From Planctomycetia bacterium (GTDB lineage Bacteria > Planctomycetota > Phycisphaerae > Phycisphaerales > SM1A02): a stretch of DNA of 64,000 bases. Below, piece by piece: positions 1 to 64,000 of this stretch (positions within the stretch are counted from its first letter, which is position 1; every line of letters starts with the position of its first letter). A program made the translations under genes and the position numbers. The stretch covers positions 1-64,000 of the forward strand of contig SYAC01000004.1 of assembly GCA_005787685.1 (NCBI GenBank), in the 5' to 3' direction. The notes below the pieces were generated by a model, which was given only the letters and a program-made list of their open reading frames with translations, was not told the DNA's origin and made no database searches.

Positions 1-1
1 A

Positions 2-277
2 CCAAGCGGAACAAAGCCCGTTGCCGGCAAAGCCGCCAATGCTTTTGGCTTGTACGACATGTCAGGCAATGTGTGGGAGTGGTGCAATGATTGGTATGGA
101 AGTTACGCCGCGGGCAACGCGACGGACCCAGCAGGACCTTCGTCAGGTTCGTACCGCGTGCTGCGCGGCGGCGGCTGGGGCGGCGACTCCTACTACTGCC
201 GCTCGTCGGCCCGTTACGGCTTCGATCCCGGCGACCGCTACGACGGCCTCGGCTTCCGTGTCGCGAGGACTCCGTAG
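2..277 (+). CDS. Formylglycine-generating-enzyme (SUMF1/FGE-sulfatase) domain protein, C-terminal end
   Basis: The reading frame is open from base 2, so the gene begins before the window and only about 91 C-terminal residues are visible. They carry the classic end of the FGE-sulfatase fold: GLYDMSGNVWEW, then RVLRGGGW, and a terminal GFRVAR. Family members either oxidise a sulfatase cysteine to formylglycine or are non-catalytic relatives, often fused to kinases or secreted in planctomycetes. The active-site cysteine region lies partly outside the window or is not recognisable, so the precise role stays open. A strong hairpin with a T-rich tail follows the stop. Confidence 0.85.
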   Translation, partial: PSGTKPVAGKAANAFGLYDMSGNVWEWCNDWYGSYAAGNATDPAGPSSGSYRVLRGGGWGGDSYYCRSSARYGFDPGDRYDGLGFRVARTP

Positions 278-292
278 TTCCCTTTACCCTTT

Positions 293-326
293 GCTGATTC
301 CTTGGAATCAGCTTCTATTTTACTTT
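293..326 (+). terminator. Intrinsic terminator after the FGE-like gene
   Basis: A perfect 9-bp inverted repeat (GCTGATTCC / GGAATCAGC, 2-base loop) lies 15 bases after the stop codon and runs into a T-rich stretch (TTCTATTTTACTTTT). It fits Rho-independent termination on the plus strand. Confidence 0.7.
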
Positions 327-464
327 TACCATTTCACTTTTACCTCTCTGCCGCTGCTCCATCAATGCGCGACAGGGCAATAGTTGTTTATTGCGGCTTC
401 AGTGTGCAAAGTTCAAACCAGGCGAATCAATGAGCGGTGTTGGGTGTATCTCAACTAACAGAAT

Positions 465-851
465 TCACATCGCATCCGCAACGCGTACGCCCACCGCAAT
501 CACCTCTTGGTCGCCGTTCACGCGCGTCAAGTGACCCTTGGTTCCTTGGTCATCAAGAAAGATGGCGTCGCCTGTATTCAGGGTGCGCTCTATTCCGTCG
601 CCCGCGGTCACGGTGATGGAACCAGACATCATGAAGAACCACTGACGATAGGGCGAAGCGTGCCACGGCCCGGACCAGTTGGCGGCGAAGCGCACCACGA
701 CAAATCCCAGGGCGGGTATGAAATCGGTTGCTTCAAGAGGCGTGGTGGGTGGCGCAAAGTTACGCGTGGCAAGCGGCAGGGCGCAGTCCTGGAAATGTGA
801 AAGGCCGGCGGCGTCGACAAAGAGACGGATGTATTTCAGTGGGATGATCAT
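465..851 (-). CDS. Cupin-domain protein
   Basis: A 128-residue protein with a single beta-barrel cupin pattern: a first motif around WHASPYRQWFFMMSG and a second around LNTGDAIFLDD followed by KGH. This matches a common family of small cupins of unknown substrate. The usual HxH...E metal set is not complete, so enzyme activity is doubtful. The ATG at 851 was chosen; a TTG five codons upstream (866) is also in frame, and neither has a clear ribosome binding site. It is transcribed away from the ComM-like gene and stands alone. Confidence 0.6.
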   Translation of the reverse strand: MIIPLKYIRLFVDAAGLSHFQDCALPLATRNFAPPTTPLEATDFIPALGFVVVRFAANWSGPWHASPYRQWFFMMSGSITVTAGDGIERTLNTGDAIFLDDQGTKGHLTRVNGDQEVIAVGVRVADAM

Positions 852-1242
852 GGTGAGATGCGGCAACTTTCATGAAGGCTTGATTGAGCGCAGTGACTTG
901 GTAGCGGCAGTGCATGAATTTCAGTGACGCTGGAGCCACGCAATGACAAGAAATAATGGGGGTATCGTAATCTGGAATACCTTTTTTGAAATTTTCAAAC
1001 AGCGTTCTGGTTTGACTGAATAAGTGCGTTGTAAGCATGCTTGCCAGTGATTTGCCTGAAGAATCTTTGGAAAAAAGGCCGTGAATTTCTGGCGCGCGAT
1101 TTTGCGCGTCATGATGCGCCGCAATATGGGCCAGGGCAACACAGATGAAATAGCCGCGAACGGTGGCGAACAAGGCGCGGAAAGTCGCCGCGGCGGTAAT
1201 GCGTTTACTGCTATTACGAGCGGTGATGCGCGGCGTGTCGAG
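852..1242. other. Divergent intergenic region, no gene seen
   Basis: About 390 bases separate the cupin start from the preferred ComM start. The middle (950-1040) is AT-rich and contains a TTGACT (1012-1017) but no convincing -10 at normal spacing. A 5-bp inverted repeat (GGTAT at 961, ATACC at 977) followed by six Ts is too weak to call a terminator. The comM frame is open back to an ATG at 1081, so some of this stretch could be coding if translation starts there. Confidence 0.4.
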
Positions 1243-2910
1243 ATGGTTCACGGCAGTGTTCGCGCCGCGAACATCAGCGTATTTGGTTTTGCGCTTCGTG
1301 GCATTGACGCGGTACCGTGCGAAATTGAAGTGGATGTCAGCGGCCAAGGTTTGCCGCGCACCACGCTGACTGGTTTGCCGGATGCGTCGGTGCGTGAAGC
1401 CGTGGAGCGAGTGCAAACGGCGGTGGCTCACACGGGTTTTGCGTGGCCGGGCGGGCGAGTGGCTATTAACTTGGCGCCCGCGGATTTGCGCAAGGAAGGT
1501 CCCGCCTTTGATGTGCCAATGGCGTTGTCGGTGTTGATCGCGTCGGGCGCGTTGAAGCGCAAGAAGGGGGCGCGTGGGTTAGCGCTTGGTGACATGAATA
1601 GCGGCGCAAGTAAAGGCGCAAGTGGCGACGCAAGTCAAGGCATAAGTGGCTTCGCAAATACTTCGGCGCATGCAAGCGGATTTGGTCGCTTGTTGGCGGC
1701 CGGCGAGTTGGCGCTTGATGGACGCATTCGCCCCATTCGCGGCGCAATTTGCATGGCCATCTTGGCCAAAGAACTTGGCTTTGACGCGGTGCTACTGCCC
1801 ACGGAAAATGCGGCGGAGGCGTCCGCGGTGGCGGGCATTCGCATTCTTGCGGCGTCATCGCTGGCGCACGCGGTGGCGATTTTGTCGGGTGCGCAAGACG
1901 CGCCGGCGTTGCAGGAAAAAATTTCCGTGGCGCGTGACATTCCTACGATTGATTTCAGCCGCGTGCGCGGTCAAGAGGCCGCCAAGCGCGCCCTGTGTGT
2001 CGCTGCTGCGGGCGGGCACAATGTGTTGTTGATTGGTCCCGCGGGCAGTGGAAAAACTCTCATGGCGCGCGCGCTTCCTGGCATTTTGCCGCCGCTTGAT
2101 TTGGCCAGCAGCATGGAGGTGACGCGCATTCATTCATGCGCTGGCGTGTTGCCGCCGGGTGAGGGACTTATGCGCGCGCGGCCCGTGCGTTGTCCGCATC
2201 ACACGGCCAGCACGGCGGCCATGGTTGGTGGCGGCAGTCATCCGCGTCCTGGTGAAGTGAGTTTGGCGCACGAAGGCGTTTTATTTTTGGATGAGGTCGC
2301 GGAGTTTCCCCGCAGCGTGCTTGAGGCGCTTCGCGAGCCGCTCGAAGATGGTTTTGTCACGGTCAGTCGTGCGCGTGGAACGGCGCGATTTCCAGCGCGC
2401 GCGTTGTTGATTGCCGCCATGAATCCAACCGCTCGCGGCGACATGGGGCAGGGTTCGCGCCGCGCCGTGGAGCAATATTTGTCGCGCCTCAGTGGTCCGG
2501 TCATTGACCGCATTGATTTACATGTTGAAGTGCGCGCCGTTTCTTTCGCGGCTTTGTCCGGCACACGCGCGGCAACCAGTACCGCCGAGTTGCTCGAAAA
2601 AGTTCTCGTTGCGCGCGCCCGCGCCGTGAATCGTCAAGGTGAAACGCCCAATGCGCGTTTGGTTGGTATCGCGCTTGATCGCGTAGCCGTGCTTGATGAT
2701 GAAAGCCGATCGATTGTGCAACAGGCTATGACCGAACTTGGTTTAAGCGCGCGCGCGTATGACAAAATCCGCCGCGTTGCGCGCACTATTGCGGATCTAG
2801 ACGGCGCAGAATTGATTCGCGCGCAGGACATTGCGGAGGCGGTTCAATATCGAATACTGGATCGCTTCCGTCCCAATTCGGAGCCGCTGATGGCTGGTAT
2901 GGGAATTTAA
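1243..2910 (+). CDS. comM: YifB/ComM-family Mg-chelatase-like AAA+ ATPase
   Basis: A 555-residue protein with the family's domain order: an N-terminal ChlI-like subdomain (GIDAVPCEIEVD, LPRTTLTGLPDASVREA, NLAPADLRKEG), a central Mg-chelatase AAA+ core with Walker A GPAGSGKT (about residue 265) and Walker B GVLFLDEVAEF (about 346), and a C-terminal YifB helical domain. ComM relatives are hexameric helicases that promote branch migration during natural transformation; many bacteria have the gene without known competence. The ATG at 1243 puts the start where other family members begin. The frame is open to an ATG at 1081, which would add a 54-residue basic and glycine-rich leader. An unusual Ser/Gly/Ala-rich insert occurs at 1598-1680. 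Confidence 0.9.
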   Translation: MVHGSVRAANISVFGFALRGIDAVPCEIEVDVSGQGLPRTTLTGLPDASVREAVERVQTAVAHTGFAWPGGRVAINLAPADLRKEGPAFDVPMALSVLIASGALKRKKGARGLALGDMNSGASKGASGDASQGISGFANTSAHASGFGRLLAAGELALDGRIRPIRGAICMAILAKELGFDAVLLPTENAAEASAVAGIRILAASSLAHAVAILSGAQDAPALQEKISVARDIPTIDFSRVRGQEAAKRALCVAAAGGHNVLLIGPAGSGKTLMARALPGILPPLDLASSMEVTRIHSCAGVLPPGEGLMRARPVRCPHHTASTAAMVGGGSHPRPGEVSLAHEGVLFLDEVAEFPRSVLEALREPLEDGFVTVSRARGTARFPARALLIAAMNPTARGDMGQGSRRAVEQYLSRLSGPVIDRIDLHVEVRAVSFAALSGTRAATSTAELLEKVLVARARAVNRQGETPNARLVGIALDRVAVLDDESRSIVQQAMTELGLSARAYDKIRRVARTIADLDGAELIRAQDIAEAVQYRILDRFRPNSEPLMAGMGI

Positions 2911-3153
2911 TCCAGGCGTGGCAAGAAACTGTGCGCGCATTTTCCATGAAGTGATGCTTCATGCTTTCGTGCCTAGAAAATTCATCAACGCTTAGCCAGA
3001 AATACTGCGCGTTCATTTCCCATGAAGCAATGCCTGATGATTTCGTGCTTATAAAATCAATCCACGCTTGGCGCGAAAAAATGCGCTCATTTTCCGTGAA
3101 GCGATGGCTGGCAATTTCGTGCTTGCAATATCAATCTACGCCTGGCGCGAAAC
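2911..3153. repeat. 74-bp direct tandem repeat, about 3.3 copies, between comM and putA
   Basis: Three diverged units (2911-2983, 2984-3060, 3061-3134; 73-77 bp) and a partial fourth (3135-3153) share a start like TCCACGCTTGGCGCGAAA, a middle like CATTTTCC.TGAAGCGATG, and TTTCGTGCTTATAAAATCAA at the end. The partial copy lies inside the last codons of putA (minus strand, ending F-A-P-G-V-D-stop). The unit 2/3 junction reads F-A-P-S-V-D-stop in the same sense, and the start of unit 1 reads F-L-P-R-L-D-stop and touches the comM stop. Unit 1 also holds a perfect 7-bp hairpin (CATGAAG / CTTCATG) at 2945-2963. Confidence 0.85.
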
Positions 3154-6127
3154 CGCGGCGCATGGTGTTCTCGCAAATCGCTCGTGGCTCCGTGAATTGC
3201 AACAAGTAGTCGGCGCCACCAGCTTTGCTGCCCACGCCGCTCATGCCAAAGCCGCCGAACGGTTGCCGTCCAACAAGCGCGCCAGTAATTCCACGGTTGA
3301 TATACAGATTGCCCACGCGGTAGTCGCGCTTGGCTTTTTCCAGATGGCTTGGCTTGCGTGAATACACGCCCCCAGTGAGTTTGTACGCCGTGGCGTTGGC
3401 AATCTTCAAAGCCTCATCAAAATCGCTCGCGCGAATAACCGCAAGCACTGGACCAAATATTTCCTCGTTGGCCAAGCGGTGCTCGGGACGAATTCCGCTG
3501 AAGATAGTTGGGGACACAAAGGGTTTTCCAACGCGCTGCTCTAGCCCAGCGGGCACAGGCAACTGCAACTCAAGTTTACCTTCGCTCTTGCCAATCTCAA
3601 TGTAGTGGCGAATTTTATTGGCGGCCTCTTGATCAATCACGGGTCCGACATCCGTGCCTGGCAACATTGGATCTCCCACGGTCAAGCATCGCGTGGCCTC
3701 GACAAGCCTGTGCAAGAACGCGTCATGCGCGCTGTCCACCACAATCACGCGGCTGCACGCGGAACATTTTTGTCCACTAAAACCAAACGCGCTTTGGCGC
3801 ACGCCAAGCACCGCCTCATCAAGGTCGGCGCTGGCGTCAACAATGATGGCGTTCTTGCCGCCCATTTCGCACACCACTTTTTTAACGGCTTCCTGCTGCG
3901 GCGCGACCACGCCGCACGCTTGAATAATGTCAAGGCCAACGCCCTTGCTGCCGGTGAACGCGATCAACGCCACGCGCGGATCGCGCACCAACGCCGCGCC
4001 AACTTCCTCGCCAGGGCCAGGCAAGAACGCCAGGCACTCGCGCGGGACACCGGCGCTCCACAAAATGTCGCACATGACTTTTGCAATGCCCACGGTTTGT
4101 TCCGCGGGTTTCACCGCCACGGTGTTGCCAGTCACCAGCGCGGCAACAGTCATTCCGCAGCAAATAGCCAGCGGAAAGTTCCATGGGCTAATGACGGCGC
4201 ACACGCCGCGCGGTTGATAGGTGATTTCATCCAGTTCGCCCACGAATTTGCCAAGCCGGGTGCGGTCAAACAGACTGGCGGCTTGGCGCGCGTAGTACTC
4301 GCAAAAATCAATGGCCTCGCAAATATCGCCGTCGGCTTCGCGCCATGTCTTGCCAGCCTCGCGAATAATCACGCCGCACAATTCGTCGCGGCGAGCGCGC
4401 ATGGCGGCCGCGGCCTTCACCAAAGTGTCGGCGCGCTGCGTGAATGGCCTGTCACGCCACGCGGGGTACGCTGCCGCAAGCAACCCCACGGCGTCGCTCG
4501 CGGTTTGCGCGGAAACATTTTTCATTCCAACAGGCACGCTGGCCTTGCTTATAGCCGCCGCAAATTGCTCGCGCGCGCTGGACACAGAGAAGTTTCGGCA
4601 CGGTTCGGTGAAGAACGCGCGTCCATTGCCAACAGCAGGATGGGAGTGCGAAAGTTTGTGCTTGTCCGCGGTTTGCTCCAGACGCTCTTGTTCTGATTTA
4701 TTGTGCGTCGCGGAAATCTTCTCGTGCGGCGAAGCCAACAGAACCGACGCATCGGCGTTGTCCATGAAGCCAGCCTTGAGCCAACTTTCATTGCTGGTGT
4801 TCTCCAAAAGTCGGCGCACCAAATACGCCATGCCTGGAATCATTTCGCCCACTGGAACATATTCACGGATACGCAAACCCATATCGGAAACCGCAAATTT
4901 CAAAGCGTCGGCCATGCCGTGCAACATTTGCAATTCAATGGCGGAGGGGGGCAAGCCCAATTGCTCCGCCGTTGCCAATGTGGCCGCAATACTGCGAGCG
5001 TTGTGGCTGCCCAGCGCCAACTTGGTGCCGCCATCGCCCACTTTACGCGGGCAATGCTGCAAGAAAATTTTCTGCATGCGCTCAAAGCACGCGTCGGTTT
5101 CAACTTTGGTGCTCCATACTGGACATGCCCAGCCCTGTTGCTCCGCGTGAATGGTTTCGTAATCCCAGTACGCGCCCTTGACCAAGCGCACCGTGACCAC
5201 ACGGCCACTTTTCTGCGCCCACGAAGCAATGCGGCGCGCGTCATCATCGCCGCTACGCAAATACGCCTGCATGGCAAGACCAGCTTCAAACGGAATCTCC
5301 TGGCAACATCGCATGAACAATTCAAGCGTCAGATCCTTTAGCGCAAACTGCTCCATGTCAAAGTTCACCAGCACCTTGTTGGCAACAGCCGCCTCCAAAA
5401 TTGGTCGCAGCGCCTTCATTAAGCCTTGGATGCAACTTTCCGTATCAATGGGATCGGTGCGCGCGTACAGCGATGAAATTTTTATGCTGACATTGGTGCG
5501 CGCAATGGGGCCCAAGTGGTCGCGTTCCAGTTGATCGTTGCCTGGCCACGCCGCAACGGCTTGTGGCAAGTTACGGATTAAATCCAAGTATTTCGCCTGA
5601 TAGGCCGCTGCTTCCTCGTCGCTCACGCACGCTTCGCCAAGCAAATCCACGCTGAAGGCCACGCCGTCTTGCCACATTTTTTTCAACTGCGGCAGCGCGC
5701 TCTGCGCGTCGGTGCCCGCGATGAACTTGCTGGCCATGCCCGTGATTTGATTGCTCATGGTCTTGGTCATCAAGCCCTTGGCAAGTCCGCCAGCTTTCAA
5801 ACCAAGGTCAAGCCCTGGCGGTAACTTTACGCCAGGTTGCGTGAGATAATCCGTGAGATGTTCATGCACTTGATCCGCGGTGCGCAACATTGGAAACGCG
5901 TCCACAAAGCGGAATAGTTGAATCTTGAACGCCTCGTCCTTCATGGACCAGTCCATGAGTTTGTCCGACCAGAATTGCGCGCTCAGCATGCCCGTCTTGT
6001 TGTCGCGCGCGCGCGAGAGAATGTCCGCGCCCTTGGCTTGTATCAAGGTCTCAAGCGTTGGATCGGCGCTAGCCGCGACATGAAATGTGGGGGTAACTTT
6101 TGGACGACGCTTGGAAAATAATCCCAT
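3131..6127 (-). CDS. putA: Bifunctional proline dehydrogenase / L-glutamate gamma-semialdehyde dehydrogenase
   Basis: A 998-residue fused enzyme that oxidises proline to pyrroline-5-carboxylate with FAD and then to glutamate with NAD. The N-terminal half is a proline dehydrogenase barrel (RLVKGAYWDYE; PGMAYLVRRLLENTSNESW with the two substrate-binding arginines). The C-terminal half is an aldehyde dehydrogenase with the catalytic glutamate in CEMGGKNA and the catalytic cysteine in GQKCSACS (about residue 786). There is no N-terminal ribbon-helix-helix DNA-binding domain, so this is not the autoregulating type of E. coli. No ribosome binding site precedes the ATG; a TAGAAT element ends 8 bases before it, suggesting a leaderless message. 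The last codons are part of a tandem repeat. Confidence 0.95.
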   Translation of the reverse strand: MGLFSKRRPKVTPTFHVAASADPTLETLIQAKGADILSRARDNKTGMLSAQFWSDKLMDWSMKDEAFKIQLFRFVDAFPMLRTADQVHEHLTDYLTQPGVKLPPGLDLGLKAGGLAKGLMTKTMSNQITGMASKFIAGTDAQSALPQLKKMWQDGVAFSVDLLGEACVSDEEAAAYQAKYLDLIRNLPQAVAAWPGNDQLERDHLGPIARTNVSIKISSLYARTDPIDTESCIQGLMKALRPILEAAVANKVLVNFDMEQFALKDLTLELFMRCCQEIPFEAGLAMQAYLRSGDDDARRIASWAQKSGRVVTVRLVKGAYWDYETIHAEQQGWACPVWSTKVETDACFERMQKIFLQHCPRKVGDGGTKLALGSHNARSIAATLATAEQLGLPPSAIELQMLHGMADALKFAVSDMGLRIREYVPVGEMIPGMAYLVRRLLENTSNESWLKAGFMDNADASVLLASPHEKISATHNKSEQERLEQTADKHKLSHSHPAVGNGRAFFTEPCRNFSVSSAREQFAAAISKASVPVGMKNVSAQTASDAVGLLAAAYPAWRDRPFTQRADTLVKAAAAMRARRDELCGVIIREAGKTWREADGDICEAIDFCEYYARQAASLFDRTRLGKFVGELDEITYQPRGVCAVISPWNFPLAICCGMTVAALVTGNTVAVKPAEQTVGIAKVMCDILWSAGVPRECLAFLPGPGEEVGAALVRDPRVALIAFTGSKGVGLDIIQACGVVAPQQEAVKKVVCEMGGKNAIIVDASADLDEAVLGVRQSAFGFSGQKCSACSRVIVVDSAHDAFLHRLVEATRCLTVGDPMLPGTDVGPVIDQEAANKIRHYIEIGKSEGKLELQLPVPAGLEQRVGKPFVSPTIFSGIRPEHRLANEEIFGPVLAVIRASDFDEALKIANATAYKLTGGVYSRKPSHLEKAKRDYRVGNLYINRGITGALVGRQPFGGFGMSGVGSKAGGADYLLQFTEPRAICENTMRRGFAPGVD

Positions 6128-6135
6128 AGAAATTC

Positions 6136-6141
6136 ATTCTA
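6136..6141 (-). promoter_or_regulatory. Possible -10 element giving a leaderless putA transcript
   Basis: On the minus strand TAGAAT lies 8 bases before the putA ATG, and no Shine-Dalgarno sequence or good -35 is visible. Initiation 6-8 bases after the hexamer would put the transcript start at or next to the start codon. The same layout recurs before 40968 and 43308. Confidence 0.3.
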
Positions 6142-6340
6142 GTTGCATCTGTCCATGGATTCCCGCCCGCCAAGTGGTGGAGTGGGTAAAATTCAAAAGA
6201 GACTTTATTTGCCTGTTTTTGAAGGTATTTGCCTTTGTAAGGAGTTGATACTCATTGCCCACGCTCCATTGCAATGGCATGGAGAATTTGCGCACATTGG
6301 CGCGGGCATGGTTGGCGGCTTGGTGACTTTACTGTGCGGC

Positions 6341-7840
6341 TTAGCGCACTGCCGCAATGGCGCGCTCGTATACGGCGTCCACTTTGGCGGCGGCGCCATC
6401 CCAAGTAATACCGCGCACTTCAAAGAAGCCGCTGTCGCGCAATGTTCGCTGCAGCGGCGGATGGCGCAACACGGCCACAATCTTGTTGGCCATGTCGTCG
6501 ATGTCCCAGAAATTGCACTTCAGGGCGTTGGTCAGAATTTCACTTACGCCACTGGTGCGGCTAATCAACACGGGTACGCGGTGGCCAAGCGCCTCAAGCG
6601 GAGCGATGCCGAATGGCTCACTCACGCTTGGCATGACATACAAATCCGCCATGGCAAACACTTTTGGAATGTCCTTGCCGCGCAAGAAACCGGTGAACAA
6701 AACTTTGTTGCCAATTCCCATGGACGCCGCCATTTCAATCATGCGCTGCGCCTGGTCGCCGTTGCCGGCCACCACAAACTTCACGCCGTCCATGAAATCG
6801 AGCACGCGCTTGGCCGCGCTGATGAAATACTCGGGACCCTTTTGCATGGTAATTCGCCCAAAATAAAGCACAATTTTATCGTTGCGCTTGATGGGCTCCG
6901 CGCCCATGCCGCTTGGATCAAGTTCCACGCCGTTGTACACCACATCTACTTTGTTGGGGTTCACGCCGTAGCGGTTCACCACCAAATTGCGCGTGAGCAT
7001 GCTCACTGTGATCACGCGGACTGCGCCGTGCATTCCGCGGCGCTCAATGTTGTAGAGCGGTTGGTTCACATGCTCGCCCGAGCGGTCAAACTCCGTGCTA
7101 TGCACGTGCACTACAAGCGGTTTGCCCGTTACGCGCGCAATGGACAAGCCTGCTGGATACGTCAGCCAATCATGCGCGTGGATCACATCAAAGGCAACGC
7201 CGCGCGTGGCTTGCAAACAGAAGCGCGCGTATTGCTCGCTCTCTTGAATTAAATTTCCGCCGTAGTCCGCGCTGTTTGCGCCGCGCGCCTGGATTTCTTG
7301 AGGTGCGCTAGCCGCGTTTTCAGGAAGCACCTCGAACATGACCAACTCCTGTGTGAGCCACGTGCGCGTTTGCGCGCTCATCCATGTGGGCAAGTTCATC
7401 ACTTTTCGAAGCGCAGCGGAGCCCAGCAATGTTTGCACCGTCAAATTCACCTGGCTCGAAACATAGGGCGCGCTCACGCTTGTGGGCACTGAAATCACAT
7501 TCAATCCAGCGCTTCGGGCCGCCGCTGCAACATCGGCGGGATTCACCGATTGCTGCATGGTCTTGCTAATGAACTCTGTGGCGGCATGAACAATATAACG
7601 CTCTATGCGCTCTCTTTGCACAACTTCAGGCGGTGGCAGCGATGGATGCGGCAAGTTCGCCCCTGGCGAAAGCATGTGCACATGGCTGGCAAACTGTCCA
7701 TCGATATGCTTTGGCAACACAAATGTCACATCATCGCCGCGGCGATCCAGCGCCTTGGTTAATCCATAGCACGCAGTACCCAGACCGCCCGTGATGAAGG
7801 GGGGAAATTCCCAGCCAAGCATAAGCACGCGTCGCCCCAT
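6341..7840 (-). CDS. GT4/GT5-type glycosyltransferase (glycogen-synthase-like)
   Basis: A 499-residue two-domain GT-B glycosyltransferase. It opens with MLGWEFPPFITGGLGTACYGL, the substrate loop typical of glycogen/starch-synthase-like and related GT4 enzymes. It continues with FDVIHAHDWLTYPAG, YFGRITMQKGPEYF and the C-terminal sugar-nucleotide site SVSEPFGIAPLEAL with the conserved E-x7-E pattern. Such proteins elongate alpha-glucans or use NDP-sugars for other acceptors; the donor cannot be read from sequence. It starts 3 bases after the orphan encoded at 7844-8302 and is probably co-transcribed with it. No branching enzyme or GH57 partner is in the window. Confidence 0.85.
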   Translation of the reverse strand: MGRRVLMLGWEFPPFITGGLGTACYGLTKALDRRGDDVTFVLPKHIDGQFASHVHMLSPGANLPHPSLPPPEVVQRERIERYIVHAATEFISKTMQQSVNPADVAAAARSAGLNVISVPTSVSAPYVSSQVNLTVQTLLGSAALRKVMNLPTWMSAQTRTWLTQELVMFEVLPENAASAPQEIQARGANSADYGGNLIQESEQYARFCLQATRGVAFDVIHAHDWLTYPAGLSIARVTGKPLVVHVHSTEFDRSGEHVNQPLYNIERRGMHGAVRVITVSMLTRNLVVNRYGVNPNKVDVVYNGVELDPSGMGAEPIKRNDKIVLYFGRITMQKGPEYFISAAKRVLDFMDGVKFVVAGNGDQAQRMIEMAASMGIGNKVLFTGFLRGKDIPKVFAMADLYVMPSVSEPFGIAPLEALGHRVPVLISRTSGVSEILTNALKCNFWDIDDMANKIVAVLRHPPLQRTLRDSGFFEVRGITWDGAAAKVDAVYERAIAAVR

Positions 7841-7843
7841 GAA

Positions 7844-8302
7844 TCAGTCTTTCTCATCGCCAGACATGTCGCCCAAATTTCGAAACGCCGCCTCATAGGC
7901 AAGCAACCAAGTAGCCACAATGGACGCGTCACCGTTGAGTGATTCATTTTGCAATGGAACTTTATTCTCAAAAATATATTCACGCTGTTCGCTGCGGAAG
8001 TGCTTGGGCGCATCAACTTCAAAGTCGCTGCCAAGTTCAATCAACTCCTCTTCAATCAACTCCTCAAGTGGATCGCCAAAGTGCATCAAGTCTGTTTCAA
8101 TGCTCTCGCTCAGCCAACGATCGGGCGTGCTTAGGCTGACGGTCCAATGACCATTGTGCGGTTGCACCAAATACCAGGCCTCCTCCTTGACATCACGGGC
8201 GCGGCAACGCAACAAATCACCACGCACCTCAACGGAGGTGAAGACATTTCGATCGCGCGCAATTTCCGCGACACTTTCCAAAAATTCCCGTACATTTTTC
8301 AT
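7844..8302 (-). CDS. Conserved small acidic protein of unknown function
   Basis: A 152-residue cytoplasmic protein that I do not recognise. The N-terminal part (MKNVREFLESVAEIARD) looks helical, the centre has alternating hydrophobic strands (WYLVQPHNGHWTVSL), and there is a strongly acidic block (LEELIEEELIELGSDFEVD). No signal peptide or membrane span is seen. The start at 8302 is well supported: GAAAGGAT lies about 10 bases upstream, whereas an in-frame ATG 29 codons earlier has no such site. It precedes the glycosyltransferase by 3 bases, so it may regulate or assist that enzyme; this rests on position alone. Confidence 0.65.
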   Translation of the reverse strand: MKNVREFLESVAEIARDRNVFTSVEVRGDLLRCRARDVKEEAWYLVQPHNGHWTVSLSTPDRWLSESIETDLMHFGDPLEELIEEELIELGSDFEVDAPKHFRSEQREYIFENKVPLQNESLNGDASIVATWLLAYEAAFRNLGDMSGDEKD

Positions 8303-8339
8303 AATGCGCCAAATCCTTTCATACACTGATGGGCGAAAG

Positions 8340-8345
8340 ATTGTA
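8340..8345 (-). promoter_or_regulatory. Candidate -10 box for the 7844-8302 / glycosyltransferase operon
   Basis: On the minus strand TACAAT lies 37 bases before the start codon at 8302, leaving room for a leader of about 30 bases with the AAGGA ribosome binding site. No good -35 is seen at 16-18 bases. Confidence 0.3.
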
Positions 8346-8430
8346 CCCAAAGTCCAACTCAACACACTCTTTACACTTTGCGCTTTCAAGCCCCGGATTG
8401 AAACACATCAACACACGCGAAAGCATTGCC

Positions 8431-9375
8431 ATGAACGCCAAACAAGGGACAACCGAAAAAATTTGGACCACGCGTGAATTGCTGGCGTGGATGACGCCGT
8501 TTTTAATGGGGAAAAAAGTGGATTCGCCGCGCGTGTGCGCGGAAATGTTGCTGGGGCATGTGTTGGGTTGCGATCGCACCCGCTTGTATATGGAATCCGA
8601 TCGCGTGGTGGACGCGGCGCAACTTGCGCGCTTGCGTGACTTGGTGCAACGCGCCGCGCAGCACGAGCCGGTGCAATATTTGGTTGGTGAAACATGGTTC
8701 TACGCCAAGCCCTATTTTGTGGATGGCAGCACGCTGATTCCGCGGCCAAGCACCGAGCGTGTTACGGAATTGGCCGTGTCGTGGGCGCGCCTCACCGGGC
8801 AAGCTTCATTGAGCATGCTGGATCTGTGCACTGGTTCGGGTTGCGTGGCGGTGAGTGTGGTCAGCGCATTGGTCACGCCCAAGCGCAACAACTATGAGCC
8901 GCCGGTCGCGGCAATGGATGTTTCAGCGTTGGCCAGCGACTTGGTTCCAGCCGCGCTTGTGTTGGCCGCGCGCAACGCGGCGCGCCACAATGTGCAAGCG
9001 CGCGTGCAGTTTCTTGCGGGTAATTTATTTGAATCAATTCCCGCGGCCCGCCAAGGCACCTTTGATCTTATTACCGCGAATCCTCCATATATCAGTGATG
9101 CCGAATGGGCGCAGTGCGCGCCCAATGTGCGGCTGCATGAGCCAGCCACAGCTTTGCGTGGCGGCGCCGATGGATTGCGTGTGATCGCGCCACTATTGCG
9201 CAATGTGGCGCAGTGGTTGCGGCCCGGCGGGCGATTCTTGCTCGAAATCGCGGCGTCCCAAGCCGCCGCGGTGGAGCGTTTGACGCGTGAAAATACACAA
9301 CTTGTTTTTCACGCCGTGGAACTCGACGGCGATCATTTGCCGCGCGTGTTGGTGGCGGAGCGCTTGCAATCATGA
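8431..9375 (+). CDS. prmC: Peptide chain release factor N5-glutamine methyltransferase
   Basis: A 314-residue PrmC/HemK-family protein that methylates the GGQ glutamine of release factors RF1 and RF2 using S-adenosylmethionine. It has the N-terminal helical substrate-binding domain (LLGHVLGCDRTRLY, then EPVQYLVGETWFY), the SAM site LDLCTGSGCVAVS and the catalytic NPPY motif at about residue 217. Translation most likely begins at the ATG at 8431, where family members start; the frame is open 34 codons further upstream. Usually prmC neighbours prfA, but here it stands alone, tail to tail with a regulator gene only 8 bases away. Confidence 0.9.
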   Translation: MNAKQGTTEKIWTTRELLAWMTPFLMGKKVDSPRVCAEMLLGHVLGCDRTRLYMESDRVVDAAQLARLRDLVQRAAQHEPVQYLVGETWFYAKPYFVDGSTLIPRPSTERVTELAVSWARLTGQASLSMLDLCTGSGCVAVSVVSALVTPKRNNYEPPVAAMDVSALASDLVPAALVLAARNAARHNVQARVQFLAGNLFESIPAARQGTFDLITANPPYISDAEWAQCAPNVRLHEPATALRGGADGLRVIAPLLRNVAQWLRPGGRFLLEIAASQAAAVERLTRENTQLVFHAVELDGDHLPRVLVAERLQS

Positions 9376-9383
9376 AATCTCAC

Positions 9384-10886
9384 TCATAGACCAGACGGCG
9401 GGGGCGTGACAATGGCCTTGCAGGCTTCGTCAAGAAGTTGCTGCGCCTGAAATGGCTTGAACAAAAAGCAATGCAGACCTTCTTGACTAGAGCGCACAAT
9501 TGAATGATTTGGGTCGTAGCCAAAGCCCGTCATTAAGATCACGGGCGTTTCGGAGTCAATGGCCTTGGTGGCGCGAAAGATTTCGTATCCGTTGCGATCG
9601 GGCAAGCGAACATCGCTGAGCACAAGTTCAAACGGCGCGTTTTTATTTTTAGCGGCTTCCAACGCCAGCAACGCTGGCTCTCCAAGCTCAAACGAAGTCA
9701 CAATGGCGCCTTGCTGGCTTAGGATGGTCACAATCGCCTCGCGAATCTTGGCTTCATCGTCGACCACCAGCACGCGTCGGCCCTCAAGTTTGGGTTTCTG
9801 CGAACCCGCCACGGTGATGCGATCAATGCCAAGCACACCCCTGAAACCTTCCGAGGCATTTTGGAGGCGCTTTTCCAGCGAAGCCACGCAATCCTCCATT
9901 TGCCCCAACGCCAACAAGCCCGCGCTGGTGTTGGACATATTCTCGCGCACAGATTCAAGCGATTCGCGCAGCGTTCGCACGGGAATTGCAATTTCCTCTT
10001 GCACGCTTCCAGTGATGCGTTGATTGGTTGTGTATCGCTCCACGATCAGCATGTCTAAAATATTGAGCGCCATGGCCACATAGCGTCCATACAACTCAAG
10101 CAGAAATTGGTCCTCCTCCTCAAAGGCGCGCGGGTCACCACTTTCCAAATTAATTGTTCCCACCACGCGGTCATGCAGCAACAGCGGAACCGTCAACGAG
10201 CAGCGACAGTTGGGAAGACCCGCTCGGTAGCGCGCATCATTGGCGGGGTCCTTGCACAGATAGCTTTGACCAGTGCTGGCTACATATCCACTGATGCCCG
10301 CGCCATCCATGTCGGCCCGCATTTGCTGACCAATGGGCAGAGGCGCAATGCCGCGGTGCAGCACCAACTCCAACACGCGCGTCTTGCGATCAAGCAGGCG
10401 CACTTGATAATTGGACGCCGCGAATAATTCGCGCAGTGCATGCTCCACGCGGCTTTCCAGCAACTTTAAACGCTCCGCAACATTCAGCGGATTCACAATC
10501 ACCGCGTCCAGGTTCAGCATCAAGTCGCCGGCGTTGTCTACTTGCTCAATGCGGTCAAACAAGCGCTGGCGCGGCGTGACATTCAGCAGCGTGGCCACAA
10601 CATGATCGCTCTGACCCACAACCGGTAATTTGGAAATAGCCACCTCGAATGTTTTGGTGCCGCTGCGAAAACGCCGCAAATGATTTTCGCGCTCAGACTT
10701 GGTTTCGCGCAAGATATCGCGGCAAGTGTCGGCGAAGCGGCGCATGACTTCTGGAGTTTGTCCCGCTAGCCGCCCACTCATCCAAACAATTTCGCCCGCA
10801 GTATCCACCACGCCCACGCCATCCACCAACCCTTCTAGCAAGGTGGCGGCGTCAAAGGTTGCGGATTCGCGGGTCTTTGCGCTCAT
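9384..10886 (-). CDS. PAS-GAF-receiver signalling protein without a kinase or output domain
   Basis: A 500-residue cytoplasmic sensor-regulator. Residues about 14-110 form a PAS-like domain (VDGVGVVDTAGEIVWMSG), about 150-285 a GAF domain (ISGYVASTGQSYLCKDP, then VPLLLHDRVVGTINLES), followed by a helical linker and a C-terminal receiver at about 370-490. The receiver has the acidic pair in VLVVDDE, the phospho-accepting aspartate in LVLSDVRLPD, the switch threonine in LMTGFG and the lysine in FKPF. There is no HisKA/HATPase module and no DNA-binding domain, so it must receive phosphate from a separate kinase and act through protein contacts. No kinase gene lies nearby. Confidence 0.8.
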   Translation of the reverse strand: MSAKTRESATFDAATLLEGLVDGVGVVDTAGEIVWMSGRLAGQTPEVMRRFADTCRDILRETKSERENHLRRFRSGTKTFEVAISKLPVVGQSDHVVATLLNVTPRQRLFDRIEQVDNAGDLMLNLDAVIVNPLNVAERLKLLESRVEHALRELFAASNYQVRLLDRKTRVLELVLHRGIAPLPIGQQMRADMDGAGISGYVASTGQSYLCKDPANDARYRAGLPNCRCSLTVPLLLHDRVVGTINLESGDPRAFEEEDQFLLELYGRYVAMALNILDMLIVERYTTNQRITGSVQEEIAIPVRTLRESLESVRENMSNTSAGLLALGQMEDCVASLEKRLQNASEGFRGVLGIDRITVAGSQKPKLEGRRVLVVDDEAKIREAIVTILSQQGAIVTSFELGEPALLALEAAKNKNAPFELVLSDVRLPDRNGYEIFRATKAIDSETPVILMTGFGYDPNHSIVRSSQEGLHCFLFKPFQAQQLLDEACKAIVTPPPSGL

Positions 10887-10964
10887 GATGTAAGTCTAGG
10901 TTGCGTTCATCCAAACACCAACTCGGACAAGAAGGTTTACACTACTCCTTCAATCGGTTTCATT

Positions 10965-11894
10965 ATGATTGTCGCCCAAGATTTAATAAAAAAATTTGCA
11001 ACGCGCGTCGCCGTAGGCGGCGTCAGCTTTCATGTTCCCGCGGGCTGTATTTGCGGGTTTCTTGGTCCAAATGGTGCTGGCAAGAGCACTTCAATGCGAA
11101 TGCTTGCGGGCGCGTTGGCGCCAGATAGCGGACGCATCTTGATTGATGGCGCCAATGTGTGGACGCAACCGAGTCTGGCGCGCGCGCAGGTGGGGTGGCT
11201 TCCCGAGCGCGCGCCAGTGCAGTTGGACGCCAGTGTTGAGGAATTTATTCAGTGGTCGGCGAGCATGAAGGGCGTTGATGCGCATTGTGTGCGGCAATTC
11301 GCCGCGCACGCCCTGAGTCAGTGCGGCCTGTTGAATGTGCGTACGCGATTGTGCGGCGAGTTGAGCCGTGGTTTTCGCCAGCGTGTGGGCTTGGCCGCCG
11401 CGTTGGCGTCGCGCCCCAAGGTTTTGCTTTTGGATGAGCCCACCGCGGGACTTGATCCCGCGCAGGTTTTATCGTTTCGAGAATTATTGCAGTCGCTCAA
11501 GGGCTCCGTGACCGTGTTGTTGTCCACGCATGTGCTTGCGGAAGTAGAGGCCACATGCGATCGACTGATTGTGCTTGACCGCGGTCGAGTGATTGCAACG
11601 GGTACACCGCACGAGGTGCGTTTGAAATTGGGCGTGGCCGCCAAACTTGAAATGGAGGTCAACGATCCCGCGCGCGCTCAAGTCGCTATTCAGGAGGCGG
11701 GATTAATCGCGCATTCGCAGCGATTGCTCGACGAGCCGTGGCACGCCATAACGGCGACGGGCAATGTCACGCTTGCGGCGCGCAATATTGTGTCGCAGTG
11801 TCTGGCACGCGATGGCGTGGCCGTGCGCCGCATGGATGTGCAGACTGGCGCCCTTGAAGAAGCGTTTCGACAACTCGCATTGGAGGTCTTGTGA
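10965..11894 (+). CDS. ABC transporter ATP-binding protein, GldA-like
   Basis: A 309-residue ATPase subunit of an ABC-2-type exporter. It shows Walker A GPNGAGKST, a C-loop reading ELSRGFRQRVGLA (LSRG rather than LSGG, as often seen in this subfamily), Walker B VLLLDEPTAGLD and the switch histidine in STHVLAE, followed by about 80 residues of C-terminal regulatory domain. It is followed by the permease/GldG-like gene and a DUF4340 gene, the order found in GldA-GldF-GldG-type loci across many phyla. A TACACT hexamer lies 21 bases before the ATG and there is no clear ribosome binding site. The substrate is unknown. Confidence 0.85.
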   Translation: MIVAQDLIKKFATRVAVGGVSFHVPAGCICGFLGPNGAGKSTSMRMLAGALAPDSGRILIDGANVWTQPSLARAQVGWLPERAPVQLDASVEEFIQWSASMKGVDAHCVRQFAAHALSQCGLLNVRTRLCGELSRGFRQRVGLAAALASRPKVLLLDEPTAGLDPAQVLSFRELLQSLKGSVTVLLSTHVLAEVEATCDRLIVLDRGRVIATGTPHEVRLKLGVAAKLEMEVNDPARAQVAIQEAGLIAHSQRLLDEPWHAITATGNVTLAARNIVSQCLARDGVAVRRMDVQTGALEEAFRQLALEVL

Positions 11895-11970
11895 CATTGG
11901 CGCGTACGGCACTATTTTGTTTGCGGCGCTTTAATGTGAACTGGCCCCGGCCCGCGCAAGTGGGGGTGGC

Positions 11971-14658
11971 ATGAGCGGATTTACTGTGGCTTTCCACCGA
12001 GAATTACGCTCGCTTGTGGCCACGCCTTTGGTGTGGGGCGCCGCGGCGGCGGTGTCCATTCCAGCGGGGATTGGATTTGCATTTGGCGGACTGATCGCGG
12101 GATCGGTCGCGGATTTGTCGCGCGCGATTGGAATTTCGTTGTGGTGCGTTGCCGCCGCGGCGTGTGCGTTGGCGGCGCGCAGTATTCCAAGCGAGCGGCG
12201 CGCGGGAACATGGGACTTGACGCTGGCCTCACCCATGAATGTCGCCACGATTGTCCAAGCAAAATGTGCGGCCATTGCCGTGGCAAGCGTGGCGCTGATC
12301 ATTCCCATTCTTTTGCAGGCGATTGTGTTGTCAACCGTCGCCACGCCATCATGGAGCGTCATTGCATGTGGCGCGCTTGGATTGTGGCTCATCATGGTCG
12401 CGGCAACTGGTGTTGGAATGCTCGCGGGAGTGGTGGTGCGTTCAAACGCCGGCGCGATTGTGGCTTCGTTGTCCGCCATCGCGGCGTGGATCGCGCTTTG
12501 CCGCGGCGGGCAATCCGTGAATTGGCCTATGATCGCATCGGCCGCGTTCGCGCTTGATCCACTTCGACGCGCCGAGGATTTCACGCGCGGCACGCTGGAC
12601 CTTGGCAGCGCGGTGGCCTTGATCGCCATGGGCTTTGGCGGCGCGTGGTGTGCCGGCGCGTGGGCGCGCAGCGAGGCGCACACTGGCACAAATCGCAGGG
12701 TATTGCCGCAATTTCTGCTGTGCGCCGGGGTGTGCGCGGCGGTTGTGTCCACGGTGCTTGCCGTGCGCGGAGCGGGTGCCCCAACAGCGCGCGTGGATGC
12801 CGCCAGCTTGTTCAGCGGCTCATTGCAAGCCGCAACCAAAAAAATCATCGCGCAAAGCGCGGGGCCCATGCATGTGACGTTGTTGTCGGCCAAAGGCAAC
12901 GCGGATACCGCGGCCTTACGCAACGCCCGCGCGGTGTTGGCGCGCGCCTCGGATGGCGTGCTTTCGGATGGGAAATTTCTGAATTGCCAAGAATTTGATT
13001 CGCTTGATATTGCGGACGCTGAAGAAAGCGCGGCTCTCTTTGAAAAAATCGAGGCCAGTGAAGGTAAAAATGTGAACGCATGGCGCCAGGCAATCGCCAA
13101 AGGCTTGGAGGCGTTTCGTTCCATCGAAAGTTTCGCCGACGCATCCGTAGCGCAAATTCAAACGCTTGCCAACGCGCTTGCCAAAGATGACGCGGCCCGC
13201 GCCAAGCTTGAGTCTTTCGCTGCGGCTATGAACAAGACCATCTCGCAAGGACAAGTGGTGCGCGAGTCCATTACGCGCATGGCAACACCTACGGCGGAGC
13301 GTCCGCTTGGCAACGCCGAGGGCGCTGGTCGCACATTGGCCACTGAATTGAAGTGGTGGTCATCCACACTGCAAGAAGTCGCGGATATTGCGGGAAATAA
13401 CCTGCAAAATCGAACGCCAGCCATGGCCACTATCGTGCGCCAAACCCAGCGAAATTGCGCGCGCTACGCCGAGCAGGCCAAGACCGCGCAAGATGGTATT
13501 GATCAACTTTCACCGCTGCGGCTTTCTGAAGTCGCGGCGGCAATGCAATATCCACCCACCATGATTGTCAGTGGCACAAATGGTGTCGCGGCAATTCCCG
13601 CCTGGCAAATGCAAGGCAGTGTGGATGCCACTGAACTGGCATTGGCGCAGGCAATCCGCTGCGCCGAGGGCGCGCCACGGATTGCGGTCACTATTGCGCA
13701 CGCGCAATCAACCTCGCCACTTGAAAGCGTTTCGGGTGGGGGCGACTTGTCGCTTATTGTGCAATCCCTTCGTGCCGCGCGCATTGAAGTGGATGAATGG
13801 AATCCCATCAAGGGCACGCGGCCAATCACGCAGGGCGTGAAGCGCGTCTGGATTGTGTTGCCACCACTAGATCGAAGCGCGCAGGAGCCCGATCCAGCCG
13901 AGATTGCGTTGTTGGCTGCGACGCGGCAACTGTTGTCCCAGGGCGAACATGTCTTTGTCACCGCCACGCCCAATCCATTTGCGGCCATGGGAATCAGCGA
14001 TCCTTGGGCGGATATTTTGCAAGTCGCCGGCGTGCGCGCCAAGAGTGGTCAAGTGGTGCTGGATCTTGGCGCCCGATCTGAAAACCTGAAGGAACTCCGC
14101 AGTTTTATCGAGTTTTCAGGCTCGGCCCTAGGGCATGGAGCATCCATGGCAGCCGCCAACGAAAATATTGTGTGGCCCATGCCAATTCCAATTGAAATCA
14201 CCAAGCGCGAATCATGGACCGCGACTGCCATTGAATTGATTCCACCTGGACCACAACGCTGGATTGAAAATGATCCGCGCGTTGTCAGCCGCACCGTGGA
14301 AGCTGCGCCATCTGGAAAAGTTTTCACCCAAGGCCTGCCCGTGTTGGTGGTAGCCGAACGAGATGATGGCATTCGCGTCGCAATCTCCGGCGGGCTTTCT
14401 TGGTTGCTCACCCTGCATAGTGGAATGAGCGAAGGAGATGCGCGGACGCTGCGCTATCCAGGAAATCGCGATCTCGCTATTGGCGTCATTGGTTGGCTTG
14501 CGGGCGGTGAACCCATTTCAACCGTGGCAGATACAGGACGCGTTCCAGAACTCGGCCAGCAAACGCGCATTGTATTCAGCGCGCTCAGTGTGCTGGCTAT
14601 TCCACTCTCCTTGGCGCTCACTGGAAGCATGATTTGGAAATCAAGGAAGCGCCAATGA
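11971..14658 (+). CDS. ABC-2 permease fused to a GldG-like extracytoplasmic domain
   Basis: An 895-residue membrane protein. The first 270 residues contain about six hydrophobic spans like ABC-2/GldF permeases (VWGAAAAVSIPAGIGFAF, ASVALIIPILLQAIV and others). A large soluble region (about 275-860) follows, resembling the GldG/ABC_transp_aux domain (MHVTLLSAKG, later VWIVLPPLDRSAQEPDPAEI), and a single C-terminal span (FSALSVLAIPLSLALTG) closes the protein. GldF and GldG are separate genes in Bacteroidota, so this is a natural fusion. Residues about 300-480 are helical and lack an obvious counterpart in GldG. The gene starts 76 bases after the ATPase gene and overlaps the next gene by 4 bases (ATGA). 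Confidence 0.8.
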   Translation: MSGFTVAFHRELRSLVATPLVWGAAAAVSIPAGIGFAFGGLIAGSVADLSRAIGISLWCVAAAACALAARSIPSERRAGTWDLTLASPMNVATIVQAKCAAIAVASVALIIPILLQAIVLSTVATPSWSVIACGALGLWLIMVAATGVGMLAGVVVRSNAGAIVASLSAIAAWIALCRGGQSVNWPMIASAAFALDPLRRAEDFTRGTLDLGSAVALIAMGFGGAWCAGAWARSEAHTGTNRRVLPQFLLCAGVCAAVVSTVLAVRGAGAPTARVDAASLFSGSLQAATKKIIAQSAGPMHVTLLSAKGNADTAALRNARAVLARASDGVLSDGKFLNCQEFDSLDIADAEESAALFEKIEASEGKNVNAWRQAIAKGLEAFRSIESFADASVAQIQTLANALAKDDAARAKLESFAAAMNKTISQGQVVRESITRMATPTAERPLGNAEGAGRTLATELKWWSSTLQEVADIAGNNLQNRTPAMATIVRQTQRNCARYAEQAKTAQDGIDQLSPLRLSEVAAAMQYPPTMIVSGTNGVAAIPAWQMQGSVDATELALAQAIRCAEGAPRIAVTIAHAQSTSPLESVSGGGDLSLIVQSLRAARIEVDEWNPIKGTRPITQGVKRVWIVLPPLDRSAQEPDPAEIALLAATRQLLSQGEHVFVTATPNPFAAMGISDPWADILQVAGVRAKSGQVVLDLGARSENLKELRSFIEFSGSALGHGASMAAANENIVWPMPIPIEITKRESWTATAIELIPPGPQRWIENDPRVVSRTVEAAPSGKVFTQGLPVLVVAERDDGIRVAISGGLSWLLTLHSGMSEGDARTLRYPGNRDLAIGVIGWLAGGEPISTVADTGRVPELGQQTRIVFSALSVLAIPLSLALTGSMIWKSRKRQ

Positions 14659-16001
14659 AATTCATTCCACAATTTCTCAAGCCGTGGTTGGTGGCGCTGC
14701 TGGCAATCATGCTGGGTTGGCTCTTGCGGTTGAGTGGCGACAACACGAGTCAGTCCAAACTTCTATTTGAAATTCCAGTGGACCAAGTTGCCACCATTGA
14801 GCTTCAAAAACAGGGAAGAACACTGCTCTTTGAACGCATTGGCGATACCTGGCAACAGACGCGGCCCTATGTGCAGTCGGCCAACCCTGTGGCTATCAAC
14901 AATTTGTTGGTGGCTCTGGCGGAGGCGCGGGTGCTGCAAGCTTCGCCGTTGTCTGAATTGCCTACGCGCGCAGGTTTGGACGACACCGCGCCCAGTATCA
15001 AGGTGACTTGGCCACAAGGTGGCGCAACCTTACGCGTTGGAAAAAGTCATCCCGCGGGGTTGGCGTGGCTTGCCGACACGGACAAAAATATCGGGGGCCC
15101 TGGCTCCCAAGAAATGCATCGCTTGCTTGTGGATGGCGATCCAGTGCAGCTTCGAAGTGCTAGACTTTTTGATCGCTCCGGTGCGGAAAGTGATCGCGTG
15201 CTGGTGCAAGCGAACTCGGGCACCGCGCGTTTAGAAATAGTGCTTGAAAAGAAGGACGGGCGCTGGTGTTTGATTGAGCCCGTTGAATCGCGCGCCGACA
15301 ATATCGCGATCGCAGATTTTCTAGAGGCTGTTGCCCGCCTTGAGCATGAGGGCTTTGTCGATGACGCGCCCCAAGACCTTGCGCTCTTTGGTTTGGCGCA
15401 ACCCGCGGCCACGGTTTCAATTCGTTCCTTGGATGTCTCCAAAGGTGTTGTCAGCGAGGAAGTCCTTGAAATTGGCGGCGATTGCGCCGCAGGTCCTGGT
15501 GGACGCTTTGGCAAACGCCGCGATCGACCAGGCGTATTTCAGCTGGAAATGCGCTCGCTTTCCACTTTATTTCCCCCCAGCGCCGCCTTCATTGATGCCA
15601 CCATGTTGGGCGTTGATCCCGTGGAGATCAAATCTATCGCCTTTGAAAATGCAAGTGGTGAACCAATCGCGCAACTGGTTCGCAGCGTCATGCAATGGCA
15701 ACTCACACTTGCCGCACAATCAAGCACTCCCCAGCCTGCCAATATGCAACGCGTTCGCGACTTGTTGCAAACATTGTGCACGGCGCGCGCCACCGATTTA
15801 GCAAAGGAAACTATTGCGCAAAATATGGTGGTCGCCAAATTCGTGGTGACGCTTTCCAGCGGCGCCACTATTCACTTGGTTGTTGGTAAAGATTCACAAG
15901 GACGCTGGCTTGTTGGAGATGGTGGAAACTTGACCCGAGTTTATCCTGCCACGCTTGCGTTTCCAATAGAGCCCGCGCTCTTTGGTTCCTCAAATCGATA
16001 A
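14655..16001 (+). CDS. DUF4340 domain protein, membrane-anchored
   Basis: A 448-residue protein with an N-terminal hydrophobic anchor (WLVALLAIMLGWLLRLSG) and a long extracytoplasmic part with repeated short beta units (VATIELQKQGRTLLFER, LDDTAPSIKVTWP, LGVDPVEIKSIAFENASGE), the pattern of DUF4340 proteins. These are typically encoded last in GldA/GldG-like exporter operons, as here, and probably form the outer part of the complex. The ATG at 14655 was chosen because AAGGA lies just upstream and it overlaps the permease stop (ATGA); an ATG seven codons earlier is in frame. The last 61 bases overlap the convergent ribD gene. Confidence 0.75.
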   Translation: MKFIPQFLKPWLVALLAIMLGWLLRLSGDNTSQSKLLFEIPVDQVATIELQKQGRTLLFERIGDTWQQTRPYVQSANPVAINNLLVALAEARVLQASPLSELPTRAGLDDTAPSIKVTWPQGGATLRVGKSHPAGLAWLADTDKNIGGPGSQEMHRLLVDGDPVQLRSARLFDRSGAESDRVLVQANSGTARLEIVLEKKDGRWCLIEPVESRADNIAIADFLEAVARLEHEGFVDDAPQDLALFGLAQPAATVSIRSLDVSKGVVSEEVLEIGGDCAAGPGGRFGKRRDRPGVFQLEMRSLSTLFPPSAAFIDATMLGVDPVEIKSIAFENASGEPIAQLVRSVMQWQLTLAAQSSTPQPANMQRVRDLLQTLCTARATDLAKETIAQNMVVAKFVVTLSSGATIHLVVGKDSQGRWLVGDGGNLTRVYPATLAFPIEPALFGSSNR

Positions 16002-17122
16002 TGCAGCAGCGCGTCTTGATCGCGTCGACGCACGGAAAGTAATCGCACTGAAATAGAATCCTGAATCGCAAGCGGAGCCAGTCCGCGCGCCGCATGAATA
16101 GCCTCGCGGTCGCCCACCACCTTGGGGCCGACAAACACCCACGCTTCGTCGATCACATTTTCCTTCAAAAGTTCGCCAGTCAAACCGCCGCCGGCCTCCA
16201 CCAGAACCGTGGACACGCCATATTCCTTGCGTAAAGCCGCAAAAAGTCCGCGAAAATCGGAGTGTTGCTTCATGCACCCCACGCCCAAATCGCCTAGCGC
16301 GCGCCGATGCTCCGAGCGTTCTGAAAATGATTTTGCCAGCGTAGCCACAACCGTCTTATGTTGACGGGCGGTTTGTACCAACGCCGCGCTCAGCGGCATC
16401 GTTAACGCGGGATCAATCACCACTCGGATCGCGTCGCGCCGCAGGTGCACGTCGCGCGCGGTGAGTTGTGGATCATCATGCATGATGGTTCCAATTCCGG
16501 TCAAGATGGCGTCCACTCGGCCGCGCTGGCGGTGCACCATACGGCGGCTGCGCTCGCAACTAATCCACTTGGAATCGTAAGCGCGCGTGGCCACGCAGCC
16601 ATCAACTGTTTGCGCCCACTTGGCCATGACCCAGGGCAATCCAGTTTGAACACGTTTCACAAACGGCGCGTTCAATTCGCGCGTTTGCGGGCACTCCAAC
16701 AAATGCGTTTCAATTCCATGGGCGCGCAACTGTTCGGCGCCGCCAGCCGCAAGCGGATTGGGGTCCACGCATCCATACACCACACGGATCACGCCTGCGT
16801 TCTTCAGCGCATCAACGCACGGCGGCGTGCGGCCAACATGCGCGCAAGGTTCAAGCGTCACAATCGCTGTTGCACCACGCGCCTTGGTGCCCGCGCGTTT
16901 CAACGCCTCTACTTCAGCGTGTGCGCCGCCAATCTTTCGGTGATAGCCCCAGCCAACCAGGTTGCGTTTGGCATCCACAATGACGCAACCAACCATGGGA
17001 TTGGGCTCCACATTTCCATGCCCGCGCACCGCCAAGCGCACCGCCATTTTCATGCTTTCAAGCCAAAAATCCGCCCCAATGTGGACATCGGGGCGGATCG
17101 TGGTTGGTGTGCTCTTCGGCAT
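15941..17122 (-). CDS. ribD: Bifunctional riboflavin biosynthesis deaminase/reductase
   Basis: A 393-residue protein that deaminates the pyrimidine intermediate of riboflavin synthesis and then reduces its ribose with NADPH. The deaminase half has the zinc motifs HAEVEAL and PCAHVGRTPPC. The reductase half begins near WVMAKWAQTVDG and contains SRRMVHRQRGRVDAILTGIGT and VLVEAGGGLTGELL. Its C-terminal 20 codons overlap the end of the DUF4340 gene on the other strand. fusA lies 18 bases upstream on the same strand, so the order fusA-ribD suggests read-through. The other rib genes are not in the window. Confidence 0.93.
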   Translation of the reverse strand: MPKSTPTTIRPDVHIGADFWLESMKMAVRLAVRGHGNVEPNPMVGCVIVDAKRNLVGWGYHRKIGGAHAEVEALKRAGTKARGATAIVTLEPCAHVGRTPPCVDALKNAGVIRVVYGCVDPNPLAAGGAEQLRAHGIETHLLECPQTRELNAPFVKRVQTGLPWVMAKWAQTVDGCVATRAYDSKWISCERSRRMVHRQRGRVDAILTGIGTIMHDDPQLTARDVHLRRDAIRVVIDPALTMPLSAALVQTARQHKTVVATLAKSFSERSEHRRALGDLGVGCMKQHSDFRGLFAALRKEYGVSTVLVEAGGGLTGELLKENVIDEAWVFVGPKVVGDREAIHAARGLAPLAIQDSISVRLLSVRRRDQDALLHYRFEEPKSAGSIGNASVAG

Positions 17123-17140
17123 GGCGCCGTCAGCGAAAGG

Positions 17141-19255
17141 TCAGGCCTTCGCCAACACTTCGTCCTTCAAGCGATCAGGCATAATGCGATAAGTGGCGGG
17201 TTCCATCACGCTTGAGGCGCGGCCTTGGGTCATGCTGCGCAGCGTGGTGGTGTAGCCGAACAATTCAGCCAGCGGCACTTCCGCGGTGATCATGCGAGTC
17301 ACGCCGCGCAATTCGCTATCAATGATTTGGCCGCGGCGGCTGGCGATGTCGCCGGCCACGTTGCCAAAGAATTCGTCAGGCGTGGTCACGACCAATTTCA
17401 TAATTGGCTCCAGTAAGGCCAAGCCAGCGCGCGTGCATGCTTCACGGAACGCCAGAGCGCCCGCTTGTTCAAACGCAATCTGACTTGAATCCACATCGTG
17501 GTATGAACCAAACACAAGTTGGCAACGCACATTGATCACTGGGTAGCCACCCAAAATTCCGCTGGCCGCCGCTTGACGCGCGCCGTACTCAACGCTTGGA
17601 ATAAATTCGCGCGGAATGGAACCGCCGCTGACTTTGTCCTCAAAGACAACGCCATTCTTCATTTCAAGTTCCTCGATCTCGGCTTCTTCCTTGGTCATTG
17701 GCGACACGGTCACCACGGCGTCACCGTATTGACCGCGACCACCGGACTGCTTCTTGAACAGGCCGCGAATATCCTTGGCGATTCCAGTGATGGTCTCGCG
17801 GTAGGCCACGCGTGGCTTGCCCACGGTCACATTCACCTTCATGTCGCGTACCAGCTTGTTTTTAATGATTTCCAAGTGCAATTCACCCATTCCGCTGATG
17901 ATGGTTTCACCAGTTTCCTCGTTGTAATTGCTGCGGAAACTTGGATCTTCACGGCGGATGATGGTGAGCGATTCGCCCAACTTCTTCTTGTCGTCAGCGG
18001 TGTTTGGCTCAATGCTCATGGAAATCACGGGCTCCGGGAACACCATTCGCTCTAGCACGATCGGATGATCAGGGTCGCACAATGTGTCGCCCGTGAAGGA
18101 ATCTTTCAGACCAACTACGGCCACAATTTGTCCGGTGCCGGTCTCGTCAAGCGCGGTGCGGTTCTGCGCGTGCATTTCATACAGGCGGCTGACATTTTCA
18201 CGCCGACCATTGCCTGGATTCAGAACGCGGCTGCCCTTGGCCAACTTGCCAGAATAAATTCGAAGGTAGGTCAAGTTGCCAGCGACATCGCTGACCACTT
18301 TGAACACCAAGGCGGAGAACGGCGCGTCTTCGCTATGCGGGCGAGATAGTTTCATGGAAACATCCTTTGGATCTACGCCTTCAACAGGCGGACGCTCCGT
18401 TGGGCAGGGCAGGTAATCCACAACCGCATCCAGAATTTTCTGTACGCCGGTGTACTTGAGCGCGGAACCGCAAATCACTGGCGCGCACTTCAAATTAATG
18501 GTTGCCTTGCGTAGCGCGGCCTTCAATTCAGGCACGGTGATGGTGGATGGATCCGTCAAGAATTTCTCCGTCAGGGAGTCGTCAAGATCGGCAATATTTT
18601 CCACCATTTGCGTGCGCCACTTCTGCGCAGTTTCAAGGAAATCAGCGGGAATTTCCGTCTCTTTAATCTCGTTGCCTTGCTCGGCTGGATTCCAGTACAT
18701 GGCCTTCATGCGCATCAAATCAACAATGCCCTTGAAGGTGGCGCCGCCGCCAATTGGAACTTGAATGGCAATGGCGTTGGCGCCCAAGCGCGTCTTCAAA
18801 CTGCCAAAGGAAAAATCAAAGTCGCCGCCAAGTTTGTCCATCTTGTTGATCAAGCACAAGCGCGGAACACCGTAGCGATCGGCTTGGCGCCACACGGTTT
18901 CACTTTGCGCTTCAACGCCTTCTTTACCGTCAAACACGGCCACCGCGCCGTCAAGCACGCGCAGCGATCGTTCCACTTCAATGGTGAAATCTACGTGTCC
19001 AGGCGTGTCAATTAAATTAACCTTGTACTCAACGCCCTCACATTCCCATGGGCAGGTTGTGGCAGCGCTTTGAATGGTGATGCCGCGCTTTTGCTCCTCT
19101 TCAAGGCTGTCCATGGTGGCGGTGCCTTCATGCACTTCACCCATGCGATGAATCTTTCCGGTGTAGAAAAGAATGCGCTCCGTCACGGTGGTCTTGCCAG
19201 CGTCAATGTGGGCGCAAATTCCGATGTTTCGAACCTTGGTCAGATCAATGGGCAT
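17141..19255 (-). CDS. fusA: Translation elongation factor G
   Basis: A 704-residue translocation GTPase. The G motifs are complete: [28 protein letters not shown] and [10 protein letters not shown]. Domains II-V follow at normal length, with the domain IV loop region ([27 protein letters not shown]) and domain V ([31 protein letters not shown]). The ATG at 19255 puts [13 protein letters not shown] at the usual start; an in-frame ATG 36 codons upstream would add a non-conserved leader. It is not in a str operon: rpsL, rpsG and tuf are absent, which is common when a genome has several EF-G paralogues. Confidence 0.95.
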
Positions 19256-19390
19256 GTGTAGCTCGTCTGCCCCATATGCGGGGCGTGTAAAGTGGGCGCG
19301 CGTCCAGAATTCGACTCCAACCGCATAGGACGCCTGCGGTGGAGAATCGAAGAGAGTAGGCATTTTTAGGGGGTCAGGTCAAGCGTGAAG

Positions 19391-19419
19391 AAGCCTAGAA
19401 AACCCTTATTTTTAGGCTT
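19391..19419 (-). terminator. Possible hairpin terminator after the RNase HII-like gene
   Basis: A perfect 7-bp inverted repeat (AAGCCTA / TAGGCTT) with a 15-base loop lies 28 bases downstream of the 19447-20445 gene on the minus strand and upstream of fusA. The tail on the minus strand is CTTC rather than a run of Ts, so termination is uncertain. Confidence 0.35.
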
Positions 19420-19446
19420 GTTCGATCGGGGCCGATCACATGTGCG

Positions 19447-20445
19447 CTAGCACTTTCGAACCAAACGATCTATTTCCAATCCCAAGGCGGTTAAATGCGG
19501 TCGAATCACCTCCAGAAATCGCCTTCCATCCTCCACATAGCCAGCGGTTGGGACAATTCCAGGGATCACATGTCGGAAGAACGCGTTCATTCTTCGCATG
19601 CTTAATTCGCGCATGTATTTCGCCGTCATGCTGGCCAAGGCCACGGGCAAATGCCGCTGCTCCGATTCCGTCTCAAACGAAATAAACATGTTCTGCTTTC
19701 CATCAATGACTTGATAGCGACTTTGACGATCGTTCTCCTCATGAATTCGAATCATGGCCTCTGGAAACGCACGCTGCAGCGGCTGTAAATAGCGCGTGCG
19801 TCCGCTTTGTCGATCGCACGCCACGCACAACTCAGCGTCCATATATTTTTCACGCAACTCGCACAACAGGCGCAACAGGGCCAGCTCGCTCACCGCGGAT
19901 TTGCTTCCAGTGACTTTGGCGAATTCATTCAATTCCTCCGGCTCAATAATTGTGCAGCGGTTGCGCAGCATGCGCGCGCCAGATTCCATAAAGGCAAGAT
20001 GCAGGCGATTGGCGGCCACTCGCAATTCGTCCGCGGTGGTGGCCACAGGCAGCAAGGTGGTTGACAATTCCTTGTGCCACGGCAGTGCGTCCGCGGGACC
20101 GCACCCAAGCAACTTTAATAAATTGCTTTCAAGCAGCGGAAATAGCTCGGTTTCCTGGTCGCGTACTGGGCGCGTCATGGCGGCAAGAGTGCTTAACACG
20201 CCACGCTCTAAGTGTCGCAAAGGATGCGTCTTGGCTTCTTTGGCACCTTTGAGTGTCTTGGAATCATCAATCGCAATGCGTCCCTTGTGATCCGTGGGGC
20301 GCTTGCACACCGCGCTCGAAAGTTCCTTCCATAAATCAGGCCACTTGCCCAGCGCCTCATCGGTGCTCCACTCGGTGCACGCAATAGTCATTGGTCCAAG
20401 CAATGGTCCGTAGCCCGCCTCATCTATGCCGGCGTAAATGCGCAT
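19447..20445 (-). CDS. RNase HII-like protein with an atypical GYG signature
   Basis: A 332-residue protein related to ribonuclease HII, well over the family's usual 200-260. It keeps the N-terminal catalytic pair in [13 protein letters not shown] (D8, E9), the DSK motif (IDDSKTLK, 60-66), the third acid in VACDRQSG (D211) and the AS.TAK motif (271-276). Two signature positions differ: the GRG loop that reads the ribose at RNA-DNA junctions is GYG, and the fourth acid is glutamate (MRE, E280) instead of aspartate. A helical insert fills residues about 90-200. It probably cuts or binds RNA in hybrids, but specificity may be changed. Divergent to the aldolase gene. Confidence 0.7.
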
Positions 20446-20542
20446 ACTTTCAAGCCTACAACAAGCGGCGCGCGGCCATTATTTTTCCTGGGCGCATTGG
20501 TTATGTAATGTGGGTACATTCTTACCGAATAGGAGTATCTTT

Positions 20543-21613
20543 ATGGCAACCAGCAGCAAGACATCGGAAATTTTAGGCGCCGAAGCCACCTCACTATTTT
20601 CGTACAAGGCGAAAGTGGATAAAAAACTTTTGCATCTTCCCGGCCCCGACTTTGTCGAGCGCATTTGGATGGGTTCCGATCGTAATCCGCAGGTGTTGCG
20701 CAATCTGCAATCGTTCTTCAACCACGGCCGCCTTGCTGGCACTGGATACATGAGCATTCTGCCCGTTGATCAGGGCATTGAGCATTCCGCTGGAGCAAGT
20801 TTTGCCAAGAATCCACTGTACTTCGACGGCGAAAATATCATCAAGCTTGCCATGGAGGGCGGCTGCAACGGCGTGGCCACCACCTTTGGTGTGCTGGGTT
20901 CGGTCAGCCGCAAGTATGCGCACAAAATTCCATTCCTGGTGAAGTTGAACCACAACGAGTTGCTGACATTTCCAAACCAGTTCAAGCAAATCATGTTTGG
21001 CTCAGTCAAAGAGGCCTGGAACTTGGGAGCGGCCGCCGTGGGAGCCACGATTTATTTTGGCTCCGAGGACTCCGATCGTCAAATCATTGAGGTTGCGAAC
21101 GCATTTTACCAGGCGCACGAACTTGGCATGTGCACTTTCTTGTGGTGCTATTTGCGCAACCCCGCATTCAAGAAGGACGGAAAAGATTTCCATGTCAGCG
21201 CGGATCTCACTGGGCAGGCCAATCATTTGGGCGTGACCATTCAGGCCGACATCATCAAGCAAAAGCAGGCAGAATTGAACGGCGGCTATGCGGCGCTGAA
21301 CATGGGCAACTCAAGTTACGGCAAATTTGATCCGCGCATTTACACCGATCTGTGCAGCGACCATCCGATTGATCTCACGCGCTACCAAGTGTTGAATTGC
21401 TACGGCGGTCGATCTGGCTTGATCAATTCGGGCGGCGCCTCTGGCAGCGACGATTTGTTGCAGGCCGTGCGTACCGCGGTCATCAACAAGCGCGCTGGCG
21501 GCACGGGTTTAATCTCGGGCCGCAAGGCGTTTCAAAAGCCAATGGCCGATGGAGTGAAGTTACTCAACGCCGTGCAAGATGTGTACTTGGACAAAGAGAT
21601 CACCATCGCGTGA
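20543..21613 (+). CDS. fbaB: Class I fructose-bisphosphate aldolase (DhnA/FbaB type)
   Basis: A 356-residue Schiff-base aldolase that splits fructose 1,6-bisphosphate into dihydroxyacetone phosphate and glyceraldehyde 3-phosphate. The sequence follows E. coli FbaB closely from end to end as I remember it: [60 protein letters not shown] and a terminal [17 protein letters not shown] (fragments quoted separately). The ATG at 20543 has AGGAG 8 bases upstream. The frame is open 35 codons further, but that part is not conserved. The stop overlaps the GTG start of a lipoprotein gene by 4 bases. Confidence 0.95.
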
Positions 21614-22098
21614 AATGCCGCGCAACGATTGTAGCGCTGTGTTTAAGCGCGTTGTTCTGTGGCTGCAAATCCATGGAAGTTTCGCAATCCACAAATACCA
21701 AGTTGCAATTGCAGTGGCACTTAGCCAGCGAAAAGCGATTGCCTGGTTTTATCGACATGTCCACTCTTGAAGTGGTTCAAGGCGGCGGCACATTGTGGGT
21801 CTCACCCGAACCCATATTGCGACTTTCAGATATTTCAAACGCGGCGCGCGCGAACTCAGGGGAAAATTTTCTCTATCTCACCGTGAAAGTTTCCTCCCGC
21901 AGTGGGTTGCAAAGCGATACTGGCGCCCATTTGCGTGATTTATTGGCGTTCATGCTCAATGGGAAAATTGTCTATGTCGCCATATTGGTAGCGCCTTTGT
22001 CGCAGCAAATGATTGTGCGCATTGGACCAGATGGGATCAGCGAAGAGCAAGCCGAAGACATTATGCAAGCGGTGCGCGATGGCGGCGGCTCCAAATAA
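21610..22098 (+). CDS. Putative lipoprotein with a SecD P1-head-like domain
   Basis: A 162-residue protein starting at a GTG that overlaps the aldolase stop (GTGA). A short signal ([17 protein letters not shown]) ends in cysteines compatible with lipid attachment, although the lipobox is poor at position -3. The mature part resembles the head of the SecD/SecF P1 domain: a strand-turn-strand ending in [10 protein letters not shown], a helix with [15 protein letters not shown], and a final [15 protein letters not shown] helix like the EEA..L...L..G end of SecD P1. No transmembrane translocase part follows, so it is a solitary domain whose partner is unknown. Confidence 0.6.
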
Positions 22099-22109
22099 TC
22101 AGTGATTGC

Positions 22110-22127
22110 ACGGCGCGCGTGCGCCGT
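22110..22127. terminator. GC-rich hairpin between convergent genes
   Basis: ACGGCGC and GCGCCGT form a perfect 7-bp stem with a GCGT tetraloop, 12 bases after the lipoprotein stop and about 90 bases after the P-type ATPase stop on the other strand. No T-run follows, so it may only protect 3' ends or mark Rho-dependent termination. Confidence 0.35.
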
Positions 22128-22216
22128 CACCTTCCGCTGCGCATGGGCTGGGTATTTCTCCTACAAACCTTCACGCCATGTCCGCTCCAAGCCAATGCAA
22201 ACACGACTGCGGCAAC

Positions 22217-24244
22217 TTATCCCGCGTTGACCCGTTGTAATATCGCCTGGCGAGTTGGTTTTACTGGGCGCGAGGACTCCATGGAACGGCGAATTTCCTC
22301 GGCGCCACGAACATCTTCGCCAAAGCGCACAAGCCGAAGCGAATTGGCAATGACAAAAATGTAGGCGCCCGCCTGATAAAACGGGGTAATCCAAATTTGA
22401 ATGCGACCAGTGGCGGCCAAAGCCAAGCCCACAATGGCCAACAGCAATGCCGCCGCAATGTTGAGCGCGATAATGCCGCGCGCGCGCCGCGCCAACTCAA
22501 GTAAAAACGGAATGTGGCGCAAATCATCGTTCATCAAGGCAACGCCGGCCGAGTTTGTGGCAATGTCGCTTCCAGAAAGTCCCATGGCCACGCCCACATC
22601 GGCGCTGGCCAGAATTGGACCGTCATTGATGCCGTCGCCCACAACCAACGTGCGGTGACCGCGGCGAATGAGATATTTCAACTCCTCGTGCTTCTCCTCG
22701 GGCAAGCATTCGGCCTCGATGGAGTCCACACCAACGGCCTCGCCAACACGCGTCGCCACGTCGAGGCGGTCGCCGGTGAAAATGCAAACTTTGCGCACGC
22801 CCAGTTCGCGCAATCGCGACACAACATCACTGGCATTTTGTCGCAACTTGTCCTCTAGACCAACCGCGCCCAAATAGCGTCCGCCCAACATCACATGCAC
22901 GCTACTCATGCCTTCAATTCGTTTGGTGGATTGGTCAACCTGTGGCGCTATGGACGAGTCATTCTCCAAGAGCCACTGCGCTCGCCCAGCCAGCACAGGT
23001 CCGTCAGATGTTTGCGCGCTCACCCCGCGGCCATGAAGTTCCTTGTAATCGCGAATGGAGCGCGGCAAAATGCGGGCTTTTGCAGCGGTTTCCAGAATAC
23101 TTCGCGCCAATGGGTGGTTACTGCTTTGCTCGGCGTCGGTGGCGGCTTGCAACAGCAACGCGGGGTCCACCCCATCGGCGGGCGCCAAGCGACCCACGCT
23201 GAATTTTCCAGTGGTCAGCGTTCCAGTTTTATCCATGATCACGGTGTCAATGTTGGACGCGCTCTCCAGCACGCGCGTGGTTTTAATCATAATTCCCAAG
23301 CGCGCCGCAGCGGCGAAGGCCGCGACCATGGCGGTTGGATACGCGATCAACAATGCGCCTGGGCATGTCACCACCAATACCGTCACCGCGCGCTCGGCCG
23401 CTTGATCGCGCACCGCGGCAATTTCACTTTTGCTTGTGAAGAACCATACCAGCGCTGCCACCATCAACACCACTGGAACATAATAGGTCGCTAAGCGCTC
23501 GATTAATTCTTGTTTATGGCCCTTGGCATTTTCCGCCTCGCGGATAAGCGACTCGACTTTTCCAATGGTGCTTTCGCCCGCGACGGCTGTCACTTCAATA
23601 TCCAACTGACCCGTGAGATTGGTGGTTCCGGCGTACACCGCAGTTCCTTCGCTGGCTTCAATGGGAATGGCTTCACCAGTTAAACTTGCTTGATTCACGC
23701 TGCTTTGCCCTGCAATGACGCGCCCGTCCACGGGAAGATTTTCACCAGGACGCACGCGAACTTTTTGTCCGACGCGAATTTGATCCAGGGTGGTTTCTGT
23801 TTCGCTTCCATCCTTTTGGATCAGGCGCGCAATGTCGGGAGTCAACTCAACCAGATCGCGGATGGCTCGTTGCGCTCCCCAAGCGGTGCGGCTAAGAATA
23901 AGTTCGCTCAGCCACAAGAAGAAAGCCAAGAAGCCCGCGGCCAAATATAAATTGTTGGCGAGTGCGGCCAGCACGGCCAGACTTGCGAGTGAGTCGCCGC
24001 TGGGACGACCCATTTTCATTTCTTTCAACGCACCAAAGGCCAGGGGCGTCACCAACATCAACGCGCCAATCGCGGCGGGAATTTGCGCCACTTGCGCTTG
24101 CAATCCAAGCAGGCTTCCAATCCAACTTGTCAGCAGCAATGTTCCGCCCGCGAGCGCCACAAAAAGTCGGCGTTCAAGGCGTTCGCCGCCTTGGGAAAGA
24201 TCGCGGCGTGAGGGGGGGTTGGCAAATGTGTCGGATGGGCTCAT
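22217..24244 (-). CDS. Heavy-metal-translocating P1B-type ATPase
   Basis: A 675-residue ion pump without an N-terminal HMA metal-binding domain. It has the phosphorylation site DKTGTLTTGK, the actuator loop LTGEAIPIE, the P1B-specific SSNHPLARS histidine-proline pair and the hinge GDGINDGPILASADVG. The membrane metal motif reads VTCPGALLIAYPTA, so CPG replaces the usual CPC, as in some Zn/Cd/Co-type pumps; the ion cannot be assigned safely. The ATG at 24244 is preferred; a GTG 14 codons upstream (24286) is in frame. Convergent with the lipoprotein gene and separated from gpsA by a repeat-bearing gap. Confidence 0.88.
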   Translation of the reverse strand: MSPSDTFANPPSRRDLSQGGERLERRLFVALAGGTLLLTSWIGSLLGLQAQVAQIPAAIGALMLVTPLAFGALKEMKMGRPSGDSLASLAVLAALANNLYLAAGFLAFFLWLSELILSRTAWGAQRAIRDLVELTPDIARLIQKDGSETETTLDQIRVGQKVRVRPGENLPVDGRVIAGQSSVNQASLTGEAIPIEASEGTAVYAGTTNLTGQLDIEVTAVAGESTIGKVESLIREAENAKGHKQELIERLATYYVPVVLMVAALVWFFTSKSEIAAVRDQAAERAVTVLVVTCPGALLIAYPTAMVAAFAAAARLGIMIKTTRVLESASNIDTVIMDKTGTLTTGKFSVGRLAPADGVDPALLLQAATDAEQSSNHPLARSILETAAKARILPRSIRDYKELHGRGVSAQTSDGPVLAGRAQWLLENDSSIAPQVDQSTKRIEGMSSVHVMLGGRYLGAVGLEDKLRQNASDVVSRLRELGVRKVCIFTGDRLDVATRVGEAVGVDSIEAECLPEEKHEELKYLIRRGHRTLVVGDGINDGPILASADVGVAMGLSGSDIATNSAGVALMNDDLRHIPFLLELARRARGIIALNIAAALLLAIVGLALAATGRIQIWITPFYQAGAYIFVIANSLRLVRFGEDVRGAEEIRRSMESSRPVKPTRQAILQRVNAG

Positions 24245-24472
24245 CGGCAATGTCTCATTTCGTTTGGTGCAAGTATCAAAAAGCACATTCTTCTTGATGA
24301 AGATGAAATCCTAGCAGGGCAGAAGCATGGGGCAAGTGTGGGGTTGGCACGCGTTCTGTGTGATGTGTGTCGCAAGCGCGCGGAAAGTATGAATTGGCGT
24401 GGCACAAATGTGGTTCGCGCAAGGTCAGGGTGGAGTTCGCCGCAGAAAAATTCTTTGACCAGGTTTCTCAAC
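24245..24472. other. Upstream region of the P-type ATPase gene, no gene seen
   Basis: Non-coding stretch between the ATPase start and the repeat tract at 24473. It has a pyrimidine-rich part near 24290 and otherwise mixed composition. I see no clear metal-regulator operator or promoter, though one would be expected here on the minus strand. Confidence 0.4.
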
Positions 24473-24542
24473 GCCAAGTCCCTAATGCCAAGTCCCTAAT
24501 GCCAAGTCCCTAATGCCAAGTCCCTAATGCCAAGTCCCTAGC
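24473..24542. repeat. 14-bp tandem repeat, five copies
   Basis: GCCAAGTCCCTAAT occurs four times without a mismatch (24473-24528), and a fifth copy (24529-24542) differs only in the last bases. The tract lies 29 bases beyond the gpsA stop and about 230 bases before the P-type ATPase start, both on the minus strand. Perfect identity between units points to recent expansion. Confidence 0.95.
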
Positions 24543-24571
24543 GCCAACTTCGCGTCAGCAAGTCCGCAGAC

Positions 24572-25576
24572 TCATCCAATGCGTTCGGCTTTGGCGGAGC
24601 GGGACATTAAGTCGCGTAAGGCTTGGGCGGGCGAATGATGTTCAAACAGCACGCTGTGAACCGCGGCGGCAATGGGCAGTTCAATGTTGTATTTTTGCGC
24701 GAGTGCCAGCAGACTTTTACAAGTTTCAACGCCTTCCACCACGCCATTGGTCGCGGCTAAGGCATCGTTCAAGCTCATTCCGCGCCCAATCTTTTCACCC
24801 AAGGTTCTATTGCGACCCTCTGGACTGAAACAGGTTGTCGCCAAATCACCAACTCCGGCGATGCCAAAAAAAGTTTCTTGTTTGGCGCCCATCGCCACAC
24901 CAAGTCGCACAATTTCAGCCACGCCGCGCGCCAGTAGCGCACTTTTTGCGTTGAAGCCCATTCCCAATCCATCCAACATTCCCGCCGCCAGCGCCACGAC
25001 ATTTTTTGCCGCGCCAGCAATTTCCACTCCCACAGGATCGTTGCTGGTGTAAATGCGAAGCCAGGGTCTAGAAAAAATAATTTGCACAAGCTCGGCAAAT
25101 GGTTCTTGGTCGCTGGCGCACAGCAATGTCGCTGGAAGTTGTAGCGCCAATTCACTGGCAATCGTTGGTCCACTTAACACCGCGAGTGGTCGCTGGCCTG
25201 TGACGACGCGCAGCACTGCAAGTGGCGGGCACAACAACGCAACTTCCACGCCCTTGGTCACGGTAACAATGCCAGTGTCTGGCAACAGTGTGGGCGCAAT
25301 ACGCTGCCATGATTCGCGCGCAAATTGTGCTGGAATTGCGCTGACCGCCAAAGTTGCGTCGGTAAAAATTTCCTCCGTGTGAGCGCTCACGCGCACGGAT
25401 GCGGGCAGTTGAAAATTGGCAAGCCGCGGGCTGCGGCGAGTTTGGTTCAGCAGTTTGGCGGCGTCGGCAAAGGGACTCCATAGCCGAGTTTCATGTCCCG
25501 ATTGCGCCACAATCGCCGCCAAAACCAAAGCCATTTGGCCATCACCTGCGATCGCAATTGTGTGCTGCCTACTCAT
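24572..25576 (-). CDS. gpsA: NAD(P)-dependent glycerol-3-phosphate dehydrogenase
   Basis: A 334-residue enzyme that reduces dihydroxyacetone phosphate to sn-glycerol 3-phosphate for phospholipid synthesis. It has the Rossmann start IAIAGDGQMALVLA, the conserved VTKGVEV, LSGPTIASELA, and the catalytic-lysine region AGAAKNVVALAAGMLDGLGMG with NAKSALLARG. Its ATG overlaps the stop of the upstream HPr gene by 4 bases, so the two are translationally coupled. Its position at the end of an HPF-EIIA-HPr run suggests shared expression with PTS-type regulators. Confidence 0.93.
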   Translation of the reverse strand: MSRQHTIAIAGDGQMALVLAAIVAQSGHETRLWSPFADAAKLLNQTRRSPRLANFQLPASVRVSAHTEEIFTDATLAVSAIPAQFARESWQRIAPTLLPDTGIVTVTKGVEVALLCPPLAVLRVVTGQRPLAVLSGPTIASELALQLPATLLCASDQEPFAELVQIIFSRPWLRIYTSNDPVGVEIAGAAKNVVALAAGMLDGLGMGFNAKSALLARGVAEIVRLGVAMGAKQETFFGIAGVGDLATTCFSPEGRNRTLGEKIGRGMSLNDALAATNGVVEGVETCKSLLALAQKYNIELPIAAAVHSVLFEHHSPAQALRDLMSRSAKAERIG

Positions 25577-25881
25577 TCCTCTTCAAATCGACTTTCTACC
25601 AATGTGCGCAACGCCGCAATCGCCTCGTGGGCGTCGGCACCTTCGGCTTCAATTTCAATTTCCGTTCCTTGCGTGCAGGCAAGCATCAACATTTGCATCA
25701 CGCTCTTGCCATCCACGCGCTCCTGATTGTCCGTTCGGTGCACTTTGATTGTGCAAAGAAATGAACCCGCCGTGGAGGCGAAGGTCATAGCTGGGCGCGC
25801 ATGCAGGCCCAGTCGGTTTGATATCAAAACACGCGTCGAGTTCAAGTCTCTAGCGTACCAATGGATTCGCGTCGGCTTCAT
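25573..25881 (-). CDS. HPr-family phosphocarrier protein
   Basis: A PTS phosphocarrier of about 102 residues, with the active histidine in NRLGLHARPAM and a regulatory-serine-like site in VDGKSVMQMLML, followed by the EIEIEAEGADAHEAIAAL end of the fold. The start is uncertain: ATG codons at 25881 and 25899 lie inside the upstream EIIA gene and a TTG at 25843-25845 lies just after it; none has a clear ribosome binding site, so coupling to EIIA is likely. With the fructose-type EIIA it probably forms a regulatory phosphorelay like Npr-PtsN. No enzyme I or permease gene is present. Confidence 0.88.
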   Translation of the reverse strand: MKPTRIHWYARDLNSTRVLISNRLGLHARPAMTFASTAGSFLCTIKVHRTDNQERVDGKSVMQMLMLACTQGTEIEIEAEGADAHEAIAALRTLVESRFEEE

Positions 25882-26326
25882 CAAGCAGGGTGACAACATC
25901 CGTCACAGTCTTGGCTTGGCGAAGAAACTTTCGAAACTGTTCTTGGCTGAGAATCGAAAATAAACCCTCCATGGCCGCCAAATGCAGTTCTGGTTTGTCT
26001 TCTGGACTCAGCAGCAAAAATATGGCGTGCACGGGTTGGCGATCCAGCGCGTTGAAATCCAAGCCAGCGGGATGCAGCCCAACCGCGGCAACGCATTTTT
26101 TCACCTCCAAAGTCTTGACATGCGGAACCGAAACGCCATGGCCAAAACCTGTGGAGCCTTTTTTCTCGCGCTTGATGACAGCCTTGAGAAATTCATCGCG
26201 ATACGCGGGCTTGAACGCCCCAGCTTTCATCAACGCGTCAAGAAGTTCACCAATGCACTCGTCGCGCTTGGGAGATTTCATTCCCGTCACGATTGCTTTT
26301 TCCAATACCAATTGGCGAAGTTTCAT
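25850..26326 (-). CDS. ptsN: PTS EIIA domain protein, PtsN/fructose type
   Basis: A 158-residue single-domain EIIA of the fructose/mannitol/nitrogen family. The phosphorylated histidine is in HGVSVPHVKTL; DALMKAGAF and the FLLLSPEDKPELHL segment are typical of the fold. There is no transport domain, so like PtsN it probably regulates target proteins according to its phosphorylation. It is encoded 119 bases after hpf and overlaps the HPr gene. The symbol is given by similarity in family and context. Confidence 0.85.
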   Translation of the reverse strand: MKLRQLVLEKAIVTGMKSPKRDECIGELLDALMKAGAFKPAYRDEFLKAVIKREKKGSTGFGHGVSVPHVKTLEVKKCVAAVGLHPAGLDFNALDRQPVHAIFLLLSPEDKPELHLAAMEGLFSILSQEQFRKFLRQAKTVTDVVTLLDEADANPLVR

Positions 26327-26445
26327 ACGAGCGACCTGTTTCCTTTCAAATCACAATGCGCGTTTGGCGAATTGCGCAAAACTTGTGTTTTATTTCAAGT
26401 GTGCACAATATCAATCGTCATAAGGGGGGCTTTCGGCGCACAAAT

Positions 26446-26766
26446 TTACGATTTCTTATCAATCTCCGGGTGCTTTCGATTGCGCAAACGGTCTTTATGG
26501 TCGGTTAATTGACGCACGCCGCGGTCAAGCACCAAGTCAACGCACGCGTACAAATCATCGTGGGTGCTGTTGGCAATAAAGTCCTCATGATGCTCGACAT
26601 CGGTGATCAATTCGACATGGAATCCGTGGTGCGGTTGCTTTTCAATCACAAAATTAATTTGCAGCACCTTGTCAAAGTGACGCTCCAATCGCGTCACTTT
26701 GCTCCGAATGTATTGCTCAATGGCGGGGGTCAAATCCAAATGTTTTGCGCTTATGTTCACAATCAT
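26446..26766 (-). CDS. hpf: Ribosome hibernation-promoting factor, short form
   Basis: A 106-residue member of the HPF/YfiA (RaiA) family, which binds the decoding region of idle 30S subunits. Family features include MIVNISAKHLDLTPAIEQYI, a basic helix around KVTRLERHFDK, VIEKQPHHGFHVEL and DDLYACVDLVLDRGVRQL. The long-form dimerisation domain is absent. The ATG at 26766 is preferred because AAAGGA lies 8 bases upstream; a frame extension of nine codons has no such site. It heads a hpf-EIIA-HPr-gpsA series. Confidence 0.9.
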   Translation of the reverse strand: MIVNISAKHLDLTPAIEQYIRSKVTRLERHFDKVLQINFVIEKQPHHGFHVELITDVEHHEDFIANSTHDDLYACVDLVLDRGVRQLTDHKDRLRNRKHPEIDKKS

Positions 26767-26855
26767 GGTGTGTCCTTTCGTATGAGCAACCAAGTCAACA
26801 ATTCCACCCTAGATTGTAAATGCGCAATGCACAAGGGGAATTCAGAAACTTAGTT

Positions 26856-27506
26856 CTATTTTGTTCCGTGGTTCGATTCAATGTTGAAATTCGGACGAGT
26901 TCCCGCGTGTCGCACCCAATGGGCAACGCGCGCCACAGCCTCAGGCAAAGCCTGGCGCTCTTCTTCAAAGACACGCGCCGCCAGTTGAGTGGCGTTCATT
27001 GAGCCATCAACCGCGCAGCGGCGCTGCACAATAATGGACCCTTGGTCAAACTGTTCGTCGGCCCAATGCACGGTGCAACCACTTTCAGTTTCACCCGCGG
27101 CAAGGACCGCGTTGTGGACATGCTCGCCCCACATTCCGCGGCCACCAAACTTGGGCAGCAGCGAGGGATGGATATTGATGCAACGATCTTTCCAGCGCGT
27201 CACGCGGAACAGGCGTAAATAGCCGGACAGCACAATCAACTCAGCCCCCGATTTTTCCAGCGCCGCATCAAGACGATCATCCAGAGTTTCGCTTGGAAGC
27301 CTTTCAATTTCACAGGTGGCCAAGCCAAGCGCGGCGGCGGCGTGAATACCGGCCACATTGGCGCGCGTGGAGGCAACCAGCACAATGCGCGCCGGAATTT
27401 GCGCGCCGGCTATTTTTTGTTGCAAGTTCACAACGCCGCGGCCGCCACCAGAAATCAAGCACGCCACGCGCACTGGATCGATTATGTCGGCGCTGGTCAT
27501 GCGCAC
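26856..27506 (-). CDS. purN: Phosphoribosylglycinamide formyltransferase
   Basis: A 216-residue folate-dependent transformylase of purine synthesis (GAR to FGAR). It starts with the loop VACLISGGGRGVVNL and shows the catalytic asparagine-histidine pair in CINIHPSLLPKFGG and the aspartate in CTVHWADEQFDQG. Its first codons overlap the last bases of the upstream thioesterase gene by 10 bp, so the two are coupled. Start codons at 27506 and 27500 are both possible. Confidence 0.92.
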   Translation of the reverse strand: MRMTSADIIDPVRVACLISGGGRGVVNLQQKIAGAQIPARIVLVASTRANVAGIHAAAALGLATCEIERLPSETLDDRLDAALEKSGAELIVLSGYLRLFRVTRWKDRCINIHPSLLPKFGGRGMWGEHVHNAVLAAGETESGCTVHWADEQFDQGSIIVQRRCAVDGSMNATQLAARVFEEERQALPEAVARVAHWVRHAGTRPNFNIESNHGTK

Positions 27507-27901
27507 GAAGAGTCGGATATGTCGGGCTTTGTACGAAAATCAACGCTGTGTCCCGACTTGTTTACCGCGACCATTTTTACGGTGGCGTGCGTCACGATTA
27601 TCTTTTCTCCGCCGCGGTAGCGTTCGGCCTCTACAACGACCGACACGGTCACGCTGCTGCGGCCAGTGCTTGCGGTTGTGGTGAACACGGTCAACACATC
27701 ACCCGTGAACACTGGCGCATTGAATTCAACGCGGTCAAATAAAATCGTGACCCAGCGATGCAGTCCATGTTTACGCGCTTGCAAGTAAGCCGCTTCGTCG
27801 ATCAGGCTTAGTATTTTTCCACCAAAGATGGTTCCTTGGTGGTTGGCATCCTCGGGGTGTGTCACATGGCGCAGCGTGAGCGCTTGATCATTTACATTCA
27901 T
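27497..27901 (-). CDS. Hotdog-fold acyl-CoA thioesterase
   Basis: A 134-residue single hotdog domain of the YciA/BFIT-like acyl-CoA thioesterase group: HPEDANHQGTIFGGKILSLIDEAA contains the catalytic acid within the long helix, followed by DRVEFNAPVFTGDVLTV and a strand with SVTVSVVVEAER. It likely hydrolyses acyl-CoA esters in the cytoplasm; chain-length preference cannot be read. It lies between uvrA and purN on the same strand. Confidence 0.85.
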   Translation of the reverse strand: MNVNDQALTLRHVTHPEDANHQGTIFGGKILSLIDEAAYLQARKHGLHRWVTILFDRVEFNAPVFTGDVLTVFTTTASTGRSSVTVSVVVEAERYRGGEKIIVTHATVKMVAVNKSGHSVDFRTKPDISDSSCA

Positions 27902-27923
27902 GATGGCGAGTCTATACGCGCAG

Positions 27924-30863
27924 TTACAAAGTTTTTGAGGCGGCGCGTTTGGAAGTTTTTTTCACGGCGACTTTCCCGCCAGGCGTTTCTTTCAACATGC
28001 GCCGCAAATACATGCCAGTGGCGCTGGCTGCAATGTGCGCCACCTTCTCCGGGGTTCCCTTGGCAAGAACTTGGCCACCGCGCTCGCCGCCTTCGGGCCC
28101 CAGGTCAATGATCCAGTCCGCGCACTTAATCACATCCAAATTGTGCTCAATCACAATCAGGGTGTGGTCGGCGTCGGCCAATCGATTCAAAACCTCCAGC
28201 AATTTTCGCACATCGTCAAAGTGAAGTCCAGTTGTTGGTTCATCCAACACGTACAAGGCCCGACCCGTGGAGCGGTTTCCAAGTTCGGTGGCCAATTTAA
28301 TGCGTTGCGCCTCGCCGCCAGAAAGCGTTGTGCTGGCTTGTCCAAGTTGCATGTAGCCCAGGCCAACATCGCGCACACACTTCAACATTTCGCGAATCTT
28401 GGAGTGCGCGTCAAAAAACACAACGGCGTCGTCGACTGTCATGTCCAACACTTCGGCGATGGTCTTATTTTTAAATCGAATGTCAAGCGTTTCTTTGGCG
28501 TAGCGTGTTCCATTGCATGACTCACAGGCAACAAAAATATCAGGCAAGAAATGCATTTCAATTTTGCGCACGCCTTGTCCTTGGCAAGCTTCGCAGCGGC
28601 CGCCTTTCACATTGAAGGAAAATCGTCCAGGCTCGTAGCCACGCACGCGGCTTTCCGCCACGGCCGCGAAAAGCTTGCGAATGTCATCAAAAATACCAGT
28701 GTAAGTGGCTGGATTGGAGCGTGGCGTCCGGCCAATTGGACTTTGATCCACTTCGACCACGCGCTCAATTTCCGCCAGTCCAGTCACGCGGTCATGCGCG
28801 CCCGCGACCACTTTGGATCCATGGACTGTCTTTTGCGCCACCTTCAATAGCACTTCATTTACCAGCGAGCTTTTGCCGCTACCCGAAACTCCGCTGACGC
28901 AAATCAAGCCACCCAGCGGAAACGCCACATCGATATTCTTTAAATTATTTTCGCGCGCGCCCTTCACCACAATCGCCTTCGTTTCGCTCACAGGCCGGCG
29001 CTTGTGTGGAACTTCCACGCATCGCTCGCCGCGCAAATACATGCCGGTCAAACTTGTGGCATGCGCTGAGACTTGCGCGGGCGTTCCTTGCGCCACAACT
29101 TTCCCACCATGGCGACCTGGACCAGGACCAATATCCACCACAAAATCGGCGGCACGAATGGTGTCCTCATCATGTTCAACCACAATCACGGAGTTTCCAA
29201 TATCCGTCAGTGTGCGCAGGGTTTGAACCAGGCGGTCATTGTCGCGTTGGTGCAAGCCAATGGTTGGCTCATCCAACACATAGCAGACTCCAACCAATCC
29301 GCTGCCGACTTGCGTGGCCAATCGAATGCGCTGCGCCTCGCCACCGGAAAGTGTTCCACTGGCACGGTCCAATGTGAGATAGTCAAGACCAACGCTGTGC
29401 AAAAATCCAAGCCGCGATTCAATTTCCTTCAAAATGGGTTGCGCGATTTGTCTTTTACCCGCGGACAATTGCAGTTGTTTAAAAAACTCAATCGCGTGAG
29501 TAACATTCAAGGCGCTGGCGTCGGCAATGCTCATGTGCTTGTCCAAGCCACGAATTTTCACCGCCAAACTTTCCGGACGAAGGCGCTTGCCTTGGCACTC
29601 GGGACACGCCGCGCCACGCATGTAATGCACCAACCGCTCCTTCACAAATTCACTTTCCGATTCCAAATAGCGCCGGCGCAAGTTAGGCAGCACGCCCTCA
29701 AATTTCACTCCAAGTTTTTCAGCATCCTCCTCTGGAATTCCATCCATGAGATAGCGTCGAATTCGCGGCGGCAATTTGGAATAGGGCAGCTCGCGTTCAA
29801 TCTTAAAAAAGGAGCAAAATGCCCTTAAAATACGGCCGTAATAAATGTTCATTCGACGCCCATTGCGCCGCCACGGTTCAATGGCGCCATCGGCCACGCC
29901 CGCATCGGGATGAGCCACCACCAGGTCTGCGTCAAATTCCTGGATTTGTCCAAGCCCACTGCAAGCAGAGCACGCTCCTTGTGGCGAGTTGAAAGAAAAT
30001 AATCTCGGCTCAAGTTCCGCCAATGAGCACTCGGGATGCTCCGGACACGCCAACTTTTCACTGAAGCGATGCTCTTTCCAATGCGCGCCGTCCTCTACCA
30101 ACGCAAGCGCGCTACCAGCACCAAGCTTCAGCACCGTCTCCACGCTTTCAGCCAATCTTTGGCGATCACTCTGCGCTGGAACGATTCGATCCAAGATGGC
30201 CTCAATGGTGTGCAATTCGTAGCGGCCTAGCCCCAACGGATTTTCGCCGCCCGCTTTCAACGCCTCGCGGATGTCGATCAATGTGCCATCCACGCGCGCA
30301 CGAACCAGTCCTTGTTTTTGCAACGCTTCAAGTACATCCTTGTGAAAACCCTTGCGCGCGCGAATGACTGTGGCCGCCAGCATGACGCGTTTTCCAGAGA
30401 ATGACTCAAGAATTGCGTCGGTGATTTGTGTGGCGCTCATTGCTGAAATTTCACGGCCGCAGATTTTTCCGGCCGCGTCGTTGTGCCAACAGGTGGCTGT
30501 TCCGCAACGCGCCCACAGCAGACGCATGGCGTCATAAATTTCTGTCGTGGTCGCAACCGTACTACGCGGCGTGTGGCCGCCACCGCGCTGTTGAATGGCG
30601 ATGGTGGGTGGAAGGCCGTCAATGCGCTCCACATTTGGCTTCTGCATTTGGTTTAGAAATTGCCGCGCGTACGCCGACAAACTCTCCATATATTTGCGCT
30701 GACCCTCCGCAAAAATAGTGTCGAAGGCCAAACTGCTTTTGCCACTGCCAGACACGCCCGTGAACACCACAAGTTGATCGCGCGGAATGGATAGCGAGAG
30801 CGCTTTTAAATTGTGCTCGCACGCATTTTCAATTCGAATTTCTCGTTGCGGCTGTTGGGTCAT
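27924..30863 (-). CDS. uvrA: UvrABC excision nuclease subunit A
   Basis: A 979-residue damage-recognition ATPase of nucleotide excision repair with two ABC modules. Walker A motifs are GVSGSGKSSLAFDT near the N-terminus and GVSGSGKSSLVNEV in the second half. Zinc-finger cysteines occur in CPECQGKRL and CEACQGQG...CESCNGTRY, and both signature regions (TLSGGEAQRIRLA, TLSGGEAQRIKLA) are present. The last 20 residues are lysine-rich. uvrB is next but one on the same strand, separated by a small plus-strand orphan and an AT-rich stretch. Confidence 0.97.
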   Translation of the reverse strand: MTQQPQREIRIENACEHNLKALSLSIPRDQLVVFTGVSGSGKSSLAFDTIFAEGQRKYMESLSAYARQFLNQMQKPNVERIDGLPPTIAIQQRGGGHTPRSTVATTTEIYDAMRLLWARCGTATCWHNDAAGKICGREISAMSATQITDAILESFSGKRVMLAATVIRARKGFHKDVLEALQKQGLVRARVDGTLIDIREALKAGGENPLGLGRYELHTIEAILDRIVPAQSDRQRLAESVETVLKLGAGSALALVEDGAHWKEHRFSEKLACPEHPECSLAELEPRLFSFNSPQGACSACSGLGQIQEFDADLVVAHPDAGVADGAIEPWRRNGRRMNIYYGRILRAFCSFFKIERELPYSKLPPRIRRYLMDGIPEEDAEKLGVKFEGVLPNLRRRYLESESEFVKERLVHYMRGAACPECQGKRLRPESLAVKIRGLDKHMSIADASALNVTHAIEFFKQLQLSAGKRQIAQPILKEIESRLGFLHSVGLDYLTLDRASGTLSGGEAQRIRLATQVGSGLVGVCYVLDEPTIGLHQRDNDRLVQTLRTLTDIGNSVIVVEHDEDTIRAADFVVDIGPGPGRHGGKVVAQGTPAQVSAHATSLTGMYLRGERCVEVPHKRRPVSETKAIVVKGARENNLKNIDVAFPLGGLICVSGVSGSGKSSLVNEVLLKVAQKTVHGSKVVAGAHDRVTGLAEIERVVEVDQSPIGRTPRSNPATYTGIFDDIRKLFAAVAESRVRGYEPGRFSFNVKGGRCEACQGQGVRKIEMHFLPDIFVACESCNGTRYAKETLDIRFKNKTIAEVLDMTVDDAVVFFDAHSKIREMLKCVRDVGLGYMQLGQASTTLSGGEAQRIKLATELGNRSTGRALYVLDEPTTGLHFDDVRKLLEVLNRLADADHTLIVIEHNLDVIKCADWIIDLGPEGGERGGQVLAKGTPEKVAHIAASATGMYLRRMLKETPGGKVAVKKTSKRAASKTL

Positions 30864-31150
30864 GCAAGAGTTCGGGGCGTTGGCTGCGGAAGGTGGGTTG
30901 ATGAAAATCTTAAGTACAACTTATAGGAACATTTAAGGGGCTTTGGCGACCTACAAATTGATAAATTGTGAATAATGCATGTTTCTTTTGGGCATTTATC
31001 TTGAATTATGTGTAGGTAGAAGCATGGTAGGGCATGAGTAAGAAATACTTGCGGCATAACTCGTTGTTTTTGCCGATACTTAAAAAAAGGAACTTCAAAA
31101 TAAATTTTAAAACACTCGAATAGAAATTGACTTGCCTAAGGTATCCAAAC
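30864..31150. other. AT-rich divergent region upstream of uvrA
   Basis: About 290 bases with clearly lower GC than the surroundings (especially 30930-31130), between the divergent uvrA and small-orphan starts. It must hold both promoters. GTTCCTATAAGTTGTAC (minus strand, near 30916-30932) is a partly symmetrical sequence containing a TATAAG, but I cannot match it to a known LexA operator. Confidence 0.4.
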
Positions 31151-31339
31151 ATGGAACATCGAAACGCATCCCCGTCCATTCACAAGCCAAGCATCCAGAA
31201 GGATGACTTTGAGTTTGTTCGCAGACCAAAGACGGATGAAATTCCAGACGCCATGGAAATAGCCGAGTTGCGGGAAGCCTGTCGTCGCGCGCGGCTTGGG
31301 CGCCCCATGCTCGCGGAAACGCTGATCAAAAATTTATAA
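31151..31339 (+). CDS. Small orphan protein, 62 residues
   Basis: The only sizeable plus-strand gene between uvrA and uvrB. From the ATG at 31151 it encodes a hydrophilic protein with a helical, arginine-rich C-terminal half (AMEIAELREACRRARLGRP). TAAGG lies 9 bases before the ATG, and a perfect 10-bp hairpin follows 38 bases after the stop. An ATG eight codons upstream has no such site. I do not recognise the family. Signal, span and cysteine motifs are absent. Confidence 0.5.
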   Translation: MEHRNASPSIHKPSIQKDDFEFVRRPKTDEIPDAMEIAELREACRRARLGRPMLAETLIKNL

Positions 31340-31377
31340 TTTTTTACTGAACCTTTCAACACAAAGACTCATTTGAA

Positions 31378-31403
31378 ATCAGCCCCGTCTATGCGGGGCT
31401 GAT
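31378..31403. terminator. Perfect 10-bp hairpin between the orphan gene and uvrB
   Basis: ATCAGCCCCG and CGGGGCTGAT pair without mismatch around a 6-base loop. It lies between convergent genes (orphan plus strand, uvrB minus strand) and could serve both. T-tracts are weak on either side (CTGTTGT on plus, TTTCAAATGAG on minus). Confidence 0.6.
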
Positions 31404-31460
31404 CTGTTGTATACGCGCCACCCTTTTCACCGCGCGCCATTCACGCCGTGCGCCGCCACA

Positions 31461-33560
31461 TTAGGGATGAATACGTTTGCCACTGGCGCGCGTTCCAGGC
31501 ATGCCGGCGTTGGTGGAGCGCTTGAGCGTGGGTTCCTCTTCGGGCAAAACCATTCCCTCTACCAACGGTGCGGCCTTTAAGCGATTCATGCGGTCGCGCA
31601 ATTTGGCCGCGGTTTCAAATTCCAGATCCTCGGCGGCTTTGAGCATGTCGGCGTGCATGGCCTCCAGCATTTCATCACGGTCCATACTCGCGCCTTCTTT
31701 GCGACCAGCGGCGGCGCGCACGCTGCGGGAAGCCGCAAGCTCCTGCTCAATTCCTCGGCGAATGGCTTTGCGAATGGTTTCCGGAGTGATGTTATTGGCG
31801 GTGTTGTAGGCGATTTGCTTTTGACGTCGCCGCGACACTTCATCCATGGCCGCCTGCATTTCCTTGGTGACTTTGTCGGCATACAAAATGGCCTCTGCAT
31901 TGGCGTTGCGCGCAGCGCGTCCCATGGTCTGAATCAAGCTGGAAGTGCTGCGCAGAAACCCTTGGCGATCGGCGTCCAAAATACAAACCAAACTCACCTC
32001 TGGAAGATCAAGCCCTTCGCGCAGCAAGTTCACGCCAATCAACACGTCGTATACGCCTTCACGAAGTTCCCGCAGCAACTCCAGTCGGTCAAGCGTTTCA
32101 ATTTCGCTGTGCAAATAGCGAACGCGAAGACCTTGCTTATCCAGGTGGGTGCATAAATCTTCGCATAATCTTTTTGTAAGAGCCGTGACCAGCGTTCGCT
32201 CGCCGCGCGCGGCGCGTTCGCGCGCGCGTTCGATTAAGTCCGCCACTTGAGTCAACGCCGGCAAAATGGTGATCGGAGGATCAACCAGTCCCGTTGGTCG
32301 AATCACTTGCTCGCTGACGACGCCACCGCAGTGTTCAAGTTCCCACGCGCTGGGCGTGGCGCTTACCAAAATGGCTTGCGGCACCAATGATTCAAATTCC
32401 CCAAATGTGAGCGGCCGATTATCCAAGGCGGCGGGCAGGCGAAATCCATGTTCCACAAGCGTTTCCTTGCGTTTTCGATCGCCAAAGTACATGCCGCGCA
32501 TTTGCGAAATGGTGACATGCGATTCGTCGATCACGCACAGCCAATCATTTTTGTCGCGACCTGGAATGCTGCGAAAATAATCCAACAAGCAATAGGCGCG
32601 CTCACCAGCGCTGCGGCCGTCAAAGTAGCGGCTGTAATTTTCAATGCCGCTGCAGAAGCCAGTTTCTTGGATCATTTCCATGTCGTATTGCACTCGGCCT
32701 TGCAGGCGCTGCGCCTCAACTAGCTTTCCCGCGGAACGAAGTTCAAGAACCCGTGCCGCAAGATCCTTACGCATCTCGCCCAGCGCTTTATGCATTTGCT
32801 CCTCCGGCATCATGTAATGTTTGGCCGGAAAAATAAACGCCGCGACTTCCTCGGCTAAAATTTCACCGCTCACTGGATCCACAATTTCAATGCGTTCCAC
32901 CTCGTCGCCAAACATGCCAATGCGAACAGCATGCTGCTCATAGGCTGGATACACCTCGATCAAATCGCCGCGTACGCGAAAGGTTCCACGCTCCGGAGAA
33001 ACCTCATTGCGCGTGTATTGCATGGTGGTTAAACCAAGAAAAAAAGCGCGTCGATCAAGCTTTTCCCCGCGGCGCACCGCCAGCATTCGGTTCATGTATT
33101 CGGCGGGGCTACCCAGGCCGTACAAGCAACTCACGCTGGCAACCACAATCACATCTGGGCGCGAAAGCAGCGCGCTGGTGGTGGCAAGGCGCAGTCGATC
33201 CAAGTCGTCGTTGCGCGAAGCATCCTTCTCTATATAGATATCCCGCTGCGGAATGTAGGCCTCGGGTTGGTAGAAGTCGTAAAAGCTGACAAAGTAATTC
33301 ACCGAGTTGTTGGGAAACAATTCTCGCAACTCCTCATACAGTTGCGCGGCCAATGTTTTGTTGTGGCTGATCACCAACGTGGGCTTTCGCACTTGCTGAA
33401 TCACGTTGGCGACTGTGAATGTTTTTCCAGTACCGGTTGCTCCCAGTAATGTTTGCCATTGTCGACCCTCATGCAGGCCTTCCACCAACGAAGCGATAGC
33501 CATCGGTTGATCGCCCGTGGGAACAAATGGGGCCTGGATTTGAAAGGCGCGATCGCTCAC
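31461..33560 (-). CDS. uvrB: UvrABC excision nuclease subunit B
   Basis: A 699-residue DNA helicase-like repair protein. It has Walker A GATGTGKTFT, the beta-hairpin region (NYFVSFYDFYQPEAYIPQ), helicase motif VIDESHVTISQ, and the C-terminal UvrC-interacting UVR motif (MLKAAEDLEFETAAKLRD). UvrA loads it on damaged DNA, and UvrC then cuts. The start codon is GTG at 33560. uvrC is not in the window. Confidence 0.97.
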   Translation of the reverse strand: MSDRAFQIQAPFVPTGDQPMAIASLVEGLHEGRQWQTLLGATGTGKTFTVANVIQQVRKPTLVISHNKTLAAQLYEELRELFPNNSVNYFVSFYDFYQPEAYIPQRDIYIEKDASRNDDLDRLRLATTSALLSRPDVIVVASVSCLYGLGSPAEYMNRMLAVRRGEKLDRRAFFLGLTTMQYTRNEVSPERGTFRVRGDLIEVYPAYEQHAVRIGMFGDEVERIEIVDPVSGEILAEEVAAFIFPAKHYMMPEEQMHKALGEMRKDLAARVLELRSAGKLVEAQRLQGRVQYDMEMIQETGFCSGIENYSRYFDGRSAGERAYCLLDYFRSIPGRDKNDWLCVIDESHVTISQMRGMYFGDRKRKETLVEHGFRLPAALDNRPLTFGEFESLVPQAILVSATPSAWELEHCGGVVSEQVIRPTGLVDPPITILPALTQVADLIERARERAARGERTLVTALTKRLCEDLCTHLDKQGLRVRYLHSEIETLDRLELLRELREGVYDVLIGVNLLREGLDLPEVSLVCILDADRQGFLRSTSSLIQTMGRAARNANAEAILYADKVTKEMQAAMDEVSRRRQKQIAYNTANNITPETIRKAIRRGIEQELAASRSVRAAAGRKEGASMDRDEMLEAMHADMLKAAEDLEFETAAKLRDRMNRLKAAPLVEGMVLPEEEPTLKRSTNAGMPGTRASGKRIHP

Positions 33561-33603
33561 CCCCGCACTGTAGGAAGTGGGGGGCTTGCATGCGAATTTA
33601 AAG

Positions 33604-36210
33604 TCACGCGTTTCCAGTCAGAAGTTCCCGCGGCGATTTTTTAAGCAGCCTTGCAACCGCGGGAATAGCCGCAAGGATGGTGAATAGGACGACCACAGCC
33701 GCACCAATCATCCAAGGAATGACCGGGAAAATGAGCGATAAATTTAGCCCGATTAAGTCGCGGTACAAAATACAACCTGCCCACGCCAATTCAAAGCCCA
33801 GCCCCGTGCCGCCCACAACCGCCGTCGCGGCGATCATGGCGGCTTCCGCCAACACCAAGCCAGCCACCGAATTTTTACCCGCACCGGTGGCCCGCAGCAC
33901 TCCAAACTCATAGCCGCGGCCAGACACTTGCGCTGCGATCACATTCCCCACGCCAAAACATCCAAGCAACAACGCCGCAAACGCAATCGCGCCGCCCATT
34001 CCAAGAATCACTTTGCCTACCTCGTCCACTTGCGTGCGAATACCTCGGCCACTGGCGAACAACGCGCCAGGCACGGCGTTGGCAACGGCCTCGGCGAGCT
34101 TCTCATCCTGCTCGGTGGAACCTGCTGGTCCCAAATCCATTTGCATGATCACCGCGTCGCGCACGCCAAAATTTTTCGCCACGGCCGACAAATCCATGAA
34201 CACGCAACTCATAGCGTGCTCCATGTAGACGCTGCGAATGCCAAACACCTGCGTCGCCATGTCCAATCCCGCGCTCGACACGACGCCAACCACTTTCATG
34301 GTCGCGCGGCTCTTGGGTCCAATCAGATCAATGGAATCACCCACATCAATGCCACGCGCGGTGAGAAATTGCTCCGCCACCAACACGCCTTCGCCACTCT
34401 TTAATTGCGCCAAGGCCGTTTCGGGCGAGCCCCGGATCCAATCCAGGCGATTCATTTTTAAGAAGGAATCAGGCTCAAAACCAACGCAAATGACACTGGG
34501 AGGTGCGACGGATTGCACGCCAAGGGCCATCTTGGAATCGGTCTTGAGCGGCAAATATCCAACCGCCGCGGCGTTGCGCACGCCGGGAAGTTTTCGCAGC
34601 GCCTCTTGATCGCGCGGACTTAAGCCGCTGACTCGAAACGCGAACGCGTCGCCAAATTTCACCTTGGAACGGATTTCATTGAGCAGGCTTTCGCCATTAC
34701 TCCACGAGCTTACCAAAATGCTCATGCCCATCATCAATGCGCCAGCGGTGAGACCCAGTCGATATGGCGCGCGCGTCACTCCGCCGCGCAATAATCCTTT
34801 GGGCAGCCCGCACAGCGTGGTGATTGGTCCACTGACAATCGCTCCAACCATTTGCATAATGGGCACGCACAGCAGAAACCATCCCACATGAATAATGGGA
34901 AGACCAGCCAACGCGTGCAGCCAAAATTTCTGTTGCGTGTTTGTTGGCAGCGTCAACACCAGCACCTCAAAACTTGCGCATGCAATTCCAACACCAAGGC
35001 AAATCCAAATTCCCGCGCGCCATACTGGCGTGGCCCTGCGACGCAGGGCCTCCAGCGGTGAGGTGCGCGCTGCAATGCGCGCCGGATTCAGCGCGCCAAG
35101 CAGGCCCGCCATGACCGATCCCCCCAAAGCCAATCCCGCGCCCAGCAAGGAGGGCGTAAATCCCTGCGGCAAACTGTCGCGAAACCACCAGGTGACAAGC
35201 CACGCACCCGCAAATCCAAGGGGAATTCCAACAATTCCAGCGGCGCCGCTCAGCGCCACGCCCGCGCAACATTGTCCCGCGAACAGTTGCCCGCGTGATG
35301 CGCCCAAGCAGCGAAGCGTGGCGAGTTCGCGTTCCAATTCCGAAACCGCCGTGGTCATGCCAACGCCAACAATAAATGAGCACGCCAAAAACGCAATCAC
35401 CGTGGCTAGCGTGAATCCAAGTTGCCCCGCCAACACTTGCTTGTCCATGCCCGAAGTCGCCATCTCTGCCGGCTCAAGCAACATGTCGTCTGGAACATCT
35501 TTTGAATGCGTCTTACACCACGCCCCAACATCAGTTTCCGGCTTTAACAAAATGGCGATTTGCGTAGCTTCATCATCGCGGCCCATGGCGTCATTCAGCG
35601 TTGAGCGATACAGAACGACTGCTGGTTTCTGCAACGCGCCCAACATGGGTCTTTGCACAATGCCGCATACATACAATTTCAATGGCGCGCCCAATCGCAG
35701 CACCATGAGGGTGTCACCTATTTGGGCGTTCAAGTTTTTCGCAGTCACAGGATCAAGCACAATTTGATTCGCGTCGGTTGGCCGGTGGCCTTCCTGCATC
35801 GGCATGGGGTCAAAGCGCGCATCGGAAAGCGGATCAATGCCGCGCGCCTGCGCGGTTGTTCTGCGCAATTTGCCTTGGGAATCAAGCGCCCCATCGGCCC
35901 GACTCAGCGTTAATGAGCCCAATCTGCGAGCTGAAACAGCCGCGACATTTGGCCAGGATTTCACTTGATCCACAAGCGCAGCGGAAAATGGAGCGGCCGA
36001 TTGCTGCACCAACCGCGCGTCAACTTCGCCAAGCAAATTGGTCAATTTCCCTTGCACATTGTTGTGCACTGTGCGCATGCCGCTTCCAACAGCTGTCACC
36101 AGCATACTGGCCATGGCAATGGCGGCAAAGAGCAGCGCGCTTCTACCTGGGCGAGCGAATAATGTCCGCCGCGCGAAGCGCCAACTGGGAAGCATCCATT
36201 CCTTGAACAT
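33604..36210 (-). CDS. FtsX/MacB-type ABC transporter permease
   Basis: An 868-residue permease with an N-terminal span (SALLFAAIAMASMLVTAVG), an extracytoplasmic domain, and two sets of FtsX-like spans (for example LATVIAFLACSFIVGVGMTTAVSELERELATLRCLGAS, given in pieces, and later AFAALLLGCFGVGNVIAA with YEFGVLRATGAG). The ELATLRCLGA and FGVLRATGA motifs mark the cytoplasmic coupling loops of MacB/LolE-type permeases. It overlaps the ATPase gene; the ATG at 36210 has GGGAG 5 bases upstream, and another ATG at 36195 also has AAGGA nearby. Likely acts in lipoprotein or peptide export with the 36143-36913 ATPase. Confidence 0.82.
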   Translation of the reverse strand: MFKEWMLPSWRFARRTLFARPGRSALLFAAIAMASMLVTAVGSGMRTVHNNVQGKLTNLLGEVDARLVQQSAAPFSAALVDQVKSWPNVAAVSARRLGSLTLSRADGALDSQGKLRRTTAQARGIDPLSDARFDPMPMQEGHRPTDANQIVLDPVTAKNLNAQIGDTLMVLRLGAPLKLYVCGIVQRPMLGALQKPAVVLYRSTLNDAMGRDDEATQIAILLKPETDVGAWCKTHSKDVPDDMLLEPAEMATSGMDKQVLAGQLGFTLATVIAFLACSFIVGVGMTTAVSELERELATLRCLGASRGQLFAGQCCAGVALSGAAGIVGIPLGFAGAWLVTWWFRDSLPQGFTPSLLGAGLALGGSVMAGLLGALNPARIAARTSPLEALRRRATPVWRAGIWICLGVGIACASFEVLVLTLPTNTQQKFWLHALAGLPIIHVGWFLLCVPIMQMVGAIVSGPITTLCGLPKGLLRGGVTRAPYRLGLTAGALMMGMSILVSSWSNGESLLNEIRSKVKFGDAFAFRVSGLSPRDQEALRKLPGVRNAAAVGYLPLKTDSKMALGVQSVAPPSVICVGFEPDSFLKMNRLDWIRGSPETALAQLKSGEGVLVAEQFLTARGIDVGDSIDLIGPKSRATMKVVGVVSSAGLDMATQVFGIRSVYMEHAMSCVFMDLSAVAKNFGVRDAVIMQMDLGPAGSTEQDEKLAEAVANAVPGALFASGRGIRTQVDEVGKVILGMGGAIAFAALLLGCFGVGNVIAAQVSGRGYEFGVLRATGAGKNSVAGLVLAEAAMIAATAVVGGTGLGFELAWAGCILYRDLIGLNLSLIFPVIPWMIGAAVVVLFTILAAIPAVARLLKKSPRELLTGNA

Positions 36211-36913
36211 CAAAGCTCCCGGCCAAAAGGCCATCTCGAAGAACATGAACTTTTTCACAATGCGCGGCTGCGGCGGGTTCGTGCGTGACCATCACCACCA
36301 ACATATTTCGCCGTGCCGCAAGACTCGCCAACAATCGCCACAAGCGATCGCTGGTGTCGCTATCCAAATTTCCAGTTGGCTCATCGGCCAACAACACGGG
36401 CGGCTCATTCAAGAGAGCGCGCGCAATGGCGACGCGTTGTTGCTCGCCACCAGACAGCGAATCCGGCCGGTGATCCAAGCGTTCGCCCAGACCAAGCTCG
36501 CGCAGCAACTCTTGCGCGCGCGCCGCGACACTGGCGTGCGACATGCCATCCAAGGTGCTGGGCAGCGTCACATTCTCCAGCGCGTTCAAGGTTGGAAGCA
36601 GGTTAAAACCCTGAAAAACAACACCACTTCGGCGTCGCCTGTGCAGCGTTAATTCAGCTTCCGACAGTCCATCAAGCCGCGACTCGCCCACTTCAAGTTC
36701 GCCGGAATCCGCAACATCAAGACCCGCTAGCAAATGCAACAGCGTGCTCTTGCCACTGCCCGAAGGTCCCATGATGGCGTGAAAGCCTGGGCCTTGAAGT
36801 TCAAGATGAATGCCACGCAACGCATCAACGCGCCGCGAGCCCATGGCGTAACTTTTTCGAACACCCCGCAGTCGAATACGGCACGCTTGAAGATGGATGT
36901 CAGTGGACTGCAT
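36143..36913 (-). CDS. LolD/MacB-type ABC transporter ATP-binding protein
   Basis: A 256-residue ATPase with Walker A GPSGSGKSTLLHLLAGLD, signature DSLSGGEQQRVAIARAL, Walker B PPVLLADEPTGNLD and switch histidine VMVTHEP, typical of the LolD/FtsE/MacB group. It overlaps gcvH upstream by 14 bases and the permease downstream by about 70 bases, so gcvH, this gene and the permease form one transcription unit. The substrate is not evident. Confidence 0.9.
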   Translation of the reverse strand: MQSTDIHLQACRIRLRGVRKSYAMGSRRVDALRGIHLELQGPGFHAIMGPSGSGKSTLLHLLAGLDVADSGELEVGESRLDGLSEAELTLHRRRRSGVVFQGFNLLPTLNALENVTLPSTLDGMSHASVAARAQELLRELGLGERLDHRPDSLSGGEQQRVAIARALLNEPPVLLADEPTGNLDSDTSDRLWRLLASLAARRNMLVVMVTHEPAAAAHCEKVHVLRDGLLAGSFDVQGMDASQLALRAADIIRSPR

Positions 36914-37283
36914 GCTTGGAGTCGTAGGTCGCCGCGTCCATCAATGTGGAAAGCGGGGACACATCGCTCACTTTTAATTTGACTAGCCAACCTTTTCCGT
37001 ATGGATCGCTGTTGAGCAAGGATGGGTCCTTCACTGCGGCGTCATTCACAGCGGCAATGGTTCCAGACACGGCGCAATAAATTTCGCTGGTCGTTTTTAC
37101 GCTCTCGACCTCGCCAACCACATCGCCAACCCCAATCACCGTTCCCACCGGCTTGGTTTGGACATAGGTCACATCGGTCAACTCATTGGCTGCGAATTGG
37201 GTGATTCCCACCGTGACTTCGCCGCCCTGGGCGACGAACCATTCATGACTTTCGGACACTCGACATTGTTCTGGACTTTTCAT
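36900..37283 (-). CDS. gcvH: Glycine cleavage system H protein
   Basis: A 127-residue lipoyl carrier protein. The lipoylated lysine lies in VVGEVESVKTTSEIY, flanked by the beta-barrel motifs HEWFVAQGGEVTVGIT and NSDPYGKGWLVKLK. It shuttles methylamine between the P and T proteins of glycine decarboxylase or acts as a lipoate donor. AAAGGAG precedes the ATG. The gcvP, gcvT and lpd partners are not nearby; instead it leads an ABC exporter pair. Confidence 0.93.
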   Translation of the reverse strand: MKSPEQCRVSESHEWFVAQGGEVTVGITQFAANELTDVTYVQTKPVGTVIGVGDVVGEVESVKTTSEIYCAVSGTIAAVNDAAVKDPSLLNSDPYGKGWLVKLKVSDVSPLSTLMDAATYDSKHAVH

Positions 37284-37359
37284 TGTGCTCTCCTTTGAGG
37301 TGGGGGATCATAGTGTCCCCAAGCTTTGCTATCCTGCCCATGGAAAGAGAGATCCTCGG

Positions 37360-38160
37360 ATGACATCCCAAATGGTTTTAACGCTTTCGGTCGGAGCACT
37401 TCGACCTTTGATGAAGCGGGCGAAAAAGCCTTTGGATATTTTTGAACTTCCAACCTTTGTCAGTCAAGAAATGGGTCTGCGCGGGCTCAATATTCCATCC
37501 GATTTACTGGCAGGGCGCACGACCAAAGACTTTGAGCGGCTATGCGATCTTTCCGACAAGGCACATTGTCCATTTCTTGTGTTGATTGAAACTCCGGAGC
37601 TGGATTTGTGGAGCCAAGCAAATCAACCAACCGTGGTGGATCGCTTGCGGCGACTGGCCAGCGCGGCCACTCGCATTGGCTGTCCAAGCGTGGCCATAAG
37701 TTTGGCGCAAGTCACAACGCAGGAGCGCGTGGACGCAGTGGTGAAAACATTAAAGCTTGCTCTGGCCGAAATGGATAAATTTGAAATCACGCTGTTGTTG
37801 CAAAGTATGCCGGGCATACTGAGCGAGGGCAAAGCGCTGGTTGAGGTGGTGAAAAAAGTCGGTGGCTTCCGCATTGGCACCATGCCTTCGTTTCACCATG
37901 CCGCCACCCATGGCGGCGTCAGTCAAGAGCTGCGAAAATTGGCTCCATATGCGCAGTCCATTACCGCCAGCATCAAAGGATTTTCGGAATTAGGAGACCA
38001 CGCCGAATGGTGTTTGGACGAGTGCGTGGAAACGTTGCGCTCTGTTGGCTATGTCAATTCTCTGTCGCTAGAATATTTGGGTAAAGGCGATCCAATCAAA
38101 CCGCTCAGCATGGCGCGCGACATGCTTTCCGCGGCAATCGAGGCGATGAAACCAGCATGA
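37360..38160 (+). CDS. TIM-barrel sugar-phosphate isomerase/epimerase-like protein
   Basis: A 266-residue cytoplasmic protein with the alternating strand-helix pattern of xylose-isomerase-like barrels (FEITLLLQSMPG, GGFRIGTMPSFHHAATHGG, YAQSITASIKGFSELG, SLSLEYLGKGDPIKP). The conserved histidines and glutamate fit the metal site of that superfamily, but the reaction is unknown. The ATG at 37360 lies after a purine-rich AAAGAGAG. Its stop overlaps the cmk start (ATGA), so it heads a barrel-cmk-plsC-CCA enzyme series. Confidence 0.7.
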   Translation: MTSQMVLTLSVGALRPLMKRAKKPLDIFELPTFVSQEMGLRGLNIPSDLLAGRTTKDFERLCDLSDKAHCPFLVLIETPELDLWSQANQPTVVDRLRRLASAATRIGCPSVAISLAQVTTQERVDAVVKTLKLALAEMDKFEITLLLQSMPGILSEGKALVEVVKKVGGFRIGTMPSFHHAATHGGVSQELRKLAPYAQSITASIKGFSELGDHAEWCLDECVETLRSVGYVNSLSLEYLGKGDPIKPLSMARDMLSAAIEAMKPA

Positions 38161-38882
38161 ATTCCCTCAATCAGCCGCTTATTATCACCATTGATGGTCC
38201 AGCGGGCACCGGCAAAAGTTCGGTGGCGCACATGTTGGCGTTGCGGCTTGGGTTGGAATTTCTGGACACCGGCGCCATGTACCGCGCCGCGGCGTTGTTG
38301 GCCATTGAACATTCAATTCCAATAGACGAAGGCGAATCAATTGCTACGACGCTTGCGTCCACCACCATGGTGTTCGATTGGAAATCCAGTCCGCCAAAAC
38401 TTTTATTGAACGGCAGAGATGTTTCTCCGTTTATTCGCTCAACGGAAGTGACCGAAGCGGTTTCGCCCGTGTCGGCGTGCTCCGAAGTGCGCCGCGAAAT
38501 GGTGCGTCGTCAAAGAGAAATAGCCAACGCCCATCCGCGCTTGGTCACCGAGGGACGCGATCAAGGCTCCGTGGTTTTTCCAGACGCGCCGCTGCGAATT
38601 TATTTGGAGGCCGACGCCCGTGTGCGCGCCCAACGCCGCGTGGCGCAGTTGCACGCCCTTGGCCACGTGGCCGATGAGGCCAGCATTCTTCGCGCCATTC
38701 AGCATCGCGATCATGTGGATTCAACACGCGCGGTGGGACCGCTTCGCATTCCACTGGGCGCGGATCGCGTGGACACCAGCCACATGGATTTGGAAGCGGT
38801 TGTGGGCACGCTGGAATATTTGGCGCGGCAACGTCTGGGTGAGCGGTTGCCCTTGGCAAATACCGCGGCGGTGCGCCACTAA
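38157..38882 (+). CDS. cmk: Cytidylate kinase
   Basis: A 241-residue (d)CMP kinase with the P-loop DGPAGTGKSSVA, the substrate region LEFLDTGAMYRAAA, the NMP-binding segment with SEVRREMVRRQRE and VTEGRDQGSVVFPDA, and the lid RVRAQRRVAQL. It follows the TIM-barrel gene with a 4-base overlap and shares one base (TAATG) with plsC; cmk-plsC pairs are common because both serve CTP-dependent lipid synthesis. Confidence 0.95.
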   Translation: MNSLNQPLIITIDGPAGTGKSSVAHMLALRLGLEFLDTGAMYRAAALLAIEHSIPIDEGESIATTLASTTMVFDWKSSPPKLLLNGRDVSPFIRSTEVTEAVSPVSACSEVRREMVRRQREIANAHPRLVTEGRDQGSVVFPDAPLRIYLEADARVRAQRRVAQLHALGHVADEASILRAIQHRDHVDSTRAVGPLRIPLGADRVDTSHMDLEAVVGTLEYLARQRLGERLPLANTAAVRH

Positions 38883-39682
38883 TGTTTCATGACTTCGCGC
38901 GGCGCGCACCTGGCAGCACCTTGGCGCAAGCCGTTTGGTGGGATTTCGTAGCTTTGTTTTGTGCAACCCTTGCGCGCATTTTCTATCGCATGAACGTAGT
39001 TGGGGCGCACCACATTCCGCGCAGCGGTGGCGTCTTGCTGGTTGGCAATCATCAATCATTTCTTGATCCCATTCCTCACGCCGCCGTGGCCTTTGATCGG
39101 CAGACCGCCTACATCGCTCGCAGCTCGCTGTTTCACAATAAATTTTTTGCTGGGCTCATCACTTCATTGAACGCCATTCCACTGAAAGAAAAATCCGACT
39201 CCGCGGCTATCAAGACCGCGTTGCAAGTGTTGGCGCAAGGGCGTTGCTTATTGATTTATCCCGAGGGCGGCCGCTGCGACGATGGGGCTATCGCGCCTTT
39301 TCAACGCGGCGTGGCACTGCTGATTCGCCGCGCCAAAGTTCCCGTTGTCCCCATTGGTCTTGATGGCTGCTTTGATATTTGGCCCAGTTCACAAAAGTTG
39401 CCACGCCTCAGTGGCCGTCTTGAAGTGGAGGCTGGACCAGCCATTGATCCTGAAGTGTTGATGAACGATCCAGACGGCGGTCTAGAGCGATTGCGTTTGG
39501 CGGTGGATCGACTGCGCATGAATCGCCGCGAATCCATGCGTCAATCAACCCACGGACGCTTTCCCGCAAGCGGGCCGGGTGATCAACTACTTGCGTTGGC
39601 GCTCGCAAGCGATAGCGCGCGCGCCAAGCCTTGCCAACCCGCAAGCGAAGCACTCCATTTCCCCAATAATTCCAATGCCTGA
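38882..39682 (+). CDS. plsC: 1-acyl-sn-glycerol-3-phosphate acyltransferase
   Basis: A 266-residue PlsC-family acyltransferase making phosphatidic acid. The catalytic H-x4-D is in VGNHQSFLDP, the substrate-binding region is LLIYPEGGRCDDG (EG motif), and VPVVPIGLDG is the later conserved strand. The C-terminal 50 residues are variable and basic. It overlaps the following gene by 8 bases. Confidence 0.92.
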   Translation: MFHDFARRAPGSTLAQAVWWDFVALFCATLARIFYRMNVVGAHHIPRSGGVLLVGNHQSFLDPIPHAAVAFDRQTAYIARSSLFHNKFFAGLITSLNAIPLKEKSDSAAIKTALQVLAQGRCLLIYPEGGRCDDGAIAPFQRGVALLIRRAKVPVVPIGLDGCFDIWPSSQKLPRLSGRLEVEAGPAIDPEVLMNDPDGGLERLRLAVDRLRMNRRESMRQSTHGRFPASGPGDQLLALALASDSARAKPCQPASEALHFPNNSNA

Positions 39683-40949
39683 CGCAAATTTTCCAAGTGC
39701 TCCAAGCATCAGTGCGCGCGACGCTGCGGCGGAAATTGCCGCCAAATTTTCCCAGGCGGGTCACACCGCGTATTTTGCGGGCGGTTGCGTGCGCGACGAA
39801 CTGCTGCAACTTTCACCAACCGATTACGACATTGCCACCAGCGCAACCACCGAGCAAATCCGCGCGATTTTCCCCAAGGCTCGCGGCGTTGGTGAAAGCT
39901 TTGGCGTGATCCTTGTCCATTACAAGGGGCGCGTGGTTGAAGTGGCAAGTTTCCGCGCCGATGGCCGCTATGTGGATGGTCGACGCCCCGAGGACATTGA
40001 AGTGGGCGATGAAATAACCGACGCGAATCGGCGCGATTTCACCATCAATGGAATCTTTATGCATTGCGCCACAGGGCAAATCATTGACCATGTGAATGGC
40101 AGCGCGGACATTCAAAATAAAATCTTGCGGGCCATTCATGATCCAGACGCTCGCTTGCGCGAGGACCGCCTTCGCTTGCTGCGCGCGGTGCGTTTCGCGG
40201 CGCGCTTTGACTTGACGATTGAACCCGCAACTGAAGCCGCCATTCGCGCGCACGCGCATGAGCTTCGTGGAGTCAGCCGCGAGCGTGTGGGCCAGGAGTT
40301 GCGCCGAATGATCGCTCACCCAAGCCGTGTGCGGGCTTTGGAATTGATCGAATCACTTGGCCTTGCCCCAAGCACTTTGAATGAACCCGCGCCGCCAACC
40401 GCGCTGCCACGCGTGCGGAAATTGGTGATTCATTCAACATCAACCCAGGGTGCGCCTCAACCTTCACAGGGCATTCGGGCCACGCTGTTTGCAACCGTGC
40501 TTGCCGCGTGGTTACTGGATCGCAAGTCCACATTGCCCTGGCAAGAGCGCGTGCAAAAATGGACGGACGCGCTGGTGCTTTCCAACCACGAGCGCGACGC
40601 GCTCGCCAACACGCTTCAACTGCAAACCACCTTGCCCCAATGGAGCACATTTTCAAAGGCTCTGCGAAAAAGAACCGCCGCCAATTCATCGTTCCTAGAC
40701 GCCCTGGCGGTCTTGGCAACTGATGCGGCCGAGTTGGCAGGGGGGATTCTCAACGACTTTCAAACACTGCAAAAGGAGGGAATTTCACCAGTTCCACTGC
40801 TCTGCGGTGATGACTTGATTTCCATGGGTTTGCGCGCGGGTCCAGAATTTCGACGCATCTTGGACGCGGTCTATGACGCCCAACTGGAGGGACGGCTTGC
40901 CAACAAAGCCGCCGCTACCTCTTTGGCCAAGCAACTTTCCAACACTTGA
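39675..40949 (+). CDS. CCA tRNA nucleotidyltransferase / poly(A) polymerase family protein
   Basis: A 424-residue class II nucleotidyltransferase with head motif GGCVRDELL, catalytic acids in TDYDIAT, then ANRRDFTINGIFM and the LREDRLRLLRAVRFAARFD neck. This combination fits bacterial CCA-adding enzymes; a role as poly(A) polymerase or an A-only or CC-only enzyme cannot be excluded. The ATG at 39675 overlaps the plsC end; the frame is open 32 codons further upstream inside plsC. The tRNA gene in this window lacks an encoded CCA, so such an activity is needed. Confidence 0.88.
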   Translation: MPDANFPSAPSISARDAAAEIAAKFSQAGHTAYFAGGCVRDELLQLSPTDYDIATSATTEQIRAIFPKARGVGESFGVILVHYKGRVVEVASFRADGRYVDGRRPEDIEVGDEITDANRRDFTINGIFMHCATGQIIDHVNGSADIQNKILRAIHDPDARLREDRLRLLRAVRFAARFDLTIEPATEAAIRAHAHELRGVSRERVGQELRRMIAHPSRVRALELIESLGLAPSTLNEPAPPTALPRVRKLVIHSTSTQGAPQPSQGIRATLFATVLAAWLLDRKSTLPWQERVQKWTDALVLSNHERDALANTLQLQTTLPQWSTFSKALRKRTAANSSFLDALAVLATDAAELAGGILNDFQTLQKEGISPVPLLCGDDLISMGLRAGPEFRRILDAVYDAQLEGRLANKAAATSLAKQLSNT

Positions 40950-40953
40950 GGCG

Positions 40954-40959
40954 TATACT
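40954..40959 (+). promoter_or_regulatory. Possible -10 element for a leaderless transcript
   Basis: TATACT lies 8 bases before the ATG at 40968, with no ribosome binding site in between and only a weak -35 region. Confidence 0.35.
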
Positions 40960-40967
40960 TGTAAATC

Positions 40968-42068
40968 ATGAATCGTTTTTCTCCATTGTCCGCCATGCTG
41001 CTTGCTGCAATGTTCGCTTTCGCCGCGGACACGCCGTCGCCGTTGCAAATGGATCAGAAAGATCCCGCCAAGGCGCCCAAGATTTATGTGATACCCATGG
41101 GTCTTGACGGTCATGGGCAAATGGGCACGGATATTCGCCTGAGCGCGTTTGAAAAAGTGGTCAAAGATGTGAAGGAAAAAAAACCTGATTTGATTATCTT
41201 TGTCATGGAAAGTTCCGACGGCCGAACAGGCAAGGCCTATTTGGGCAATGACGATCGTTCTGAGCGCGGCCAAATGGATTTTGAGGATGGGCGCAAAATG
41301 GTCGATCTCTTAAAAAGCGATCTTGGTCCCATTCCGCAAGTCATGTGGATTAAGGATTCGGTTGGATTCAGCACTGCGCTCGCGCTTGCTTGGCCTGATC
41401 TTTATATGTCCAGCACCGCTCGTTTGTGGGGCATGGACCGAGTGCGAGAGCAGTACGAACGCACCCAAGATGACGAGGTACGCAAGAAATATATGGCCGC
41501 TTGGAACGGCATTGTGAATGGGTTCTTGCGTCGTGGCGGCTATCCATCGGAGTTGGGTTTGGCCATGATGCGCCCCGAACTCTTGCTCAGCGTTTCTTGG
41601 AACGGTCGCAATTTAAATTGGCGTCCCGACACCAAGGGCACATTCTTGGTTGACGGGGACACGAAAGCGGTTGCCAACTTTGACGCAAAGACCGCCGAGG
41701 ACCTGGGTCTTTGTGACGGCATTGCCGACAGCATTGAGGATCTCATGTTCTTGCTTGGCTACCGCGAGTGGGATGATTCACTTGGCAAGAACAATCAAGA
41801 TGGCGTGAAATTGGTTGGCGATTACATCACCGACTGGCGCAAGACCTACGCCAAGACTGTTGAATATTTCGTTGAATATGAGAAAAATTTCAAAGCCTCC
41901 AAATTTACCGCCGCCAAGGCGCTCCTTGAACGTATTCGGGATGCCATGAAAAAATATCCAGCGGTTGAATTTCGTTGGAGAATCCAAGGGCGCCCCGGAA
42001 TCGATGACATTGAACAAATGTTGCTGCAGGTCAAGGAGCAAGCCAAGGGCGCCAAAAGGAACAGTTGA
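40968..42068 (+). CDS. Secreted ClpP-fold protein, catalytic motif degenerate
   Basis: A 366-residue protein with a signal peptide (LSAMLLAAMFAFAA) and a central region laid out like the downstream paralogue at 42102: a strand-plus-helix (DLIIFVMESSDG, 74-85) where that protein has the glycine-rich INSGGG, then QVMWIKDSVGFSTALAL (124-140) where it has the serine motif. The glycine-rich loop is lost and the serine is displaced by one position (valine at the aligned site), so protease activity is unlikely. The C-terminal third is helical (KALLERIRDAMKKYP). Probably a periplasmic partner of its paralogue. Confidence 0.55.
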   Translation: MNRFSPLSAMLLAAMFAFAADTPSPLQMDQKDPAKAPKIYVIPMGLDGHGQMGTDIRLSAFEKVVKDVKEKKPDLIIFVMESSDGRTGKAYLGNDDRSERGQMDFEDGRKMVDLLKSDLGPIPQVMWIKDSVGFSTALALAWPDLYMSSTARLWGMDRVREQYERTQDDEVRKKYMAAWNGIVNGFLRRGGYPSELGLAMMRPELLLSVSWNGRNLNWRPDTKGTFLVDGDTKAVANFDAKTAEDLGLCDGIADSIEDLMFLLGYREWDDSLGKNNQDGVKLVGDYITDWRKTYAKTVEYFVEYEKNFKASKFTAAKALLERIRDAMKKYPAVEFRWRIQGRPGIDDIEQMLLQVKEQAKGAKRNS

Positions 42069-42101
42069 TCAAGTGGACTGTTTTACATAAGGAATCGTAA
42101 T

Positions 42102-43265
42102 TTGAAATATCGACATGCCATATTTGTTCCGGTTGCTCTTTGCGCAAGCGCCGCATTTGCTCAAACCAAACCGCCTTCGCCTGCAGCGGCGGATCCAAGC
42201 AAGACTCCCTTGGCGCCTAGCGGCAACTCCACTGGCGCAAAGCCGAGCGATGGTGAAAAAGACACGCGTCGCCAAATTTTTGTTCTTGAACTTGGCGGCA
42301 TGGTTGGTGTTGGTTTGCGCCACAATGAAATGGAGGTCATTGAAAAAGAGGCCGACAAATTTGGTCCTGGTCAAATCATCGTTATCCGCATCAATTCTGG
42401 AGGCGGTTTGGTGATCGAGGGCGACGAAATCGCGGAATCACTCATGCGCATACGCGACAAGCATCGCGTGGTGGCTTGGATTGAGGAGGCCATTTCAGGC
42501 GCGGCTTTCACCGCCATGCATTGCCGAGAAATTTATTTCCTGAAGGTTGGAACACTGGGTTCCATCACCATGCTTGATTCGGGCAGTGGCAAAAGCGCCG
42601 AGGGCAAGGCGCTTGAGGCTTGGATTGAAAGAGTGGGCGACGTTTCCGAGGGAGCAGGCCGCAATCGTCAAGTTGGAAAATGCATGGTGTATTCACCGCT
42701 CGTCGTGAGTTACACCAAAGACCCCAAGACCGGCAAGGTCACTTTCTTTGACAACGCCAACGGAGAAGTCATGTTGAGCAATGATCAAGAAAATCTCACC
42801 TTTAATGAAAATAATGCGCTGGATTGCGGATTTTCACAGGGCACTGCCGACAATCTGGAGGAAATCTGCAAGATCATGCAGTTGAAACCCAATTCGTATG
42901 TCGTGAATCCATATGGAAAGAAAGTGAGCGAGAGCTGGGACAAGACCGTCACTGATTCCAAGAAAGCTGCCATGCGGCTCAGGACTGAATGGGAGATCAA
43001 AGGCGCAAGCCAAGGCGAGGCGGCGCAAATTGCGGCTCGCTTGAAATTGCTTGATGAGATGCTGCGCATTTGGGAAAAATGCGAGCCTGTTGCCATGGGG
43101 TACGAAGGTGGAGGTCCGCTTATTCCGGATGAAGCCCAGCAATACGAAGACCTCTTCGCCGAATTTCAAAAAGTCAAAGTGAAAGCGCCCATCGTGAAGC
43201 TGGCCTTTGAGCGTTTGAAAAAAGATATGAAGCTGCAACTTGCGCAGTTGCGCAAGTCTCAATAA
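42102..43265 (+). CDS. Secreted ClpP/SppA/NfeD-like serine-protease-fold protein
   Basis: A 387-residue exported protein starting at TTG (AAGGA 8 bases upstream), with signal peptide AIFVPVALCASAAFA and a proline-rich linker. The core follows the SppA/NfeD1b pattern: QIIVIRINSGGGLVIEGDEIAESL (split here as residues 91-102 and 103-114), the candidate nucleophile S132 in EEAISGAAFTAM, and IYFLKVGTLGSI like the GSIG strand of SppA. A long helical C-terminal region follows. Membrane-associated ClpP-like proteases of this class in archaea work with stomatin/SPFH partners, and an SPFH gene cluster begins 1.9 kb downstream. Confidence 0.65.
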   Translation: MKYRHAIFVPVALCASAAFAQTKPPSPAAADPSKTPLAPSGNSTGAKPSDGEKDTRRQIFVLELGGMVGVGLRHNEMEVIEKEADKFGPGQIIVIRINSGGGLVIEGDEIAESLMRIRDKHRVVAWIEEAISGAAFTAMHCREIYFLKVGTLGSITMLDSGSGKSAEGKALEAWIERVGDVSEGAGRNRQVGKCMVYSPLVVSYTKDPKTGKVTFFDNANGEVMLSNDQENLTFNENNALDCGFSQGTADNLEEICKIMQLKPNSYVVNPYGKKVSESWDKTVTDSKKAAMRLRTEWEIKGASQGEAAQIAARLKLLDEMLRIWEKCEPVAMGYEGGGPLIPDEAQQYEDLFAEFQKVKVKAPIVKLAFERLKKDMKLQLAQLRKSQ

Positions 43266-43292
43266 TGCAGCGTCTTTTGCGTTCGGTTGTTG

Positions 43293-43298
43293 TATATT
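43293..43298 (+). promoter_or_regulatory. Possible -10 element for a leaderless transcript
   Basis: TATATT lies 9 bases before the ATG at 43308; no Shine-Dalgarno sequence separates them. A GTTCGG precedes it but spacing to a -35 is poor. Confidence 0.3.
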
Positions 43299-43307
43299 CC
43301 TCTGTAA

Positions 43308-43874
43308 ATGAATAAAATATTTTCTGAAGTTGAAGATCCATTTCTTCCAAAGGCGCGCACACATTGGCCTGCAATAGTTGGGTGGATCATGCTGCTTTGG
43401 GGGGTGTTGGGTTTCATTTTTGCCATCTGGGGTTTTGCCAGTAAATCATTGGCGGTCGAGACGTATCAGGGCCTTCCTGACTGGATGGTGGCGGCGTTTC
43501 GAATGATCTCGATTTGTGGAACAGCGCTCACAACTCTGGGCGCGCTTAGTGGCTGGTATCTGCGCAAGAAATTGCGCCGCGGCTATTCAATGGCGAAGTT
43601 GTGGATGGTTCTTACGCTTTTGTTGAATGTGGGTGGACTCACAATCCAAATCACCAATCGTGATGACATACAGGCATTGATGAATCGCACCATGCTGGCG
43701 CAACTTGAAAAACAAAATCAACCCACGCCACAAATCCCGCCCGAAATGATCAAGGGAATTTGGTTCGCGCAAACTGGGTGCTACGGACTCTTGGGCATAC
43801 TTGCGCCGCTTGTCATTGGCATCTATTTGTTGGGCTCAAAGCGCGTGGAAGAAGTTGCGTTGTGGCCACGGTAA
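43308..43874 (+). CDS. Small polytopic membrane protein of unknown function
   Basis: A 188-residue protein with four likely membrane spans (AIVGWIMLLWGVLGFIFAIW, a span around ISICGTALTTLGALSGWYL, MAKLWMVLTLLLNVGGL, and YGLLGILAPLVIGIYLLG). A hydrophilic loop with NRDDIQALMNRTMLAQLEKQ lies between spans three and four. No family is recognised. It sits between the ClpP-like pair and the SPFH/ABC locus and is convergent with the ABC permease at 43939. Confidence 0.55.
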   Translation: MNKIFSEVEDPFLPKARTHWPAIVGWIMLLWGVLGFIFAIWGFASKSLAVETYQGLPDWMVAAFRMISICGTALTTLGALSGWYLRKKLRRGYSMAKLWMVLTLLLNVGGLTIQITNRDDIQALMNRTMLAQLEKQNQPTPQIPPEMIKGIWFAQTGCYGLLGILAPLVIGIYLLGSKRVEEVALWPR

Positions 43875-43938
43875 ATAATGTAGTTTTTGAATGCAAAGCG
43901 TAAACGCAACCGGCTTGTGCGGCGCGTGTATCGCTTGT

Positions 43939-44976
43939 TCAACCCACTTCGCGACGCTGAAACAGAAATGTGCCAAGCGTCAGCGCCATGACAATCAGCA
44001 CAAATCCGTAAGGTACTGCCGTGGCGATGTACTCAAAGCCAATGTTTTTCTTTTGTGTCAACGCATCGCTAAGCCAAAAGAGTTGGAAATTAGGAATCAC
44101 CGATTGCATCACTTTGTAAAAACCCCACTGTAAATGCATGGAATCGTGCCATGATTGATCCGCCGCTGGCAGCTTGCTCATGAGGTCTGAAAGCTGTTGC
44201 ATTTTGCGGGCAAACAACCAGTCGCTGAGCAAGCCCAGCATAAATGTTGCAAGAACTATGGCCAGCGTCAGCACTTGTCCAAGCCGCGTGCTCACGGCGA
44301 CTGCGATAGCGCCAAGAACAAGTTCCGCCACCATCAACATGCCAAGTGCCTTCCATAAATTTGGTTTGAATGTTGTCGCAAGATCCGCCGTGCCCCATTC
44401 GGGTTTAAAAATCAGACAGACGCAATACGCTATGCAGAGCAGAGGCAACCCCAGTGAAATGACAGTCGCTCCAAAATTCCATCCATATAAAAAATTGCAC
44501 CAAATGCCGCCGCCAAACATAAGAACTACGGCAGCCAATCCAAATGTGAGCACGGGTTGGTTGTAGGGCGTCCTCACGGTGGGCATGGTTCCATGCAACT
44601 CCGTCAGCATGAAAATGAACCCTAGCCACAGCGTCACCATCAGCAGCACGCTTGCCACGCCCAAGAATTTACCAACCACAAAAAGTGGACGAGGAACTGG
44701 TTTGCTGACCACAGTCAACACGGTTTTGTTTTCAATTTCGCGGCTGACCACTCCTGTGGCAAGAAACGCGGACAGGATGATGCCGCAAATAAAAATAGTG
44801 GACAAGCCAATATCAACAAACATTCGTTGATCGTCTTCCATGGTGAAACTACTGAATGGAACCGACAGAAATACAAAGATAAATCCAATCACCGCGGTCA
44901 CTAAAGTGACCGGTTGGCGAATGCACTCCAGCATTGTGTTTCGTGCAAGGGCAAGTAGTTTTTCAATCCAAGCCAT
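43939..44976 (-). CDS. ABC-2-type transporter permease
   Basis: A 345-residue membrane protein with about six spans (TLVTAVIGFIFVFLSVPF, STIFICGIILSAFLATGVVS, VASVLLMVTLWLGFIFML and later ones). The loop SREIENKTVLTVVSKPVPR is the hallmark of NosY-like ABC-2 permeases, where it contacts the ATPase. AAGG lies 8 bases before the ATG at 44976; an ATG six codons earlier has a badly spaced site. No ATPase gene is adjacent on this strand; the nearest candidate is at 49670 in the divergent run. Confidence 0.8.
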   Translation of the reverse strand: MAWIEKLLALARNTMLECIRQPVTLVTAVIGFIFVFLSVPFSSFTMEDDQRMFVDIGLSTIFICGIILSAFLATGVVSREIENKTVLTVVSKPVPRPLFVVGKFLGVASVLLMVTLWLGFIFMLTELHGTMPTVRTPYNQPVLTFGLAAVVLMFGGGIWCNFLYGWNFGATVISLGLPLLCIAYCVCLIFKPEWGTADLATTFKPNLWKALGMLMVAELVLGAIAVAVSTRLGQVLTLAIVLATFMLGLLSDWLFARKMQQLSDLMSKLPAADQSWHDSMHLQWGFYKVMQSVIPNFQLFWLSDALTQKKNIGFEYIATAVPYGFVLIVMALTLGTFLFQRREVG

Positions 44977-45114
44977 GGGGGTACCTTGGGGCAAGTCCTA
45001 GAAATTGTTCACCAAGAATAGCGAAAGGTCGAACCTTCTTCACCCCTGTGGGTAGAAAAAGATGCCCCGTACAGGCGTTCATGCGATACTATTTACAGAC
45101 CTCTGTTTGCCACC

Positions 45115-47274
45115 ATGAGAATCGATCAGTTTTCCTATCAACAAGCTAGCCGTGTTTCCGTTCTTGGCTTTGTCCTTCAGTTCGCCATGGCAATTGTCCT
45201 TTTGGTTTTTGGACGACTTGCCAGCGACACCACATTTATTGTGGCGTCCATCTCTGTTTTTTGCGGCATACCGGTCTGGGTGGCGCTTGCGGTGGTCTTT
45301 CATCAGCATCGACTTGAACGGCTTGAATCACTGGAACGGGAAGAGCTTGCACAATCGCGTGGTGAAAATATCTTTGAGCGTTCAGCGCTTGATCAAGAAG
45401 CCGCGGCGCGGCGCCTAGGCCAAATGCATCGATGGCTCATGCCCGCGGTGAGTTTAACCGTCGCCTTTTTATTGTTGGGACTTGGTCTTTGGAATTGGGC
45501 GCACTTGCGTGAAATGCAGGATCCGGGTCCGGACGGCATTTCATTCGCGGTTGGGTCTGCGTTGGGGTGGCAACTTGCGGTCTGTATTGGATTGGCTCTC
45601 ATTGCCTTCATTTTCGCGCGATTTGTGGCGGGTATGTCCAAGCAACCCGCGTGGCAAAACTTGCGCGGCGGCGCCGGCTTCATGGTTGGCAGCGCGCTCG
45701 TCACGCTTGCAACCGCAGTGGGAATTGTCTTTCATGTATTTCAACGACCCACCATCATGGAATGGATGGCTCTTGGAATAGCCGGGTTCCAAATAGCTTT
45801 GGCCATTGAAATCTTTTTAAATTGGACGCTGAATCTTTATCGACCGCGGCGAGCCAATGAAATTCCTCGTCCAGCATTTGACAGCCGAGTGCTTGGGCTG
45901 CTTGCGGCGCCCGATAATTTGGTGCGCGGCATCAACGAGGCGGTCAACTATCAATTTGGTTTTGACATTACCTCCAGTTGGGGCTACAAACTTTTGCTTC
46001 GCAGCAGCGGCGCATTGGTGGCTCTTGGACTTGCCGCGCTTTTCATTCTGAGTTGTGTTGTGGTGGTTGGCCCTGGCGAGCAAGCGGTTCGACTTCGTGG
46101 CGGATCAATCGCTGGGCGCGTTCATCAAGGTGAACTCATGTGGAAATTTCCTTGGCCATTTGAAACCGCGGAGGTGGTTGACATTGCACAAGTGCACGCG
46201 TTGCCATTGCAAAGCACAAGTTTGAAGGTGACGAAGGTGAATTTATGGGGCGATGCCGCTGAATCCGAAAGTACGCGCCCTGCGTATTTGGTGGCCGCGC
46301 CCAATCTTGCCGCCGAAGTGCAACGCGATTTGGGCGCTGGCAGTGAAGCCGCTGCGGTGCTGTCGTCGAGCGCGCCAATGCCTCAAGTTGGTCCAATTGC
46401 TGATTCGGCCACGGCCGGCATTAGCGATCGGTTTGCGCTTGTGGACGCGGACTTGGTCTTGATTTGGCGTATTCGTTCGGATGGTCTATTGTCTTGGTTG
46501 AATTTTGCTAGCGATCTCAAGCTCAGACGATCTGGTTTTGAAATGCGAGAGGTCATTTTGCGTGAATTGTGTCGCCGCGAAGTCTGCCAATATCTTTCGA
46601 CGCGTCCGCTTGATGAAGTCCTCAGTCCAAGCGGAGACGCCCTTGCGACCGCGCTTCGCGAACGCATTCAAAAGTCATTTGATGAAGTTGGAACAGGCGT
46701 GGAGGCCGTCAGCGTTCAGATTCCGGCACTTCGCCCGCCCGGAGAATCCGCGGCCTTGTATGAAGAACTCTCCCTAGATACTCAGAACGCGCGCAATTTG
46801 ATAGAGGAGGCGCAGCGCGTTGTGAACACCACCATGGCTACCTTGCTCGGTGACGCGCGCTTGGGGCCCAAAGCGGTGGACGCCATTGAAACATGGCGCG
46901 TGAACATGCGCGAAAAAGGTGAAGATGCGCCTGAAACGTTGGCCGCGCGGCTGATTGTTGAAAATATTTTGGTTTCAACACGCGGTCAAGTCGCAACCCA
47001 AATCAAGCGGGCGCGCGCACGGCGATGGGAATTGCATATGGACGCGCGCCGAACCGCCAGCGCGGTTTTGGGGCAGTCGGGCGCTTATCACATTGCTCCA
47101 GAGTTGTTTATGCAGCGCAAACTCATGGAGGCGATCGGGCAAAGTCTTTCAAATGTCCGCCAAAAATATGTTCTAGGAATAGACCCCAACCGCATTCGAG
47201 TAGATATTCAAATGCAACAGCCAGAAGTTGGCTTCAACTTAGCTGACTATGTCGAGAAGAAATCAGATCAGTAA
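45115..47274 (+). CDS. SPFH-domain protein with polytopic N-terminus (HflK-like)
   Basis: A 719-residue protein. The first 310 residues contain about seven hydrophobic spans (such as VLQFAMAIVLLVFG, WLMPAVSLTVAFLLLGLGLW, MVGSALVTLATAVGIVFHVF, ALVALGLAALFILSCVVVV). The SPFH domain starts at VVGPGEQAVRLRGG (about 320), with the HflK-like ELMWKFPWPFETAEVVDI. Later come long helices with EEAQRVVNTTMATLLGDARL. Ordinary HflK has one span, so the N-terminal bundle is unusual. A TACTAT ends 22 bases before the ATG. It heads a run of eight genes. Confidence 0.75.
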   Translation: MRIDQFSYQQASRVSVLGFVLQFAMAIVLLVFGRLASDTTFIVASISVFCGIPVWVALAVVFHQHRLERLESLEREELAQSRGENIFERSALDQEAAARRLGQMHRWLMPAVSLTVAFLLLGLGLWNWAHLREMQDPGPDGISFAVGSALGWQLAVCIGLALIAFIFARFVAGMSKQPAWQNLRGGAGFMVGSALVTLATAVGIVFHVFQRPTIMEWMALGIAGFQIALAIEIFLNWTLNLYRPRRANEIPRPAFDSRVLGLLAAPDNLVRGINEAVNYQFGFDITSSWGYKLLLRSSGALVALGLAALFILSCVVVVGPGEQAVRLRGGSIAGRVHQGELMWKFPWPFETAEVVDIAQVHALPLQSTSLKVTKVNLWGDAAESESTRPAYLVAAPNLAAEVQRDLGAGSEAAAVLSSSAPMPQVGPIADSATAGISDRFALVDADLVLIWRIRSDGLLSWLNFASDLKLRRSGFEMREVILRELCRREVCQYLSTRPLDEVLSPSGDALATALRERIQKSFDEVGTGVEAVSVQIPALRPPGESAALYEELSLDTQNARNLIEEAQRVVNTTMATLLGDARLGPKAVDAIETWRVNMREKGEDAPETLAARLIVENILVSTRGQVATQIKRARARRWELHMDARRTASAVLGQSGAYHIAPELFMQRKLMEAIGQSLSNVRQKYVLGIDPNRIRVDIQMQQPEVGFNLADYVEKKSDQ

Positions 47275-47291
47275 TTCAGGACACAAATATC

Positions 47292-48239
47292 ATGTCAAAA
47301 ACACTTCCAATCGCCGCGGCCGCATTCATTCTTCTGGTGTTGACATTGTTCAACACCACCTACACGGTGAATTATCATGAGGTCGCAGTAGCCACGCGCT
47401 TTGGAAAGCCTGCAGGAATTGTCCGCGACGCTGGGCTGCACTTCAAGGCGCCATTTTTCATTGATCAAGTTGCCAAACTTGACACGCGGCTGCAACTGAC
47501 TGAAAGCAACATGGAAACTGTGCTGACAAAAGATGGCCAGCAAGTTGTGGTGAAGGCCTTTCTTTTGTGGAGAGTCGACGCAAAAGGTGATGCACCACTT
47601 GCGTTCTATACGGGGTACGGAAATTTAGACACGGCCAGCAAAGAACTGGAAACACGGCTCAACGCAAGCATTCGCGGATCGGTTGGACAATTTTCCTTCA
47701 CCGACTTGATTGGTTCAAACAGCAGGTTTCCCGCAGCGGAAGCGGCATTATTGGCGGATATCAAACGAAATCCAATGGTGGGCGTGGATCCAGTCACGGT
47801 TGGATTAAGCCAAGTTGTGCTGCCGCCAAAGACCACAATCGCGGTCATTAAACGAATGAGCGCGGTTCAAGAAACGCTGGCCAATCTAGAGGAGAGCCGA
47901 GGACAGGCGGAGGCTGACGCGATTAAAAGCATGGCCGCAAGTCAAGCTGACACCATTCGTAATTTCGCTGAGCAGTGGGCGGCGGAACTTGAGGCCGTTG
48001 GAAACACCGAGGCCACGCGCTACTACGAGCAGATGAAAAAAGAGGCTGACTTGGCAATTTTTCTAGCTTGGCTTGACACGCTGCGGGCCAGTCTCGCAGG
48101 CAGCACGACATTCATTACGGATATGAATAAAGCGCCATTTCACATGATGGATTTGGACGCGCCAGTTGATGCGAAAGGTATCCCTCAGCCCACACAAAAA
48201 TCCTCGTGGGGACAATCAAACACATCGGACAATAAATAA
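47292..48239 (+). CDS. SPFH-domain protein, HflC-like
   Basis: A 315-residue membrane-anchored protein with one N-terminal span (AAFILLVLTLFNTTYTVNYHEVAV, in part) and the HflC-type SPFH core: RFGKPAGIVRDAGLHFKAPF, VLTKDGQQVVVKAFLLWRV, then the helical EESRGQAEADAIKSMAASQADTI. HflC normally pairs with HflK in a cage around the FtsH protease. Here the partners are the SPFH genes on either side (17-base gap before, none after), and no ftsH is present. Confidence 0.82.
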   Translation: MSKTLPIAAAAFILLVLTLFNTTYTVNYHEVAVATRFGKPAGIVRDAGLHFKAPFFIDQVAKLDTRLQLTESNMETVLTKDGQQVVVKAFLLWRVDAKGDAPLAFYTGYGNLDTASKELETRLNASIRGSVGQFSFTDLIGSNSRFPAAEAALLADIKRNPMVGVDPVTVGLSQVVLPPKTTIAVIKRMSAVQETLANLEESRGQAEADAIKSMAASQADTIRNFAEQWAAELEAVGNTEATRYYEQMKKEADLAIFLAWLDTLRASLAGSTTFITDMNKAPFHMMDLDAPVDAKGIPQPTQKSSWGQSNTSDNK

Positions 48240-49673
48240 ATGGCGGACGCAGATCAAGATTTTCCATCGCAAGATTCGCAAGAATCCGAATCACCACGAC
48301 GCGGAGCACGCGCGCAATTTGAGGTTTCCGCTCCGGTTGCCGCAGAGGCCGCCATGCGGCAGGCCATGGACCCAGCCAATCAAAGTCTTGGGGAAGCGTT
48401 GCGTCTTTCGTACCGACTGCTTCAAGTTGCCATTGTTGGTCTGATTATCACATTTTTATTCAGTGGATTTCAAACCGTCAAAGAAGGAATGAGTGGAGTT
48501 CGCTCTATCTTTGGCAAGATTTCTGGCGAGCCTGGACAAGAGGCTTTGATCCCTGGATTGAATCCATTTTGGCCGTATCCAATTGGGGACATCACTGTCT
48601 TCGAAGTGAAGCGCACCGTGGAATTGCGTTTTGAATTTTGGCCGCGCATGGTGGCTAAGAACATCACCATTGAACAAATGATCGATGGCGCGGATCCGAA
48701 CGCTCCTATCAATCCAGGTGTAGATGGATCCGTTCTAACAGGGGATGGAGATTTCGCGCATGTGCAATTGACCGCTGAATATGTCATTGGAGATCCAGTT
48801 CGATTTTTAGAAGCAGTCGATATTGAGAAAGGGGACGCCATTGTTCGCATCGCTCTTTCACGTGGAGTGACCGCGGCAATAGCCACACTGCCTTTAAGTG
48901 AGTTGGTAGATCAGCGCGAGCAACCCGCTTTGCTCGTGCAAGCGCAAGCGCAGCGCATCTTGGACGATGTCTCGAGCGGAATTCAATTACAAAAAGTCAC
49001 CATGCCCGAGCGCAGCGCGCCTTTTTCTGTTCGCAATGTTGTGCGTCGTGCGCAAACAGGCAAGGAGGACGCGAAGACCATTGTGGACCGCGCCCGACAA
49101 GATTCCACCGCCCAACTTTTAGCAGCGGCTGGTCCGAATTATGAACAAATATTACAAATGATCGATGCCTATGAAGCGGCTCTTTCCGCGGGCAATTTGG
49201 TCCAATCCGATCAGTTGCTGCGCGGCATTGGTGAACGGTTGGAAATGAAGGATATTGGTGGATTTGCAAGCTCTATTGTGAACAAAGCCAAGAGTTACCA
49301 AAGTGCGATCGCGGCAAATTTAAGCAAGGATGTTCGTCGTATTGAAGGTCTTCAAGAAACGTGGAATCAGAACCCCAGACAACTTGCGCGGCAACTTTGG
49401 TTAGACGCCTTGCGTAGCGTGTTGACTCAGTCTGAAGTTGAAGTTTTTTCCATGCCGCCAGGAGTTGGTCAAAGCCAAATATCCATCGCATCCAGTCCCG
49501 AAGTCATGCAGTTGCGGCGCAACGCCGACATGACTCGTCGCAAACAGGCGGCCATCATCCTAGAGGCGCTGCGGCCAAGTTGGCAGATTGGCGTGAAGCA
49601 GATGACGCTTGATAAAGCGGGGCGGCGATTGGATGAGAAGGCCACACAGGGCTTTGGTCGGGAGAATAAGTGA
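48240..49673 (+). CDS. SPFH-domain protein, HflK-like
   Basis: A 477-residue protein with a disordered charged N-terminus, one span (VAIVGLIITFLFSGF), and an HflK-type SPFH domain (KEGMSGVRSIFGKI, PGQEALIPGLNPFWPYPIGD, HVQLTAEYVIGDPVRFLEAVD). A long helical part (about 270-400) and RRKQAAIILEALRP close it. The start codon abuts the stop of the HflC-like gene, and its own stop overlaps the GTG of the ABC ATPase gene, indicating tight co-expression. Confidence 0.8.
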   Translation: MADADQDFPSQDSQESESPRRGARAQFEVSAPVAAEAAMRQAMDPANQSLGEALRLSYRLLQVAIVGLIITFLFSGFQTVKEGMSGVRSIFGKISGEPGQEALIPGLNPFWPYPIGDITVFEVKRTVELRFEFWPRMVAKNITIEQMIDGADPNAPINPGVDGSVLTGDGDFAHVQLTAEYVIGDPVRFLEAVDIEKGDAIVRIALSRGVTAAIATLPLSELVDQREQPALLVQAQAQRILDDVSSGIQLQKVTMPERSAPFSVRNVVRRAQTGKEDAKTIVDRARQDSTAQLLAAAGPNYEQILQMIDAYEAALSAGNLVQSDQLLRGIGERLEMKDIGGFASSIVNKAKSYQSAIAANLSKDVRRIEGLQETWNQNPRQLARQLWLDALRSVLTQSEVEVFSMPPGVGQSQISIASSPEVMQLRRNADMTRRKQAAIILEALRPSWQIGVKQMTLDKAGRRLDEKATQGFGRENK

Positions 49674-50866
49674 CGACTCGCAATTCAAACAACACTACCG
49701 ATCTTGCGGTGCAGGCCATTGGTTTGACCAAGGTGTTCACTGACTTTTGGATGCGCGCAAAAGCGGTTGCCGTGGATGGAATTGATTTCGAAATCCGTCA
49801 ACGCGAAATTTTTGGATTACTTGGACCAAACGGAAGCGGCAAGAGCACCACCATTAAGATGATCCTGGGACTTTTGCGCCCAACCCAAGGGCGTTTAACC
49901 GTGTTGGGCCACGCGCCAGACGACGTACAAGTCAAATCAAGGATTGGCTACTTGCCCGAGGAAAGTTATTTGTATCGCTTTCTCAATCCAATGGAAACGC
50001 TGGATTATTACGGAAAATTGTTTGGTTTGGATCGACGCGTTCGCCGCCGTCGCTGTGAGGAATTGTTGGAAATGGTGGGGTTGAATCAAGTTGGTCGGCG
50101 CCAAGTTGGTGAGTTTTCCAAAGGCATGGCGCGGCGTCTTGGTTTGGCTCAGGCCCTTGTGAATGATCCCGATTTTTTGATTTTAGACGAGCCAACCAGC
50201 GGACTTGATCCAGTTGGAACCCGCCAAGTGAAGGACCTTCTTCTGGAGCTTGGGCGCCGCGGGAAAACAATTCTTCTTTCCAGCCACCTTTTGTCGGATG
50301 TGGAGGATGTGTGTGATCGAATGGTTGTGCTGTATGGCGGAAAAATAAGAGCGAGTGGAAGTGGCGACGAGTTGCTTGAGGATTCCGATCACACCGTGAT
50401 TCAAACACAGCGCCTTCTACCAGAAACAATTTCAAAGATAGAAAAAGTGTTGAACGATGCGCAGGGGCTTGGCATTCAAAGCGCGCACGCGCCGCGTCAA
50501 AAACTTGAGGATTTGTTCATGAAAATTGTCGAGCAGGCCAAGGCGGAGCAAGTTTCTAACAGTGGCGCTTTACATGGCGGAAAGACGGCCGCATTTTTGG
50601 CGCAGGACCCAGCCGAGGGCGCGGAGTTGGTGGAAAGCCTGGCCAGCGTGCCAGTCACCAATCCCGCAAAGGTTGTTCCTTCTATGCAATCCAAGGAAAA
50701 GTCTGCCGCCACCAATGTACTGAACGAACTTCTGCAAGAAGTGCCAATTCCTGCGCCAAAGACCCTCAATGTGAAGCCACCACAAGCCGCCACCAATGTT
50801 GATCGCGGAGTCCTTGATGGACTTCTTGGAAATGATCCAAAATCTGGTGGGAGCAAATCTTCGTGA
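49670..50866 (+). CDS. ABC transporter ATP-binding protein with long C-terminal tail
   Basis: A 398-residue ATPase starting at GTG (GTGA overlap; GGAG upstream). Walker A GPNGSGKSTTIKMILGLL, C-loop EFSKGMARRLGLAQAL, Walker B FLILDEPTSGLDP and switch LLSSHLLSDV identify an ABC-2 exporter ATPase. The conserved part ends near residue 240. The remaining 150 residues include a helical LEDLFMKIVEQAKAEQ and a low-complexity, proline- and serine-rich end that could dock to partners such as the SPFH proteins. It is coupled to the permease gene by another GTGA overlap. Confidence 0.88.
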   Translation: MTTRNSNNTTDLAVQAIGLTKVFTDFWMRAKAVAVDGIDFEIRQREIFGLLGPNGSGKSTTIKMILGLLRPTQGRLTVLGHAPDDVQVKSRIGYLPEESYLYRFLNPMETLDYYGKLFGLDRRVRRRRCEELLEMVGLNQVGRRQVGEFSKGMARRLGLAQALVNDPDFLILDEPTSGLDPVGTRQVKDLLLELGRRGKTILLSSHLLSDVEDVCDRMVVLYGGKIRASGSGDELLEDSDHTVIQTQRLLPETISKIEKVLNDAQGLGIQSAHAPRQKLEDLFMKIVEQAKAEQVSNSGALHGGKTAAFLAQDPAEGAELVESLASVPVTNPAKVVPSMQSKEKSAATNVLNELLQEVPIPAPKTLNVKPPQAATNVDRGVLDGLLGNDPKSGGSKSS

Positions 50867-52902
50867 AACAGTCGTTTCGGGAGCGTTGGTGGCGTTGGAA
50901 CAATCATTTCCAACAGACTCGTGTCAAAGTCATCTCCACGGTCATTTCAACGCTTGTGATTCTTGGTTGTATGGCGCCATTCTTTGTCGCCAGCGCAAGG
51001 TTGCAATCGCAACGCGATGCCATTGAATTGGTTGTGCAGCAAGCCAATCTCGCTGATCGTGAGCCAATTAGCGTGGCCCTGTTGGAACAAGGCGAAGTGA
51101 CGACTGCATTAGGAAAATTTCAAAGCAGTCGATTACGTTCAATGGGAAATGATTTATTTGATCGGCAAGGCAAGGTTTTGGATTCCGCGTTGATTTCAGA
51201 TGTGTTGCTTGCCCCCTATTTTCCAACTTGGTCGCCTATTTTCCTTGTGGAGCGCTCCACATCGCCGCTGGCGGTCACCGCTATTCTTTTGGCAACAACA
51301 TTTTTGGCGTTGTGGATGAATTTTTTCATTCCGTATCTATGCATCATGATCGCTTGTGTGGGAATTGTGGTGCCAGCGGTGAGTCGGGGATATTTTTCCT
51401 TGGCCTTTGTCACCACTGGAATTACCGTGCTTTTGCTGTCATTTAGCTTACTTATTCAACTTTTAATCGCGCTGCTGAACGCGCGTGTTGGTTGGTGCGC
51501 GGTTGCTCAAACCTTGGTGCGTGAATCCATTCGCCTGCGCATCAGTCTCGCCTTTATCTCGGTGGTGCTTATCGCCCTTCCTTTGCTGCCAGTTTTTATA
51601 GATGGCTCCACCCCATTGCGTTACCAAATCCAAACTTTCATGTCGCGCTCATTGGATATTTCATATGTCTGCGCAGCGTGCATGACCTTGACCCTGGGCT
51701 GCGCGACTGTCGCTTTTGAAATTCGAGATCGACAAATATGGCAATTGATGACCAAGCCCCTGGACCGCTTTCAATATCTGATTGGCAAGTGGGTGGGGTT
51801 GGTCGGATTGAACGCAGTTTTGTTTCTGGTATGCGGATTGGGAATTTTTATTTTTGTTCAATGGATGCGAACGCGTCCAGCCGTGGATGATTTCGACCGA
51901 CTCGCCATTCGCGACGAGGTTCTTGTGGCCCGCGATGTTTCACGGCCGCAATATCTGCCACTGAGTCGCGACAAATTAGAGGCGGAGGTTGACTCGGTCA
52001 TTGCCTCCGATGCTGTTTTGAAAGCCGACTTGGACAGCGGTCGACGCAGATTTGAGGATGTGCGACGCGAGATCGCGCTGCAGCGCCAGGCCGAGTTTCA
52101 ATCCGATCAGCGCCGGGTTGGCGCGGGCGAAAGCAAAACCTTTGTATTTCCTGACTTATCCATGGCAAAAAAACTGGGTGGAACCATGTCTCTCCGCTAC
52201 TTCTTACATGCCGGAGGCAGCGATTCGCATACATCGTGTCCGATCATTTTTAAATTTGGCGATGGAAGCTGGGTGGATCGCATGTTTGTTCCAGCGCAGG
52301 GTCATGTTCTCATGGTGCCCACAAGTTTTATCGACGCCGACGGCAACTTGAAAGTTGAAGTGATGAATTTGAAATACGATGTCAAGAGCCAAACTTTTCT
52401 GCCAGGTCCCTTCTCATTCAATTGGGAACAAGACAGCCTTGAAATTCTTTATCGAGTGGGGGGCTTCGAAGGGAATTACCTGCGTGGCATGATGGTGAAT
52501 TTAGTCAAGTTATCTTTCTTGGCCATGCTGGCTGTCTGCTCCGCCACTACGCTTAGTTTTCCCATTGCCTGCCTACTTTCATTCTCACTTTTCCTTGGCG
52601 GCAGTTTGGCCCCGTTCTTGCAACAAAGCCTGAAGTATTGGACTTCGGGCGCGGATGATGGCTCCATTGAAAGCATGATTCAATTTTTCGTGCGCGCCAT
52701 TGCGGTTGTTGTGGAATATGCGTTGAGACCTTTTGGGCAAACCAGCGCCAATGATCTTTTGGTGAAAGGTCGCAATGTCAGTTGGGATCGTTTAACGCTG
52801 GCAATATTCGTCATTGGCATTGCGTGGACGGGCATCACGCTCATCATTGGCTGGATCGCCTTCCGACGCAAGGAATTAGCTGTGTACAGCGGTCAAGGAT
52901 AA
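50863..52902 (+). CDS. Large ABC-2-type permease with an extracytoplasmic domain
   Basis: A 679-residue membrane protein starting at GTG. One span near the N-terminus (VISTLVILGCMAPFFVASA) is followed by a group at about 145-310 (LLATTFLALWMNFFIPYLCI, ISLAFISVVLIALPLLPVFI, VLFLVCGLGIFIFVQW). The ABC-2 coupling loop EIRDRQIWQLMTKPLDR is visible. A soluble region of about 180 residues (330-535) precedes the last three or four spans. It likely forms the membrane channel with the preceding ATPase, and the soluble domain may bind cargo or an SPFH cage. Confidence 0.75.
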   Translation: MKQSFRERWWRWNNHFQQTRVKVISTVISTLVILGCMAPFFVASARLQSQRDAIELVVQQANLADREPISVALLEQGEVTTALGKFQSSRLRSMGNDLFDRQGKVLDSALISDVLLAPYFPTWSPIFLVERSTSPLAVTAILLATTFLALWMNFFIPYLCIMIACVGIVVPAVSRGYFSLAFVTTGITVLLLSFSLLIQLLIALLNARVGWCAVAQTLVRESIRLRISLAFISVVLIALPLLPVFIDGSTPLRYQIQTFMSRSLDISYVCAACMTLTLGCATVAFEIRDRQIWQLMTKPLDRFQYLIGKWVGLVGLNAVLFLVCGLGIFIFVQWMRTRPAVDDFDRLAIRDEVLVARDVSRPQYLPLSRDKLEAEVDSVIASDAVLKADLDSGRRRFEDVRREIALQRQAEFQSDQRRVGAGESKTFVFPDLSMAKKLGGTMSLRYFLHAGGSDSHTSCPIIFKFGDGSWVDRMFVPAQGHVLMVPTSFIDADGNLKVEVMNLKYDVKSQTFLPGPFSFNWEQDSLEILYRVGGFEGNYLRGMMVNLVKLSFLAMLAVCSATTLSFPIACLLSFSLFLGGSLAPFLQQSLKYWTSGADDGSIESMIQFFVRAIAVVVEYALRPFGQTSANDLLVKGRNVSWDRLTLAIFVIGIAWTGITLIIGWIAFRRKELAVYSGQG

Positions 52903-52905
52903 GCC

Positions 52906-54861
52906 ATGGTTGATCGACTTATTCAACTGGCATGTGTACTTCTATTCGCGGCTGGTGCCGCTGTCAGTGGCGTCTTTGTTCCAAATCTTTTGCAGCAGGC
53001 CAACAAAGATGGGCTGCGCTATACGGCCGATCCAGTTGAAGGCGCGCCTCCGATCATTGTGATTGGCACGGCGATTGGCGCGCTTCGTGGCATTCTTGCG
53101 GATTATTTATGGATTAAATTGCAGGCGCAAAAAGACCAAGGACTTTTTTACGAAGCCATGGCCGACGCTGACTTGATCACAAAATTGCAGCCGCGCTTCG
53201 CAGAGGTTTGGGGTTTCCATGGACATAACATGGCGTACAACATTTCCGTGTTGACCAACACCCCTGAAGAACGCTGGGCTTGGGTGAACGCGGGAGTTGA
53301 TTTAGTCCGTAGCAAGGGACTGCGTTACAACCCCAACGATCTTGGGTTGAACAAAGAACTCGCTTTTTGGTTCGCCCATAAAATTGATGGAGTCTCAGAC
53401 GACGCCCACTTGCATTACAAACGCGAGTTCGCAAAGGAATGGCTTTATGTTCTTGGTTCACCACCCTATGACCAAGTGGAGCGAGAGAAGTGGCTGCGCG
53501 CCATCGCCAATACACCAGACACCATAGAGGAATTGGAGCAAAAGAACCCAGAGGTGAAGGTGTTAGTTAGTGAATTGACCAAGGAATTTGCGCCATTTGA
53601 AAAGCAATTTCGATTTGAATTAAACAAGGATTTTTTGATCAATTTGGGCAAATGGATGGCGGTCAAGACATCACCGTACGCCAAGATTCTCAATCTGGAA
53701 AAAAAATTCAAGACAAGCGATCCAATATTTGTAGCCTTTGATCGCGTGTTGGCCAGGCCGGACCAGCAAGCCGCGCTCAACGCACTGTTGTCATTCTTGC
53801 GCAAGCGCGTCTTGATAGACGATTACAACATGAATCCCTCCAAGATGGCGGATTACACGCGCGACATTGGTCCGCTGGATTGGCGTCATCCACAGGCGCA
53901 CGCCTTTTACTGGAGCAAACTTGGAGCAGAAGAAGGCCAGGCCCGTTATGGCGATCCTGATAGCGCGTACAAGGTCATGAACAATGATCGCATGACTATT
54001 CAAGCTATGCAGGCTTTGAATCATTCTGGCCTGATGGCCATTGATCCGTTTTCAAATGACAACCCAACACGTTTGCAAGACAACCGATGGATTAAATCGA
54101 TCGAAAAATATTTTTTAAAGCTTTATGAAAAGCATTACGGCGCGCGCGGCGCTGGTGGAGACACATTTTGTGATTTCCATGAGAACTTCATGTCCCAGGC
54201 CATTCGCCAGCTATTTAGAGTGGGTGATTACGCGGGTGCCCAGGAAATCCTTGATCATTTAGACAAACTCTATGGCCGCGGCGGCTTGATTCCCAATGAT
54301 CAATACGAGAAGTCGCTTGAGGATTTTGTGCGCGATTCAACCTATGGAGAATATGACATGGTCCCAGACGTGGCGCGCACGGATGTCTACGCGGTCTTGC
54401 AGCGCGGTTTTCGCGAAGGACTTCTCATGGGTCGTAAAAAAATTCTGGATGAAAGTTTGAAGTTTGCCCAAGACTTGACGGATTATTTCCAAGGCAATCG
54501 CTATACGGATTTTGTAAACAAGTTTGGCGAAAAGCGTATGGCGGATCTTGTGGGCGATATTCGTCGCAGCGTGGAGGATGTCTTAATCGCTTTGCTGCGC
54601 GACAATAATCAGCCTTTGTTTGATCGACTGGCTATTTACAACCGCGCTTCCGAAGAACAGCGACGCATGGTGTACGACGCGGTCAAGGGTCAAATTGAAA
54701 CCGAACTGAAAGCCAGTCCGTTAAGCGAAGCAATGGCACTTGCCGCTGCACTGCCGGAACCGCCTGAGATGGAGGCTTATAGAACCCTGCAAGCCGAGGC
54801 CGCACGCTTGCGAAAAGAAAGTCTTGAAGATCAAAATAGATCGGAAACACAGCGTAAATGA
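52906..54861 (+). CDS. Membrane-anchored helical orphan, 651 residues
   Basis: Begins with a hydrophobic anchor (ACVLLFAAGAAVSGVFV) followed by a second mildly hydrophobic stretch (IIVIGTAIGALRGILADYLW). The rest is largely helical, with patterns reminiscent of TPR-like repeats (FAEVWGFHGHNMAYNISVL, WVNAGVDLVRSKGLRYNP, AGAQEILDHLDKLYG). I recognise no enzyme motif. It starts 3 bases after the ABC permease gene and overlaps the next gene by 4, so it is probably an accessory factor of the SPFH-ABC machine. The C-terminus is highly charged (RLRKESLEDQNRSETQRK). Confidence 0.6.
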   Translation: MVDRLIQLACVLLFAAGAAVSGVFVPNLLQQANKDGLRYTADPVEGAPPIIVIGTAIGALRGILADYLWIKLQAQKDQGLFYEAMADADLITKLQPRFAEVWGFHGHNMAYNISVLTNTPEERWAWVNAGVDLVRSKGLRYNPNDLGLNKELAFWFAHKIDGVSDDAHLHYKREFAKEWLYVLGSPPYDQVEREKWLRAIANTPDTIEELEQKNPEVKVLVSELTKEFAPFEKQFRFELNKDFLINLGKWMAVKTSPYAKILNLEKKFKTSDPIFVAFDRVLARPDQQAALNALLSFLRKRVLIDDYNMNPSKMADYTRDIGPLDWRHPQAHAFYWSKLGAEEGQARYGDPDSAYKVMNNDRMTIQAMQALNHSGLMAIDPFSNDNPTRLQDNRWIKSIEKYFLKLYEKHYGARGAGGDTFCDFHENFMSQAIRQLFRVGDYAGAQEILDHLDKLYGRGGLIPNDQYEKSLEDFVRDSTYGEYDMVPDVARTDVYAVLQRGFREGLLMGRKKILDESLKFAQDLTDYFQGNRYTDFVNKFGEKRMADLVGDIRRSVEDVLIALLRDNNQPLFDRLAIYNRASEEQRRMVYDAVKGQIETELKASPLSEAMALAAALPEPPEMEAYRTLQAEAARLRKESLEDQNRSETQRK

Positions 54862-55526
54862 CTCAAATGACTTGCCCGCCCGCCGTCCTGGCGATTGGTC
54901 GAAATTACCCTGAACATGCCCAAGAAATGGGTGGCGCGGTTGATTCCAATCCAATCGTGTTTATGAAGAACCCGGCGTGCGTGATTGGCGACGGACAAGC
55001 AATTATTATTCCCGCCATCTGTGAGCGACCAGGACCACAAGTGGATTGGGAGGGCGAGTTGGCGATTGAGATTGGAACAACATGTAAAAACGTTCAGGAG
55101 GCCGACGCGCTAAGCGTGGTGCGCGCCTATCGCGCCGCTAATGATGTGAGCGCGCGGTGGTGGCAGAAGCAGGGTTCTGGCGGACAATTTTGCCGCGGTA
55201 AAAGTTTCGATACATTCTGTCCGCTTTCGCAACCTACCCGGGCCGAGCGAGTTCCAAATCCCCAATGCTTGCGCATTATCACGCGCGTGAATGGCCAAGT
55301 GATGCAAGACGCCTCCACCGCGGACATGTACCACTCGGTCCCAAAAATAATTTCGGTGCTCAGCGATGGAACCACCTTGCTCGCTGGAACGATCATTCTC
55401 ACTGGGTCCCCCCCGGGAGTTGGTGCGGCTAGAAATCCACCTATTTTCCTGAAGAATGGCGATATTGTGGAGGTCGAGATTCCAGGCGTGGGTCGGGTAC
55501 GCAATCCAGTGCAAAGTGAAAGATGA
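54858..55526 (+). CDS. Fumarylacetoacetate hydrolase family protein
   Basis: A 222-residue FAH-fold enzyme. NYPEHAQEMG, NPIVFMKNPACVIGDG, and the metal-binding acids in DWEGELAIEIG and RAYRAANDVSARWWQ match the FAHD1-like group (oxaloacetate decarboxylase or acylpyruvase activity in characterised members); later GKSFDTFCPL and ILTGSPPGVGAA are conserved. It overlaps the preceding and following genes by 4 bases each, but its link to the exporter genes is only positional. Confidence 0.88.
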   Translation: MTQMTCPPAVLAIGRNYPEHAQEMGGAVDSNPIVFMKNPACVIGDGQAIIIPAICERPGPQVDWEGELAIEIGTTCKNVQEADALSVVRAYRAANDVSARWWQKQGSGGQFCRGKSFDTFCPLSQPTRAERVPNPQCLRIITRVNGQVMQDASTADMYHSVPKIISVLSDGTTLLAGTIILTGSPPGVGAARNPPIFLKNGDIVEVEIPGVGRVRNPVQSER

Positions 55527-55921
55527 GCGAGCCCGCGGCGAAAGTTTCGCTCGCCGCGCGTTGCCTCATGGGCTTGGTTCGTGGCTATCAAATTATTCTT
55601 TCACCTGTGCTGGGCGGTCGATGCCGCTTTGAGCCATCGTGTTCCTGCTACTCGATAGAGGCGTTTCAAACGCACGGCGCTTGGCGTGGTTTGTGGTTGA
55701 CATTACGCCGAGTTATTCGTTGCCAGCCTTGGGGCGGTTCTGGATTTGATCCAGTTCCAATTTCTTGCAGCGGCTGTGTAGTGTGCCCAGAGCACCCATC
55801 AAAGCGTCTTGATAGTCCTTCAAATTTTTCGGTTCATGCGGGCGAACCACAATCACCACATCCAGACATGTCGGCAACTGTTTCTGTAAAAGACGAAAGC
55901 TCTCGCGTAACAAGCGCTTGA
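55523..55921 (+). CDS. yidD: Membrane protein insertion efficiency factor YidD, extended
   Basis: A 132-residue protein. Residues 11-79 are a complete YidD domain: LVRGYQIILSPVLGG, the cysteine motif CRFEPSCSCYSIEAFQTHGA, and RRVIRCQPWGGSGFDPVP, where the family normally ends. The remaining 53 residues are not conserved and are read through the antisense strand of rnpA. YidD assists insertion of membrane proteins. In most genomes it lies just downstream of rnpA on the same strand; here the two are convergent and overlap. Confidence 0.88.
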   Translation: MSEPAAKVSLAARCLMGLVRGYQIILSPVLGGRCRFEPSCSCYSIEAFQTHGAWRGLWLTLRRVIRCQPWGGSGFDPVPISCSGCVVCPEHPSKRLDSPSNFSVHAGEPQSPHPDMSATVSVKDESSRVTSA

Positions 55922-56126
55922 TTCGGTTGCGGCGAACGGCCGTTCCCACCTTGCGTGGCAAGCTCACTCCAATGCGGGTGTGCGTGAAAGAATTGACCAA
56001 GGCGTAGATGGTGAGAAATTCCAAATTGACACGCTGCTTGCCGGCGTACACGCGGCGAAAGTCGCGGTCCAAGCGCAAGCGCATTTTGGTTGGAAATCGT
56101 AGGGAATGCGGCATGTTACGAGGCAT
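55713..56126 (-). CDS. rnpA: Ribonuclease P protein component
   Basis: A 137-residue basic protein, slightly longer than usual. It has the family start SLRFPTKMRLRLDRDFRRVYAG, the signature RRNRIKRLLRESFRL and the strand LDVVIVVRP. It binds RNase P RNA to mature tRNA 5' ends. The 3' third overlaps yidD on the other strand by 209 bp, and the start overlaps the end of the ClC gene by 11 bp. rpmH, its usual upstream neighbour, is missing here. Confidence 0.92.
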   Translation of the reverse strand: MPRNMPHSLRFPTKMRLRLDRDFRRVYAGKQRVNLEFLTIYALVNSFTHTRIGVSLPRKVGTAVRRNRIKRLLRESFRLLQKQLPTCLDVVIVVRPHEPKNLKDYQDALMGALGTLHSRCKKLELDQIQNRPKAGNE

Positions 56127-57606
56127 CCAATTCGCGTTGGTAGCGATTCATAAGCGAAGCCCGCGACAGCAGACCCAAGACTTTCGCGGGTTGGTCACGC
56201 GACAGAACTGTGAGCCGCTGCACATCATGGCGGCTGAATCGGTCAAGGACCACATCAAGCGTTTCATTTATATAGATTACTGGTAAGTCATCGCGAGTCA
56301 CCTCGCCCACGCTGAGCAACCCAATCACTTGTCGATTCAAAAGCGCTTGACGCAAATCATTGGATGTCACCATGCCCCGATACACGCCATTCCTGTGAAG
56401 CACCACAAAGTCGTCAACGCCATGCTCAGCGCTGATGCCCAATACTTTTGACAACTCATCATCCGCCGACACGGTAATTGCGGTGTCCAGCGGAATATTG
56501 GAAACATACAAGCGACGCAGTACCGACAAGTCGCTCATGCCACCAAGGCGAATGCCAAGCGACGCTAATTCCGCTGTGTAAATACTGTCGCGGTTGAGCA
56601 AGCGGCTGGCCAACGCTGCAATGACCGCCGTCAACATCAATGGCAACATCATGTTGTAACTGCGCGTGGCCGCGTATCCCACTCCAAGGAAAGGGGGATA
56701 GCCCGAATCTGATTTGTTCAAACTTATCCATGCCGCGCCCATGCCGCCAAGAAGAATTGCCCCTATGAGTGGCCGCAGCAATGGATGGACCGGAATCCGC
56801 AAGAATTGTTTTTCACTTATCGGCAGACAGCGCGTGAATGCCACCGCAATGAGCGCGCTTAAAAATCCAAATACCACATAAAAGAATATTTGCCCAATGG
56901 CAAATGATTCCGATGTATTGGCGAAGAATTCCTCACCTCCGCCAAACAATGACTCGGAACTTTCCAACCACATTTGCGCTGTCGCCGCGCTCACCACACT
57001 GGCAATCACAATGGGCGTGAAGGTGCGCAGCCAGAAGTCGCGCAAGATCACCTCCATGTTGAAAAAAATAGCGGCGAGCGGCGCATTGAATACCGCTGCT
57101 AGGCCCGCAGCGGAACCACAGCCCAGCAATGTGGCCGCACGAGCGCTATCGCCTTTGAGCCAGCGTGAAATATTGCTGCCCACGGTTGAGCCAATGGTCA
57201 CGATCGGCCCCTCTGGTCCCGCGCTTCCGCCCAAGCCAATGGGGCATGTGCTAGCCAGCCAATGTCGAATGCCAATTCGCATCGGCAAATTTGATTGTTC
57301 ACGATTCACCGCTAACATGACCCGCGTGACTCCGTGACCGCGAAAGTTGGTGGTAAAAAGCCAAAATACAAATACGGTCAGCAACGCTCCCACGCAAGGC
57401 GCCAGCAATACAAGAACTTGGCTTAGACCCGCAAACTTCTGACCTACAAATTCCGGCAAATTTTCCAGCCAGCGAACCGGAAGTATAAATCCAATCGCGG
57501 CGGTTCCCATGACAACGCCAAGACCCCCAGCCACCAGAATCAACCACCATTCCCGGTCTAGCCCAAGGCGAATGCGCAGTCGATTGATTACAGTTTGAGC
57601 AACCAT
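56116..57606 (-). CDS. ClC-family chloride channel/antiporter with CBS domains
   Basis: A 496-residue membrane protein. ClC motifs are visible: FRGHGVTRV in place of GSGIP, GLGGSAGPEGPIV carrying the gating glutamate, and AAGLAAVFNAPLAAIFFNMEV. The glutamate is compatible with either channel or proton-exchange function. After about ten spans, a C-terminal pair of CBS domains (VLRRLYVSNIPLDTAITV onward; LPVIYINETLDVVLDRFSRHDVQRL) probably senses adenine nucleotides. Its end overlaps the rnpA start, so the two share a transcript. Confidence 0.87.
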   Translation of the reverse strand: MVAQTVINRLRIRLGLDREWWLILVAGGLGVVMGTAAIGFILPVRWLENLPEFVGQKFAGLSQVLVLLAPCVGALLTVFVFWLFTTNFRGHGVTRVMLAVNREQSNLPMRIGIRHWLASTCPIGLGGSAGPEGPIVTIGSTVGSNISRWLKGDSARAATLLGCGSAAGLAAVFNAPLAAIFFNMEVILRDFWLRTFTPIVIASVVSAATAQMWLESSESLFGGGEEFFANTSESFAIGQIFFYVVFGFLSALIAVAFTRCLPISEKQFLRIPVHPLLRPLIGAILLGGMGAAWISLNKSDSGYPPFLGVGYAATRSYNMMLPLMLTAVIAALASRLLNRDSIYTAELASLGIRLGGMSDLSVLRRLYVSNIPLDTAITVSADDELSKVLGISAEHGVDDFVVLHRNGVYRGMVTSNDLRQALLNRQVIGLLSVGEVTRDDLPVIYINETLDVVLDRFSRHDVQRLTVLSRDQPAKVLGLLSRASLMNRYQRELDAS

Positions 57607-57694
57607 GAGTTTATGTAGAGTAACTCGCGATGCTCGCCCGAAGGCTCTGCTTGAACGATCAAATCAAGTGTTTGGGCGCGTGTATAAACGGCGC

Positions 57695-57723
57695 TCGACC
57701 AATTCAATAAACTTTGTTACACT
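57695..57723 (+). promoter_or_regulatory. Promoter candidate for rpoZ
   Basis: TCGACC (57695-57700) and TACACT (57718-57723) are separated by exactly 17 bases and match four of six positions in each sigma-70 hexamer. The start would lie about 45 bases before the rpoZ ATG. Confidence 0.45.
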
Positions 57724-57774
57724 ATTCGGCTCGCCAAAGTGGCGAATTCTTCGAACCATATTGGAGATAAAAAC

Positions 57775-58005
57775 ATGATTGAAGCACTTTTAAGCGATGA
57801 AATTGTGGAGAAATTTGGTGGTCGTTTTAAATTGACCTCATTGATTCAGAAACGCCTAAAGGAAATCATTGAAGGAGCGCGGCCGCTTGTGGATAGAAAT
57901 AATCGCAGCGATTTGGAGGTGGTTGTGGCCGAAATCATGGAAGACAAGATCACTATTGATTGGGAGAAGAGTGAATTTAAAAAGCCAACGGGCAAGCGCA
58001 AGTAA
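57775..58005 (+). CDS. rpoZ: RNA polymerase omega subunit
   Basis: A 76-residue protein with the omega pattern: SDEIVEKFGGRFKLTSLIQKRLKEI (in segments), then LEVVVAEIMEDKITIDW. Omega helps assemble the beta-prime subunit. The ATG at 57775 has GGAG 9 bases upstream, and an in-frame ATG 12 codons earlier has none. A strong terminator follows, so it is transcribed as a single gene. Confidence 0.88.
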   Translation: MIEALLSDEIVEKFGGRFKLTSLIQKRLKEIIEGARPLVDRNNRSDLEVVVAEIMEDKITIDWEKSEFKKPTGKRK

Positions 58006-58035
58006 CTTCGTAACCATGACATTCAAATAATGCAG

Positions 58036-58068
58036 ACGCCCGACCCGCAAAGGACGGGCGTTTTTATT
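58036..58068 (+). terminator. Intrinsic terminator after rpoZ
   Basis: ACGCCCG and CGGGCGT form a 7-bp GC-rich stem with a 12-base loop, directly followed by TTTTTATTT, 30 bases after the rpoZ stop. Confidence 0.85.
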
Positions 58069-58144
58069 TGCGAGCTGTTACGCCATGATGCTGACTTGCC
58101 GCGCATGGCGGGGGTTCAACTTGCTCGCCCGAGCCAGTAAAAAG

Positions 58145-58231
58145 CGGAGAGGGTGGGATTCGAACCCACGAGTAGGCAAGCCCACTATCCGTTTTCGAGA
58201 CGGGTCCCTTCAACCGCTCAGGCACCTCTCC
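58145..58231 (-). tRNA. tRNA-Ser, anticodon CGA
   Basis: An 87-base class II tRNA on the minus strand. The acceptor stem GGAGAGG / CCTCTCC is perfect with a G discriminator; the anticodon loop is CTCGAAA (CGA, reading UCG), and there is a long variable arm and a T arm GTGGG-TTCGAAT-CCCAC. The 3' CCA is not encoded. The anticodon stem has four pairs and a C-A mismatch at the 27-43 position. Confidence 0.93.
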
Positions 58232-58305
58232 GGCTTGATGGGATGTGAAGTATGACGCTTGAATCGCATCTGGTCAACGATCTGATTTTTGACATTGCCA
58301 GGTGC

Positions 58306-59157
58306 TTACGCCGTAGTGGCTTGCGCGGCCGCAATCCATCCAGATTTACCATCAGCAAGGCGGATCAATAGCCAGCCTGGTCGCCGTTCCAGCACACGAA
58401 ATTCAACGCCTTGGGAAAGTGGCTCCGCGAATTGGGCATCAAAGCCATCGCCATTGCCTTTGCGCACGATGACTGCGTCGTTGATGGTGACGCCTTGGGG
58501 CCAAAGTCGCGTGGCGGTCATATCCATCACAAGGGTCGCCCCCAGGATGGCGCCAAGAATTCCACACCCCCACGCCAAGCGGCGCGCAAGCAGGCGCGCG
58601 GTCGCATGTCGCACGCCGCTGGGCTTGTGGAATAAGAAACCAGCGATGCTCCAAGCGGCAATCCAGAATATTCCAGCCCACGCAAGGCGACCATTGAAGG
58701 AAATTAAATGCCACCACGCGGAAACATCTTCCATCAACATGCCGTCGCCGGAATTGAATCTATCTTTCACTAAACTTCGCGCGTGCGCCAGATTGGATTG
58801 CAGCTGCGAGTCCCCGGGCATAATGCGCTGTGCTTGCAGGTAGGAGCCAATGCCGCTTCCAATTTGGTTGGCTTGCACCTGCGCGTTGCCTAGGTTGTAC
58901 AAAAGTTGTCCGTTGTTCACGCCACTCTTGACAATCTTTTCGAAACCATTGACGGCTTCCACAAAATACTTTTGCGCAGCCACGGGATCGGTGCGGGCAC
59001 TTTCAACCCCTTTGTCATACGCCGATTGCGCGGCGTGCAATTCGATGATGATCTGCTCGTCGCTATCAATCGATCCCCAGGCGCATAGAACTTGGGGTGA
59101 AATGGCGATGATTGCGTAGAGAATGATGGACCAAAGATAGAGGCGCGAAGGGCTCAT
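58306..59157 (-). CDS. batE: BatE-like TPR and SH3-domain membrane protein
   Basis: A 283-residue protein with a signal peptide (YLWSIILYAIIAISPQVLCA), TPR-like helices (AQKYFVEAVNGFEKIV, LLYNLGNAQVQANQIGSGIGSYLQAQRI in pieces), two membrane spans in the middle (LAWAGIFWIAAWSIAGFLF, GCGILGAILGATLVMDM) and a C-terminal SH3-like domain ending RPGWLLIRLADGKSGWI. This is the BatE layout, and it closes the batA-B-C-D-E order read on the minus strand. Its start overlaps the batD stop by 4 bases. Confidence 0.82.
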   Translation of the reverse strand: MSPSRLYLWSIILYAIIAISPQVLCAWGSIDSDEQIIIELHAAQSAYDKGVESARTDPVAAQKYFVEAVNGFEKIVKSGVNNGQLLYNLGNAQVQANQIGSGIGSYLQAQRIMPGDSQLQSNLAHARSLVKDRFNSGDGMLMEDVSAWWHLISFNGRLAWAGIFWIAAWSIAGFLFHKPSGVRHATARLLARRLAWGCGILGAILGATLVMDMTATRLWPQGVTINDAVIVRKGNGDGFDAQFAEPLSQGVEFRVLERRPGWLLIRLADGKSGWIAAAQATTA

Positions 59158-61001
59158 AGTTTGATGTCCTCCAGATTGGATGCCCTTCGGCGACGCCAGG
59201 AAAGTTGATCAAGATCGCGGATCAGTTGTGCGGCTTGATCCCGTAAAGTTTGTGCGCTTTCAAGGCCTTGCGGCGCGAATGCCGCGCGCTCGCCCAAAGC
59301 AAGAATGGTGCTCAGCGATTGCAACAGAGGCAAGTTGGCGCCAGCTTCTTCAGCGCATTCCAAAGCGTCGCTGCGAGTCACGGTTCCAATAGAGCGGTTG
59401 GTTTGGGACTCGATGAAGGTTTGAATACATTTCGCAATGGTGGCGGCATTGTGGGCGTTTACAAGTTGTTCATGAGCGATTTTGGCGGCGCCTTTGGCTC
59501 GCGCGACTCCCGCATTATTCTTGGCTTGTTCCTTACGCTTACGCAACACAAGCAAAGTGATGGCCACAAGTGGTGGAGTGGCCAAGATCATTCCTGTTGC
59601 CCATCCCACGGTGAGTTGCTGATCACGCGCAAGATCCGCGCTTGGCGCCGCGTTGGCAAATAGTCCGCCATCAACCTGGGTCAGCGTTGCTTTAGAAGTT
59701 TCACTTTTGACAGAGTTTATGCCATCCAGCGCGTTGGTGGAAAGTCGTTCCGCGGGACTCACGCTAATTGGAATGGATTTGGTGCTGGTCGTGACATATT
59801 TGGAGGTGGATGGATCGAAATAGGAAAACTCGATTGGTGGAATTTCTTTGGTGTCCGCTGAAAGTGCGCGCAGAGTTTGCGTGAATATTTTTGTTGATCC
59901 ATTCACGGTCCCGGCAAGCGGATCCGTAGGCATGCGGAAATTATTGGTGAGGAGCGAGCCATCAAGTGGAGGCGGCAGTAGCGTGCGCAACGCTTCTGTA
60001 TTGTCGGAAAGAGTTTGTATGGATAGCGTCAGTGTCATTGGATCACCCACGGCTATTTTGTTTGGTTTGACAGTTGCCTGAATTGAAAATTGGCCAACCG
60101 CACCGCGAAATGACGAGGGTTTATCTATTTCGGGCAAGGCTTTCACAACTACATTTGAAGTGGCGCTGGAGACAGAGATGTTTCGAACACCGCTGATGGA
60201 AAGCTCCGGTGATCCAAAAAAGTCACGGTTGACCGTAATGCCTGTTGGGTATCGTAAATCAATCCGCACATCGCCAATATCTAGAGCGCCGCTCCGTGTG
60301 GCATTGGTGTTGGTGGTGATTTCATATACGCACCAAGGCGCGCCATTGCGCACCTCTTCACGACCCGATGGACGTTGATTATTTTGCACCAGTTCACGCA
60401 TGCGTGGTTGAAACACGCCCCATGAACTTGACGACTTATCAATGAGTTCCCACATTTGCCGCTCATTTAAGAAGACGTCATATTCACGATTGGAGTAGGG
60501 ACGAATAGCGATCTCCAAGATCAAGTCAACAGATTGCCCTGAGTAGAAAACAGGTGGATTGCTTTTGACGGTGACCTGAAGTACATCGCCAGTTGCGGCC
60601 ACAGATATGGAAACATTTTGCGGCGGACTTTCAAAAACGCGGCCATCCGCAACTACTTTAACTTTTGGCAAAGTTAAAACGCCGGCGCGAGTTGGAGTCA
60701 TTTCAAGGGTCCAAGTGGTGGAGATCTTTTGCGAAGACACTCCGTTGATATTTTGGCGCATCTCCATTCGTTGTGGTGAGCCTGCGACCAGACTCTGAAA
60801 GTCTGGGCTTGGCGTAATTTCAGGCGGCAAGTCTTGCCCTTTCGCATTTGCCACCACAACTTGCATTTTGATTGGTGTTCCAACCCATCCTTCGGGTTGC
60901 AGTAGCTTGAATTCAACTGTTTGCGAAAAAGCACCCGCGCTTAGTCCCAGTGCGGCAACACAGGCAAGAATGTAACGGTAAAAAATTTGATGCGCACTCA
61001 T
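59154..61001 (-). CDS. batD: BatD aerotolerance protein
   Basis: A 615-residue protein with a signal peptide (YILACVAALGLSAGAFS), a long beta-rich periplasmic region with repeated VG.P..L.L..Q-type segments (WVGTPIKMQVVVANAKG, YSGQSVDLILEIAIRPY, IAVGDPMTLTLSIQTLS), a span near residue 475 (MILATPPLVAITLLVL) and a cytoplasmic helical tail. This matches BatD, proposed to work with the BatA/BatB von Willebrand proteins in envelope stress tolerance. It starts 3 bases after batC. Confidence 0.85.
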   Translation of the reverse strand: MSAHQIFYRYILACVAALGLSAGAFSQTVEFKLLQPEGWVGTPIKMQVVVANAKGQDLPPEITPSPDFQSLVAGSPQRMEMRQNINGVSSQKISTTWTLEMTPTRAGVLTLPKVKVVADGRVFESPPQNVSISVAATGDVLQVTVKSNPPVFYSGQSVDLILEIAIRPYSNREYDVFLNERQMWELIDKSSSSWGVFQPRMRELVQNNQRPSGREEVRNGAPWCVYEITTNTNATRSGALDIGDVRIDLRYPTGITVNRDFFGSPELSISGVRNISVSSATSNVVVKALPEIDKPSSFRGAVGQFSIQATVKPNKIAVGDPMTLTLSIQTLSDNTEALRTLLPPPLDGSLLTNNFRMPTDPLAGTVNGSTKIFTQTLRALSADTKEIPPIEFSYFDPSTSKYVTTSTKSIPISVSPAERLSTNALDGINSVKSETSKATLTQVDGGLFANAAPSADLARDQQLTVGWATGMILATPPLVAITLLVLRKRKEQAKNNAGVARAKGAAKIAHEQLVNAHNAATIAKCIQTFIESQTNRSIGTVTRSDALECAEEAGANLPLLQSLSTILALGERAAFAPQGLESAQTLRDQAAQLIRDLDQLSWRRRRASNLEDIKL

Positions 61002-61004
61002 GGA

Positions 61005-62216
61005 CTACCAATCTTTCCCTGCGGGAGCCGACTGAATTCGCGATACTTTAGCTTTTTTGTCTGCATTACGTTGTTTTTCTTTGTCGCGAACCATTTGCAA
61101 TAGACGCTCGGTTTCCTGCTTGTCTATTCGTTGCTGGCCTGGCGCAACCTCTTGCTCATTGGCGGGCTTGGCTTCTTTTTGTTCCTGTTGTTCTTGCTCT
61201 TGCTCTTGTTGTTCTTGCTCTTGTTGTTCTTGCTCTTGTTGTGTTTGCCTGTTTTGTTCTTCTTGTTTTTCTTTGTCTTGCTTCTGATCTTGCTTCTGAT
61301 CTTGCTTCTGATCTTGTTGTTGATCTTGCTTCTGATCTTGTTGTTGATCTTGCTTCTGATCTTGCTTCTGATCTTGTTGTTGATCTTGCTTCTGATCTTG
61401 CTTTTTTTGTTCTTCTTTCATGATCTTAAGAAGTTTCAGCGCGGTCTCAGCGTTTACGGCACTGTCTTCATCTTGAGGAGTGGCCGCAAGCGCGTCTTTG
61501 AAATGAGTGAATGCTTTTTGGACTTTTTCAATTCCACTTTTCAGATCAGGCGCTGGCTCTTGAGGCATACTGGCCACGGCGGGGGCATTTATATTGGCTT
61601 GACTTTGGGGTTGCTCTAAATTTTGAACGGCATTGGCGTAAATCGCATTGCCCTCATTGAACATGGATTTCGCAGCCAGATCGGCCGAGTTGGTCTGCGA
61701 GGAATCTTTGAATAGTTTTTCAGCCTCCATAAATTCGCCTTGACGAAATTTGGCAATGCCCAAGTTGTAAGCCACTTCTTTTGAATCTGGATTGAGCGCG
61801 AGCGCGGTTTGCAATTCCAGGGCGGCATTGGCCCAATTTTCTTTGCGTAAAGACGCCATGCCACTCTTTACGGCACGGCGATATTCGTTCGCGTTGAATG
61901 TGGTTTCAAGTTCTCCCAAGTCGGTTTCTGGAATATCGGTAGGTCCAAGTGCATTTGCATTGGCGGGAAGATTGAGTTCTGTAGGCATGCGAAGTGCCGG
62001 AGTTTGATTTTTGGTTGGCACTGGCACGGCCATAGGCGGCTGATTGGCGGTCGGAGTTTGGGGAGTGGTTGACCCTGGAATGGCCTTTGATTTCAGTGGC
62101 GCCACGGTCGGTATCTGTGCGTTCATTTGTTGCGCGGCGAAAGCCTGAGCCGTCACTACAAATACCACAGCAGCAAGCATGAATTTGGTGGTTTCGATTC
62201 GTAAAATGTGAGCCAT
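61005..62216 (-). CDS. batC: BatC-like TPR protein with Gln-rich repeat
   Basis: A 403-residue protein starting at an ATG that shares a base with the batB stop (TAATG), with GGGGGA upstream. It has a signal peptide (FMLAAVVFVVTAQAFA), a proline/threonine-rich linker, two or more TPR units (RRAVKSGMASLRKENWANAA, KEVAYNLGIAKFRQGEF) and then ten tandem QDQK/QDQQ units followed by a Gln/Glu tract. The C-terminus (LLQMVRDKEKQR) is the usual BatC end. Gln/Lys-rich tails occur in BatC relatives, but the regular 12-bp repeat here is striking. Confidence 0.8.
   Translation of the reverse strand: MAHILRIETTKFMLAAVVFVVTAQAFAAQQMNAQIPTVAPLKSKAIPGSTTPQTPTANQPPMAVPVPTKNQTPALRMPTELNLPANANALGPTDIPETDLGELETTFNANEYRRAVKSGMASLRKENWANAALELQTALALNPDSKEVAYNLGIAKFRQGEFMEAEKLFKDSSQTNSADLAAKSMFNEGNAIYANAVQNLEQPQSQANINAPAVASMPQEPAPDLKSGIEKVQKAFTHFKDALAATPQDEDSAVNAETALKLLKIMKEEQKKQDQKQDQQQDQKQDQKQDQQQDQKQDQQQDQKQDQKQDQKQDKEKQEEQNRQTQQEQEQQEQEQQEQEQEQQEQKEAKPANEQEVAPGQQRIDKQETERLLQMVRDKEKQRNADKKAKVSRIQSAPAGKDW
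61277..61396. repeat. 12-bp coding tandem repeat inside batC, ten units
   Basis: Two unit types, CTTGCTTCTGAT (A) and CTTGTTGTTGAT (B), alternate as A A A B A B A A B A on the plus strand, coding QDQK and QDQQ on the minus strand. A shorter Gln/Glu-coding tract (about 61180-61255) lies on the C-terminal side. All copies keep the frame. Confidence 0.95.
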
Positions 62217-63259
62217 TAAGATTGTCCCCCTTTTACTTGGTTTTTTCCACGGCTGTCGCAAATCAAACTTTCACTGAGCAACAATACAAGGGCCGCTGCG
62301 GCAAACCATTGAAAGCGTGGAGTTTGTCTACGAACAACCATTTCTTCTTGCTCGGCGCGCTCCAAATTGCCAATGCTGTCCGTGTACACCTGCGCCATGT
62401 CAAGTTGCGCCGTGCCAGCGGGAATAAACGCGCCGCCGCCAGCCACAGCCACATCGCGCAGGGCAGCGTCGTTCATCTTGGTCCAAACTTCCTGGCCCTC
62501 GTGCACCAACCAACGCGTTGTTTGCGCGCCTTCGGTCACTGGAATACGCGCGCCATCACGCGAATCGCCAATGCCCACCGTAAAAATACGAATTCCATTT
62601 TCGGTGAAAGCTTTGGCGGCGGCCGCACTAGGCATGCTTTCCATATCTTCACCATCGCTCAGCACAATGATCACTTTCGCGCCCTTACTTTCAACGGGAA
62701 AGCTATTCGCCGCCAAACGAATGGCGTCACCAAGCAGTGTGCCGCCACGCGTGGCCGCCTTGGGTTCCAAATCAGTCACGGCTTGACGAAACGCCGCGTA
62801 GTTCAATGTCAGGGGAACGCGTAGCGCGGGGGCGCCCGCAAAATCAACCAGAGCCACGCGGTCGCCACCCAGCGCTTCGCTGGCATCAATAGCGAATTGT
62901 TTTGCGCGCTCAAGCCGGCTTGGAGTCGCATCGTTCGCAAGCATGCTGCGACTGACATCGATTACAAATACCACATCAAGTCCGCGTTGCTGCACTTGTT
63001 CCACTTGCATTCCCCAACGCGGATCCATTAATGCCAGAGTGAGTGCGATCATGCCCATCGCACCAAGAAACAAGCGAAACCAACCACGCGCTAGATTTAA
63101 ATTTGGAATGAGCTGTTGCAACAAGGGCCACTCGGCGATGCGTTGAAGCAGAGCGCGGCGCTTGCGCAAGCCAAAGAAAGCCATCAACACGATGAAGCCC
63201 ACGAGCCACAACCATGACATCGCCCAAGGTTGCGCAAATTGAAATGACCCGCTGTTCAT
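62216..63259 (-). CDS. batB: BatB-like von Willebrand factor A protein
   Basis: A 347-residue membrane protein: one N-terminal span (MSWLWLVGFIVLMAFFGL), a second (FLGAMGMIALTLALM), a VWA domain with the metal-ion site DVSRSM, the threonine region RGGTLLGDAI and LSDGEDMESM, and a C-terminal span (FQWFAAAALVLLLSESLI). The ATG at 63259 has GAGGT 8 bases upstream; an in-frame ATG 20 codons earlier lies inside batA. It follows batA by 10 bases and is coupled to batC. Confidence 0.87.
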   Translation of the reverse strand: MNSGSFQFAQPWAMSWLWLVGFIVLMAFFGLRKRRALLQRIAEWPLLQQLIPNLNLARGWFRLFLGAMGMIALTLALMDPRWGMQVEQVQQRGLDVVFVIDVSRSMLANDATPSRLERAKQFAIDASEALGGDRVALVDFAGAPALRVPLTLNYAAFRQAVTDLEPKAATRGGTLLGDAIRLAANSFPVESKGAKVIIVLSDGEDMESMPSAAAAKAFTENGIRIFTVGIGDSRDGARIPVTEGAQTTRWLVHEGQEVWTKMNDAALRDVAVAGGGAFIPAGTAQLDMAQVYTDSIGNLERAEQEEMVVRRQTPRFQWFAAAALVLLLSESLICDSRGKNQVKGGQS

Positions 63260-63269
63260 GAATGCAACC

Positions 63270-64000
63270 TCATGGCAATGTCCTGAATTTGGTGTGCGAC
63301 AATAAAAGTTCTCCTGCAATCAAGATCATGACCAGACTTAATAATGATGGCCAAGAGATTCCACCCAAGCGCAACCCTTCCAGTGCTAAATCTTTGGACA
63401 GAATGGTGCGCTTTTGTTCCGTGACTGTTTTTTCTAATTCATCAATACGCCCGTAGATATTTTCCAAACTCTTGGTGTCCGTCGCGCGGAAATATTGTCC
63501 GCCAGTCGTGGTTGCCATTTTGGTGAGCAAGGCCTCGTCAATATTCACACGTTGCTTGACCATTTGTGTTCCAAAGGGAGTCTGGACGGGCATAAGCGCC
63601 ATGCCGCGCGTGCCCATACCAATGGTGTACATGCGTATTCCCAATGATTTACATAGGTCTGCGGCGGTCATGGGATCGATATCACCAGCGTTATTTTCGC
63701 CGTCGGTCAGCAACACAAGCACTTTACTTTTGATGCGATTGGCGCCATTTCTATTTTTCCCATCTGTGGCGTCGCGTAACTTTTCGGCACCCAACGCAAC
63801 CGCGTCGCCAATAGCCGTTCCATCGTCGCCAACGGAAGGGTCGGCGTGCTTCATGTCCTTCAATCCGGCGAGCAGCCACTCATGATCCATGGTCAGCGGA
63901 CTAATGCTGTCGGCAAAGCGCGCGAAAGAGACAAGTCCAACCAAGTCATCTTTACGACCGGGTAAATTCGCGCCGCCGTCAACAAATCGATCCACCACAT
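63270..64000 (-). CDS. batA: BatA-like von Willebrand factor A protein, N-terminus outside the window
   Basis: About 243 C-terminal residues are visible; the frame is open to the window edge, so the ATG at 63998 is probably internal. The VWA domain continues with DLVGLVSFARFADSISPLT, GTAIGDAVALGAEKLRD and VLVLLTDGENNAGD; the N-terminal DxSxS site is beyond the edge. A C-terminal span (WPSLLSLVMILIAGELLLS) anchors it. Typical BatA is about 330 residues, so roughly 90 are missing. moxR and a DUF58 gene would be expected further upstream. Confidence 0.87.
   Translation of the reverse strand, partial: VVDRFVDGGANLPGRKDDLVGLVSFARFADSISPLTMDHEWLLAGLKDMKHADPSVGDDGTAIGDAVALGAEKLRDATDGKNRNGANRIKSKVLVLLTDGENNAGDIDPMTAADLCKSLGIRMYTIGMGTRGMALMPVQTPFGTQMVKQRVNIDEALLTKMATTTGGQYFRATDTKSLENIYGRIDELEKTVTEQKRTILSKDLALEGLRLGGISWPSLLSLVMILIAGELLLSHTKFRTLP

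Follow-up and report, generated by a model that had tools for sequence, protein, structure and literature searches.

A conserved planctomycete gene run suggests that SPFH triads may organise transporters rather than FtsH

Introduction

The SPFH proteins HflK and HflC act on the protease FtsH, and other SPFH complexes form membrane-anchored rings or domes. The locus described here bears on what bacterial SPFH assemblies enclose besides FtsH.

Among the closest described systems is the hmtA cluster of Pseudomonas aeruginosa (PA2434-PA2439), for which the excerpts of two papers used here report three HflK/HflC-type genes together with a Zn/Cu P-type ATPase (PMC4542158, PMC11761036). PA2439 is annotated as HflK, PA2438 as HflC, PA2437 as a member of the HflC family and PA2435 as HmtA, an atypical Zn/Cu P-type ATPase (PMC4542158, PMC11761036). 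Import by HmtA goes back to Lewinson 2009, as cited in PMC10393844 and PMC8531726. In a znuA mutant of P. aeruginosa, the genes for the three SPFH proteins and hmtA were up 5.6- to 14.4-fold (PMC4542158, part of text). Zur shifted the PA2439 promoter, and hmtA mRNA showed no response to the addition of zinc, according to the relevant part of PMC8531726; a review, likewise in excerpt, has all uptake promoters bound by Zur except that of hmtA (PMC10393844). The part of PMC13086221 on the three-gene deletion PaFlo5-7 in this bacterium describes only slight phenotypes. In mycobacteria, PacL1 gathers the P1B ATPase CtpC in membrane foci (PMC9374683, excerpt).

The initial annotation of the locus had taken three SPFH genes with a transporter to be an undescribed combination. 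A cluster of three SPFH genes with a P-type ATPase gene is already known from P. aeruginosa; what we did not find in print is its extension by ABC genes. In searches of the open-licence PMC literature, no listing or excerpt described the SPFH-P1B-ABC combination, and in the main text of one paper on SPFH evolution, as far as that text was available, the terms P-type, ATPase and ABC transporter are absent (PMC2636767).

Results

The six-gene run

The window, by which we mean the whole analysed stretch of 64,000 nucleotides, lies on contig C23 of a planctomycete genome that is 91% complete. Its relevant features are as follows.

45115..47274, + strand: S1, HflK-side SPFH protein (719 aa; Band_7 7.5e-11; tree group 99/94)
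47292..48239, + strand: S2, HflC-side SPFH protein (315 aa; Band_7 6e-23; HflC side of tree)
48240..49673, + strand: S3, HflK-side SPFH protein (477 aa; Band_7 3.2e-10; tree group 100/97)
49670..50866, + strand: ABC ATPase (398 aa; ABC_tran 9.7e-31)
50863..52902, + strand: PERM, predicted ABC-2 permease with added beta-sandwich (679 aa; weak Pfam match; model)
52906..54861, + strand: orphan, predicted N-terminal membrane helix and helical solenoid (651 aa; structure model)
43939..44994, - strand: P2, second ABC-2-like permease, divergent (ABC2_membrane_2 4.2e-6, 0.5 bits under cut-off)
22217..24286, - strand: PT, P1B-type ATPase, likely member of the triad's partner family (TIGR01525 520.7 bits; profile; tree)

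The initial annotation had proposed a run of three SPFH genes, an ABC ATPase gene, an ABC permease gene and a gene for an anchored orphan. All six open reading frames have the order, coordinates and strand that it gave, with gaps of 17, 0, -4, -4 and 3 bases from S1 to the orphan, and the kinds of protein that it proposed were confirmed. Past the orphan, an FAH-family gene (54858-55526) and then yidD (55523-55921) follow in the same direction, each with a 4-base overlap. P2 lies directly upstream of the set and is kept with it in 51 of 55 complete loci from the orphan scan described below. A gene resembling NfeD1b_N lies upstream of S1, ending 1.8 kb before it and separated from it by two genes; the stomatin-NfeD arrangement, where NfeD adjoins an SPFH gene, was not seen in the window. 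The NfeD1b_N-like gene was labelled in 6 of 80 orphan-scan loci and in 0 of 40 relatives' stretches, many of which are too short upstream.

Conservation of the gene order

Searching 246 genomes of the phylum for S1 gave matches in 66 besides that of the window and yielded 69 stretches. When ordered genes were counted by score thresholds, S1-S2-S3 were in order in 56 of the 69 and all six genes in 32; S1 was present with no ordered triad under these thresholds in L061, L062, L065, L069, L166 and L176. A separate scan with the orphan found all six genes in order in 55 of the 80 loci kept, the other 25 being cut by contig ends. The six-gene order recurs in relatives where S1 is only 19-33% identical, which argues for more than chance or recent descent. 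Synteny unique to the window's genome was rejected, since the order is kept in relatives across both the phylum search and the orphan scan. This outcome favours the initial annotation, which had counted such uniqueness against its functional link.

Phyla beyond the planctomycetes were sampled through plasmid records alone. Seven such records matched S1 and four were inspected; three SPFH genes and a P1B gene occur together on four proteobacterial plasmids.

The SPFH triad and FtsH

The Band_7 (SPFH) matches of S1-S3 all exceed the curated Pfam cut-off, and S1 has, by hydropathy, some seven hydrophobic stretches as far as its SPFH domain. The window has three adjacent SPFH genes, one on the HflC side and two on the HflK side. 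The best scores of S1-S3 against NCBIfam HflK/HflC models (45.7, 95.3 and 63.1 bits) fall short of the respective cut-offs (159.4, 134.4 and 159.4). We built an SPFH tree of 85 chosen rows. They come from triads (that of the window, 18 further ones from planctomycetes and four from plasmids) and from pairs (five from planctomycetes and three HflK/HflC pairs from proteobacteria). S1 and S3 each form one group that spans two phyla and stands apart from canonical HflK and HflC. S2 lies on the HflC side but does not come out as one group, the best tree nesting canonical HflC within it by weak branches. An S2/S3-like pair alone was labelled in six stretches of the phylum (L164, L170, L185, L189-L191); the five that were placed in the tree all fall with canonical HflK and HflC, which shows that canonical pairs exist in the phylum as well.

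The absence of FtsH from the locus, claimed by the initial annotation, holds: the single M41/FtsH match in the genome is on another contig (C56). Relatives do not keep the SPFH genes beside ftsH either, as only 1 of 149 stretches searched (L075) contains that gene, an outcome that again favours the initial annotation; an FtsH-linked gene set was rejected as a claim about gene order. The triad could still act on FtsH in trans, with its neighbours as clients of that control. The HflK-side and HflC-side SPFH domains fit this explanation, as does a genome that encodes FtsH elsewhere and shows no further HflK/HflC pair among its four SPFH genes. However, the unreached HflK/HflC cut-offs, the separate positions of S1 and S3, the near absence of ftsH from the stretches and the canonical pairs that the phylum also possesses make it improbable.

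A P1B-type ATPase as partner

A P1B-type (heavy-metal) ATPase gene is in the same stretch for 45 of 56 intact triads, also among those whose stretch showed no ABC ATPase (16 of 56, some of these being cut by contig ends). The triad's partner is most often this ATPase. The initial annotation had named an ABC exporter as the SPFH partner; the ABC genes do stay with the triad in relatives, but they are a less constant partner than the P1B ATPase.

The window's own copy lies 21 kb from the triad and is unlinked, and in family f2 the P1B gene is likewise far from the triad or on another contig. The initial annotation had overlooked this ATPase. The neighbours of PT that were scanned are genes for RibD, EF-G, an RNase HII-like protein, DeoC, glycerol-3-phosphate dehydrogenase, UvrA and UvrB, and no functional reason for its place was seen among them.

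PT scores 634 bits with the PT profile and the other two P-type ATPases found in the genome score 447 and 301. We rejected profile score alone as proof of kinship, because the gene at 447 bits is another P1B gene (C42), and therefore made a tree of 61 P1B rows. In this tree, the SPFH-linked rows and four proteobacterial rows form one group (100/100), which splits in two (both 100/98): one subgroup has 14 rows, all from loci lacking the ABC trio, and the other has 35 rows, among them every P1B row found next to a trio. L164 and L186, admitted by score and retained, fall outside the SPFH-linked group; the partial frames L055, L073, L181 and L184 were omitted. The window's P1B is inside the group (100/100) on a long branch (1.53), its exact place being weakly supported. 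It has CPG where CPC is expected. CPC is present in 18 of the 35 rows of its subgroup, missing from 17, and present in 13 of the 14 rows of the other subgroup; the metal role may thus have changed or gone.

A strong P1B match (>780 bits, other P1B genes scoring <=507) was found in 36 of 41 genomes of the window's family, the window's included, with 3 partial matches more. No clear match of the SPFH-linked kind was found in G362 and G367 (72% and 80% complete) or in G185 (98% complete). This retention weighs on the explanation that an SPFH assembly surrounds only the ABC exporter, the P1B gene being a chance or past neighbour. The 55 complete orphan-scan loci, with ABC genes directly after S3 and no P1B gene in the fetched stretch, speak for it; the P1B gene kept across the family and beside most intact triads elsewhere speaks against it, and we consider it quite doubtful.

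The ABC transporter module

PERM matches ABC2_membrane_2 at 1e-4, below the family's cut-off. Its structure model (pLDDT 87, pTM 0.81) aligns with NosY (7o0y_E) at a TM-score of 0.67 on the target, which is non-significant (E 0.19), unrelated proteins ranking higher. Carbohydrate-module-like matches at E 0.07 or worse are also outranked by unrelated proteins; these and the NosY match are leads only, and the fold search returned no PDB match at E<=0.001. The orphan matched no Pfam family, and its model (pLDDT 86, pTM 0.83) gave only weak solenoid matches; it is probably an inner-membrane-anchored, periplasmic helical solenoid. All 121 genomes examined from the order have it, and in this one planctomycete order the combined set thus looks near-universal.

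Of 20 stretches inspected, 14 have the trio of ABC ATPase, permease and orphan but no SPFH genes, which indicates that two separable modules are joined in the window. Separation of the modules in evolution is also what would be seen if the operon served common regulation only, as part of a metal- or envelope-stress regulon for instance, with the SPFH proteins doing general membrane work and the transporters unbound. Such an operon also fits the P1B gene's position outside it in f2 and in the family of the window, and the slight effects of removing PaFlo5-7. Against it, triads in the order S1-S2-S3 accompany a P1B gene in two phyla, and the P1B rows that go with triads fall into one group; we regard regulation alone as unlikely.

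Discussion

The results establish the gene order and how widely it is conserved, the division into two modules, the tree placements and the domain content. They are consistent with an SPFH assembly that would gather or stabilise a P1B ATPase and an ABC exporter in one membrane patch, a reading to which we assign a probability of about 0.55. The first module is the S1-S2-S3 triad, with an HmtA-like P1B metal ATPase as its usual partner. The second is an ABC-2 transporter made of the ATPase, a NosY-like permease, often P2, and the anchored solenoid. The window's lineage has both as one operon, with the P1B gene at a distance. S1-S3 most likely co-assemble into a membrane-anchored ring or dome, and the shared patch may tie metal handling to an envelope component's export or maturation. 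The induction in the znuA mutant and the Zur shift of the PA2439 promoter in P. aeruginosa speak for this reading. Speaking against it are the window's unlinked P1B gene with CPG on its long branch, the genomes that gave no clear match of this kind, the distant gene in f2, an S2 that is not one group in the tree and, in P. aeruginosa, the lack of an hmtA mRNA response to zinc, the exception of the hmtA promoter from Zur binding and the slight phenotypes of the PaFlo5-7 deletion. We infer the physical assembly, the metal substrate here, the direction of transport and the ABC cargo.

These data support the idea that transporters, and not the FtsH protease, may be what an SPFH triad organises. 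They describe a distinct set of SPFH proteins that is repeatedly accompanied by a transporter in two phyla, and they give named proteins and a testable prediction, namely that SPFH triads scaffold transporters, with a link to metal. More tentatively, there might be a third SPFH machine besides HflK/C-FtsH and stomatin-NfeD, in which three paralogues would form a compartment for transporters. In many bacteria it would house an HmtA-like metal ATPase, to which planctomycetes would add a NosY-like ABC exporter and its periplasmic solenoid, bringing metal passage and envelope export into one walled membrane patch.

As a comparison, HflK-side and HflC-side SPFH genes adjoin in the window as they do in HflK/HflC-FtsH, but the set has three members, a multi-segment S1 and no ftsH nearby, and its S1 and S3 fall in groups separate from the canonical proteins. 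The PacL1-CtpC platform also brings together a scaffold protein and a P1B ATPase in the membrane; by contrast, in the part of the source used, PacL1 is small with one transmembrane domain and its foci are flotillin-independent (PMC9374683), and the platform has no SPFH triad. The PERM model resembles NosY of NosDFY, non-significantly by E-value, whereas PERM carries an added beta-sandwich and has a helical solenoid as neighbour. The hmtA cluster, compared by published annotation, with the four plasmid clusters standing in for it at the sequence level, likewise combines a P-type ATPase gene and three genes of HflK/HflC type. It differs in that an ABC ATPase, an ABC permease and an orphan are unmentioned in the excerpts on it (PMC4542158, PMC11761036), and in that the P1B gene of the window, which has no CPC, is not linked to the triad.

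Results

The six-gene operon and its genome

The initial annotation had described six consecutive genes as one operon, and each gene was found where it had been placed. Domain scans identified Band_7 (SPFH) in the first three genes (S1, S2 and S3, the triad), an ABC ATPase in the fourth and a weak ABC-2 permease match in the fifth (PERM); the sixth, a 651-residue orphan, had no domain match in these scans. The features discussed here are:

45115-54861 (+), operon of S1, S2, S3, ABC ATPase, PERM and orphan
22217-24286 (-), heavy-metal P-type (P1B) ATPase
40968-43265, two adjoining genes ending 1.8 kb before S1, of which the second carries an NfeD1b_N/SppA-like protease-type domain
54858-57606, FAH-family gene, yidD and two (-) genes, which we take from their likeness to be RnpA and a CLC channel

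The NfeD1b_N/SppA-like gene was labelled in 6/80 loci of the orphan scan described below, and the downstream genes lie near the operon in many of these loci, with strand changes. The genome, 91% complete with 2.37 Mb in 65 contigs, has four SPFH matches, three in the operon and one on contig C59, and one FtsH match, on contig C56.

Conservation of the gene set

The six-gene set is real and conserved. A search with S1 (E ≤ 1e-5) matched 67 of 246 genomes of the phylum, the window's own counted, and we collected 69 stretches of up to 20 kb around S1 from all 66 other matching genomes. By profile labels, S1-S2-S3 were in order in 56 of the 69 and all six genes in 32, with short contigs making up many of the remainder. 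A separate scan with the orphan alignment (A1) confirmed 572 stretches; the best 80 of these, from records mostly titled Planctomycetota, Planctomycetaceae, Phycisphaerae or Phycisphaerales, included 55 complete ordered sets; in each of the remaining 25 the stretch starts at the end of a contig, no more than 0.7 kb from an operon gene. Within the window's order, the orphan was found in all genomes (121/121) and genera (80/80).

In two genomes of one family (f38), the stretches (L062 and L065) contain S1, while neither S2 nor S3 is labelled there. Contigs titled as Limnohabitans and Bacteroidia MAGs (L098, L151) also carry planctomycete operon genes, probably through mis-binning.

A1 matched 163/246 genomes of the phylum at E ≤ 1e-10, many through approximately the first 165 residues only. 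Among 20 stretches chosen around these matches, 14 had the whole trio of ABC ATPase, permease and orphan, ordered and on the same strand, one had permease and orphan with the ATPase unlabelled, and five had the orphan alone. Because none of the 20 had an SPFH match, the ABC module also stands alone. In one planctomycete (L207:4935-11094), such a trio is preceded by three other genes, presumably folP, a diadenylate cyclase gene and a YbbR-type gene by their likeness.

A P1B ATPase is the more constant partner of the triad

The initial annotation had proposed an SPFH assembly around an ABC exporter instead of FtsH. The ABC genes are real and conserved, but they are the less constant partner of the triad. 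Many relatives have a P-type ATPase of approximately 650 residues whose gene is placed after S3 and before the ABC ATPase gene, or past P2, a divergent second ABC-2-like permease gene upstream of S1. The three examined are classified as heavy-metal translocating (NCBIfam TIGR01525, 528-565 bits, cut-off 346), as is the window's (521 bits), the best profile fit of three P-type ATPases in its genome (634 vs 447 and 301 bits). Of the 56 intact triads, 45 have a P1B gene in their stretch, in 29 cases immediately 3' of S3; 16 triads have P1B with no labelled ABC ATPase in the stretch, in some cases because the contig ends. At the threshold used, no P1B gene lay within the fetched stretch of the 55 complete scan loci; in L153 a P-type match was cut off at the stretch edge.

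In the window's family, 36/41 genomes, the window's own included, have a P1B gene of the triad-partner kind (>780 bits), three have partial matches and two no clear match by profile search. P1B and orphan are 29-32 kb apart in five genomes of this family (G000, G275, G303, G306, G336), on different contigs in some others, and 2.8 Mb apart on a single contig in G267. In four tested genomes of family f2 the P1B gene is distant or on a different contig, and the profile search gave no clear P1B gene of this kind in G185.

S1 also matched seven plasmid records by tblastn. In the four examined (Paraburkholderia, Burkholderia, Rhizobium, Klebsiella), S1-S2-S3-P1B are adjacent by profile, in agreement with the annotation of three (the Rhizobium record is unannotated), and none of the four matched PERM, P2 or orphan. 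Near the Paraburkholderia cluster are genes for a zinc ABC importer and a PCu(A)C protein.

Trees and models

In a tree of 61 P1B rows, 10 of them references, the SPFH-linked ATPases of planctomycetes and proteobacteria form a single group of 49 rows (100/100) separate from the references; L164 and L186 fall outside it. One subgroup (100/98) has 14 rows from loci without the ABC trio, including all four proteobacterial rows, and the other (100/98) has 35, including every P1B row seen beside the trio. The window's row belongs to the larger subgroup; its branch is long (1.53) and lies in a weakly supported fork (84/74). By eye, CPC is present in the metal-site helix in 13/14 vs 18/35 rows, and the window has CPG instead. 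Since approximately half of the ABC-linked rows, the window's among them, have lost CPC, the ATPase may have changed substrate in this group.

In a tree of 85 chosen SPFH rows, S1 (99/94) and S3 (100/97) each form one group spanning both phyla, separate from canonical HflK (99/96) and HflC (100/99). S2 lies on the HflC side and is not one group; canonical HflC is nested inside it in the best tree, on weak branches.

The orphan model is an N-terminal helix with a helical solenoid (pLDDT 86, pTM 0.83). Its single N-terminal anchor suggests that the solenoid faces the periplasm. The PERM model is NosY-like, a likeness above E 0.001, with an additional beta-sandwich (pLDDT 87, pTM 0.81). Neither model had a PDB match at E 0.001 or better.

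Discussion

The SPFH triad may organise its transporters. Other SPFH proteins are known to assemble into membrane-bound rings, domes and cages (PMC12624060, PMC12048511, PMC11260169), and in mycobacteria a non-SPFH scaffold gathers a P1B ATPase (PMC9374683). Neither the ABC extension nor an SPFH-P1B partnership across the clade was found described in the open-licence PMC literature searched.

In Pseudomonas aeruginosa, three HflK/HflC-type genes adjoin hmtA, and in a znuA mutant five genes of PA2434-PA2439 are listed as increased, by 5.6- to 14.4-fold (PMC4542158). The promoter of PA2439 is shifted by Zur, although in the same report zinc left hmtA mRNA unchanged (PMC8531726). A review disagrees: by its account, the hmtA promoter is the one uptake promoter that Zur does not bind (PMC10393844). 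Zinc depletion raises the protein levels, according to the authors significantly for PA2438 and PA2439 (PMC11761036). PaFlo5-7, three SPFH genes in one operon found in few species and with slight phenotypes, are described in a paper whose available text contains neither 'P-type' nor 'HmtA' (PMC13086221); we infer that they are PA2437-PA2439. Likened by annotation, the P. aeruginosa hmtA cluster is a cousin of the window's gene set.
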